A DNA stretch of 43,064 nucleotides from Bacteriovoracaceae bacterium (GTDB lineage Bacteria > Bdellovibrionota > Bacteriovoracia > Bacteriovoracales > Bacteriovoracaceae). The first letter of the stretch is position 1; each line of letters begins with the position of its first letter. The stretch covers positions 1 to 43,064 of the forward strand of contig CANHJD010000003.1 in NCBI GenBank assembly GCA_947461145.1. The letters are read 5' to 3'. Position numbers and translations under genes: made by a program. The notes beneath the pieces are model-generated. The model was given only the letters and a program-made list of their open reading frames with translations, ran no database searches and was not told the DNA's origin. Below, piece after piece: positions 1-43,064 of the stretch.

Positions 1-300
1 AAATTTGCCCGCGGCGGAACTCTATTCACAAATCGTGGAAAGATCCGAATCGAGCACAAAAATTATCGCCGTGACTTCTTCCCTATAGAACCGAACTTAA
101 AAGACTATGTGAACACGAATTTCACTCGTGCTTATATTAAGCATCTATTTGATTCTAACGAAATCTTGGGTCAAATCCTTGCTACGGCCCACAATATTTC
201 ATTCTACAAATCTCTTGCTTCTAGGGCGAGAGAGGCCATCCTTGAGGACAGATATCTAGAATTTAAAAAACAATTTCTGGATGGTTATAAGAGAGACTAA
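1..300 (+). CDS. tgt: Queuine tRNA-ribosyltransferase (Tgt), C-terminal part, cut at the window start
   Basis: The reading frame is open from base 1 to a stop at 298-300, so only the last 99 residues are present. They match the C-terminal end of bacterial tRNA-guanine transglycosylase, which exchanges guanine 34 of tRNAs with GUN anticodons for preQ1. Recognisable blocks are GTLFTNRGK, NFTRAYIKHLF, NEILGQILATAHN and the final helix. In the family the stretch between these blocks carries the zinc site CxCxxC, with a histidine later. Here the same stretch reads PNLKDYVNTN: the three cysteines are replaced by Leu, Asp and Asn, while the histidine in ATAHN is kept. The assignment to the family is firm. 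Whether this is the active housekeeping enzyme or a zinc-free paralogue cannot be settled without the missing N-terminal catalytic part. It overlaps the convergent lipoprotein gene by four bases. Confidence 0.87.
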   Translation, partial: KFARGGTLFTNRGKIRIEHKNYRRDFFPIEPNLKDYVNTNFTRAYIKHLFDSNEILGQILATAHNISFYKSLASRAREAILEDRYLEFKKQFLDGYKRD

Positions 301-2897
301 AATTTTTCCTTAATCACTTTAAGCTGAAGCCTTCGTCGATTTGAGATGAGACTTGCTCTAATATTTTTCAGATCGATGTTTAACTTGATGACCAACGGAT
401 CAGCGAGAAGTTCTTTCATCACGGATTCTTCCATAGTGGGCCAAGTCTCCAGCAAGCAAGCTTCCCTTTGGGTTTTAAATTTCGTCCTATTGAGATTGGT
501 ATCTACAGGAAACTGAACAAGGCACTGTGCTGCTCGCTCGGACGCCAGAGTGAGCAATCTGGCTTCAGCACTCTTTTCAGATTTTTCCGAAAAACCAACT
601 TTAGACTGATCCAACCATTGGATAAACTCACGAGTCTCAGAAATATTTAAACACATCGCTCGAATATAATTATCAAAAAGATTGCGCTTAAGATCATATC
701 GCACTTGAAACGAAATAAGTTTAAGTGCCTGATTCTGACAATCATTTTGAATGATACTTGGCTTCAGGATATCACTCACCCAACTAAAATCTCGAATGAG
801 CTCTGATCTTAATTTTCCATTATCTACAGAGACAAAAGTATCGCTAGATTGTTTTTCCTCCTCACGATTATGACTATAAAGATCAAACAGGCTTTTCTGA
901 AGATGACTTGAAACCATATCAAAAACAATTAACTCTTCTTTCGGATGTAGGTTTTTAATTTCGGAACTAGTAATGAGGTGAACTAAAGAATTTGCTAATT
1001 CAACAAAGGAAAGATTGAGGCAATTATAAATAGAACTGATGAGATATCCCTCACCGAGAGTGAAAAACTTACCCGAAGGTGGGGCTTCATCGGACAATGC
1101 CCCTTGATGGCAGGACTGCCAAAGACTTAATGCTTTATCATCTATGAGTGTCCGTTTTGATGAAACAAAAGAGCGATAATAATCATTCATGTATTGCTTG
1201 GTCTCATCAAAAGGGTGACTGCTGAGATAAAGTGCCGCCAGGTCTTGGGCATGAGTCTCCTCAAGATTCAGAGGAGCCAATTCAATGAGTGCTTGTTTTA
1301 TGACATTCTCTTCATAGCAACTTGCCTCTATCTGGAGATCACCACAGGCAAGATAAGCGTCTGAGGCCAATTTCCTGTCAGACAATTTCTCTACAAATTT
1401 TTGAACTTTTGCAAAATATGACTTATCTGAATCAAATTCCTTAAGATAGCGAACCATGAGTCTTGAAATCTCAGGAGCTATTAGTTTTTTCCACTTTTCC
1501 TTGGCCTGGGGCAGATTTAAAGATTTACATCCATCTGGACTTGTTACTTTTATTTTTGAAATCAGCTCTTCAGATATTTCCTCTGCATTGGCGCCAAGGC
1601 AATTTAGTAAAGCGCTAGAAACAGGATAAACAATCTCGCTCGCCTTAAAATATGAAGAGGCGCGACTTGAAGGATTCTTCGTACATTTCTCAACTGAAAG
1701 CAGGACTTTTTGAGAAAGACTTCCCTCATTGTCCAAAATCCAATCTCTCATTAAAGCTTCATCTTCAAAACTTTTTTGTCCGAAGTAATTTTCAGAAACA
1801 AATTTCCAATGATTAGAAGTAATACTTTGCTTTGTTTGGTTACCATCAGTTCTAAAAAACGCAATCGTCTCTGCAAAGTTTTCAGCAGGTGAAGTTCCAG
1901 CATAAGAGGACACAAGCTTAATCCCTTCTTTATGCTCCCATTGACGAATAGTTTTACCAACCTCATCCTTAAATTCTTTTAAGTAAAACTTAGAGACATC
2001 CAAGTAATCTTGTTCAGACGATCGATAAGGCTTTCTTATCTTTCTTCCCTGATCGTAATCCACTTGATGTGTAAACTCATGAAGAACAGACTCATAAAAA
2101 CTTCCACGATCTGTTGAAGGATCAATTGTTAAACACAAATCCTGAAGGACGACATACCCAAAGCTGTAGGCCATTCCACACGTCTCACCAAATGAGGCTA
2201 TTCCTTTGGACCTTTCTTCGACTTCAAAATCGAAACTTTCACCACGGGGAACACGGTAAATAGCAATAAACTTACTAAGTGAAGTATGAGGCTCCCTCAT
2301 CATTTTCAAAAGTCGCCAAAACCCATAGAGTTCATCATCTGAAAAAAGATAAGAGGCGACTTCAAATTCTTTCCCGTTATAGATTCCTGGCCTTGTCTGA
2401 GACTTTGAGCCGTAGACATTGTTGCTTGCACCAAGAAGATTACCCATTTTGAGATACCATAGATAATTAACGTAACCTGCGACTCCATTTTCTTTTTGAT
2501 AAATCTGATTAATTACACAGGGCACATCAGAGCATGTGGAATAATCAAAAGCATTTGGATCATTTAAATCACCTATTTTATCACCAAACGTATTTAAGAA
2601 ATTTGCCTGCGGAATTGAAATTTTACTCAAATCAATATGCTTCCAATTCCCTTTTACTTTCTGACCGGAGGAAAATTTCTTTTCTTCTTCTTTAATCTCT
2701 GCCTTTAGGGTATTCACCGTAAAAACATCTGTAAGGCAATTTTGTCCTGAGATGTTAGCAATAGTCCTTTGAGTGACTTTACCTTTCTCTACTGTTTTTT
2801 TCTCTAAAACACTGAATAAACTAAATTGATCTTTTCCTCGCGAACAGGAGAAACAAAGAACAATAAAAAAAATGAAGTAGAGACTACTTCTTTTCAT
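297..2897 (-). CDS. Large lipoprotein with an HExxH zinc-metallopeptidase (gluzincin-like) domain
   Basis: 866 residues. The N-terminus has a basic start, a hydrophobic stretch and a lipobox ending at Cys18 (LCFSC), so it should be lipidated and face the periplasm or cell surface. The zinc-peptidase motif HEFTH lies at residues 273-277. A downstream block AENFAETIAFF at about 338-348 supplies a plausible glutamate third ligand, as in gluzincins. The remaining roughly 500 residues look helical, with scattered cysteines, and match no family I recognise. The gene overlaps the upstream lipoprotein gene by 14 bases on the same strand, so the two are probably translated together. The substrate is unknown. 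The peptidase call rests on motif and spacing only, so an inactive relative is possible. Confidence 0.7.
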   Translation of the reverse strand: MKRSSLYFIFFIVLCFSCSRGKDQFSLFSVLEKKTVEKGKVTQRTIANISGQNCLTDVFTVNTLKAEIKEEEKKFSSGQKVKGNWKHIDLSKISIPQANFLNTFGDKIGDLNDPNAFDYSTCSDVPCVINQIYQKENGVAGYVNYLWYLKMGNLLGASNNVYGSKSQTRPGIYNGKEFEVASYLFSDDELYGFWRLLKMMREPHTSLSKFIAIYRVPRGESFDFEVEERSKGIASFGETCGMAYSFGYVVLQDLCLTIDPSTDRGSFYESVLHEFTHQVDYDQGRKIRKPYRSSEQDYLDVSKFYLKEFKDEVGKTIRQWEHKEGIKLVSSYAGTSPAENFAETIAFFRTDGNQTKQSITSNHWKFVSENYFGQKSFEDEALMRDWILDNEGSLSQKVLLSVEKCTKNPSSRASSYFKASEIVYPVSSALLNCLGANAEEISEELISKIKVTSPDGCKSLNLPQAKEKWKKLIAPEISRLMVRYLKEFDSDKSYFAKVQKFVEKLSDRKLASDAYLACGDLQIEASCYEENVIKQALIELAPLNLEETHAQDLAALYLSSHPFDETKQYMNDYYRSFVSSKRTLIDDKALSLWQSCHQGALSDEAPPSGKFFTLGEGYLISSIYNCLNLSFVELANSLVHLITSSEIKNLHPKEELIVFDMVSSHLQKSLFDLYSHNREEEKQSSDTFVSVDNGKLRSELIRDFSWVSDILKPSIIQNDCQNQALKLISFQVRYDLKRNLFDNYIRAMCLNISETREFIQWLDQSKVGFSEKSEKSAEARLLTLASERAAQCLVQFPVDTNLNRTKFKTQREACLLETWPTMEESVMKELLADPLVIKLNIDLKNIRASLISNRRRLQLKVIKEKF

Positions 2898-3318
2898 ATT
2901 CTAAAATCCTACTTATTGAATCAGAGCCTTCAGGATAAATGACAGACAGGCCTTGATCGGGACAGGCATATTCTATCTCTGGAGAAGTATGGGATCTCGC
3001 TAATGGGGTAATTTTTTTTACTGTAGTTAAACAATCTTTAAATTTATGCTTCCAAAATATTAAAAGCGATTCATCACCTTTGGGATTTCTAAAACTATGA
3101 ATAACAATGTCACCACTTAATTGAAATTTTTCTTCATCAGAGAAGACTAAAAGTTCTCCATCTTTTATGGGTATAGAATCAACCCTTAAAGGTTCGCCCT
3201 TGATAGCAACTAACTCAGAACGCGTTGTAACACCCATTTTTACAGGTGAACTCTTTGTCCCACAGGAGGACAAGACAAGATTGGCCATCATGATCACAAA
3301 CCAAATGGTTTTATGCAT
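2884..3318 (-). CDS. Small lipoprotein, BamE/SmpA-like
   Basis: 144 residues with a lipoprotein signal (LVLSSC, lipidated Cys19). The mature part begins with a segment, MGVTTRSELVAIKGEPLRVD, that resembles the start of BamE/SmpA-type lipoproteins, where a short helix is followed by a Gly-x-Pro turn. Two further cysteines, at FKDCLT and YACPDQ, could form a disulfide. It is the first gene of a two-gene unit with the metallopeptidase lipoprotein (14-base overlap), so a helper or docking role for that peptidase is reasonable but inferred. The BamE-like label is a weak resemblance by eye. Confidence 0.6.
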   Translation of the reverse strand: MHKTIWFVIMMANLVLSSCGTKSSPVKMGVTTRSELVAIKGEPLRVDSIPIKDGELLVFSDEEKFQLSGDIVIHSFRNPKGDESLLIFWKHKFKDCLTTVKKITPLARSHTSPEIEYACPDQGLSVIYPEGSDSISRILEYEKK

Positions 3319-3332
3319 GAAGGCTTATCGGC

Positions 3333-3365
3333 AGCAGAGACCGACAACTTGAGTCAGTCTCTGCT
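3333..3365. terminator. Inverted repeat between convergent ends, possible terminator
   Basis: A perfect 9-bp stem (AGCAGAGAC at 3333-3341, GTCTCTGCT at 3357-3365) with a 15-base loop lies just downstream of the aminotransferase gene and upstream of the BamE-like lipoprotein gene, both on the minus strand. No T-run follows on either strand, so termination would have to be factor-assisted. It could also be a processing or regulatory hairpin. Confidence 0.35.
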
Positions 3366-3387
3366 ATTCCTATTTAATTACGGGAGC

Positions 3388-4503
3388 TTAAATGCTTTCT
3401 ACAGCTAAACTAATGATCTTAGTAAGCTTTTCAAGGTTCTCGTAACTCACATTATGAAACATGGAAATGCGGAACTGATTACGACCTAATTTTCTATAGG
3501 CATCAATATCATAAACGACTTTTTGTAAGCGGAGAGCATTGGCGAGATCATCTGCCTTGAACTTTGGATCCAAATCAATCGTTGCAACGGCAAGTGAGCG
3601 ATATTTTTCTTCTTCAATGAATGGATTTAGATAAGACTTCTCTTTGGCCCAACCATAAATCAACTCAGCTTTGCGTTTTGCTTCTTTTACAACCCCCTCT
3701 TCTCCAATCTTATTCATGAGTTTTACCTGCTCATTCAAAAAGAAAATGGTCGATATGGCCGGTGTATTGTAGGTTTGATTTTGTCTTGAATTCTCTATCG
3801 CATGGGCCCACTTAAAAGATTCAGGAATGAAGCGTGAAGTATCTCTCGCTATTTTCTGCGCCCTCTCAATAGCCTTAGGAGACATAATCGAAATATAAAA
3901 TCCCCCCTCAGAAGCAAATACCTTTTGGGGAGAAAAATAATATAAATCTGATTTTTTGAAATCGATTGGTATCTGGCCAGCTCCGGAAGTTGCATCAATA
4001 GCAAGAATTGTATCAGATCCAACTTGTGGAAGCTCGGAGAGCATGACACCGGTAGAAGTTTCATTCAGGGTGCAGGCAAGAAAATCATGACCAGCAACTG
4101 CAACCGGATCAATACCTTTTCCAAATTCAACTTTTCGAACTTCAGGTTTTAACCATGGAATATTTTGATTGGCCCTAAACCACTTATCTGAAAATTCACC
4201 ACAAACAAAATGAAGGGGACTTTTTTCAACCAATCCAAGTCCAATCATGTCCCATAGAATAGTTGCACCACCATTTCCAATCACAACTTCATAATCGGAG
4301 GGCAGTTTAAAATAAGTCTTAAGCCCTTCTTGCATTTCTTTAACAACATTTCGAACGGCTTCCTTTCGGTGACTCGTTCCTAACAATTCATGTCCAGTTT
4401 GGGCAAGTTTTTGAACAGCTTCAATCGGAATTAATGAGGGGCCAACTCCAAATCGTGGATCTGAAGGGATGAGGTCTTTTGGAACCTTAAAACTTTCAAA
4501 CAT
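3388..4503 (-). CDS. serC: Phosphoserine aminotransferase, actinobacterial type
   Basis: 371 residues. A class V PLP aminotransferase that converts 3-phosphohydroxypyruvate and glutamate to phosphoserine in serine synthesis. The sequence follows the mycobacterial-type SerC family rather than the E. coli type: RFGVGPS near residue 17, LLGTSHR at 41-47, GNGGAT at about 76-81, NETSTGV at about 147-153, DATSGAG at about 170-176, and the PLP-lysine block FSPQKVFASEGGF with Lys194. Near the C-terminus YRKLGRNQFRISMF is also typical. The length is normal. GGAG lies 6 bases before the ATG. It stands alone and is divergent from the small beta-barrel gene. Confidence 0.9.
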   Translation of the reverse strand: MFESFKVPKDLIPSDPRFGVGPSLIPIEAVQKLAQTGHELLGTSHRKEAVRNVVKEMQEGLKTYFKLPSDYEVVIGNGGATILWDMIGLGLVEKSPLHFVCGEFSDKWFRANQNIPWLKPEVRKVEFGKGIDPVAVAGHDFLACTLNETSTGVMLSELPQVGSDTILAIDATSGAGQIPIDFKKSDLYYFSPQKVFASEGGFYISIMSPKAIERAQKIARDTSRFIPESFKWAHAIENSRQNQTYNTPAISTIFFLNEQVKLMNKIGEEGVVKEAKRKAELIYGWAKEKSYLNPFIEEEKYRSLAVATIDLDPKFKADDLANALRLQKVVYDIDAYRKLGRNQFRISMFHNVSYENLEKLTKIISLAVESI

Positions 4504-4574
4504 CTAGCTCTCCCAAGAAAAATAACTACGTCTATGATAGCGAGACGCTAGGAAATTTGGTAGCGTGTTTAGGC

Positions 4575-5168
4575 ATGAAAAGACATTTAATTTTTATTTT
4601 GGTGGCCATTAGCGCATTACCGGCCTTTGCGGACGATCCCCAGTCATCCATAAAAGAAATCTACTTTAATTTGGGAACTCACACTGAATATTATAATGCT
4701 GTCCAAAATGATGATTCAGGCGGACTGCGTAAATTTGATCTGGCCCCAACCATCGGTATTGGGCTAGGCATCCCTTGGAAAAATAATTTCCATTTTTTAC
4801 CAGAGTTTAACTGGGTACTTCCTCAAACCGCGGAAGACTCTCATATTATAATCAATACCTTCATGCTGAGGGGAGATCTTGGGTATGATGTGTATGGCTG
4901 GTTGCGACTGAGACTGGGAACTGGAATTATGTGGCAAAACCAACAAGGCCGTGCAGGAAAATCAACCCAAAATAATGGAAATTCCACATCAACTTTTTAT
5001 TACCCAAATGAGAACCGCTCAAGCTTAAATAATACTTTAGATCTCGGAATTGAAACCCTCTTGGATCAGTACTCAATCCGACTTCAAACTTATACTTACT
5101 CAATATTTAAAAAAGAGCAGCGCCAATATTCCTATACAATATTTTTAACTTATTTCTGGGACAAGTAA
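4575..5168 (+). CDS. Putative outer-membrane beta-barrel protein
   Basis: 197 residues from the ATG at 4575. That start gives a clean signal peptide (MKRHLIFILVAISALPAFA, cleavage before DDPQ). A TTG at 4557 would add six residues and has AGGA a few bases upstream, so the start is not certain. The mature protein alternates polar and hydrophobic or aromatic residues in strand-like blocks (TIGIGLGIPW, LRLRLGTGIMW, YSIRLQTYTYS, YSYTIFLTYFW) and ends with an aromatic-rich strand, as outer-membrane barrels do. About eight strands fit the length. The matrixin gene starts two bases after its stop, so the two are probably cotranscribed. Specific function unknown. Confidence 0.6.
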   Translation: MKRHLIFILVAISALPAFADDPQSSIKEIYFNLGTHTEYYNAVQNDDSGGLRKFDLAPTIGIGLGIPWKNNFHFLPEFNWVLPQTAEDSHIIINTFMLRGDLGYDVYGWLRLRLGTGIMWQNQQGRAGKSTQNNGNSTSTFYYPNENRSSLNNTLDLGIETLLDQYSIRLQTYTYSIFKKEQRQYSYTIFLTYFWDK

Positions 5169-5170
5169 TA

Positions 5171-5983
5171 ATGAAAATCTTCTTCTTACTACTCATCATT
5201 AGCTCCCCATTATTTGCCTATACACTGAATAATAACTTTGGTGCTTCTTTTAAAAATAATGAAATAAAAGTCTACATCGCGGGTAATACAACTTGCTCAA
5301 CAGCACAGTTAAATATTTATGACCTAAATGATCTCATTACCCCTGCCAATGATAATTTCTGGAATAGAGTTCCAACGTCAAATATTCGCCTATCAAATGG
5401 CGGGTACACCGATGCAATTGATAACATCAATACTGGACGTCTATGCGCCCCCACAGATAACGATTGTATAGTTGATGCAGCAGCAACTGTTATTCCCCCA
5501 GTGGATGGGATTGTTATCGCCTGTAACAATAATCCTGACAATTTTAACGGATCAAATGTTTTGGCAGTCACAATTCCCAATAAATTTTCAGGCAGAGATA
5601 TAACTGGAGCTGTTATTCTCATCAATGATTCCTCTGTTGTATTCGCTGGTCTTAGTAAATCAGATAAAATTGGCGTCATTGCCCACGAAGTTGGCCATGC
5701 CATAGGTCTTGGACACACTGATGATACAGCGGCCTTGATGTACTATCGAACCGTAAAACAGAGAAAAACTCTAGGTGAAGATGATATGCGAGGAGTAAGT
5801 TACCTCTACCCAATGAAGCTAGATGGTATGGGTCTGCTTGGAGGTTGTGGTACCATTAGTACTAAACCTCCTGGAGCCTCGGGAAAATCGCTTTTCTGGC
5901 AAATGAGTATCACGCTCACTATTGTGATACTCATATCAGAACTAATTAAATTACTTCGTTCTAAGACTCGTTCCTCGACGTAA
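5171..5983 (+). CDS. Exported matrixin-type (M10-like) zinc metallopeptidase with a C-terminal membrane anchor
   Basis: 270 residues. A signal peptide (MKIFFLLLIISSPLFA) is followed by a compact catalytic domain. The metzincin zinc motif HEVGHAIGLGH lies at 172-182, with ligands His172, His176 and His182 and catalytic Glu173. A Met-turn block ALMYY is at about 189-193. After the peptidase domain comes a Gly/Pro linker and then a hydrophobic helix (about 242-260, SLFWQMSITLTIVILISELI) followed by basic residues, which reads as a membrane anchor at the C-terminus. It sits two bases after the beta-barrel gene. Its 3' end overlaps the convergent aminopeptidase gene by 33 bases. No propeptide with a cysteine switch is visible. 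Confidence 0.82.
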   Translation: MKIFFLLLIISSPLFAYTLNNNFGASFKNNEIKVYIAGNTTCSTAQLNIYDLNDLITPANDNFWNRVPTSNIRLSNGGYTDAIDNINTGRLCAPTDNDCIVDAAATVIPPVDGIVIACNNNPDNFNGSNVLAVTIPNKFSGRDITGAVILINDSSVVFAGLSKSDKIGVIAHEVGHAIGLGHTDDTAALMYYRTVKQRKTLGEDDMRGVSYLYPMKLDGMGLLGGCGTISTKPPGASGKSLFWQMSITLTIVILISELIKLLRSKTRSST

Positions 5984-7714
5984 GCACTCTGCTTCGTATT
6001 CTTCAAGGATAGATTTTTCTTCTTCGCTAAGAAGTTTCATATCAATTAGTGCTGGATCAAAACCAACATAAACAAAAGATTTAAAGTGTAACATCCCCTC
6101 ATATTCTGGATGCTTCTCTACATAAACAATATTCTCTAACCTAACACCACCAAAACCTGGAATATAAATTCCTGGCTCAATTGAAACGGCCTGCCCTGCC
6201 TTCATAGGAAGATTTGATATAGAAGAAAGCCTTACTCCCGGCTCATGAACATGAATACCAACTCCATGTCCTGTTCCGTGAGCATAATCATAACCTTTTT
6301 TTCTCATTGGATTTCTGGCAAGACCATCTAGAACAATCCCCTTCGTTCCCTCTGGGAAAATAGCACTTTGACAGGCAAGTAATCCCTTTAAAACAAGAGT
6401 ATACATTTCGACTTTTTTTGGATGAGGCCGATCCTCAGAAGAACCAGCAAAAAATGTTCGAGTGGTATCAGTTGCAAACCCACCATCAAAATAACCACCA
6501 GAATCAAGGAGAATCATATCATCAATTTTAATCACCACTTCATCGGAAGGATTACCATAGTGAATAATTGAACCGTTGGGCCCAACTCCAGCAATCGTGT
6601 TGAAGCTCTGATCCTTAGATCCCTGCTCATTATATTTTTTTGACGTCTCATAATAGAGATCAAGCTCAGTAATTTTCTTTCCGGCCTTAACAGAATCTTT
6701 TACCCATTTAATCGTATTATAAATCGCTTTATCAGCACGCTTAAAAGACGCCTGCATTTGCTGAATTTCAACTGGCTCCTTAATAGATTGCCAATCATAA
6801 AAGCCACCGGCCTTTTCTGTTAATTTTTCAGTTCCAAATATTTTTACTAGCATTCCAAAATCAGCAGCATTAATCATGCCTGGATCAAACCAGACACTCT
6901 TAAGGTGAAGTGTGTTGTGAATTTTTTCTATCTCTTTACTAATATCGTGAAAAGGGAGGTTGATAAATTCAACTCCATATTCTTTCTTGGCCAAAGCAGA
7001 GACTGGAGTTTCAGGTGAGACAAAAACAAAAACTTTTTCTTTTGTCACCAGAGCTCGTGCATAGAAGCTACTTAGAAATGGGAGGTGATATCCCCTGCAA
7101 TTTGTCACCCACGCAATTGAATCCAATGCCGTGAGGTACATTGCCTCATTGTCTTCTTTAAAAATGGCCCTTGTTTTCTCAAGTGTATCTCGCCCTCGAA
7201 ATTCTCGAGGAATTAGTTTAACTTCTTTTGGTTCTGGGAGTTTTTCAAAATCTATGACTTTTGCTAATTCACCCGGAGCAATTGAAATGGTTTCATGCAC
7301 TGCAGTTGCTAACCGCTTTAAGTAACCTAGCGACGTTCGATCTGCTTCGTATCCCAGGCGATTAATATTATGCTTTGAAAGATCCTTAACAAGATCACTT
7401 GTAGTCGAACCGTCACCGCCAGATTTTACAACAAAAATTTCTTCGTGATTGACCTCTAAGTCGGCCTGTTCATGATAGCGTCCGTCGACATAAAGTCTAA
7501 CTTTGCCGTTTGCAAGAACCAAAACCTCTGCCATGGATCCCGTAAACCCAGTCAGGTAATAACGGTGGTTATCCTCTAAAGGCACATATTCATTAAGAAA
7601 GGGATCAAAACTAGAAATATACATAGCGTCGAGATTTTTATCGGCGACTAGTTTTTTGATCTTTTGGATATTAGATTTGATAGTTTGATTTGATAGACTG
7701 ATAGACTTTTTCAT
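5951..7714 (-). CDS. Xaa-Pro aminopeptidase (aminopeptidase P, M24B family, three-domain type)
   Basis: 587 residues from the ATG at 7714, which has GGAG seven bases upstream; an in-frame ATG at 7753 has no ribosome-binding site. The enzyme removes an N-terminal residue preceding proline, in the cytoplasm. The length and two creatinase-like N-terminal domains (starting QKIKKLVADKNLDAMYIS) place it with the long XPNPEP1-like form. The dinuclear metal ligands are visible in order in the last third: LLDSGG and ATDTTRT (Asp, Asp), HGTGHGVG (His), SIEPGIY (Glu) and VRLENI (Glu). It is divergent from kynA, with the two promoters sharing a short gap, and its 3' end overlaps the matrixin gene. Confidence 0.9.
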   Translation of the reverse strand: MKKSISLSNQTIKSNIQKIKKLVADKNLDAMYISSFDPFLNEYVPLEDNHRYYLTGFTGSMAEVLVLANGKVRLYVDGRYHEQADLEVNHEEIFVVKSGGDGSTTSDLVKDLSKHNINRLGYEADRTSLGYLKRLATAVHETISIAPGELAKVIDFEKLPEPKEVKLIPREFRGRDTLEKTRAIFKEDNEAMYLTALDSIAWVTNCRGYHLPFLSSFYARALVTKEKVFVFVSPETPVSALAKKEYGVEFINLPFHDISKEIEKIHNTLHLKSVWFDPGMINAADFGMLVKIFGTEKLTEKAGGFYDWQSIKEPVEIQQMQASFKRADKAIYNTIKWVKDSVKAGKKITELDLYYETSKKYNEQGSKDQSFNTIAGVGPNGSIIHYGNPSDEVVIKIDDMILLDSGGYFDGGFATDTTRTFFAGSSEDRPHPKKVEMYTLVLKGLLACQSAIFPEGTKGIVLDGLARNPMRKKGYDYAHGTGHGVGIHVHEPGVRLSSISNLPMKAGQAVSIEPGIYIPGFGGVRLENIVYVEKHPEYEGMLHFKSFVYVGFDPALIDMKLLSEEEKSILEEYEAECLRRGTSLRTK

Positions 7715-7719
7715 ACAAT
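7690..7719 (+). promoter_or_regulatory. Probable sigma-70-type promoter of the kynA-kynU unit
   Basis: TTGATA at 7690-7695 and TACAAT at 7714-7719 are separated by 18 bases and lie about 50 bases before the kynA ATG, on its strand. The -10 element touches the divergent aminopeptidase start codon, so expression of the two genes may interfere. Read from consensus only. Confidence 0.4.
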
Positions 7720-7769
7720 ATCTCCGTCCTATAAAAATACTCTCCTCACCCATACTTGGGAAGGCTTTT

Positions 7770-8867
7770 ATGAAAATTCAGCACCCTGTCTATTATGGCG
7801 ACTACTTGCAACTCCCTAAAATCCTTGACGCTCAGGCTCCTGAAAGTGCCAAATATGGCAAGCCGGCCCATGATGAAACACTTTTTATCATCATCCATCA
7901 AACATATGAACTTTGGTTTAAGCAAATCCTGCATGAGCTTGGATCAGTCCGCGAAATAATGCTTAAGCCATTTGTTCCCTCAACTGATCTTTCGGTTATT
8001 CACTCAAGATTAGAGCGAATAATTACAATTCAAAAAATCCTCGTCGAACAAATACAAATAATGGAGACGATGACCTCTGTTGATTTCATGGAGTTCAGAG
8101 ATTATTTGGTTCCTGCCTCTGGTTTTCAAAGTCTTCAATTTCGCCTAGTGGAAGCCACTCTCGGAATTAAACCTCAGCACAGAATGGAGATTGAAAAACA
8201 ATTTTTCAATTCTCGCCTGAACCCTGAGGATCGTGCACGCTTGGAGGAGGCAGAAAAGAAAGAAAGCATCCTTGAACTTTTGGAAGCCTGGCTAAGTCGT
8301 ATGCCTTTTTTTGACTTTGAAGGTTTTGACTTCTGGGGAGAATACTCTCTGGCCGTTGATAAAATGCTTGATCATGATCAGGAAATTATTTCTGCCAATC
8401 CAGGGCTGAGTGAAAAGTTACGTCAGATGGAACTAAAAAATCTTGAATTAACACGCGATTCCTTTTCTGTACTTCTAGATGGACACAAATACCAAGAGCT
8501 AGTGGCAGCAGGCAAGGCCAAGCTCTCTCAAAAAGCAATTCTCTCTGCTATCTTTATTCATCTTTACCGAGATTACCCTGCTCTTCAAATGCCATTTCAA
8601 ATTTTAAATTCATTAGTAGAAATAGACGAAAAATTTACAACTTGGCGCTACCGGCATGCGATCATGGTCCAACGAATACTTGGTACTAAGATTGGGACAG
8701 GTGGATCATCTGGACATGAATATTTAAAATCAACAACTGAACGTAACAGGGCCTTCTTGGATTTATTTAACCTAGCGACTTTTTTAATTCCAAGAACGAT
8801 GACGCCAAAATTACCAGATTACGTGAAAGACCAATTGGATATAGTATATGACTCTTTCCAATCCTAA
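7770..8867 (+). CDS. kynA: Tryptophan 2,3-dioxygenase, long (animal-like) form
   Basis: 365 residues. A haem enzyme that oxidises L-tryptophan to N-formylkynurenine, the first step of the kynurenine pathway. Family blocks are YGDYLQL at 9-15, HDETLFIIIHQTYELWFK with His43 in the active site, and WRYRHAIMVQRILG with His296 as probable haem ligand, followed by KIGTGGSSGHEYLKST. The middle of the protein (about 160-270, including LLEAWLSRMP and FDFWGEY) carries the insertion found in animal TDO and absent from the compact roughly 300-residue Xanthomonas type. AAGG precedes the ATG by five bases. The next gene overlaps its end by 20 bases. Confidence 0.94.
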   Translation: MKIQHPVYYGDYLQLPKILDAQAPESAKYGKPAHDETLFIIIHQTYELWFKQILHELGSVREIMLKPFVPSTDLSVIHSRLERIITIQKILVEQIQIMETMTSVDFMEFRDYLVPASGFQSLQFRLVEATLGIKPQHRMEIEKQFFNSRLNPEDRARLEEAEKKESILELLEAWLSRMPFFDFEGFDFWGEYSLAVDKMLDHDQEIISANPGLSEKLRQMELKNLELTRDSFSVLLDGHKYQELVAAGKAKLSQKAILSAIFIHLYRDYPALQMPFQILNSLVEIDEKFTTWRYRHAIMVQRILGTKIGTGGSSGHEYLKSTTERNRAFLDLFNLATFLIPRTMTPKLPDYVKDQLDIVYDSFQS

Positions 8868-10029
8868 GCAGTTCTATTCTCGTTTCTTAGAAGGACACAA
8901 AGGTCTGCTGCACTTTGCGGCCCATTCACATCATTTCTGGCCAGATGTAACGAGAGACGCCCAGCTTGCCTATTGGGATGATTGCGCCAAATTTAGTGAT
9001 GAAAAGTGGAATAAAATTTTCAGTGAAGTGATTCCCAAAACTCAAAAGCATATTGCAACACTCTTAAATCTTAAACACCCTGAACAGATTGTCCTGGCCC
9101 CAAATAGCCACGAACTCTCCTCTCGTCTTCTTTCACTCTTTGTCGGTAGAAGCGAGCTTAAGATTCTCACCACCACGAGCGAATTTCACTCATGGAGGCG
9201 CCAATTTTTAAGACTGATGGAAATTCCGGGAGTTCAAATAACTCAAGTGGATGTTTCATCATCTACTCAAATACTAGAAGATGAGCTTAAAAAGAATTAC
9301 GATCTTGTTTTTATGAGTCAGGTCTTTTTTGACTCTGGCAAGGCCCTCACTGATGAGGTGATTAAAGCACTTGTGAAGACGACACCCGCTCAAACACTTT
9401 TTGTTCTTGATGGATACCATGGCTTTGCCGCACTCCCTTGTGATCTTTCATCTCTTGAAGGACGGATTTTCTATCTTGGTGGTGGATATAAGTATGGTCA
9501 AGGTGGCGAGGGTATTGGCTTCATGGTCGTTCCCAAAGGAAATTGGCGCCCGGCCTACACTGGATGGTTTGCAGAATACGGAGAATTAACAAAAGAGCCA
9601 GGAACTCAAGTTGGCTATTCACAAAATGCGATGGCCTTTATGGGGGCCACTCAAGATCCATCTGGATTTTATCGCTTCAACGCCGCCTGGGATCTTTTTT
9701 CTTCTCTCGGAATTTCGCTATCAGAGATACATAAATACGTTGTTGATCTTCAAAAAGTCTTTATTCAAAACCTTGCTCCTGACTTTGTAAAATCTTGGAG
9801 GCTTGCCCCCCTATTTGAATCTGAGCTCACTTGGCATGGACACTTTCTAACCTTCGAAGCTCAGTCAATAAATGAGGCCCAAGACTTTCAGGAAATTCTT
9901 AAGGAAAACAAAATCTTAATCGATCGACGTGGGCCTCGCCTACGTTTTGGCTTTGGTCTTTATCAAGATAAAGAGGATGTTTTGCTCCTCTGCTCCCACC
10001 TGAACAATCTGGAAACTGCCAATAAATAA
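8848..10029 (+). CDS. Kynureninase-like PLP enzyme (class V aminotransferase fold)
   Basis: 393 residues. The fold-type I PLP signature is clear: LDGYHG with Asp188 for the pyridine nitrogen and GGGYKYGQGGEG with Lys215 as the Schiff-base lysine. The C-terminal TGWFAEYG block resembles the GW..H region of kynureninases. It overlaps kynA by 20 bases and must be translationally linked to it. The context therefore favours cleavage of kynurenine to anthranilate and alanine. No N-formylkynurenine formamidase gene is present nearby, so that step must come from elsewhere or be spontaneous. Similarity to textbook kynureninase is partial, so another class V lyase is possible. Confidence 0.72.
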   Translation: MTLSNPKQFYSRFLEGHKGLLHFAAHSHHFWPDVTRDAQLAYWDDCAKFSDEKWNKIFSEVIPKTQKHIATLLNLKHPEQIVLAPNSHELSSRLLSLFVGRSELKILTTTSEFHSWRRQFLRLMEIPGVQITQVDVSSSTQILEDELKKNYDLVFMSQVFFDSGKALTDEVIKALVKTTPAQTLFVLDGYHGFAALPCDLSSLEGRIFYLGGGYKYGQGGEGIGFMVVPKGNWRPAYTGWFAEYGELTKEPGTQVGYSQNAMAFMGATQDPSGFYRFNAAWDLFSSLGISLSEIHKYVVDLQKVFIQNLAPDFVKSWRLAPLFESELTWHGHFLTFEAQSINEAQDFQEILKENKILIDRRGPRLRFGFGLYQDKEDVLLLCSHLNNLETANK

Positions 10030-10059
10030 ATGCACTAGAAAACTGCTAAAGTTTTGATT

Positions 10060-10089
10060 TTGTATGCCGATAGGGTCCTCAAGTACAAT
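10060..10089 (+). promoter_or_regulatory. Possible promoter for the 56-residue gene
   Basis: TTGTAT at 10060-10065 and TACAAT at 10084-10089 with an 18-base spacer lie 31 bases before the ATG of the short gene at 10121. A consensus match by eye only; the short gene could instead be read through from kynU. Confidence 0.3.
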
Positions 10090-10120
10090 AAGTTTGATTG
10101 AAATACTTAGGATTTAATTT

Positions 10121-10291
10121 ATGGGCGTAAAACTTAGTTCTATTGTGATGCTTTTGATGATTTTCTTTATTGCCAAAATCTCTATTGAATCAGCAACGGC
10201 TTCTAAGCGTCCCGAAGGTCATATTGTTTCGAATGAACGCTCACCTGCATCGATTGATAAAAGCTATTTTGATCATCTGAATAAGCATTAA
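10121..10291 (+). CDS. Small exported or membrane peptide, 56 residues
   Basis: A short open frame with a good ribosome-binding site (AGGA at 10109-10112, eight bases before the ATG). It encodes a 56-residue product: a basic start, a hydrophobic run (SSIVMLLMIFFIAKI), then a hydrophilic tail ending in YFDHLNKH. This is a classic signal-peptide or single-span layout, with a possible signal cleavage near ESATA. It fills an otherwise empty gap between kynU and murD. No family recognised. The start site, signal sequence and position support a real gene, but its short length keeps the call moderate. Confidence 0.55.
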   Translation: MGVKLSSIVMLLMIFFIAKISIESATASKRPEGHIVSNERSPASIDKSYFDHLNKH

Positions 10292-10295
10292 TTTT

Positions 10296-11618
10296 TTACA
10301 CGAGCTCTTCTCTCGCCCACTGCTTAAATTTTTCTCCTCTATCTACGTAATTTTTAAACTGATCAAATGATGGAAACGCTGGTGAAAAAACCAGATTCCC
10401 TTTAAGTCCCTCACTCTTCACAATTTTAAAAACAGTCTTTAAATCTTGAGCTTCTGTGACATTAAAATCTGCCCCAAGCTCACTGGCCAAGCGTTTGGTG
10501 ACATCCCCAATGGTAAAGATACGCGCAATCCTGTCCTTTAAAGCAATGAGGTCTGGAAGCACCTTATCTGCCTCATTACGAAGCTTTCCCCCCAGGATTA
10601 AATACAAAGGTTCCTTTGAATCGTTGAAGGCCTTAATCGCCGTCGTGGTGGCCAAAGTATTTGTACTTTTAGCGTCATTATAAACATGAAGCCCGTTGTA
10701 TTGGAGAACATATTCCAAACGATGAGCAACTCCTGGAAACTCATTAATAAATTCCTGAAATAGCTGATCCAGACCAGGGATCTTAAGCAATTCAAGAACT
10801 TTATAAGTGGCATAAAAATTAGCTTCATTATGCTCTCCCACAACCTTTGCCTGAGCAAAATGAAACTTCTCTTTAAAAGATTTAGGAAGATCCCCTTTTT
10901 GAAAATAATCCCTATGTGCTGGGTGATTTTTAATGTCATCAAGATAAGGATTTTCAAGTCCAAGAATAAGATGATCATCCTTCGTCATATTCTTGAGTAG
11001 TCTAAATTTGGCTTTAGCATAATCATGAACATCATCATAACGTTCTGAGTGATTTGGAAAAACATTAAGGATAAGACCAATTTCAGGATGGAACTCGTGA
11101 ATTGTTTCAAGTTGAAAACTTGAAACTTCAATAACCGCATAATCCACTTTTTCACCTGAGAGGGCCAGATCACAATATGGAATACCAATATTCCCCCCAC
11201 AGAAAACTTTCTTTCCTGCTTTTTTTAAAGCTTCGGCTATCATTGTTGTTGTTGTCGTTTTCCCATTGGTTCCAGTAATCGCAATGACTGGAATATCTTT
11301 TGTCTGTTGGTAAGCATATTCAATCTCTGAAAGGATTTTGACTCCCCTCTCTACTGCATTTTTAAGGGCCGGATGCGTAGTGGGAATACCCGGTGAAATA
11401 ACAATTTCATCCATCTTATGGAAATGCTGAGCAAAATCATCCTCAGAATAGCAAGAGCAAGACTCTAATATATTTTCAAGTTTTTCAGCAAAGTACCAAG
11501 AGTCTACTGGCCCCTTATTAACGGCATAAAGATCCTGGTTCAATTTTTTTGCCAATTCCACAGCGGCTTTACCAGATTTACCCATTCCAAAAATAGCGAC
11601 TTTATTTATCTTATTCAT
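10296..11618 (-). CDS. murD: UDP-N-acetylmuramoylalanine-D-glutamate ligase
   Basis: 440 residues, the normal length. A cytoplasmic Mur ligase that adds D-glutamate to UDP-MurNAc-L-Ala in peptidoglycan precursor synthesis. Visible features are an N-terminal Rossmann-like UDP-binding start (VAIFGMGKSGKAA), ISPGIP at about 74-79, the ATP loop GTNGKTTTT at 116-124, VIEVSSFQL, LNVFPNHSERY and the C-terminal domain blocks FPGVAHRLE, YNDAKSTN and LILGGK. In many bacteria murD sits in the dcw cell-division cluster; here it is alone. Its start is only five bases from that of the divergent methyltransferase gene. Confidence 0.95.
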   Translation of the reverse strand: MNKINKVAIFGMGKSGKAAVELAKKLNQDLYAVNKGPVDSWYFAEKLENILESCSCYSEDDFAQHFHKMDEIVISPGIPTTHPALKNAVERGVKILSEIEYAYQQTKDIPVIAITGTNGKTTTTTMIAEALKKAGKKVFCGGNIGIPYCDLALSGEKVDYAVIEVSSFQLETIHEFHPEIGLILNVFPNHSERYDDVHDYAKAKFRLLKNMTKDDHLILGLENPYLDDIKNHPAHRDYFQKGDLPKSFKEKFHFAQAKVVGEHNEANFYATYKVLELLKIPGLDQLFQEFINEFPGVAHRLEYVLQYNGLHVYNDAKSTNTLATTTAIKAFNDSKEPLYLILGGKLRNEADKVLPDLIALKDRIARIFTIGDVTKRLASELGADFNVTEAQDLKTVFKIVKSEGLKGNLVFSPAFPSFDQFKNYVDRGEKFKQWAREELV

Positions 11619-11623
11619 AAGCT

Positions 11624-12889
11624 ATGCTATACCCCTATAAGATGAACTTTAAGAAACGACTCAAAGACATTGCTGATTTCCTTCAACCATATCAAAGAAT
11701 GTGGCAAAACGAAATCATGCTTATGTATCCAAATCCTATCCAAGATTATCCCTCAGACTGGATTGAGGAGATTATCTTAGTCAAGGATAAGGATCTTCTC
11801 ATCAGGCTTGAGAAAAAAGAATTCCAAGGAATTATTCAAAACCCAGAACTACTGGATTTCTATGTGCGGATTGAGGAACTCTCTACACTGCAAAAAATCC
11901 CTGAGCTTCCTCCAATGCCAGAAACTCCCTTTAGCTTTCTTTATGTTATTCCAAAAAAGCAGCATGAGATCAGGAAATTGGCCCCATTTATTAACCAAAT
12001 CTACAGACACAAAAGCGCTGAGGCTGTTGTTGATATTGGTGGTGGTATTGGGCTGCTGGCCCAGGCCATGGTCAATCACTATGATCTCAAAGTCATAAGC
12101 CTTGATATGGATGGTGAACTTCAGGAGACTGGTAAAAGAAGACATGAGAAAAATGCAAAAAATCCTGATAACAAAGTTCAATATCATAAAATAAAAGTTC
12201 ATTCGGATGAGGAAGCTTTTAAAAATATTCTTAAACCTAAGATGGTTACTATTGGCCTTCACACTTGTGGACCACTTGCCAACGATCAGATAACTGCGAC
12301 AGCATCACTTGGAGTGAATACTCTCATTAATTTTGGTTGCTGTTATCATAAATTATCTAAACGAGAATCCACTCAAAATCTTTCTTCCTTTGCAAAATCT
12401 CTTCCTTTTCCGGTTGATCAATCCCCTTTTTGCCTCACTCTTGCTTCAAGAGCTCATAAAAAAATGGATGAAAAGGATTTTGATTTTAAAATAAAGGTGA
12501 AACTTTATCGTTACATGATGCACTTTCTTTTAACCGACGAATACGACCTGCCAAATTGTACAAGTTTAGGAAATACTGCTCACAAAGTTTATGATGAATC
12601 TTTTGGCGTTTATGCTTTGGAGCAGTTTGAGCGAATAAAGGTGATTCCTCGGCACTCAAAAGAGGAGCTCGATGCTTATTTTGTAAACGTTGAGCGGCAG
12701 GAATTAATTCAAAAGATGCTGGCAGCAGGGCTCATTAGGAATGCAATGGGCAGACTGCTGGAGCTCTATCTTCTTCTTGATCGGGCCATCTTTCTTGAAG
12801 AGCAAGGATACAAAGTGGAGCTCATGGAATTTTTTGACGAATCCATTTCTCCAAGAAATATTGGGCTCGTTGCCGAAAGAGAAAATTAA
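11624..12889 (+). CDS. METTL25/RRNAD1-like SAM-dependent methyltransferase (Methyltransf_32 type)
   Basis: 421 residues. The central third has the hallmark order of the METTL25/RRNAD1 family, best known from eukaryotes: KKQHEIRKLAPFI at 111-123, the SAM loop VVDIGGGIGLLAQAM at 135-149, GLHTCGPLA at 211-219 and NFGCCYHKLS at 236-245. The acidic residue closing the second strand is Asp161 or Asp163. The substrate is unknown here. An ATG at 11624 and another at 11642 (start MNFKKRL) are both possible; neither has a strong ribosome-binding site. The promoter must lie inside murD because the divergent start is five bases away. The 3' end overlaps speD by four bases. Confidence 0.75.
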   Translation: MLYPYKMNFKKRLKDIADFLQPYQRMWQNEIMLMYPNPIQDYPSDWIEEIILVKDKDLLIRLEKKEFQGIIQNPELLDFYVRIEELSTLQKIPELPPMPETPFSFLYVIPKKQHEIRKLAPFINQIYRHKSAEAVVDIGGGIGLLAQAMVNHYDLKVISLDMDGELQETGKRRHEKNAKNPDNKVQYHKIKVHSDEEAFKNILKPKMVTIGLHTCGPLANDQITATASLGVNTLINFGCCYHKLSKRESTQNLSSFAKSLPFPVDQSPFCLTLASRAHKKMDEKDFDFKIKVKLYRYMMHFLLTDEYDLPNCTSLGNTAHKVYDESFGVYALEQFERIKVIPRHSKEELDAYFVNVERQELIQKMLAAGLIRNAMGRLLELYLLLDRAIFLEEQGYKVELMEFFDESISPRNIGLVAEREN

Positions 12890-13662
12890 TTCAAGTGAAA
12901 AACTTCTCTCATTTCCTGTTTTAAAAGCTGCATCTTATGATCGATTTCAGGGTGATTTTTATCACTTGGATCCAACAAATAGTTTTCAGGCCCCATCGAT
13001 TTAATCATGAGCTTTGTCTGCCAAATATTATCATGGGCCATGTTAATATCCTGACGATACTGATATTTCTCAAGAGTTTCTTGAGAAATATAATCTTGGA
13101 TTGAGTTAAAATAATGATCGTTGTAAATCTTTTTACCATTTTCAAGGCGTGTATAACCTCGAACAACGTAATCGATGTAAACAACGTCGCATTCAAAAAC
13201 TTCAAACATGTAGTTTAGTGCTTTTAATGGAATAATTTCTCCACAAGTCGCCACGTCTAAATCCAATCGAAATGTACAAATCCCTTCAGGGTCTGAAGCA
13301 TCAGGATAGGTGTGAGTAGTAATATGAGATTTATCTAAGTGCATTTTTACTGCGGCTTGGCCTTGAGCACCTACTTCCCAATTCCCCCCACCTTTAATGT
13401 CAGACATGAGAGTCATAGTAGATGCGCCTACAGGTTCATAATCTTGAACCGTCTCTGAAAGGATATTCGCCTCAATAATCTCACAAACTTTACGAGCAAT
13501 TTTTGAAATATTCTCAGCACAGTACTTTGTATGAATATAGCTAATATAATCCTGTTTTTGCTTCTCATTCATAGCGATACAAAAATCATAAAAGTTAAAC
13601 GACAAAATTTTAGTCAGATTATTAAAACCAGAAAGTTTAATCGTTTCCTGCATGTTCTTCAT
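12886..13662 (-). CDS. speD: S-adenosylmethionine decarboxylase proenzyme, E. coli type
   Basis: 258 residues, collinear with E. coli SpeD. The enzyme makes decarboxylated SAM, the aminopropyl donor for spermidine. It self-cleaves between Lys and Ser to form a pyruvoyl cofactor; the block HLDKSHITTHTYP places this at Lys111-Ser112, the same positions as in E. coli. Other conserved blocks are GFNNLTK, DYEPVGAS, CTFRLDLDVATCG, PLKALNYM and IDYVVRGYTR. GAGG lies eight bases before the ATG. No spermidine synthase gene is adjacent. It has its own promoter just after the mdh terminator. Confidence 0.95.
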   Translation of the reverse strand: MKNMQETIKLSGFNNLTKILSFNFYDFCIAMNEKQKQDYISYIHTKYCAENISKIARKVCEIIEANILSETVQDYEPVGASTMTLMSDIKGGGNWEVGAQGQAAVKMHLDKSHITTHTYPDASDPEGICTFRLDLDVATCGEIIPLKALNYMFEVFECDVVYIDYVVRGYTRLENGKKIYNDHYFNSIQDYISQETLEKYQYRQDINMAHDNIWQTKLMIKSMGPENYLLDPSDKNHPEIDHKMQLLKQEMREVFHLN

Positions 13663-13706
13663 AGCAAAAACCTCATCTCTAAAGAGTGAAAAAAATTTGA
13701 AGCTTG

Positions 13707-13735
13707 TTTATAAGGAAAGGGAATTATTCTGACAA
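13707..13735 (-). promoter_or_regulatory. Sigma-70-like promoter of speD
   Basis: On the minus strand TTGTCA (13735-13730) and TATAAA (13712-13707) are separated by exactly 17 bases, with the speD ATG 44 bases downstream. It starts inside the T-run of the mdh terminator, so speD is an independent transcription unit. Confidence 0.6.
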
Positions 13736-13770
13736 TAAAAAAAGGGCCCAAAGCGTCGAACTTTGGGCCC
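13733..13770 (-). terminator. Intrinsic terminator of mdh
   Basis: A 10-bp perfect stem (GGGCCCAAAG at 13744-13753 with CTTTGGGCCC at 13761-13770, loop of seven) is followed on the minus strand by a run of seven T. It lies 15 bases after the mdh stop codon. Confidence 0.85.
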
Positions 13771-13785
13771 TAGAAGGTCTTGAAA

Positions 13786-14775
13786 TTAGATTAAACCGAG
13801 AGATTTGACAGCATCTCTTTCCCCACGAAGTTCTTCGAGTGTTAATTTGAACTTTTCCGCACCAAAATCGTTGTGCTTAATTCCTTCAACAACTTTCACT
13901 TTTCCACCCTCTACGCGGCATGGATAAGAAAAAATAAGTCCCTTATCAACTCCGTATTCGCCATTAGAGGCTAAACACATTGAGAAAGTCTCATTTGCGG
14001 CAGTTTCAGTAGCGAGGTTGCGAATACCATCAATTGCCGCGTTTGCCGCTGAGGCAGCTGAAGAAAGACCTCGAGCCTTAATAATAGCAGCCCCACGTTG
14101 TTGAACGGTCTTAATGAAATCACCTTTCAACCATTCATGGTCAGTAATAACATCAGTCACTGCTTTGCCATTAATTGTAGCGTTAAAGAAATCAGGGTAT
14201 TGAGTTGCAGAATGGTTACCCCAAATTGTTAGATTTTTTACTGCCGTCACGTCTGTCCCTGCCTTAATGGCAAGCTGAGCCTTAGCACGATTTTCATCCA
14301 AAGCAGTCATGGCGAAGAAGCGATCAGCAGGAATCCCTTTTGCATTATTCATAGCAATCAGAGCATTTGTATTACATGGATTACCAACAACAAAAATTTT
14401 CACATCAGAAGCGGCACTTTTCTCAACAGCTTTTGCCTGAGCAGTAAAAATACCACCATTGATTTTAAGAAGGTCAGAGCGCTCCATGCCTTCCTTACGA
14501 GGAACTGAGCCTACGCAAACAACCCAATTAGCATCTTTGAAAGCAGTATTTAGATCTGAAGTTAGAACAATATTCTTTAAAAGTGGGAAAGCACAATCTT
14601 CAAGCTCCATTGCCACACCTTTAAGTGCTGGAAGGGCTGCCTCAAGCTCAAGAAGCTGAAGCTCTATTTCAGTTTCCATTCCTAGCATTTGCCCAGAAGC
14701 GATTCTAAAAAGTAGTGCATATCCAATTTGTCCAGCTGCGCCTGTAACTGCAACTTTTACTCTTCTCTTGGCCAC
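13786..14775 (-). CDS. mdh: Malate dehydrogenase, NAD-dependent (MdhB-like, cytosolic type)
   Basis: 329 residues from a GTG at 14775, chosen because GGAGG stands five bases upstream; a longer frame starting at 14787 would place that site inside the gene. It interconverts malate and oxaloacetate in the TCA cycle. Visible features are the dinucleotide loop TGAAGQIG at 11-18, an acidic residue after strand 2 (LLELE) consistent with NAD, the active-site loop [13 protein letters not shown] (91-103), GNPCN at 131-135, and the catalytic His188 in [12 protein letters not shown]. The longer sequence and motif style match the Thermus-type or cytosolic MDH group rather than the LDH-like type. A strong terminator follows. 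Confidence 0.95.
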
Positions 14776-14857
14776 AAAAACCTCCACATAAGTGAGTTAA
14801 ATTATGATCATATTATAGAGGAAACCTGGGTGATTCTCACCTTTTATTCACATTGCC

Positions 14858-14887
14858 TAGACAAATTATTTCTGTGAAGCATAGTAT
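14858..14887 (+). promoter_or_regulatory. Possible promoter of the RG-rich protein gene
   Basis: TAGACA at 14858-14863 and TAGTAT at 14882-14887 with an 18-base spacer lie 35 bases before the ATG. Both elements deviate from consensus, so this is tentative. Confidence 0.3.
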
Positions 14888-14921
14888 TAAGACTAAAAAA
14901 GTTAATCAATGAGGTAAGGCC

Positions 14922-15515
14922 ATGCAAGGGTCACAAAATAGTTCAAATCAAGGCGGTCAAGGTGGTGGGGGCAATCGTCGTCGTCGCTACCGTGGAAATC
15001 GTGGCGGTCAAGGCGGTCAAGGCCAGCAGCCAAGAAGTGGCCAAGAAAATCGCAATGTACAACATCAATCAAGCAATAGATATCGTCGAGGTAGCGGACG
15101 TGTTTTAACGACGAATCAAGTCCTCATCAAATATGATAATCTTCTTGAGCAGCATTTAATCACCCGCAGAAAATACTATGAATACTTTAATCGTGTAGAT
15201 GAGCGTCAACTCTATCGACTAGAGAAGAATTTTTTCGACAGCATCGAGCATTTGCGCAGATTTGAGGCTGGACTTGAGCCTTGGCAGCGAGAAGCTCTTG
15301 AAAAGCGCAAAACAGAGCGCTATCGCCTCGATTTAACCTATTCCCATAATCGCGGATTGGATCCAAACGAAGCTGCAAATATTGAAATTGCTGCAGATGA
15401 GATTGAAGATCCTCACTTTACTGAATCCCAGAAGGAAGCCTTTGAGCAGTATAAGGAAGATGATGAAGAATCCGAAGGGTCAATTGAAGATTACCTAAAA
15501 TTAAAAGGCCTCTAA
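14922..15515 (+). CDS. Protein with an RG/RGG-rich disordered N-terminus, unknown function
   Basis: 197 residues. Residues 1-60 are low complexity, rich in Gly, Gln, Asn and Arg, with RG/RGG-type repeats (GGGGNRRRRYRGNRGGQ). Such tails bind RNA or drive condensation in other proteins. Residues 61-150 are charged and helical, with many Tyr and Arg (TRRKYYEYFNRVDERQLYRL), and the C-terminus is strongly acidic (EDDEESEGSIEDYL). The protein is thus basic at one end and acidic at the other. GAGG precedes the ATG by seven bases. An intrinsic terminator overlaps its stop codon. I recognise no family; RNA binding is inference from composition only. Confidence 0.7.
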   Translation: MQGSQNSSNQGGQGGGGNRRRRYRGNRGGQGGQGQQPRSGQENRNVQHQSSNRYRRGSGRVLTTNQVLIKYDNLLEQHLITRRKYYEYFNRVDERQLYRLEKNFFDSIEHLRRFEAGLEPWQREALEKRKTERYRLDLTYSHNRGLDPNEAANIEIAADEIEDPHFTESQKEAFEQYKEDDEESEGSIEDYLKLKGL

Positions 15516-15530
15516 AAAGAGGCCTTTTTT
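15503..15530. terminator. Bidirectional intrinsic terminator
   Basis: An 11-bp stem (AAAAGGCCTCT at 15503-15513, AGAGGCCTTTT at 15518-15528) with an AAAA loop ends in a run of T at 15525-15530 on the plus strand and in T-rich sequence on the minus strand. It overlaps the stop codon of the RG-rich gene and also serves the convergent regulator gene ending at 15554. Confidence 0.88.
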
Positions 15531-15553
15531 ATTTTCAATGCTGAATAAGATAA

Positions 15554-15898
15554 TTAGATGCCGTCGGTCCCAGTGGCAGAGTACTGAGGCATTATTGAGG
15601 CAGTCGCCTGAGCTTCTTTTTCTTTCTTAGAAGGCTTAATGTTGTAGAGATAGTTATTAAGTGTTTCTTCCTGATCTTTTAGAATAGCAGCTTTAAGCTC
15701 CTCAGAAGGGATATCTAAAACCTCAGAGACTTTACGTAACATCTTAAGAGGAATATTACAGAGCGCGCGTTCCACGTTTGAAATAAACTGCCCATTCTTG
15801 TAGCCTAGCAAATGAGAAAGTTCAGATTGTGAATAACCTTTTGGGTGATTCATTCTTTTTGTGCGAATAAGTTGAGCAATGTTCTTAAAGCAACGCAT
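15554..15898 (-). CDS. Small XRE-family helix-turn-helix regulator
   Basis: 114 residues from the ATG at 15898, which has GGAG five bases upstream; the longer open frame to 15964 has no such site. The N-terminal half is a Cro/CI-type DNA-binding fold: helix 2 and 3 correspond to YSQSELSHLLGYKNGQFISN, followed by VERALCNIPLKMLRKVSEVL. The C-terminal half is a charged linker with a Lys-rich stretch (SKKEKEAQ) and an unstructured tail. No ligand or sensor domain is visible. It is divergent from the exonuclease III gene and convergent with the RG-rich gene, so either may be a target, though self-regulation is the safest guess. Confidence 0.82.
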   Translation of the reverse strand: MRCFKNIAQLIRTKRMNHPKGYSQSELSHLLGYKNGQFISNVERALCNIPLKMLRKVSEVLDIPSEELKAAILKDQEETLNNYLYNIKPSKKEKEAQATASIMPQYSATGTDGI

Positions 15899-15948
15899 GT
15901 GTTCTCCATAGAATGTGACGAGATTGAAAATAATATTCATTTTTTTCA

Positions 15949-15966
15949 GAATGTCATTCAACATTC
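15949..15966. promoter_or_regulatory. Possible operator: GAATG-CATTC inverted repeat
   Basis: GAATG-T-CATTC (15949-15959) is followed by another CATTC at 15962-15966, in the divergent gap between the XRE regulator and exonuclease III genes. Another GAATG lies at 15911. Small XRE repressors often bind such short repeats near their own promoter; binding here is inferred. Confidence 0.25.
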
Positions 15967-16028
15967 AAAAAAAAATGATTATTCATCTTATCGGTATTTA
16001 AAAATCTTTCTAGCTAGGAAAATTTGAT

Positions 16029-16787
16029 ATGAAAATTATTTCGTGGAACGTCAACGGCATACGCGCCGTATATAAGAAGGGATTTCTTGAATGGTTCGCT
16101 AAAGAATCACCAGATATCCTATGCCTACAAGAGATTAAGGCCAACTTAGAACAATTCCCTGAGGGATTAACTGAGATTTCCGGTTATGAAATATTCCACA
16201 GTTCCGCTGATAAAAAGGGTTACTCTGGAGTAGCAACTTTTAGTCGTGAAAATTTTCTTGACACAAAAAAATTTGGAAAAGATCTTTACGATTCAGAAGG
16301 ACGTGTGCTTATCCACGAACATCGCGATTTTTTTCTTTTAAATGCTTATTTCCCAAATGGATCCAGAGATCATAGTCGCGTGCCGTTTAAAATGAACTTC
16401 TGTGAAGACATGTTAAAGAAAATCAACAAGCTTCAGGAAACAAAACCTGTAATCATTACGGGAGACTTCAATACGGCCCACTCTGAAATTGATCTGGCCA
16501 ATCCTAAATCAAACAGTAAAACAACTGGTTTTCTGCCAATTGAAAGGGCCTGGGTCGACAAACTTTTGTCTCAAGGCTGGATCGATATTTATCGAGAATT
16601 ACATCCAAAAAAAGTTGGGGCCTATACGTGGTGGAGTAATCGACCTACCGTTAGAGAGAGAAACATTGGATGGAGAATCGATTATTTCATCATCTGCCCA
16701 AAACTTATAAAGAGGGTAAAAAAAACAGACATTCTTTCGAACGTCATGGGTTCAGATCATTGTCCAATTGTTTTAGAACTAGATTGA
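16029..16787 (+). CDS. xth: Exodeoxyribonuclease III / AP endonuclease
   Basis: 252 residues, normal for the ExoIII family of base-excision repair nucleases that cut DNA 5' of abasic sites. Catalytic residues are all visible: Asn7 in SWNVNG, Glu35 in LCLQEIK, Asp146 and Asn148 in TGDFNTAH, Asp218 in WRIDYF and His244 in GSDHCPI. AGGA stands shortly before the ATG. Its end overlaps the convergent receiver gene by nine bases. Confidence 0.95.
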   Translation: MKIISWNVNGIRAVYKKGFLEWFAKESPDILCLQEIKANLEQFPEGLTEISGYEIFHSSADKKGYSGVATFSRENFLDTKKFGKDLYDSEGRVLIHEHRDFFLLNAYFPNGSRDHSRVPFKMNFCEDMLKKINKLQETKPVIITGDFNTAHSEIDLANPKSNSKTTGFLPIERAWVDKLLSQGWIDIYRELHPKKVGAYTWWSNRPTVRERNIGWRIDYFIICPKLIKRVKKTDILSNVMGSDHCPIVLELD

Positions 16788-17144
16788 AAGGAGATTTTTC
16801 ACTTCACTTAACATTTTACTAAAATCAATTGGCTTTAAAAGTACAAGATCAGGCTTCATCTCCTTAAGACTTTCGAGTAGGTGGCTATCTCCAGTAAGAA
16901 AAAGAAATTTCCCAGAATAAGTCTTCTCCTCCTTGAGGGCCATGAATAGATTCTTTCCCCCACCACAAGGCATTCTTACATCACTAATAATTAAATCATA
17001 ATGACAATCCCTGATCTTCTGAATCGCAGATTTTATATCTAAACAGGTATCAACTTGAATTGAGTAATTATCAAAATAATCAGCAACGAGCATCAGCAGC
17101 TCTTCTTCATCATCAACGTATAAAATTCTTGCCAGAGAGTTCAC
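16779..17144 (-). CDS. Stand-alone response-regulator receiver protein
   Basis: 121 residues from a GTG at 17144, preceded by AGGAGG with a five-base spacer. A frame extending to 17165 exists but would put that site inside the gene. The whole protein is one CheY-like receiver domain: acidic pair at 11-12 (VDDEEE), phospho-acceptor Asp55 in LIISDVRMP, Thr in FLTGD and Lys in VLLKPID. There is no output domain, so it must act by protein contact, as CheY or Spo0F do. No histidine kinase is nearby. The ribosome-binding site lies in a strong inverted repeat (separate entry). Confidence 0.88.
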   Translation of the reverse strand: MNSLARILYVDDEEELLMLVADYFDNYSIQVDTCLDIKSAIQKIRDCHYDLIISDVRMPCGGGKNLFMALKEEKTYSGKFLFLTGDSHLLESLKEMKPDLVLLKPIDFSKMLSEVKNLLSI

Positions 17145-17150
17145 GCAGAC

Positions 17151-17187
17151 CTCCTCATCAGTCACAGTATAAGTGACTAGTGAGGAG
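17151..17187 (-). promoter_or_regulatory. Hairpin covering the ribosome-binding site of the receiver gene
   Basis: On the minus strand the leader reads CTCCTCA, two bases, AGTCAC, a seven-base loop, GTGACT, two bases, TGAGGAG, then G, TCTGC and the GTG start. The arms pair 7 + 6 bp, with a central two-base step of one mismatch and one possible G-U. The 3' arm contains most of the AGGAGG ribosome-binding site, so folding would block initiation. A DNA operator with dyad symmetry is the alternative. Confidence 0.55.
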
Positions 17188-17293
17188 ACTGTTGAAAATG
17201 AATAAATTAATGAATCAAATAAACTGATTTAAATGTCTTGGCGCGTGTTCCTTAAGTATTGGAGGCAAGAGTGTCCATTTAATTAGTCAAATT

Positions 17294-18595
17294 TTACTTA
17301 AAAATAGCTAACCCTTTAAAGTAAGTCATACTGACAAGATGATCATACAGGGATCTTTTAAGTTTATACTGACCAATGATTTTCTGGAGAATCTCTTCAG
17401 GATTACGACCAGTCATATTTTTCTTCATCGGCACAACAATAAAGTTTGCGTCTTTTTCTTTTTCGAAATTTCCAGCGCTTTTTCCCAACCCAAGAATTTT
17501 AGCACCGGCCAAAGTTGAACGATAAAGTGCCATGACATAAGTGGCATCGGTTATATTTTTTTTCTTATTTTGATCGACAAAACTTCTCATCACATCAAAC
17601 ATGGATAAAAATGGACCACCTCCTATATCAGAACCAAGCGCCCAAGTTATTTTTGCTTTTTCAACCTTCTTGAAATCAAAAAGACCTGATCCAAGCCCCT
17701 TGTCTTTAATTGGGGCATTTGAGGTTGGACAATGAATAATTGAAGTTTTCGTTTTTTTAAGAACCTTTAATTCATTCGAGCTAAGATGAATCCCATGTCC
17801 CATTAATGAGCGTTTTCCTAGCATCCCTGTTTTCTGATAGATTTCAGTATAATTTGAAACTTTTTCAAAGCCGGGAATCTTGCGATAAATTGATAAAACA
17901 AAATCGATCTCGGCAGGAGTCTCTGAAAGATGGGTTTGCTTAAAGCAATTAGCCTTATCGGCCATCTGACTCCCCTTTTTCATCACTTTGGGAGTCGTCG
18001 TAATAGCAAATCTTGGTGTAAAACAATGACGCTTACCATATTTTTTTATTAACTTTTTTGTCAGAGCAAGTGAATCATCCTCGGTCTGTGTCAGCTTCTC
18101 CGGTGAATACATGTTCATAAGAACGTTCCCGATAACAAAATCTCCCTTAACTTCGCTCATAGCAGCATCTAGGGCTACCTCGTGGATTGAACTATAGCAG
18201 GCGCCGCCAATTGTTCCAGCTGAGGCAAGCTTTTTAAAAAACTTCTTTGCTTTGTCTTTCGCATATTTTTTATTGGCAAATTTCATTTCTGTAGGGAAAG
18301 TATACTTCTCTAACCACTCGAGAAGAGAATCTTTAGGCATTTCCCGCACCTCGTCTTGCACCCAGTGAAAATGCATATCAAAAAAACCTGGCAAAATGAG
18401 GGAGTGACCAAAATCTTTCGTATTAGTTTTTGTCATTTGAGAAGAATACTTTTTCAGTCCTTTTTCAATTGGCAAAAGGTCTTTAATCTTTCCCTCTTTA
18501 ACAACAAGTAAGCCTTGAGGAAAATAATCACACTTAGTATCCGTTTTTGGATTAAGAATAACACCCTTATAAAACATCTTTTTTTGCGACGCCAC
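17294..18595 (-). CDS. guaD: Guanine deaminase-like amidohydrolase
   Basis: 433 residues, the usual size. A cytoplasmic zinc hydrolase expected to turn guanine into xanthine in purine salvage. Metal and active-site residues are in order: His75 and His77 in FFDMHFH, His222 in QTHLSE, His267 in LMGHGIHLS and Asp323 in GSDIGGG. The block LLEWLEKYTFPTE at about 91-103 is characteristic of guanine deaminase within the amidohydrolase superfamily. Translation appears to start at a GTG (18595), which has only a weak GGGT upstream; an internal ATG at 18577 has none. No other purine genes are adjacent. No terminator is visible downstream. Confidence 0.85.
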   Translation of the reverse strand: MASQKKMFYKGVILNPKTDTKCDYFPQGLLVVKEGKIKDLLPIEKGLKKYSSQMTKTNTKDFGHSLILPGFFDMHFHWVQDEVREMPKDSLLEWLEKYTFPTEMKFANKKYAKDKAKKFFKKLASAGTIGGACYSSIHEVALDAAMSEVKGDFVIGNVLMNMYSPEKLTQTEDDSLALTKKLIKKYGKRHCFTPRFAITTTPKVMKKGSQMADKANCFKQTHLSETPAEIDFVLSIYRKIPGFEKVSNYTEIYQKTGMLGKRSLMGHGIHLSSNELKVLKKTKTSIIHCPTSNAPIKDKGLGSGLFDFKKVEKAKITWALGSDIGGGPFLSMFDVMRSFVDQNKKKNITDATYVMALYRSTLAGAKILGLGKSAGNFEKEKDANFIVVPMKKNMTGRNPEEILQKIIGQYKLKRSLYDHLVSMTYFKGLAIFK

Positions 18596-18640
18596 AGTTT
18601 ACCCTTTTTGCTGGCTATTAAGAATTGAGCAGTTTAACCT

Positions 18641-19963
18641 ATGATCATTATGAGATTTAAAACTATACTCCTCTTCCTTCTGTTTGTCTTGACTCTTTTC
18701 CCATTCACGGCTTCTGCAACTCCCTATGAAGTAAAAGAAATAAGTATTTTGGAAATAAAATCAGCCATCACTCCGGCGACTTATGATTACTTACAGTTTC
18801 AATTTAACAATATTCCTGAGGGAAGCCTCATTCTCATTAAAATAAATACCCCCGGTGGATTAATTTCCACTACAAAAGATATCCTTTCTCTCATAGGTTC
18901 CCAGACGAAACCTGTTGCTATCTGGGTTACACCAGAGGGAGCTTCTGCTTCCAGTGCCGGAGCCATTATTGCCTCTTCTGCTCATTTCATTCTAATGTCA
19001 GAAGGAACAAACATTGGAGCAGCAACACCTGTTGGATTAGGTGAAGACATTCAACAAAAAGATGGTCGTGCTAAAGCGCTAAACGATCTTAAGGCAGTTG
19101 TTCGTTCTTTGAGTGAATCAAGAGGAAGACCTGCAAGACCATTTGAAGAAATGATTGAATCTGCAAAATCATTCACTGACAAAGAGGCGATAAATTTAAA
19201 AATAGCTGATGCTATAATGAAAAATTTAAATTCAATAGAAACTCATTTGAACCAAAAAGTTTTTAAAATTCAGGGGACAAGCTATGAACTTTTAATTGGA
19301 AAAAATGTTCCATCAAAAATCTATCCCCCTTCAACAGGCCAATTAATTCTTGAAGTCCTTGCAAACCCCTCTACGGCGTATTTTCTCTTTTTGATTGGGG
19401 TTGCTCTCCTTTACTTTGAATTTCAAGCACCAGGAGGCTATATCGCTGGAGCGATAGGAGTCACTTTCCTTATCCTAGCGGCTATTGCCTTTCAAGTTCT
19501 TCCACTTAATTGGGGTGCTCTTTTTCTAATTCTTACTGGAGTTATTTTACTCATTATGGAAATTTATATTACAAGTTATGGACTTTTGGGTCTCGGCGGT
19601 TTCGCCTCATTTATCATGGGTTCACTTTTTCTCTTTCATGGTGAAAGTGGGTTTATCGCAATCGATTATCCTGCCCTCATTTCAATTTTATTGGCAGTTG
19701 CTACAAGCGTCGGGATTATTGGTTGGTACCTCATAAGAGAAAAGAGAAGACGGCCCAAACATGAAGATTTCTTTCTACCGTTAGGTTCTCAAGGAATTGT
19801 TTTATCTAATCTAGAAGAATCCCATTTGTATCAAGTTAAAGTCAGAGGCGAAATATGGAGGGCGGAATCACACTCAACACTTAAGGCTGGTGACTTCGTG
19901 GAAATTCTCTCAATTGATCGTGAAAAATTATTAGCAAAAATTATTAAAGTAAATAAGGAGTAA
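18641..19963 (+). CDS. NfeD-family membrane serine protease, long form
   Basis: 440 residues. After a signal peptide comes a ClpP-class protease domain with probable catalytic Ser105 in GASASSAGA and Lys145 in GRAKALND. Next are four to five membrane helices (about 240-365), then a soluble C-terminal OB-fold domain of NfeD type ([11 protein letters not shown] to the end). Long NfeD proteins are known partners of stomatin-like proteins, which they cleave. The slipin gene begins two bases after this stop, the standard operon. ATGs at 18641 and 18650 are both possible; neither has a clear ribosome-binding site. Confidence 0.9.
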
Positions 19964-19965
19964 TT

Positions 19966-20709
19966 ATGTCTATGGTGCTTTTACCGTTTATTATTTTTGT
20001 AGCCCTGATATTATTCAGTACGTTCAAAGTTCTTAATGAATTTGAACGTGGAGTTATTCTAAGATTAGGTAAATTTTCAGGTGTCAGAGGTCCTGGTCTA
20101 ATTATCCTTGTCCCAGGACTTGAAAAAATGATCAAGGTCGATCTCAGATTGGTGACGATGGATGTTCCGGCCCAGGATATTATCTCAAAGGATAACGTAA
20201 CTTTAAAAGTAAACGGTGTGGTTTACTTCAAAGTGAGCAGTCCAGAGCACGCGATTATTACTGTTGAAAATTATTATCATGCGACTGCGCAAATTGCCCA
20301 AACGACTTTGCGCTCTGTTGTTGGGCAATACGAACTCGACGAGATACTTGCTCACCGTGACCAAATCAATGGAAGACTTCAAGAAATTTTAGACGAAGTG
20401 ACTGAGCCATGGGGAATAAAAGTGACAAATGTGGAAGTCAAAGCAATTGACTTGCCTATTGAAATGCAAAGAGCAATGGCCAAGCAAGCAGAAGCTGAAA
20501 GAGAAAAAAGAGCAAAAATTATTTCTGCTCAAGGTGAATTTGAAGCTTCTCAAAAACTTGCTGAAGCTGCAAAAGTATTGGGTGAACAGAAAGATGCAAT
20601 AACACTTCGATATCTTGAAACCATGAGAGAAATCTCTGCCTCAGGTAACAGCACCACTTCATTTTTTCCACTACCGATAAATCTGTTTGATAAACTGCTA
20701 ACGAAATAA
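19966..20709 (+). CDS. Slipin (stomatin/prohibitin-like SPFH membrane protein)
   Basis: 247 residues. One N-terminal membrane helix ([18 protein letters not shown]), then the SPFH/Band 7 domain ([44 protein letters not shown]) and a coiled-coil segment rich in Ala, Glu and Lys ([20 protein letters not shown]). It forms membrane-bound oligomers thought to organise membrane microdomains. GGAG lies shortly before the ATG. Cotranscribed with nfeD; a long hairpin terminator follows. Confidence 0.92.
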
Positions 20710-20714
20710 GTTTG

Positions 20715-20756
20715 ATTGGTAAGGGGCAATTTTAAATTGCCCCTTACCAATTTTTT
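20715..20756 (+). terminator. Long-stem terminator of the nfeD-slipin operon
   Basis: An 18-bp perfect inverted repeat (arms at 20715-20732 and 20734-20751, core GGTAAGGGGCAATTT) is followed by six T at 20751-20756. The 3' arm covers the last codons and stop of the convergent small-protein gene ending at 20744. No T-run exists on the minus strand, so it acts on the plus strand. Confidence 0.85.
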
Positions 20757-21004
20757 GAACCAAGTTGCTTAAAGTTTTTTTCAATTTTATCTAGTTCTTT
20801 TGTCTCATCAGCACTCACTGAATCTTCTTCTTCAACTGAAGCGGGTGCTCTCGTTACGGCTTCACGAGTTTTCAGGGCCTGATCATTATCGGTGTTTATA
20901 TCTTTTTGAACGTCATCCATAAGCACTTTGTTAAAATCTTTCACATCCTTTCCCATGGCAAGACCAGAAGCCAAAACAAAAAGCAAGGTAAGTGAAAACT
21001 TCAT
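20744..21004 (-). CDS. Small secreted acidic protein, unknown function
   Basis: 86 residues from the ATG at 21004, chosen because AGGAG lies eight bases upstream and it gives a clean signal peptide (MKFSLTLLFVLASGLAMG). The mature part is about 68 residues, acidic and helical, with no cysteine (DDVQKDINTDNDQALKTREA, ETKELDKIEKNFKQLG). No family recognised. Its end lies inside the slipin terminator. Confidence 0.68.
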   Translation of the reverse strand: MKFSLTLLFVLASGLAMGKDVKDFNKVLMDDVQKDINTDNDQALKTREAVTRAPASVEEEDSVSADETKELDKIEKNFKQLGSKNW

Positions 21005-21087
21005 AAAGATATCTCCTGTTAACACTTTTATCGGTTAATCCGGAGAGAAAAATTAGATTTTTAGTGGGAATTATAACTGATTGAAAT

Positions 21088-21119
21088 CAAAAAAAAGGGA
21101 GGCCTTAGGCCTCCCTTTT
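21088..21119 (-). terminator. Intrinsic terminator of typA
   Basis: An 8-bp GC-rich stem (GGGAGGCC at 21097-21104, GGCCTCCC at 21108-21115) with a three-base loop is followed on the minus strand by eight T. It is adjacent to the typA stop codon; four T on the plus strand give weak activity in the other direction. Confidence 0.88.
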
Positions 21120-21121
21120 CA

Positions 21122-22930
21122 TTAACGTACTACTTTACGTTGGTTTTGATTAAGTTCTTTTTTACGGATACGGATACTCTTAGGAGTCACTTCAACCCAC
21201 TCATCTTCATCAATCCAGTCCAATGCCCAATCAAGAGTTCTTGGAGTAATAGGAGGAAGTATGACGTTCTCATCTTTACCGGCCGTACGAACAGATGAAA
21301 GATGTTTTTCTCGGCAAACGTTTACGTTCAAGTCATTTGGACGAGTATGCTCGCCTACAACTTGTCCTTCATAAGTCATTTCAGTTGGAAGAACAAATTG
21401 CTTCCCAGAAGAAAGAAGATTGAAAAGAGCATATGGCGTAATTTTACCTGCGCGGTCAGAAATAAGGGCTCCGTTCTGACGGGCCAGCATTTTTCCAACA
21501 AACGGCTCATAGCCTACGAAGTAAGAAGACATCAATCCCTGACCTTTCGTATCAGTGAGAAATGTAGAACGATAGCCAATAAGTCCACGAGATGGAACAT
21601 GGAATTCCATACGTGTGCGACCTTCACCAAATGGGGCCATCGCCTCTAAACGGCCTTTACGAGTAGCCATCTTTTCAGTGATAGCACCACAAGATTCATT
21701 AGGAACATCGAGAACAAGTCTTTCGAATGGCTCATTCAAAACACCATCTATTTCTTTTGTAATAACTTGTGGACGAGCAATCATAAGCTCAAACCCTGCT
21801 CTACGGATTTCTTCAAAAACTACGGCAACCTGTAATTCTCCACGCGCTTTCAAGATAAAAACTTTTGGATCATTTGTTGGTTCATATTTTAAAGAAACGT
21901 TTTTTCTAATGGCATCGATCAGGAACTCTTCAAGTTTTCTTGAAGTAAGGTATTCACCTTCCTGACCAGACATCGGTGAAGTTGAAACTGAAACCTGTAC
22001 CGAAACTGTTGGTGGCTCCACTTCAATACGAGGAAGTGCTTCTGGTTTGTCTGTTGCGGCAAGAGTATCACCGATATCTCCATGCTCAAGACCAGAAACG
22101 ATCACAATCTCTCCGGCCTCTGCAGATTCAACCTGGGCCATACCAAGTCCATCGAAAATCTGAAGTGAAGTAACTTTAAAGTTTTTTACTTTTCCTTCTG
22201 CATTTATATGGGCAAGTTGTTTGCCATTCTGAAGTAGTCCACGCTGAATACGTCCGACCATCAAAGTACCAAGATAATTTGAGTAAGAAAGATTTGTCAC
22301 AAGCAACTGAGCAGGACCTTCCTTATCAAACTTTGGCGAAGGATAGTAGTCACTTACAAGGAAATCTAGAAGAGGATCCATCACGCCTTCACGACGATTT
22401 TTATCTTTAGAAACGTAAGCATTTCTGCCCGATCCATAATAGAAAGGAATATCAAGATCTATATCATGACCTGAGTTTGTAGCGAGCTCAAGAAGAAGAT
22501 CCTCTACTTCAGATTGAACCTCATCAATTCTTTCATCTGAGCGGTCAACCTTATTAATAAACACACCAACGTGGATTCCGCGCTCAAGAGCTTTTGAAAG
22601 AACAAAACGAGTTTGTGGAAGAGGCCCTTCAGAGGCATCAACAAGAAGAAGAATACCATCAACCATCATCAGAGATCTTTCCACTTCACCACCGAAGTCG
22701 GCGTGACCTGGAGTATCAAGAAGGTTAACCTTTGTTCCCTTCCAACGGATGGCACAGTTTTTAGCTTTAATTGTAATTCCACGCTCACGCTCTAGCTCGC
22801 CAGAATCCATGACACGCTCTTGCACCTGTTCGTGTGCAGAGAAAGTACCAGAGTACTTTAAAAGTTGGTCAACGAGAGTTGTTTTACCGTGATCCACGTG
22901 GGCCACGACGGCAATGTTCTTTAAGTTCAT
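21122..22930 (-). CDS. typA: Translational GTPase TypA/BipA
   Basis: 602 residues from the ATG at 22930, which has AAGGA five bases upstream; an open frame extends 22 codons further but without a start signal. A ribosome-binding GTPase involved in ribosome assembly and stress adaptation. Visible are the P-loop [10 protein letters not shown] at about 10-19, switch [33 protein letters not shown], and the BipA-specific C-terminal parts ([30 protein letters not shown]). The length is typical. Single gene with its own terminator. Confidence 0.96.
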
Positions 22931-23192
22931 GAATGTCCTTATTAAGGGAGTAATTTTGGGCGAGTCTACACGAGACGATAAGAAATGACGAGTCATACTT
23001 CTTAAGAAATGAATAATTTACAACGAATAACGATTGAAATTACAAATACTTAGGTTCAAATGAAAGTGGGATAAGAACAAGATCATAATCAGTTCCTCAG
23101 TAATAATTTCAACTTCACTTGTCGCCATCTTAATACCTAGCTAAAAAGTAAAAAAATCTAATCAAGTAAACTTTTAATACACTGGAGTCTCT

Positions 23193-23747
23193 ATGAAAAT
23201 CCTATCAGTCGGACTTTTGGCTCTCTTTTCATTAACTGCATTTGGACAAAATACTTTTGATCATATGCCTAAAGGAGCTCTAAAAACGGGTCGCCTCTCT
23301 TCAGGAAACTATCTCTTTAAGAGTGTCTCTAACTCTGCAAGAGAAATTCCTTCAAATATCCTGATCGCAGAAATTAGCGATTTAAAAAGGCAAAAAAACT
23401 CTGGTTATTCACACAATGTAGGAAAGTATGACCCAGAGGCAACTGGAAGGATTACAGATATAAACACCACCTTCAAAATAAAAATTAAAATAAACAAACA
23501 AAATTATGACTGCCAAATGAGCTCTGCCCTTTTAAGCGATAGTTTTGATTTTATTGGTTATGATGATGCACGCTTTACTTGTGAAGTTCATACTCCTTAT
23601 CGTGCTCATAAAATTATAATGAGAGACTATAGCGAAAATCGTAATCGAAATGGCAAAGAATTTTACGAACTTGGACTCGCGGCAATTGAATCAGGATTTT
23701 CAGGCGGAAAGAAAACTCTCATACTTGCTGAAATTATTGCGAAATAA
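23193..23747 (+). CDS. Secreted protein, unknown function
   Basis: 184 residues with a signal peptide (MKILSVGLLALFSLTAFG, cleavage before QNTF). The mature protein has two cysteines, in NYDCQMS and RFTCEVH, about 25 residues apart, likely a disulfide, and strand-like blocks (FKIKIKINKQ, KTLILAEIIAK). No motif recognised. GGAG lies five bases before the ATG. It stands alone between typA and the flavoprotein gene. Confidence 0.7.
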   Translation: MKILSVGLLALFSLTAFGQNTFDHMPKGALKTGRLSSGNYLFKSVSNSAREIPSNILIAEISDLKRQKNSGYSHNVGKYDPEATGRITDINTTFKIKIKINKQNYDCQMSSALLSDSFDFIGYDDARFTCEVHTPYRAHKIIMRDYSENRNRNGKEFYELGLAAIESGFSGGKKTLILAEIIAK

Positions 23748-23758
23748 GACTTAAACTT

Positions 23759-23789
23759 GGGTCAAGAATTAAATATGAATTCTTGGCCC
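23759..23789 (+). terminator. Hairpin after the secreted-protein gene
   Basis: Arms GGGTCAAGAATT (23759-23770) and AATTCTTGGCCC (23778-23789) pair over 12 positions including one G-T, with a seven-base loop, 12 bases after the stop. No T-run follows immediately, so it is a weak terminator candidate. Confidence 0.4.
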
Positions 23790-23905
23790 GGTTCAAACGA
23801 TAGAATTTTTTAACGACCATCACATTTTTTCGAAATTCACTACTAAGCCTTGATGACGATTCTATTCTTGGTCAAGAGATTCAATTCTATAGGGAAAACC
23901 CAGAT

Positions 23906-25462
23906 TTACTTGATTAGGCCTTCTTGCTTTAAAACACTAAGAGCACACTTCACTCCATCAACGGCAGCTGAAGTAATCCCTCCGGCATAGCCTGCACCTT
24001 CACCACATGGATAAAGGCCCTTATGAGATTGAGACATGAGTGTTTCTTTATCGCGAAGAATTGTTAATGGAGCAGATGTTCGAGTTTCAGGAGCAATTAA
24101 CAATCCGTCTTCATGAATAAATCCAGGAAGATCTCTATTAAATTCTTCAAGACCCTTTTTTAGGTGTTCAACAATAAAGGCCGGAAAAATCTGGCGAATA
24201 TCTGCTTTAAAAATCCCAGAGGGAGAAGAGGATTTAGGAAGAGGTTTATCATTCAACTTACCAGTCATAAACTCTTTTATAGTCATCGCCGGTAATTCTC
24301 GACCAGTCCCATGTTTTTTTGAAAGCTGAAATGCTTTTTCTTCTATTTCATGCTGGAATCGAAGTCCTGCCATTAAGTCTTTTTCCTTAAGATCAGTCTC
24401 AGACTTTACAGAGACAACAAGAGCAGCATTAGACCAATGTGAGTTTCGAGCATAGTTACTCATTCCATTGACCACAATCCCCTCTTTTTCTGTACCTGAG
24501 GAAAGCACAAATCCACCAGGGCACATGCAAAAACTATAAACACCTCTATCAGTCCACTTATCATGCCAACTTAATCGATAACGAGCAGATTGCATTTCTG
24601 GGGCTTCACAAAACTTTCCATGCTGAAGCTGATCGATATAGCGCCTAGGATGCTCCACTCGAACTCCAACTGCAAAATCCTTGGCCTTCATTGCTACGTT
24701 TATCTGACCTAGATGCCCATAAAGTTCTTGAGCAGAATGACCAGTGGCTAAAATCACATGATCAGAATAAAGATCTTCTCCATTTTGAAGCTTCACCCCG
24801 ATTACTTTTTGATCTTTTGTGATCAAACTTTCTACTTTGGAGTTATATCTGATTTCACAGTTTTGAGAGCGAAGCCAGTTTGAAATATGAGTGATAATGC
24901 CACGAATTTTATTTGACCCTAAGTGAGGATTTGAAACATAGGCCGTATCAGCTGGAGCCCCGAAGTCTACAAACTTCTTCATGACGTATGAAACAAGATC
25001 AGACTTAATTCGAGTGATAAGCTTTCCATCAGAGAAAAGTCCAGCTCCCCCCTCACCATAACAAACATTGGTTTCAGGATCTAGTTCGCCATAACGCCAA
25101 AACTTTGCAATATGAAGCATTCGTTTACTTGCCTCATCACCTCTTTCTAAAATAATTGAAGGCACGCCATGCTCGGCTAGCCTTACAGCACAAAATAAAC
25201 CACCTGGCCCGGCACCAATAATAATGGGCCTATTTTTAAGAGGCAAAAACTTTGTAAACCCTTCATCTTGCGGATATTGATCATCCTTACTTGTAAGCCC
25301 TTCAATTATATAAAGATAAACAGGTTTTTTACCCCTAGGAGCTCCACGAGCATCAAGACTTTTCGAAATAGTTCTATATTCCAAAACTTCTGGATGGGTT
25401 TTCTTGATATAGACGTCTAGATCGACATCGAATTCTAGTTGAAACTGGTATTTTTTAGACAT
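23906..25462 (-). CDS. FAD-dependent dehydrogenase of the COG2509 type
   Basis: 518 residues from the ATG at 25462; a TTG start 11 codons upstream is possible but less likely. An N-terminal roughly 80-residue domain precedes the FAD-binding loop IIIGAGPGGLFCAVRLAEHG (GAGPGG at 83-88). Other family blocks are CYGEGGAGLFSDGKL, VILATGHSA, FAVGVRVEHP, CMCPGGFV and the C-terminal GLYPCGEGAGYAGGITSAA. These mark the uncharacterised FAD-dependent dehydrogenase family found widely in bacteria. Substrate unknown. Divergent from cinA. Confidence 0.85.
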   Translation of the reverse strand: MSKKYQFQLEFDVDLDVYIKKTHPEVLEYRTISKSLDARGAPRGKKPVYLYIIEGLTSKDDQYPQDEGFTKFLPLKNRPIIIGAGPGGLFCAVRLAEHGVPSIILERGDEASKRMLHIAKFWRYGELDPETNVCYGEGGAGLFSDGKLITRIKSDLVSYVMKKFVDFGAPADTAYVSNPHLGSNKIRGIITHISNWLRSQNCEIRYNSKVESLITKDQKVIGVKLQNGEDLYSDHVILATGHSAQELYGHLGQINVAMKAKDFAVGVRVEHPRRYIDQLQHGKFCEAPEMQSARYRLSWHDKWTDRGVYSFCMCPGGFVLSSGTEKEGIVVNGMSNYARNSHWSNAALVVSVKSETDLKEKDLMAGLRFQHEIEEKAFQLSKKHGTGRELPAMTIKEFMTGKLNDKPLPKSSSPSGIFKADIRQIFPAFIVEHLKKGLEEFNRDLPGFIHEDGLLIAPETRTSAPLTILRDKETLMSQSHKGLYPCGEGAGYAGGITSAAVDGVKCALSVLKQEGLIK

Positions 25463-25567
25463 ATTTGAAGCCGTTTTTACATTATGCACAAGCAAAAATC
25501 AAAGATATTCTTACCAAAATGAAAACAGGGACTTATAGTATAAAGGGCCTATTCATTTGAGGTTTTT

Positions 25568-26824
25568 ATGAAGATTGGATTACTCATCATTGGAAATGAA
25601 ATTCTTGATGGCAAAATTAACGATGCCAATACGAAACAACTTTCGATTTTTTTAAATTCTCTTAACCTTGAACTTTTTACCACTCTCACAGTAAGGGATG
25701 AACAACAGCTTATTCATCTTGGGCTAGATAGTCTTTTTTCTCAATGTGATGTTGTTGTAACTTCGGGTGGACTTGGTCCAACGAAAGATGATGTAACAAA
25801 GGAATCAATCGCCTCTTTCCTTGGCAGAAAAGTCTTTTTTTCAAACTCATCTTTCGAAGTTGCTCAAAAAAACTACCTGCGTTTTAATCGCCCCTTCCCT
25901 GGACAAGATCATGGGTATTGTTTTTTGCCAGAAGGTTTTACGGCCCTAGAAAATTCAACTGGCTTTGCTCCCGGACTGTTCACGGAGAACTCAGGCAAAT
26001 TTCTACTTTGTGGACCGGGAGTGCCAAAAGAATTTAAAAGTTTACTAGAGGATCATTTTGTAAATTTTATTAAAAATAAATTTCCCCCATCATCTGAACT
26101 TATTGAGAGCATTACAGTAAGAACAAAAAAAGTGCCTGAAGAAAAAATTTTCGGAGAAGTGGACAATACATTGTGGGATAAGCTTGCTCAGTTTGGATCT
26201 GTCAGCTCGCTTCCAACAACAATGGGTGTTGACATTGGAGTCAAGATTAAAGCCTCCGAAAAAAATGAGCTTGAAGAAAAGAAAAAGAAAGTCCTTACTA
26301 TTTTTTCGAGCTCTCCTATTGCTCAACACATTTGGCAGATTGGAACTCTTTCAATAGAAGAATATATCGTTAAAATGGCAAACTTAAAAAATAAGACATA
26401 TGGATTTGCCGAATCATGTACAGGCGGTCTTTGCTCTCATCGAATTACCAACATTTCTGGTTGCAGTCAGACTTTTTATGGCTCTGTTATTTGTTATGAT
26501 GAATCAGTGAAGGAAGGCATCTTAGGAGTTAATAAATCGACCCTCAAAAATTTTGGTGCTGTTAGTTTAAAAACCGCTGAAGAAATGTCACTTGGTCTTT
26601 CTAAGGCCTTAAATGTAGACATAGCAATTGCGATTACAGGCCTTGCAGGACCGGGGGGAGGCTCAGAAGAAAAACCTGTTGGAACCTTCTGCCTTGGAAT
26701 CACTTCAATGGGTAAAACCTCATCACAAATACTCCAAATGCATGGGGATAGAGAGCAGTTAAAACTTCGCTTCTCACAAGGCGCTTTATTTCTATTACTC
26801 GAAGAACTGGAAAGATATTCCTAA
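25568..26824 (+). CDS. cinA: CinA family protein (nucleotide pyrophosphatase plus NMN deamidase domains)
   Basis: 418 residues. An N-terminal MoaB/MogA-like domain (LIIGNEILDGKINDANT at 6-22 and TSGGLGPTKDD at 65-75) is joined to a C-terminal PncC-type domain with AESCTGG at 281-287, where Ser283 is the likely nucleophile, and ITGLAGPGGG. Two-domain CinA hydrolyses ADP-ribose-like nucleotides and deamidates NMN in NAD recycling. GAGG stands five bases before the ATG. Despite the historical name, no recA or competence gene is adjacent. Confidence 0.93.
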   Translation: MKIGLLIIGNEILDGKINDANTKQLSIFLNSLNLELFTTLTVRDEQQLIHLGLDSLFSQCDVVVTSGGLGPTKDDVTKESIASFLGRKVFFSNSSFEVAQKNYLRFNRPFPGQDHGYCFLPEGFTALENSTGFAPGLFTENSGKFLLCGPGVPKEFKSLLEDHFVNFIKNKFPPSSELIESITVRTKKVPEEKIFGEVDNTLWDKLAQFGSVSSLPTTMGVDIGVKIKASEKNELEEKKKKVLTIFSSSPIAQHIWQIGTLSIEEYIVKMANLKNKTYGFAESCTGGLCSHRITNISGCSQTFYGSVICYDESVKEGILGVNKSTLKNFGAVSLKTAEEMSLGLSKALNVDIAIAITGLAGPGGGSEEKPVGTFCLGITSMGKTSSQILQMHGDREQLKLRFSQGALFLLLEELERYS

Positions 26825-27006
26825 ATCTGACTAATTTCCTAGGCAGTATGTGCTTATCATTATCTTTCATATGACGTTAATTCAAAGAGTTGGATTAACT
26901 GAAGACTTTCTGTCCAGTATTGCCTTGCCACAGGGTAAAATATAAATGAATAAATTAAAAAATAATGCAAAAAATTCCGATAGTTATCACAAGAGGAATA
27001 ACACGG

Positions 27007-30000
27007 ATGTTGAACTCGAAGCAAATGGGCCAGAATCAATTTAGAATATTTTCGCTAAGTTTATTAGCGATGCTCTTGATTGTATCATCATGCCTGCCTC
27101 AACAAGCCCCACAAAGTATACAAACTGGTAACAGCACTTCAACAACCAATGATCCAAGCAATAACTCTTATTCAGAACCATCATTTCCCCTTGCTGGAAT
27201 CTTTGTTCAAGATGGGCTAAATCAATCAGCGAATTATTTTTCGCTTCCGCTAAACTTTTCTGACTCGTTTTTAATCAGAGGAAACTCCCTATCGAAATAT
27301 TTGAGATCATTGCCAAATACAACAAAGTTCTGTTTAGTTGGGAAGTACAACTTTACTTCTGGAGTAGATAAATTTTTAATTTTGTCTGGAAAGCCAAAGT
27401 CATACACTGACCTTGTCAACAAAACATCTGAATACTATTTGCAAGTTGAGCCTTCAAATCATCAGGCAAATATGAACGACTGCCTGACACTTACGAGTAA
27501 TCTTTTTTCTGGATCAAACTCTCCAACGGCCTACTTTAATCTGACTCAACTTTGTGCGACTTGTAATTCGTCAGTAACCTCCGAGGGACTAAAACTCTAT
27601 TTTCCAAATGGGGAAAATGTTCCAACTTTAAATCTTTCCTCATTGGCCCTCACAATATCAGGAACAACTTCATCAGAAGTAAATACTTGCACAGAATCGA
27701 CTAGTTGCCAGACAAGAGGATATAACTGCTGCCTTGAAGGCCAATGCGTGAATGATGGTGCCGAAAGACCAGGAGCAAGTTTATTGTCTGGCTATTCTGA
27801 GGCGAAAGCCGATGTGGAATCAAATCCTGAACGTTTTGTTCTTTACCCACAATTCTACTTCGTTTGTAACAACCGTCCAGAGGTTAATGGCTCCGATAAT
27901 ACGCCTCAAACGGGCGATCCGAACTACCAGGCCAGTATTCGCCTTATGGAACTAACTCAACTTTATCAGTGTCTAAATAAAGTCGATGGTGAGTTTTCAT
28001 ATTGCACACTTAAATTTGGCAATGCTTCTCTGAAGGTCGCCTCGGGATCTCCTTTCTCGACTTCTGAGAATGGGATCTTTGACGATATAAATTTTCAAAC
28101 ACTCAACCCAAATTTTGCATCGGGTGATTATGCAAATAATATTGTAAAAATATTTTATGCTGGCCAAGTTCTCTTTGAAGCTAATAAAACACCCCTAAGT
28201 TCGAGTGATGGCTCCTTTACATCAGTTGGTAACGATAACCTCACAAGTGCACAAAGTGTCAAAATTATCAAACCACGACCAGCTAATTCTCAGGACGATA
28301 ATCTATATCTTACTTACAAAATAGATGGCAGTTGTGAAAAACTTGGTTCGAGTTTAGCAAGATGTACTAAAACATATATCCACAATTCATCAGATACAAC
28401 TAGTACCTCTTACCATAATAGTTCAAAAATTTATTACCTACCAACTTATGCAGATTCATCATTGTCAGCAAACATTATAGTTAAAATTTCGGGAGTGATT
28501 ATTCCAGAAGAAGCGACAACTTGGTCGAAGTCCACTTCACTTCCAGGAATCATTTTTAGTGCAAGCTATCCTCTTTATCAAAATCAAACGATCGAAATTA
28601 CTTATTATGTGAACTCCGCCCCTTCGGTGGCAGCTCTTTTAGCTTCTCGTGCGGCTGCACAGTCCGTAGTAAATTCAATGTGCATTTGTGCTTCAAATGC
28701 AAAATGTAACTTAAAGCCACTTTTGAATTCAGAGGAAGAATTAATTAATTATGAGTGTGTACAGTCTTCGACTATATCAACCGAGCCTCCGGCCAATCAA
28801 TCAGTCTTCGTTTCAAACAAAAATATCCCTCATCGTTATTATGATGTGAATGGGGTTAGTTATGATGAAGACTATTCCACTGCCCTCAATCAAGAAGGCA
28901 CAGCTTTCAGTTACCAAAATAACGACAAATTAAAACCTAGCAATCTAGACTCTTACACCGGTTATACTGGTTTTAATGAAATTTACGGCTCCTTCTCTAA
29001 GACGAATCCTGGAGCTGCCAGACCTGCAAAAATGATAAGGGTAAAAAAAGACAAGATTTACGATCTTTTCACAAATAGTGGGATCTTTCAAACTTGCCTC
29101 ACTTGTGGTTCAGATTATTACTCATCTCTTCAATATGTTTTTCCTCAAAGCCTAAACTCTATTGGAGGTGGCTATTCTCCAGATAATTTTAATTCATCAC
29201 GAACTAAAAATAATGGAAGCTATCGCTCTGATGACTTGTTATTTGGCCGGGCCTGCTTCATTCCCGCAACAATGATTCCGTGGACTCATACCGCAGCTCT
29301 ATCAGTAAAAGATCAAAGGACAAAAAGACTTGCTGGTCAGCACTTTCTTTTTGCAAATGGATACAACAAAGACTGGTATGGCTTTGATTATGGTTCACTT
29401 ATTGGTTCATTCGATGGGATCACTTGGTTTTCAATAGGAAACATGCGAAGAATTAAGGCTACATCAAACAAACTTTACCTCGCTGTGAATGCATATTTTG
29501 GCGACTTGAATAGTGAGAACAATTTCAACGTTACGATTTCTGAATCCACTATTTATTCTCCTCCAATGCCGGACCATGACTCTGAGACTTCAGGCGCAGA
29601 ATGCCAAAAATCTCATTTTTGCTCAACAGATAATGATTGTTTCAGACAAGTTGGATATGATTATACTTGTCAAAATATCGGAACGATCACCTCCAGTTGG
29701 CCTATTACAGATGCAAATGGCACTGAAATTATAGGAACGACTTCAAAGTCTCTTGCCTCCATACTCGGAGGCACAAATGGCCAATCTAAAAGATGTGTTT
29801 ACAGAGGACGAGGAGCTCCTTGCCACTCAGACCTCACGTCTATTAACACAACATTTAATTCTTCCTCTTTAACTGGTGTCCTAGCTTGCTCAACCAATAG
29901 TATGTGTCAGCAAGTAAGCTCTGGAACAACAAACCGGTTTAATGACAGAATTGCTCGTTTTGCCAACACTCCTATTGCTCAAAATATTGCAACGACTAGT

Positions 30001-31944
30001 TTAACAGACACACATGGTCTGGGCGCCAGAATTCTAGGAAGACCCTTTGATTTTTATGGCACTAAAACAATTCCTACTGCTTCTACTTACTCTTTAACTG
30101 CCAATAATGTTGGTGGAATTTGTATCCCCGGCAAAAACATTAGTAGTTCAACTAAAACCTATGACCTCAATTCACAGGCACCATTGAGTCGTATTGACAG
30201 CTCTGACAGAATACTTGGCATAGGAACGACATTGTCTGGTCTTCAAAGTCCAAAATATCTTAACTCATGCCCCGCTACAGACTCAATTGGGGTGTCTATT
30301 CAGCAATATGATCTGAACCTTGGGGATCCACTTACTATAAATACTTTAACTGCTGCGCAAAATCTTTCATCAAATCTCCTTAATATACCTTCATTAATTT
30401 CACAAAACATATTCAGCTCAACAAATAATTCTCAAATTACCTCCATTGGCTACCAGAGAAATACATGCCTAAGAGCCGCTGGGGCATCGTGTTTTTCAGA
30501 CATGGACTGTGCCCCCTCAGAATTTATTGCTAATAAAGTGAAAAATGTCGATCTAACAGGTATTCTAAATATAGCTGAACAACAATTCTGGAAAGAAGAA
30601 CTCATCTGTGGCAACCCAGAATTTAAATATGTTCAAAGTGGTGTCTTAAACTCTACAAACTTTGATATTAAAAATAATACCTGTTGCAGAGATTTTGGTA
30701 AAAACTTTTCTGTGTTTACGGAGACAAGTACTTCTGATTATCAATGGTGTGATCAGTCGACATCTTCCATAAAAGTTGCAGGTCTAAACTCAAACATCAA
30801 TTCCTATAATAGATACTCAAGAGTGCATACTGCCTTCGATAAGATGACATGTGACACAGGACAAGTTACTTCAACGAAGAGTTTTGCATTATCACTAACA
30901 GCTACTTCCAATATTCAGCGATATATTCAACAACAAACTCAGTACAAAACTCTTGATACAGTTAATTCACGCACCTGTTGCACCAAGAACTGGGTACGTA
31001 ACTTCCACTCACAAAACGGCGGCGGTCACACCTGGAGTGCGAGCAAGCTCCAAACAATCGATAAGAAATATTTCGTAAGTCTAAACTGGGTTGAGAACTA
31101 TTTAGGCTCTGATAACGCTATTCATTACTATTGCGAGTCAACAGGCTACAATAATCAAACTTGCGAAATCAGAGATTTTACAAATGCTGACGTCGATCTC
31201 TATTTAAAATTCTTTGGTGGCCTTGAATTAACTGGGATTCCTCAGTCTGCACTCATCTCACAGGATCAAGTTTTTAAACGCAACAATGGAGTAGATGGAA
31301 GTGCTCCTTTGGTTAATGAACCTGTTGATGGAACATTTAATAACACAGTTACTCAAGATTATGAAAATAGCTCAGGAAAAAAACTCTATTCAGGCTCAAA
31401 CTACAGCGCCCTCCAAAGCCAGCTCAAGAAAGTTTTCTCTGAAGATGATTTTAGCTGTTGCATTCCTTCCGGAAAACAAGTTCCAGATACCACTAAAGCT
31501 GAGCAATGCTGCACAGGTTACCTAGGAAATACTGGATCTCAAACAGTCCTTAGATGTTGCATGCCAGATTTTACAGACCTAACAGTCTATTTAAGCAGAT
31601 ACGTTTCATCTGAAGGCCGAGGGCTACCAGACTCCGCATATGATCCAGATACTGGTTATATTAAGGATCCAGCAATTGTCAAAATGATTGCAGCACAAAA
31701 AAATCTCTGCTGCTCAGGCGAAGTAATGACAGGTGTTGCGATTAGAAGACTTTATATTCCAATAGAAGGCGATGTATTTGTGCCAGATCCAAGTGCAGCC
31801 ACTCGGCGTTTCGTTTATCTCGACTCAGCTGTGGATAATAACTCCAGTGTTGGTCCAATAGGTCAACTTTATGATAAAGGTCTAAGATGGAACAACCACC
31901 TCTACTGCGTACCAAAAGGACTTACTGTTCCCGCAGAACTTTAG
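27007..31944 (+). CDS. Very large cysteine-rich lipoprotein, unknown function
   Basis: 1645 residues from the ATG at 27007, which has AGAGGA nine bases upstream; an ATG at 26965 would add 14 residues without such a site. A lipoprotein signal ends at LLIVSSC (lipidated Cys29). The mature protein is Ser/Thr/Asn-rich with roughly fifty cysteines, including at least seven Cys-Cys pairs (YNCCLEG, NTCCRD, RTCCTKN, FSCCIPSG, EQCCTGYL, VLRCCMPD, NLCCSG) and repeated CxxDxDC-like knots (FCSTDNDC, SCFSDMDC). This points to a disulfide-bonded, extracytoplasmic multi-module protein. No domain is recognised, and an adhesive or structural surface role is only inference. It ends three bases before the convergent uppP gene. 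Confidence 0.82.
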   Translation: MLNSKQMGQNQFRIFSLSLLAMLLIVSSCLPQQAPQSIQTGNSTSTTNDPSNNSYSEPSFPLAGIFVQDGLNQSANYFSLPLNFSDSFLIRGNSLSKYLRSLPNTTKFCLVGKYNFTSGVDKFLILSGKPKSYTDLVNKTSEYYLQVEPSNHQANMNDCLTLTSNLFSGSNSPTAYFNLTQLCATCNSSVTSEGLKLYFPNGENVPTLNLSSLALTISGTTSSEVNTCTESTSCQTRGYNCCLEGQCVNDGAERPGASLLSGYSEAKADVESNPERFVLYPQFYFVCNNRPEVNGSDNTPQTGDPNYQASIRLMELTQLYQCLNKVDGEFSYCTLKFGNASLKVASGSPFSTSENGIFDDINFQTLNPNFASGDYANNIVKIFYAGQVLFEANKTPLSSSDGSFTSVGNDNLTSAQSVKIIKPRPANSQDDNLYLTYKIDGSCEKLGSSLARCTKTYIHNSSDTTSTSYHNSSKIYYLPTYADSSLSANIIVKISGVIIPEEATTWSKSTSLPGIIFSASYPLYQNQTIEITYYVNSAPSVAALLASRAAAQSVVNSMCICASNAKCNLKPLLNSEEELINYECVQSSTISTEPPANQSVFVSNKNIPHRYYDVNGVSYDEDYSTALNQEGTAFSYQNNDKLKPSNLDSYTGYTGFNEIYGSFSKTNPGAARPAKMIRVKKDKIYDLFTNSGIFQTCLTCGSDYYSSLQYVFPQSLNSIGGGYSPDNFNSSRTKNNGSYRSDDLLFGRACFIPATMIPWTHTAALSVKDQRTKRLAGQHFLFANGYNKDWYGFDYGSLIGSFDGITWFSIGNMRRIKATSNKLYLAVNAYFGDLNSENNFNVTISESTIYSPPMPDHDSETSGAECQKSHFCSTDNDCFRQVGYDYTCQNIGTITSSWPITDANGTEIIGTTSKSLASILGGTNGQSKRCVYRGRGAPCHSDLTSINTTFNSSSLTGVLACSTNSMCQQVSSGTTNRFNDRIARFANTPIAQNIATTSLTDTHGLGARILGRPFDFYGTKTIPTASTYSLTANNVGGICIPGKNISSSTKTYDLNSQAPLSRIDSSDRILGIGTTLSGLQSPKYLNSCPATDSIGVSIQQYDLNLGDPLTINTLTAAQNLSSNLLNIPSLISQNIFSSTNNSQITSIGYQRNTCLRAAGASCFSDMDCAPSEFIANKVKNVDLTGILNIAEQQFWKEELICGNPEFKYVQSGVLNSTNFDIKNNTCCRDFGKNFSVFTETSTSDYQWCDQSTSSIKVAGLNSNINSYNRYSRVHTAFDKMTCDTGQVTSTKSFALSLTATSNIQRYIQQQTQYKTLDTVNSRTCCTKNWVRNFHSQNGGGHTWSASKLQTIDKKYFVSLNWVENYLGSDNAIHYYCESTGYNNQTCEIRDFTNADVDLYLKFFGGLELTGIPQSALISQDQVFKRNNGVDGSAPLVNEPVDGTFNNTVTQDYENSSGKKLYSGSNYSALQSQLKKVFSEDDFSCCIPSGKQVPDTTKAEQCCTGYLGNTGSQTVLRCCMPDFTDLTVYLSRYVSSEGRGLPDSAYDPDTGYIKDPAIVKMIAAQKNLCCSGEVMTGVAIRRLYIPIEGDVFVPDPSAATRRFVYLDSAVDNNSSVGPIGQLYDKGLRWNNHLYCVPKGLTVPAEL

Positions 31945-31947
31945 AAC

Positions 31948-32760
31948 CTAAAACTTAAGTAGTACAATCATAACAATTGCAACTAACCACCTATAGAAAG
32001 CAAAGTACTTGAGATTGATACTACCAATTAATTTCATAAAGAAATGGATGGTAAGAAAGCCTACAAGAAAAGATGTTAAAACTCCCAATAAAAGAACCAT
32101 CACTTTCTCATTTGGGGCATTCATTAAATCTGGCAGCTCCTTTGCAATCCCAGCAAGGATAATAGGAAGTGACATCAAAAATGAGAACGACCCTGCTTCT
32201 TTTCTTTTCATTCCAAGTAAAAGTGCAGCCGTGAGGGTGATACCAGAGCGACTAACGCCAGGAAAAATTGCAATTGCCTGTGCAGCTCCAATAATTATTG
32301 CAAGCTTCCATTGCATGCCCTTTTCCATTGCAAAATCAGTTAATACCATCTTTTTATTTTTGTGATCGGCAAACCACAAAAGGCTGCCAAAAAAGGAAAG
32401 ATTAAAAATAATGATCCAAGGATCTCTTGCCATCTTAGAAATTGGCATAAGTAATAAAATAAAAACAACACTAACAACTGTAGAAAGTATAAAATTCCTT
32501 GAAAACCACTGTGAAGATGTCCCTCCGCTAATAGAGATAAGTGAAGGAGTTAAAGTCTTCACATAGATTAGGATCTCTTTCCTGAAATACACTAAAACCG
32601 CAAGAGCAGTTCCAAGATGCATCATCAAATCAAACACAACTCCAGGGTCCTGAATATGCATCACATGGGGAAGAAGTGCCAAATGGCCCGAGCTACTAAC
32701 TGGAAGGAATTCAGAAAATCCCTGAATCGCCCCATATATAATTGCATCAATTGAATTCAT
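31948..32760 (-). CDS. uppP: Undecaprenyl-diphosphatase
   Basis: 270 residues, normal length, all hydrophobic helices. It dephosphorylates undecaprenyl pyrophosphate to recycle the lipid carrier for peptidoglycan and other cell-surface polymers. The two signature blocks are present: QGFSEFLPVSSSGHL at 13-27 (Glu17) and PGVSRSG at about 167-173 (Arg171). AAGG lies five bases before the ATG. It is 24 bases downstream of the FHA-RDD gene on the same strand and may be cotranscribed with it. Confidence 0.94.
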   Translation of the reverse strand: MNSIDAIIYGAIQGFSEFLPVSSSGHLALLPHVMHIQDPGVVFDLMMHLGTALAVLVYFRKEILIYVKTLTPSLISISGGTSSQWFSRNFILSTVVSVVFILLLMPISKMARDPWIIIFNLSFFGSLLWFADHKNKKMVLTDFAMEKGMQWKLAIIIGAAQAIAIFPGVSRSGITLTAALLLGMKRKEAGSFSFLMSLPIILAGIAKELPDLMNAPNEKVMVLLLGVLTSFLVGFLTIHFFMKLIGSINLKYFAFYRWLVAIVMIVLLKF

Positions 32761-32784
32761 AAATACCTTAAAATTAGTTAGATG

Positions 32785-35118
32785 CTAAATTGAAAAATAG
32801 TCCCTATTATTATTTTCAAAAGCCTCTTTTAATTCCTGAAAATTTTGAAAAAGTCTTAAACGACTATCTTCTTCCTGATTTACAGGCTCTGCGACTTCTG
32901 TATCCGAAACTTTCTTGTTTTTTTCTTTATTGTAATTTTCTTTCATTTTTTCCATGATAAGAAAAATTGATTTCAGAGATTTCTCCCAAAGCTTCATTTC
33001 AACTGGATCGGATTTTTTTAAAACTTCGGCTGATTTTTCAAAGTAATAACCATATAAAGCCTTTGCCTTATTATCTGTTAATATTTGTTTTTTCAAATCC
33101 AAAGAAGAGAAAAAATCGAGGACTTGAAACGACCCTAATACTTCTTCATTCGTTGATTCTTTTCTATAATCAAACCAATCAGTTTCACTCAGTACAAATT
33201 TATAGAGACTGTTCTTCACATGCCCTAATTTCTCTTTTTTATCAAATTCAGCTTTAATAAGCCGCCCCTCCCCCATAATTAGTGGCAAGATTAAATCAAA
33301 TGGCTTTTGGCGAATATATGAAATCTTCAAGAAATAGGCATTCCCAACCTTGAAAAATTGAATTTCACTAAAATCTTTAAATTCAATTAATTCTAAAAAA
33401 GATGATCTATAATCCATTAAACTTTTAAGAAAAGGTGTGTAACTTTCCATGTAATCGAAAGCATTATCCGGGCTTAATTCAAAACATAGTTTGGTAAAGC
33501 TGACAAATTGATCTGCAAACTTTTGATTGGCCTTATCATCATTTTTCGTTTTAAACGCAGGGTTTAAGGACTCTGTTGAATAAACAAAATTGTAAAGGGC
33601 AGGAAACTTATCATAGAGGAAGAAATTACCTTTTAATCCAATCCCGATTAGCTCTCTAAGATCAAACGTCTTAAAGAGTTCCACTTCAACTTCTCTCTGT
33701 AAGTCTTTAAGATAAAAATCGATTGATGGCCGATAAGACATTCTCTTCTTTTGTTCTGAAAATTTAAAAAGAGGAATCATAGAGACAGCATTCGGATCAT
33801 AAATAATTCGAACTTTTAGAAACTTCGAAGATTCTTCATTTTTTATAATTTGTTGTTCATTATTTTTCTCTACAAGCCTTACTCTTTTTTCCAATTTAGC
33901 ATTTACGAGTATTGGTTCCGGAAGCTCCATCCCCTGAATCAGTGGAGATAGAAGTGCTGCAGATATGACTAGAGGGAGATATAATAGCACCCCTAAAATT
34001 GCCAAAAACTTGGATGACAAGTAGGTATGTGTAAAAGTCATAAATTCTTTAAAAGTTCTTCTGGATACAATGGACGAAATATCAAAAATAATTAAAGGGC
34101 CTGTAATAACCCCAATCAACACTCTCAGGAAACCGCCTAATCTTTTCCAAATCATATTGCCTTGTGATCTTACTCCAAGAGCAGCCTCTGAAATAGAAAC
34201 TCCTAAAACCAAGGTGCTAAGAAGGCGCACTAAGACAAACAATAGAATCAACGGCCCAACATTAAGCGTGACGGTAAATAAATTGTGAAGGTCTTTTAAA
34301 ACCTCTGCTAAAAAAGGTTGCTCCGCAGTTAAGGCCGACCAAAGCCCTACCCAGTCGATTCCAAGAAGCTCACCTAGCATGACGGGGACTTCTGCAACAA
34401 AAGCTTTAAATTCATTAAACGGAGACAATATAATAAAAAGTGAATAAGCAATTAACGAATCACAACTGACAGCTATGATTCTTATAAGACTATTGGTGGC
34501 ATGGGTTGTTTGAACAGAAAAAGGGGTGCTCGTTTTTTTTCCATCTTGGTTTTTTTTCGCTTGATTTTTTTTGGATTGATCACTGCCTTCTTTCGATGTC
34601 TTTTTGTTTCTTCGAAAGATTTTTTTTAAAAAAGAAAAATGTTCTCTCTCGTTTTGTTTCTCCACGCTTATTTCTTTTACTGAAACATTTTCAACTTTTT
34701 TTGCTTGAGGTTCTTCTTCTACAACTTCTGAAGCGGAGTGAATCTTCACTTGAAGATCTCCAACCATAATTACATCAGTCTCTTCAAGAATAATCTCTCG
34801 TCCTGGCTGAATTCTTTTACCATTTATCAGAGTGCCTGTGACACTTCCATGATCTAAAACGGAGACAACATTTTCCTGAAGTTTTAAAGTGCAATGTCGA
34901 GGAGAAAGTGATGGATCCGCAACTACAATATTACCGACCTCACTTCCTATGCTAAGTTGATGGGTAAGAATGTAAGTTGGAGCTCCTTCCATGTTGCTTA
35001 GTTCGAGCACAAACTTTTTTACCCAACGAGTCCCGTCAACCATTTCGGTCAATTCATTTTTGCCATCTTTTGTTGGCACATCCTTGCGCCCAAAGAGTTT
35101 TTTGAACAACTGCTCCAT
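32785..35118 (-). CDS. FHA-domain membrane protein with RDD-like transmembrane region
   Basis: 777 residues. Residues 45-128 form an FHA phosphothreonine-binding domain (YILTHQLSIGSEVGN, LSPRHCTL, GTLINGKRI contain the usual Gly, Ser-x-x-His and Asn positions). A Lys-rich linker (about 160-197) follows. Then come four predicted membrane helices (about 210-395) with RDD-like features (ALGVRSQGN, WKRLGGFLRV, IIFDISSIVSRR), and a roughly 380-residue soluble charged C-terminal domain of unknown type. AGAGG abuts the ATG directly with no spacer; a TTG three codons later would have a nine-base spacer, so the start is uncertain. Four runs of eight A occur in the linker codons. It is divergent from the 35333 operon and upstream of uppP. 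Confidence 0.82.
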   Translation of the reverse strand: MEQLFKKLFGRKDVPTKDGKNELTEMVDGTRWVKKFVLELSNMEGAPTYILTHQLSIGSEVGNIVVADPSLSPRHCTLKLQENVVSVLDHGSVTGTLINGKRIQPGREIILEETDVIMVGDLQVKIHSASEVVEEEPQAKKVENVSVKEISVEKQNEREHFSFLKKIFRRNKKTSKEGSDQSKKNQAKKNQDGKKTSTPFSVQTTHATNSLIRIIAVSCDSLIAYSLFIILSPFNEFKAFVAEVPVMLGELLGIDWVGLWSALTAEQPFLAEVLKDLHNLFTVTLNVGPLILLFVLVRLLSTLVLGVSISEAALGVRSQGNMIWKRLGGFLRVLIGVITGPLIIFDISSIVSRRTFKEFMTFTHTYLSSKFLAILGVLLYLPLVISAALLSPLIQGMELPEPILVNAKLEKRVRLVEKNNEQQIIKNEESSKFLKVRIIYDPNAVSMIPLFKFSEQKKRMSYRPSIDFYLKDLQREVEVELFKTFDLRELIGIGLKGNFFLYDKFPALYNFVYSTESLNPAFKTKNDDKANQKFADQFVSFTKLCFELSPDNAFDYMESYTPFLKSLMDYRSSFLELIEFKDFSEIQFFKVGNAYFLKISYIRQKPFDLILPLIMGEGRLIKAEFDKKEKLGHVKNSLYKFVLSETDWFDYRKESTNEEVLGSFQVLDFFSSLDLKKQILTDNKAKALYGYYFEKSAEVLKKSDPVEMKLWEKSLKSIFLIMEKMKENYNKEKNKKVSDTEVAEPVNQEEDSRLRLFQNFQELKEAFENNNRDYFSI

Positions 35119-35140
35119 CCTCTTTAAAACTATTGAAATT

Positions 35141-35152
35141 ACTTAATTAAGT
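35141..35152. promoter_or_regulatory. 12-bp palindrome in the divergent FHA-RDD / secreted-protein gap
   Basis: ACTTAATTAAGT is a perfect palindrome, flanked by GAAA on the left and TTTC on the right, 22 bases upstream of the FHA-RDD start. It sits where a regulator could bind, but AT-rich palindromes are common by chance in this genome. I saw no convincing -35/-10 pair for either divergent gene in 35119-35332. Confidence 0.25.
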
Positions 35153-35332
35153 TTCACGTTTTTTCTCCAAAATGCCAAGCGTCTCAATTACTTGAGCGTT
35201 TCCCTAGGTCGCAGGCTGTGGAGAGCATAGAATTAATCGAACTCGATAAAAGCTTATTTGATTTTTTGGCTTAAAAGTTTTGTGTAAAATGCCGAAAATA
35301 CAAGTAGATACAGTTTATTACAAAGGTGCCTT

Positions 35333-38300
35333 ATGAAGAAATGTAAATTTCCATTTATTCTCTCACTCGCAATAAGTTTGGAAATGGTTCTCTCACCACT
35401 CCCGGCCCTTGCTCAAAACTCAAATGTGCCCGCAAGTCAGACCATGCTTAATGGTCTAAATATTGGAATGAGTCTCATGAACGCTGCAACCGGATATCAA
35501 GCCGGATTTGGAGGAATGCCTCCCTATGTTGCAACTGACATGAGAGAACTTCAGAAACAGCAAACACCAGCACCTGATAAACATTTTACATTGGCAAACA
35601 TGCAAAAGATTCCAGGCCTAATGGATTATATTGCTGTCCAGAACAAAAAAGCTGCCTCTGCTGGAGGAAAGCCAATCAATCCAGCCGCTCTCAATTGTCA
35701 AACTCTACCTACCACCCTCTATGAAGCAAATAATGAAGTATGTCGCAACCGATCTGTTAATTCAATGAGTGGTAATCCGGCTTTCCAAAGAGATGAAGCC
35801 TTTGCTTACTATAATCAGTATCTGCAAATCGATAAACTTTACAGAAACTATTCTGTCCCAAGTAACGTAGGCGGACAGTCTTACGGTACTGGCTGTATGG
35901 AAGATGCAATGGGTGTTCTGAAGGGTTTCTTTGCCTACAGACTTGAACAACTCAATACAGTTGTGACAAACATGGAAGCAGCAACAGCAAAATTTCAAGA
36001 GCAATCAGAGACGGATCTTAGATCTGTTCGTGAATCAAGTGCAATCCTAAACGGGGAAGGCTCCGTATTCGCTAAAGACTTTAAAGACTCTGACACATTT
36101 GATTATTCAAAGCGATTTGGCGACGCTGCTTGTAGCTCGATCTTTTCAAAAGATGCAAAAGATGGAGTTGGTCAACTTGGTAAGGAAAAAGGTCTACTCG
36201 GTATTGAAGATAAACTTAAAACTGAATTGACTTCCGTTCCAAGCGGCTCCAAGTACTCTCTAGAGCAATACAGTCAAAAACACCTCGAAGTTGTCCAAGA
36301 CATAAAAAACATGGCCGACAAAGTTGCCCAACAAGCGACCCTGAACTTTACTCAGCTTTCAGCAAGCCAAGAGGGTTACTCTAGTTTTGTGGGTGGTCTA
36401 GCAAGCGACATTTCTTCAGAGTCTGGCGCGAACGTTGGATTAAATAAATCATTCTTTTCTGACCTTCAGACAAAATTTGCAAAAACTCGTAAGTCCCTAT
36501 CTGATGAAGCAGAATTAATTAATTCGGAATTAGGTGCTCAAGGTGAGCAAGCCATAAAATACCTTAATAACGTTGACAAGGATGCCTCATTTGGTTCCGA
36601 GCTTGTTTCTCTTGAAAAAAATATCAAGTCAGAATGTCTTGCTCGTTCTGGAATTTCTAAAGCGGTATCGCGCATTTATGACCCGAACCTATCCAAAGAT
36701 GCTAATAGGCAATCTGCTGCAGTAATTCAAAAGAGAATCGACTCCATTCTTACAGACAATCAAATGACTCCAGACAGAAAACTTCAGGAAATCCAGGCGA
36801 TTCAAAAAGAATATGGCGACCGTTTTGAATTGAAAATGGATGCAAACTATCAAACTCAAGAAGTTGGAGCCGACGGACAAATTATTAGAAAAACGGTAAA
36901 TGCTTCTAAAAAAATTACACCCGCGTCTTACATCTCCGATGTCATGAAAAACTGTGAGACCCAATTCCAGGTCAACAAGTTAAACAATAAATTGTCTGGC
37001 AAGGAAGCAATTCAACGTTTGAAGTCTCTCAAAAAAGATTTTCAAGCTGCTGCTGAAAAGAACTCAAAAGATATGAAAAATGAAATCATCAAAAAGATGA
37101 TTGAATGTAATGGCAACGGGGCAAATGCGGCAAGCGCTGGTATCAGTTCTTGTTCAAGCGAAAAGTTAAATATGCAAAATCCCAATTTTTGCGCAAAAGC
37201 TGCATTTTCGTGTTCAGTGAACATGAAGCAATGTACAGAAAAGGCGCAGAAATTTGTTAAAGATATCAAGCAGGACCGTTCTAAAAGAATCAATAATTAT
37301 AATAATAACGTTGAAGCGACCCGCAAAAGTTTAGTCGGCATGTTTGATACTGCCTTAGTTAAATACATGAAAGAAGCAGAATCTCTTAGGGCCATGTTTG
37401 GAACAGGATTTACATCCCCTACTGGAATCGAGAGAGATATTAAAGATGGTAACCAATATAGTAGAGACTACCAGGGTGACCCTGGTGATAATCTTGCAGT
37501 AAAAGATCCTAAGGCTTACCTCGAAATGGTAAAGACTAATATGAACATGCTTCAGGATGAAATCAAAAAGCAACAAGAAGGAATTATTGGTGACAATGGA
37601 ATCCTTCAACAGCACATTAAGCAAACAAAAAACAATTACAATCAAAACGTATTGGCCAAAGCGAGTTCTCTAGCGAGAGATTGTCTTGCCGCGTATGACT
37701 CCTACGCAAAAATGATGGGTGATCAGAAAACAGCTTCGGATCAATCTCTTGGAGAGCTTGGAGAGAAAAAAGCTGCATTTTGTGGTCGATATAATGACAT
37801 TATGTCATCAAATCCCATCCCTGGATGTGATGATGGCTATTCTGAAGTGACAACTGCTCTGATTTCAGCAGCAGAAAAAGCCGGTGATTCAAATACTTCA
37901 TATGAAGCACAAAAACTTCGCGGAGAAATGGCAAATGTATGTGCAAAACCTGGCAATCAACGAACTAAAGATGGATCATCTACGACTACTGCATCAATGG
38001 TTTGTACAAAAGCTAGAAATAGTGACCAGGACGCAATCGATGTGCTTAAGACCTTTAATGATGACTGGAAACTTGTATGCGAAGCCATTTCGAAATCCTC
38101 TGGGGATGTGGCCAAGGCCAAATGTAAAGAAATACCCGGAACGACCACAACAACAACAGCTGGAACTGTAACTTCTGCTACTACCTATGATTGTTCTGAC
38201 CTAAAAGACTCAATTATTTCAGACTACGAATACAAAAAGAACAGTACTACAGTAGCTAGTGCCAACAGCGAACAATCGGCGGGGAATGACTCAGGTTCCT

Positions 38301-38404
38301 TCTGTAATGCCAGCAATAATTCGGGTTTTAACACAAAAGGCGATTTTTCAATATTAAACAACCAACCGACTACACCACTGGGCAATATGGGTATAACTCA
38401 CTAA
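35333..38404 (+). CDS. Large secreted helical protein, unknown function
   Basis: 1023 residues with a signal peptide (FPFILSLAISLEMVLSPLPALA, cut before QNSN). The N-terminal part is Gly/Met-rich (GLNIGMSLMNAATGYQAGFG). Most of the rest is Lys/Gln/Ala-rich and helical with coiled-coil character (LKSLKKDFQAAAEKNSKDMK; EIKKQQEGII). About twenty cysteines are spread through it, often at domain edges, and a Thr-run near the C-terminus precedes an unstructured tail. I recognise no domain. AAGG precedes the ATG by six bases. It is the first gene of a three-gene unit with the gluzincin lipoprotein and the PepSY-like protein, suggesting a shared envelope function. Confidence 0.8.
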   Translation: MKKCKFPFILSLAISLEMVLSPLPALAQNSNVPASQTMLNGLNIGMSLMNAATGYQAGFGGMPPYVATDMRELQKQQTPAPDKHFTLANMQKIPGLMDYIAVQNKKAASAGGKPINPAALNCQTLPTTLYEANNEVCRNRSVNSMSGNPAFQRDEAFAYYNQYLQIDKLYRNYSVPSNVGGQSYGTGCMEDAMGVLKGFFAYRLEQLNTVVTNMEAATAKFQEQSETDLRSVRESSAILNGEGSVFAKDFKDSDTFDYSKRFGDAACSSIFSKDAKDGVGQLGKEKGLLGIEDKLKTELTSVPSGSKYSLEQYSQKHLEVVQDIKNMADKVAQQATLNFTQLSASQEGYSSFVGGLASDISSESGANVGLNKSFFSDLQTKFAKTRKSLSDEAELINSELGAQGEQAIKYLNNVDKDASFGSELVSLEKNIKSECLARSGISKAVSRIYDPNLSKDANRQSAAVIQKRIDSILTDNQMTPDRKLQEIQAIQKEYGDRFELKMDANYQTQEVGADGQIIRKTVNASKKITPASYISDVMKNCETQFQVNKLNNKLSGKEAIQRLKSLKKDFQAAAEKNSKDMKNEIIKKMIECNGNGANAASAGISSCSSEKLNMQNPNFCAKAAFSCSVNMKQCTEKAQKFVKDIKQDRSKRINNYNNNVEATRKSLVGMFDTALVKYMKEAESLRAMFGTGFTSPTGIERDIKDGNQYSRDYQGDPGDNLAVKDPKAYLEMVKTNMNMLQDEIKKQQEGIIGDNGILQQHIKQTKNNYNQNVLAKASSLARDCLAAYDSYAKMMGDQKTASDQSLGELGEKKAAFCGRYNDIMSSNPIPGCDDGYSEVTTALISAAEKAGDSNTSYEAQKLRGEMANVCAKPGNQRTKDGSSTTTASMVCTKARNSDQDAIDVLKTFNDDWKLVCEAISKSSGDVAKAKCKEIPGTTTTTTAGTVTSATTYDCSDLKDSIISDYEYKKNSTTVASANSEQSAGNDSGSFCNASNNSGFNTKGDFSILNNQPTTPLGNMGITH

Positions 38405-38456
38405 CCGACTCTTTTTATCGGTTGAGACTCAAGTGATTTCAACCGATAAGGCTTTT

Positions 38457-41018
38457 ATGATGGTACAAAGTCAATGGATGACAAAATTTTTTATAACAAA
38501 TGGCTTTCCTCAGAGACTGTCCTTCTGCTTGTTTTTTGCAATCTTAACTTCTTGTAACCCGACAGAAATCACTTCAAGCGGACAAAGATCCAATACTTCA
38601 TATGCCAATGGTGAATTAACTAACATGGCTTACATTTATAGAGATAGCCCCTACATTTTAGAAGGCGCACAGTATTCTCTTAATGCCAATATGAAAGGCT
38701 CAGTGGATGAGAGCATGCCTGAGTTTATTACAAACAAAAATCAACTTAAAGGCGACTGCACACTCTCACTTTTTAATAGTATCTCAAATATTGATCACAC
38801 TATCTCTGATTGTCTTCAGTCCTACGCCTCTAAATCTGCAAGTCAGCAAATCCTTCCAAGGAAATCTGATGGAACATGGATTTTTCCAACAAACTCTTCC
38901 GAATTTTACCAAGTGAATGGTCATTATCATGTTCAAAAAGGTATTAATACATTCTTTGAAAAATTAAAATTTGCCTACGATACCATTCATTTTAATCCAT
39001 CCTTTCAGATGAATCGAAAATCTATTCCTTACTACCTAGATGAAACAGGCCTCTTCTGGTTTCAGGCCGTAACACCATCAAACGATAACTTTTTTAGAAA
39101 TAGTTTCTTAACCTCTTACAACCTATGTAACCTCGAATTAAATGCCCAGTTCAGTCCCGCTGGACCCGAACTTTGTTTTGGAAAATGGTCGGCCCATCCA
39201 AACTTCTTTTTTATTCAGGACCCTTCCATTATTTATCATGAACTAGGACATGCCCTTATTGCGGTCATGATGAATATGCGTAACGGAACTCCGGGCGCGG
39301 ATCCGCACCCATTAAGATCAAATCTATCTTCTTATGGGTACGATGAATCAGGATCAATTGGTGAGGGCGTTGCTGATTATTATAGTTTTGTCATGAACAA
39401 AAGAACTCATTTTGGTGAATGGGCATTAGGAAGGTCCGTGAATGCCTCTCGCCCAATTAGTGAAGATGATAAACTTCATATAAGTGCAGTCAATGAAACA
39501 TCTGAGGGACGCCTATCTTATCCCCAATACATTCTGTATGATCCAAATAATCCAAATGTACCTCTAGAAGATGTGCACTATGCTGGACAAATCATCAGTC
39601 ATTATCTAGTTGCTTTGACTAAAGAGTTTCAAAATCAGTGCAACTTACCGTCGGCAAGTGCCCATGACATTTCAACTTCCTATGTCATGCTTCTCCTTGC
39701 TGAAACATTTAGTGAATTGGGAGATTTAAGATCTGTAGGTTTTGACATCACTTCTTCAATACCTGCTTCACCTTCGGTAAGTTTTTCAAATCTTGATTCA
39801 ACGGCCTCTTATATGTGGTCTCAAGTTGTTAATCCACCTACATACCGGAATTTTTCTCAAATCCTTTCAAAAAACATCCTCAAGTATATTTCCAGCGGTC
39901 TTTGCCCTAATTTTACAAAAAATGAATCAGAACAACTCTTGGATGATTATGGTCTACTCTTATTTAAAACCTATAATAATGACGGCTCAAGCACCAAAGA
40001 TAAAACAATCCAAGTTAGTTCAACTGGAACTGTCCCCGCTTCAGTACTATCTTCTCCAACAGCGATTCACGAAAATAACCGAAGAAAAACAGTTCTTGTA
40101 TCAAAAGAATTATTAAGTCTTTCTGAGACGACTACAGATAGTGATGTGGCTACCTACTACATTATCGATGACCAAAAAAACATGTCGGGAATTTTACAGA
40201 ACTTGCTTTTTAAAGGTTACCCTATGAATCTCTCAACGGGAACAGCAAGTGTAGAATACAATAATGCAAATATTAAAATTTCTCCTGGTGAAATTGTAGG
40301 GATTGTTCCAAATCTTTATAATGAATCAAATAGTACAATCTCGGGTGTGCATCTGTTGGCCAATGATTGGGACCATGTTCACATAACTGATGAGACAGGC
40401 GTGAATGGAAATTTTAGCCCTTGCAAGATTGATGATACTACAACCCTCGCTCAAGGGGCAATTCAAGGTCAAACCTGCTCAACAACGATGGCCAATTTCA
40501 AAAGACATGTAAAAACATCTGGATCTTTTGCAGCAGAAGCCGCGGCACCAATATGCCTTGTTCAGCTTGAAACTGATGATGTTGCAAAGTGGGTCTCGCA
40601 AAATGAATTTAGAAAGAAACAGGGACTTTCACTTCAAGACAAGGACTGCCTCGGTTATTCAAGTACGACAACTGATGAAGATTTCACTTTCAACCCACAC
40701 GAATGTCTCGTTCGAGTTTTACCTGGGGCAAACAAGGCTTTTTACTCAAAAATTGACCCTCAAAAATCCTATGTTGAAACCATGAGAAATGGTAATCCTG
40801 ATCACGCTTTTGGACCCGGAAATGCCATTATTTTTGAGGTTAATAAATGGATTCCTCCTGGCACAAAATTCAGATGCCGAATGCGGGCAAAATTTAGTAA
40901 CTGCTCAGACTGTTTTTCAGATTCAAGTGATATAACAAACGATGACTATATCGATAGAGAGTATAATGGATCAAAACCTTTCAAAATCATAAATTTTGAA
41001 TTTGAGGTAAATGATTAA
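38457..41018 (+). CDS. Lipoprotein zinc metallopeptidase (gluzincin, thermolysin/fungalysin-like motif)
   Basis: 853 residues from the ATG at 38457, which has AAGG five bases upstream; a GTG start at 38433 is less likely. A lipoprotein signal ends at ILTSC (Cys33). The zinc site is clear: HELGH at 261-265 and the third ligand Glu303 in GEGVADYYSF, the arrangement of M4/M36-type gluzincins. The remaining C-terminal roughly 500 residues are Ser/Thr-rich with paired cysteines and may be substrate- or surface-binding modules. The gene is 52 bases after the helical protein and overlaps the PepSY-like gene by eight bases. Confidence 0.8.
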   Translation: MMVQSQWMTKFFITNGFPQRLSFCLFFAILTSCNPTEITSSGQRSNTSYANGELTNMAYIYRDSPYILEGAQYSLNANMKGSVDESMPEFITNKNQLKGDCTLSLFNSISNIDHTISDCLQSYASKSASQQILPRKSDGTWIFPTNSSEFYQVNGHYHVQKGINTFFEKLKFAYDTIHFNPSFQMNRKSIPYYLDETGLFWFQAVTPSNDNFFRNSFLTSYNLCNLELNAQFSPAGPELCFGKWSAHPNFFFIQDPSIIYHELGHALIAVMMNMRNGTPGADPHPLRSNLSSYGYDESGSIGEGVADYYSFVMNKRTHFGEWALGRSVNASRPISEDDKLHISAVNETSEGRLSYPQYILYDPNNPNVPLEDVHYAGQIISHYLVALTKEFQNQCNLPSASAHDISTSYVMLLLAETFSELGDLRSVGFDITSSIPASPSVSFSNLDSTASYMWSQVVNPPTYRNFSQILSKNILKYISSGLCPNFTKNESEQLLDDYGLLLFKTYNNDGSSTKDKTIQVSSTGTVPASVLSSPTAIHENNRRKTVLVSKELLSLSETTTDSDVATYYIIDDQKNMSGILQNLLFKGYPMNLSTGTASVEYNNANIKISPGEIVGIVPNLYNESNSTISGVHLLANDWDHVHITDETGVNGNFSPCKIDDTTTLAQGAIQGQTCSTTMANFKRHVKTSGSFAAEAAAPICLVQLETDDVAKWVSQNEFRKKQGLSLQDKDCLGYSSTTTDEDFTFNPHECLVRVLPGANKAFYSKIDPQKSYVETMRNGNPDHAFGPGNAIIFEVNKWIPPGTKFRCRMRAKFSNCSDCFSDSSDITNDDYIDREYNGSKPFKIINFEFEVND

Positions 41019-41508
41019 AAAGAAATACTTTGTCCTTATAATTTCTTTTGCCATAATTCTATTTCTTCTTTGGAAAAAGGATGGCTCATTAGTCAAAAAT
41101 TCAATTGTTGATCAAATAAAAGAGGGAAAGGTAGATTCAATAAAAACGCCATATAAAACCGACCTAAAAAAGAAAGCAATCCATGAGCCAAAAGCTTTTG
41201 TAAATGTTCCGTCTAAGAATTGGGAGCAAAAACTTAAACAATCTCTGAGGGCCCAAGCGGGAGACTCTCAACTTTCGATCGAAATAAAAAAAGAAAAATC
41301 GATTATATGGACAAAGGATGAAAATCCACTAAAGGTAGAGTCCGTTGTTGTGAAACTTACGAATCGCCAAAATGTTCAATCGTCCTTTAGGGCCCTCGTG
41401 GACCCCCAAACAGGAAAGGTCTTAGAGTCATGGGACCAAACAATCTTTGATCCCGCAAACGTAAAAGAAAACTTCAGCTTTAAACTCGACTCTCGCTACA
41501 ATCAATAA
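41011..41508 (+). CDS. Single-span membrane protein with PepSY/FTP-like C-terminus
   Basis: 165 residues. An N-terminal membrane helix (YFVLIISFAIILFLLW) anchors a periplasmic domain. Its end, SFRALVDPQTGKVLESWDQT, has the strand-turn-strand pattern of PepSY/FTP domains, which serve as intramolecular inhibitors or folding helpers in thermolysin-like proteases. It overlaps the gluzincin lipoprotein gene by eight bases (GAGG three bases before the ATG), so coupled expression is certain. A role as separate inhibitor or chaperone of that peptidase is inferred; the domain match is by eye. Confidence 0.6.
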   Translation: MIKKKYFVLIISFAIILFLLWKKDGSLVKNSIVDQIKEGKVDSIKTPYKTDLKKKAIHEPKAFVNVPSKNWEQKLKQSLRAQAGDSQLSIEIKKEKSIIWTKDENPLKVESVVVKLTNRQNVQSSFRALVDPQTGKVLESWDQTIFDPANVKENFSFKLDSRYNQ

Positions 41509-41509
41509 A

Positions 41510-43064
41510 TTATTGAGCCGCTTTCTCTTTTAATTTTTTATCCAGCTCTTCAATCACTTTAGGATCAATCTTTGGAACGAGTCCTTGCGGATCCACATGA
41601 AGCTTAAAATCTGCGCTAAAAAATTCTTTCAGAGCTTTCATATCCCCTTGATAAACTTTTTTCACGAGCTCACTTTCACTCGTTAGACCAAAGTAAGAAA
41701 GAATTGATTTCGAAAGCTGAGGTAAGTAAGGAGCAAAAAATGCACCCATAACCAAAACGTATACTGTAGAAATAGCAATCGTTTCAGCGGCTTTTTCTGG
41801 ATCAGTTTTAAATTCAGTCCACGGGGCTCGTTCAGTGATGAATAAATTTACTTTCGATCCAAGCCCCATGATGTGCTCTTGCCCCTTCTTGATTTGATAG
41901 GAATCAAGAAGCTCATGGTATTCCTTGATAAAAGTTTCAACTTCTTTGGCATGAGAGTCAAAAAATGTCGCAAACTTTTCGGCCTTCATTCCCTCTGGAA
42001 ATTTCGAGGCAGAAAACTTCATCGCACGATTAATAAAATTTCCAATATTATTTGCAAGCTCAGAATTAATTTTTAGCTCCATACCCTTCCAAGTGAAACT
42101 TGAGTCCGACGTTTCTGGAATGAGCGAGGTAAGATAAAATCGCAGGGCATCTGAACCAAACTGAGCAATCGCCTCATCCGCGTCCACGTACCAGCCTTTT
42201 GATTTAGAAAACTGCTTTCCTTCTAGGTTTACATATTGATTCGCAGGCAGATCAGTCACAGGATTCACAAATCCAGTTCCTAAACACATCACTGGAAAAA
42301 TAATCGAATGGAAAATAATATTATCTTTTCCAATGAAGTTAACGATGGTGACATCTTTTGCCCCCCACCAGTCTTTAACATAGTCCTCTTTAGAACCAGA
42401 TTCTTTCAGGAATTGCTTTGTATTTGAAACATAGCCAATTGGAGCATCAAACCAAACATAGATTTTCTTCCCCTTGGCCTCAGGAAGTGGCACATCGATT
42501 CCCCAATCGAGATCGCGAGTAATGGCTCGATCAACGAGATTATCTTTTGTTAAAGACTCAACAAATGGCACAACATTTTTACGCCAACTAGGCTTTCTTG
42601 TTTCAAACCAAGCTTGAAATTTCTCATGCATTTTAGAAAGCATCAAATACCACTGAAAAGAATCAATGGCCTTCACATCCTTTGAACCACAAAACTTACA
42701 AACTGGTTTTAAAAGCTTTAACGGATCAATCCAAGTGCCACAATCAGGACACTCATCACCTCGAGCTTCAGGATAATGACAAACATAACATTCCCCTTCA
42801 ACAAATCTATCTGGGAGCATGTTCTTACAACTCTGGCACTGTAATTGTTGCTCGGCTTTCTTTTCAATCAGGCCTTTAGAAAGCAAGTCATTAAACCAAA
42901 CTAATGTCTCTTCTTTGTGATAAGGGGCCGATGTTTGGCCAAAAAAATCAAAATTTATTTCGTACTTATCAAAAAGATCTTTATGAGTTTTATGCCATTC
43001 ATTGACGTATTCCTGATAACTCTTTTTCACCTTCTGAGCATTTTGCATAATTGCAACTCCATGC
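41510..43064 (-). CDS. metG: Methionyl-tRNA synthetase, N-terminal part cut by the window edge
   Basis: The open frame continues through the window end (first full codon at 43063, reading HGVAIMQNAQ), leaving 517 residues. About 50 N-terminal residues, including the HIGH motif, are missing. The enzyme charges tRNA-Met. Visible are two zinc knuckles (CQSCKNMLPDRF, then CYVCH, CPDCG and CKFCG), the block YVWFDAPIGY, FIGKDNIIFHS and the KMSKS-type loop QFSKSKGW. The anticodon-binding helical domain (NIGNFINRAM) follows. The C-terminus ends without the EMAPII-like tRNA-binding domain seen in many bacterial MetRS. Its stop lies one base from the stop of the convergent PepSY-like gene. Confidence 0.94.
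   Translation of the reverse strand, partial: HGVAIMQNAQKVKKSYQEYVNEWHKTHKDLFDKYEINFDFFGQTSAPYHKEETLVWFNDLLSKGLIEKKAEQQLQCQSCKNMLPDRFVEGECYVCHYPEARGDECPDCGTWIDPLKLLKPVCKFCGSKDVKAIDSFQWYLMLSKMHEKFQAWFETRKPSWRKNVVPFVESLTKDNLVDRAITRDLDWGIDVPLPEAKGKKIYVWFDAPIGYVSNTKQFLKESGSKEDYVKDWWGAKDVTIVNFIGKDNIIFHSIIFPVMCLGTGFVNPVTDLPANQYVNLEGKQFSKSKGWYVDADEAIAQFGSDALRFYLTSLIPETSDSSFTWKGMELKINSELANNIGNFINRAMKFSASKFPEGMKAEKFATFFDSHAKEVETFIKEYHELLDSYQIKKGQEHIMGLGSKVNLFITERAPWTEFKTDPEKAAETIAISTVYVLVMGAFFAPYLPQLSKSILSYFGLTSESELVKKVYQGDMKALKEFFSADFKLHVDPQGLVPKIDPKVIEELDKKLKEKAAQ

Follow-up and report, generated by a model that had tools for sequence, protein, structure and literature searches.

A class-wide envelope locus of the Bacteriovoracia pairs a predicted lipoprotein zinc peptidase with a putative detached propeptide

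The DNA analysed here, hereafter the window, is a stretch of 43,064 nucleotides from a MAG which tree placement assigns to the Bacteriovoracaceae. It harbors a conserved unit of six genes, LIP> <UppP <FHA-RDD | HEL> PEP> SML>, extending from 26965 to 41508. A sequence-only reading of the same DNA had delimited a shorter locus, 32785 to 41508; the four open reading frames it described are all present at the positions given, and LIP and usually UppP also belong to the unit and lie outside those limits. The features are as follows.

26965..31944, + strand: LIP, a 1659-aa lipoprotein with 53 Cys, of a giant Cys-rich family; first gene of the conserved block
31948..32760, - strand: UppP/BacA undecaprenyl-diphosphate phosphatase, with no second copy found in the genome
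32785..35118, - strand: FHA-RDD membrane protein, 777 aa, with a large soluble C-terminal domain
34723..35025, - strand: FHA domain, aa 32-132 (Pfam E=5.7e-13)
33919..34503, - strand: RDD-like membrane region, aa 206-400, with conserved R213/D220/R326
32788..33840, - strand: C-terminal soluble domain of the FHA-RDD protein, aa 427-777, alpha+beta
35119..35332, no strand: FHA/HEL divergent intergenic region, 214 bp
35333..38404, + strand: HEL, 1023 aa, Sec-exported, all-helical, class-specific
38457..41018, + strand: PEP, predicted lipoprotein zinc peptidase of thermolysin/fungalysin type, 853 aa from ATG 38457 (861 aa if GTG 38433)
38553..38555, + strand: PEP lipobox Cys33 (TSC|N), invariant in 56 homologues
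39237..39251, + strand: PEP HELGH zinc motif, aa 261-265; H, E and H in 56/56
39360..39377, + strand: PEP GEGVAD third zinc ligand motif, aa 302-307; E303 and D307 in 56/56
39576..39578, + strand: PEP His374, profile-aligned to the thermolysin catalytic His231; His in 54/56
41011..41508, + strand: SML, membrane-anchored PepSY-like protein, 165 aa, overlapping PEP by 8 bp; putative trans-acting propeptide
41272..41448, + strand: PepSY-like region of SML, aa 88-146, aligning to the C-terminal end of phylum-wide partners (E=2.1e-5)

The FHA-RDD and HEL genes are divergent, as had been described, and the 214 bp between them correspond to distances of 110-336 bp across 53 homologous loci. The reported 8-base overlap of PEP and SML is likewise present, the two genes overlapping or abutting in nearly all of 77 loci. 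A promoter scan of the divergent intergenic region scored no better than shuffled sequences, and a terminator scan at the locus stayed at chance level. Among the four proteins first described, Pfam found a significant match for the FHA domain alone and none in HEL, PEP or SML.

The order of the block recurs in 20 relatives from 11 genera wherever contigs allow, as well as in 80 loci from named genomes, Halobacteriovorax marinus and isolates of Bacteriovorax among them. Loci with this order span the whole class Bacteriovoracia, with protein identities down to 15-40%, and the recurrence is not a matter of chance. PEP is present in 120 and LIP in 121 of 129 class genomes. Of the 100 class genomes that were at least 85% complete, 99 contain HEL; it was found in none of the 190 phylum genomes outside the class. 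When checked across related genomes, the four genes of the original description stay adjacent, and with this class-wide synteny the proposal of a conserved, uncharacterised envelope locus holds. Flanking genes differ among genera while the block stays whole; MetG is a constant neighbour within the genus. Because such housekeeping neighbours (UppP, and MetG in the genus) are syntenic too, synteny is weaker evidence for HEL, LIP and the FHA protein as functional partners.

One clade (genera g53, g58, g4 and g61; SH-aLRT 97) is devoid of LIP and PEP, and no SML was seen in it. As in the window, cinA neighbours the FHA-UppP pair in g53 and g58, and HEL is found elsewhere, adjoining argS; in g4 and g61 the divergent FHA-RDD/HEL arrangement is already in place. 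The FHA-UppP pair adjoins cinA also in lineages without the remaining block genes (L220-L223), and FHA-RDD beside HEL is kept in two lineages without PEP (L160, L163). The simplest order of assembly starts from FHA-UppP, to which HEL and then PEP-SML and LIP were added; since the root of the tree is unfixed, loss of LIP and PEP in this clade is equally possible, instead of later gain. As their absence is confined to a single clade, it counts as one evolutionary event and not as repeated coevolution.

Each of 8 genomes tested has a single UppP gene, which in two of them (G015 and G028) is located away from the block. Being the sole genomic copy and lying elsewhere in two genomes, it is probably a housekeeping neighbour and was rejected as a functional partner. 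In G015 (L045, L166) it is found at a distance of about 0.47 Mb with the remaining block in place, which speaks against its membership in the system. One MAG has FHA-RDD and UppP fused in a single 1006-aa ORF (L046/L067, G009; Pfam BacA 7.8e-65).

The FHA fold of the FHA-RDD protein is certain from both Pfam and AlphaFold. The model has a pLDDT of 85, with the blocks of the C-terminal domain mostly above 90; the 50 matches listed in a fold search with it were all FHA domains or FHA-bearing proteins, none to the C-terminal domain. The RDD-like helices of the sequence-only reading are retained insofar as the first-helix Arg and Asp (R213, D220) are conserved and followed by a basic loop as in the RDD family, while the Pfam RDD match is weak (2/20 homologues, best 0.023). 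Unlike that family, the protein carries an added FHA domain, lost in many homologues, and a conserved soluble domain of 350 residues. An N-terminal FHA domain on a membrane protein is a feature shared with YscD/PrgH and GltG/TagH, from which the protein differs by its RDD-like multi-helix region and its other C-terminal domain; no companion secretion or gliding genes were seen near it. An identity as a T3SS, T6SS or gliding FHA protein was rejected, as only the FHA domain matches, and that of a YscD/PrgH T3SS inner-ring protein in particular because there are several membrane segments and the Pfam YscD_cpl match covers the FHA domain only; no T3SS genes were recognised among the neighbours.

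The FHA domain is gapped in 27 of 57 homologues, about half. Of the 29 homologues that keep it, 26 have Ser and one has Arg at the position of the phosphate-contacting Arg. In the window the canonical phosphothreonine-site Arg (GR) and Asn are both missing, the Arg position being occupied by Ser59 and that of the loop Asn by Thr94. In four MAG loci (L114, L117, L126, L138) the whole FHA-RDD gene is absent and HEL-PEP-SML remain. A second FHA-RDD paralogue is found at another conserved locus (L216-L219, L224, L225), with homologues of window positions 3388-7753 nearby; its expected place in the present genome is beyond the left edge of the contig.

HEL had been described as secreted and helical, and it does possess a Sec signal and an all-helical AlphaFold model (pLDDT 83) with three helices of 59-69 residues, besides 17 strongly conserved Cys. 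A fold search of the PDB gave no match at E<=0.001, the only hits being long coiled coils, among them PrgA and SMC proteins; judged by its model, HEL is a long coiled-coil protein. LIP shares 33-58% identity with 12 homologues, and 47 Cys columns are conserved at 90% or more. It has no significant match in Pfam and none in the PDB, including its residues of about 740-870 (YGFDYGSLIGSFDG..WFSIG...SNKLYLAVN), which may resemble a LecA/PA-IL type lectin motif. In one genome LIP is split into two adjacent ORFs (L083 / G021:C102:76052-80936), possibly by a frameshift or an assembly error. A closer look at four genomes revealed in each a further LIP paralogue, likewise giant and Cys-rich (L212 6701+, L213 7514+, L214 1099-, L215 7417+); the gene immediately upstream of it encodes another secreted, Cys-containing helical protein, which has no homology to HEL. 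This hints that LIP-type proteins pair with helical proteins.

The assignment of PEP as a lipoprotein zinc peptidase is corroborated by its invariant lipobox cysteine and by HExxH and ExxxD motifs in 56 of 56 diverse homologues. The zinc-site residues H261, E262, H265 and E303 are kept in all of these; the active site is intact. Peptidase_M4_C (Pfam) matches 24 of the 56 (best 7.6e-7); the window PEP itself has no Pfam match, and one homologue exceeds the family cut-off (G009, 26.2 bits). When PEP is aligned to a profile made from genuine M4 enzymes of related genomes, HExxH, ExxxD and the catalytic His coincide (hhalign E=7.8e-5, probability 61%). A direct PDB profile search with PEP gave no useful match, and solved structures were reached only via the wider family described below. 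PEP is therefore best explained as an active zinc peptidase of thermolysin/fungalysin type, as predicted from these sequence comparisons. No FTP or PepSY domain was found in PEP, nor does it have an N-terminal propeptide in cis, the HExxH motif being positioned about as in a mature enzyme; since the cis FTP-PepSY propeptide is lacking, PEP is filed as a variant of the M36/M4 gluzincins and not as a typical member. At its C-terminus PEP carries a Cys-rich extension.

The normal M4/M36 propeptide consists of two parts, FTP and PepSY. Propeptides of the thermolysin/fungalysin families fold and inhibit their enzyme (PMC6490944, PMC8208579). A search of the whole phylum with the PEP profile yielded weaker matches in about 50 genomes outside the class, the better of which are lipoprotein peptidases of 500-690 aa. 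The profile of these Bdellovibrionota peptidases aligns to PEP over nearly its full length, save the C-terminal extension (hhalign E=1.5e-42), matches solved fungalysin and thermolysin structures at 1e-8, and 17 of 20 members match Pfam M36 (fungalysin). In all 25 lipoprotein peptidases inspected, the next gene lies on the same strand at -115 to +19 bp and encodes a product with a hydrophobic N-terminus. With 8 of these partners as seeds for an FTP-PepSY protein model, 23 of the 25 match it, 15 of the 17 non-seeds among them. Pfam detects FTP in 8 of 20 downstream partners (best above cut-off) and PepSY in 4 of 20. Relatives without a lipobox (L233, L234, L247) are also without such a downstream partner. 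The two-gene arrangement, in which the gene of a fungalysin/thermolysin-like lipoprotein peptidase precedes that of an FTP-PepSY protein with a membrane anchor, was observed in other Bdellovibrionota families (L227-L257), and appears to be a general split-propeptide design in the phylum.

SML, formerly described as a small PepSY-like membrane protein, has the N-terminal membrane helix; its Pfam PepSY match is weak, occurring in 5 of 51 homologues (best E=0.0032). Its similarity to PepSY emerges from alignment to the C-terminal end of the phylum-wide partners (hhalign E=2.1e-5, probability 77%, 50 columns). SML is shorter than these partners and evolves fast, with a mean column identity of 22%, and Pfam detects no FTP motif in SML, though the motif is present in partners elsewhere in the phylum. 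The SML gene lies directly downstream of PEP and its product is membrane-anchored, as would be expected of a propeptide acting in trans. SML is taken as a candidate detached propeptide because it matches the FTP-PepSY partners that accompany PEP homologues elsewhere in its position, its topology and its C-terminal sequence. A more informative link at this locus, missed by the sequence-only reading, is that PEP and SML are best read, from these alignments, as an enzyme and its detached propeptide.

On balance it is probable that PEP and SML constitute a two-gene protease module, with SML as the propeptide in trans, inside a class-wide envelope locus in which HEL and LIP are likely partners. PEP would have lost the propeptide normally located in front of the catalytic domain, and SML, with an inner-membrane anchor and a periplasmic PepSY domain, would be its remnant. 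SML probably aids folding of PEP and holds it in an inactive state at the inner membrane, until lipoprotein sorting to the outer membrane, where PEP presumably resides, would free it to act. In the Bacteriovoracia the module would have been joined to HEL, a secreted disulfide-rich coiled coil, and LIP, a giant Cys-rich surface lipoprotein. These two may be the most likely substrates or partners of PEP, and for this reason PEP would most likely mature or remodel a surface or periplasmic structure. A more elaborate version, according to which the whole locus is one machine where SML-restrained PEP acts on a HEL stalk and LIP and thereby arms a structure for prey attachment or entry, is judged unlikely.

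Several other explanations were weighed against the PEP-SML module. The gene order might reflect mere inertia, with PEP-SML as the only functional pair and LIP, UppP, FHA-RDD and HEL as neighbours that have simply not been rearranged; the sole UppP copy and its displacement in two genomes, the FHA-UppP pair beside cinA without the rest, the constancy of MetG within the genus and the restriction of PEP/LIP absence to one clade all fit this. It is nonetheless considered rather doubtful, as the block has stayed whole despite different flanks between genera and despite the departure of UppP (G015) and of FHA-RDD (L114/L117/L126), and as LIP and PEP are missing from the same lineages. That SML is an independent PepSY membrane subunit, for instance an assembly factor for HEL, instead of a propeptide is regarded as distinctly improbable: PepSY domains do occur in proteins unrelated to M4 proteases, and SML has no FTP and evolves fast, but the position, topology and C-terminal sequence it shares with FTP-PepSY partners elsewhere, together with the overlap of the PEP and SML genes, argue for the propeptide.

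PEP could also serve as a predation weapon, an outer-membrane protease which digests surface or periplasmic proteins of the prey while SML prevents self-damage. The class Bacteriovoracia includes known predators of other bacteria, and an inhibitor in trans would suit an enzyme dangerous to its owner; prey-lytic proteases are moreover described in the related Bdellovibrio (Bd2269; PMC12546842). This possibility is held to be somewhat unlikely, since the peptidase/propeptide pair is widespread in the phylum, possibly including non-predators, PEP is usually single-copy without the diversification that weapons might show, and the literature gave neither expression nor mutant data on these genes or on the class. 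Least credible is the phospho-regulated membrane hub of the sequence-only reading, in which the FHA protein would sense phosphothreonine and switch envelope assembly or proteolysis. The certain FHA fold, the divergent arrangement with HEL in 53 loci and its persistence without PEP in L160 and L163 speak for it. About half of the homologues, though, have no FHA domain, nearly all that keep it have Ser in place of its Arg, and the entire gene has gone from four loci in which HEL-PEP-SML stay; a phospho-switch was consequently rejected on the change of phosphate-site residues and the loss of the domain, and a regulatory hub is highly improbable.

The PEP-SML module, a protease without a propeptide in cis encoded with an operon partner, has a counterpart in RhpP of Pseudomonas savastanoi, an M4 protease without propeptide; RhpC, encoded in the same operon, binds it and holds it in check (PMC6490944). 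RhpP, which has no signal peptide, occurs in both the cytoplasm and the periplasm, and the RhpP-RhpC pair controls T3SS genes (PMC6490944). The likeness to PEP-SML is one of described properties; RhpC is not described as a PepSY protein in that report. With fungalysin (M36) and thermolysin (M4) enzymes, e.g. elastase LasB, PEP and SML have in common HExxH and ExxxD, the catalytic His and, on the reading proposed, the FTP-PepSY propeptide logic of chaperone and inhibitor. They differ from these enzymes in the separate, membrane-anchored putative propeptide, the lipoprotein nature of the enzyme, the Cys-rich C-terminal extension of PEP and the weak sequence similarity.

The envelope locus is real, class-wide and uncharacterised, and it varies a known protease family in a novel and well-supported way. 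Thermolysin and fungalysin enzymes are textbook cases of proteases whose own propeptide serves to fold and inhibit them. If the PEP-SML reading is true, placing the propeptide in one membrane and the enzyme in the other would turn this intramolecular switch into a spatial one, phylum-wide. HEL, an apparent signature of the whole class without a known fold match, is a strong entry point to the molecular distinctness of the lineage, predators included.
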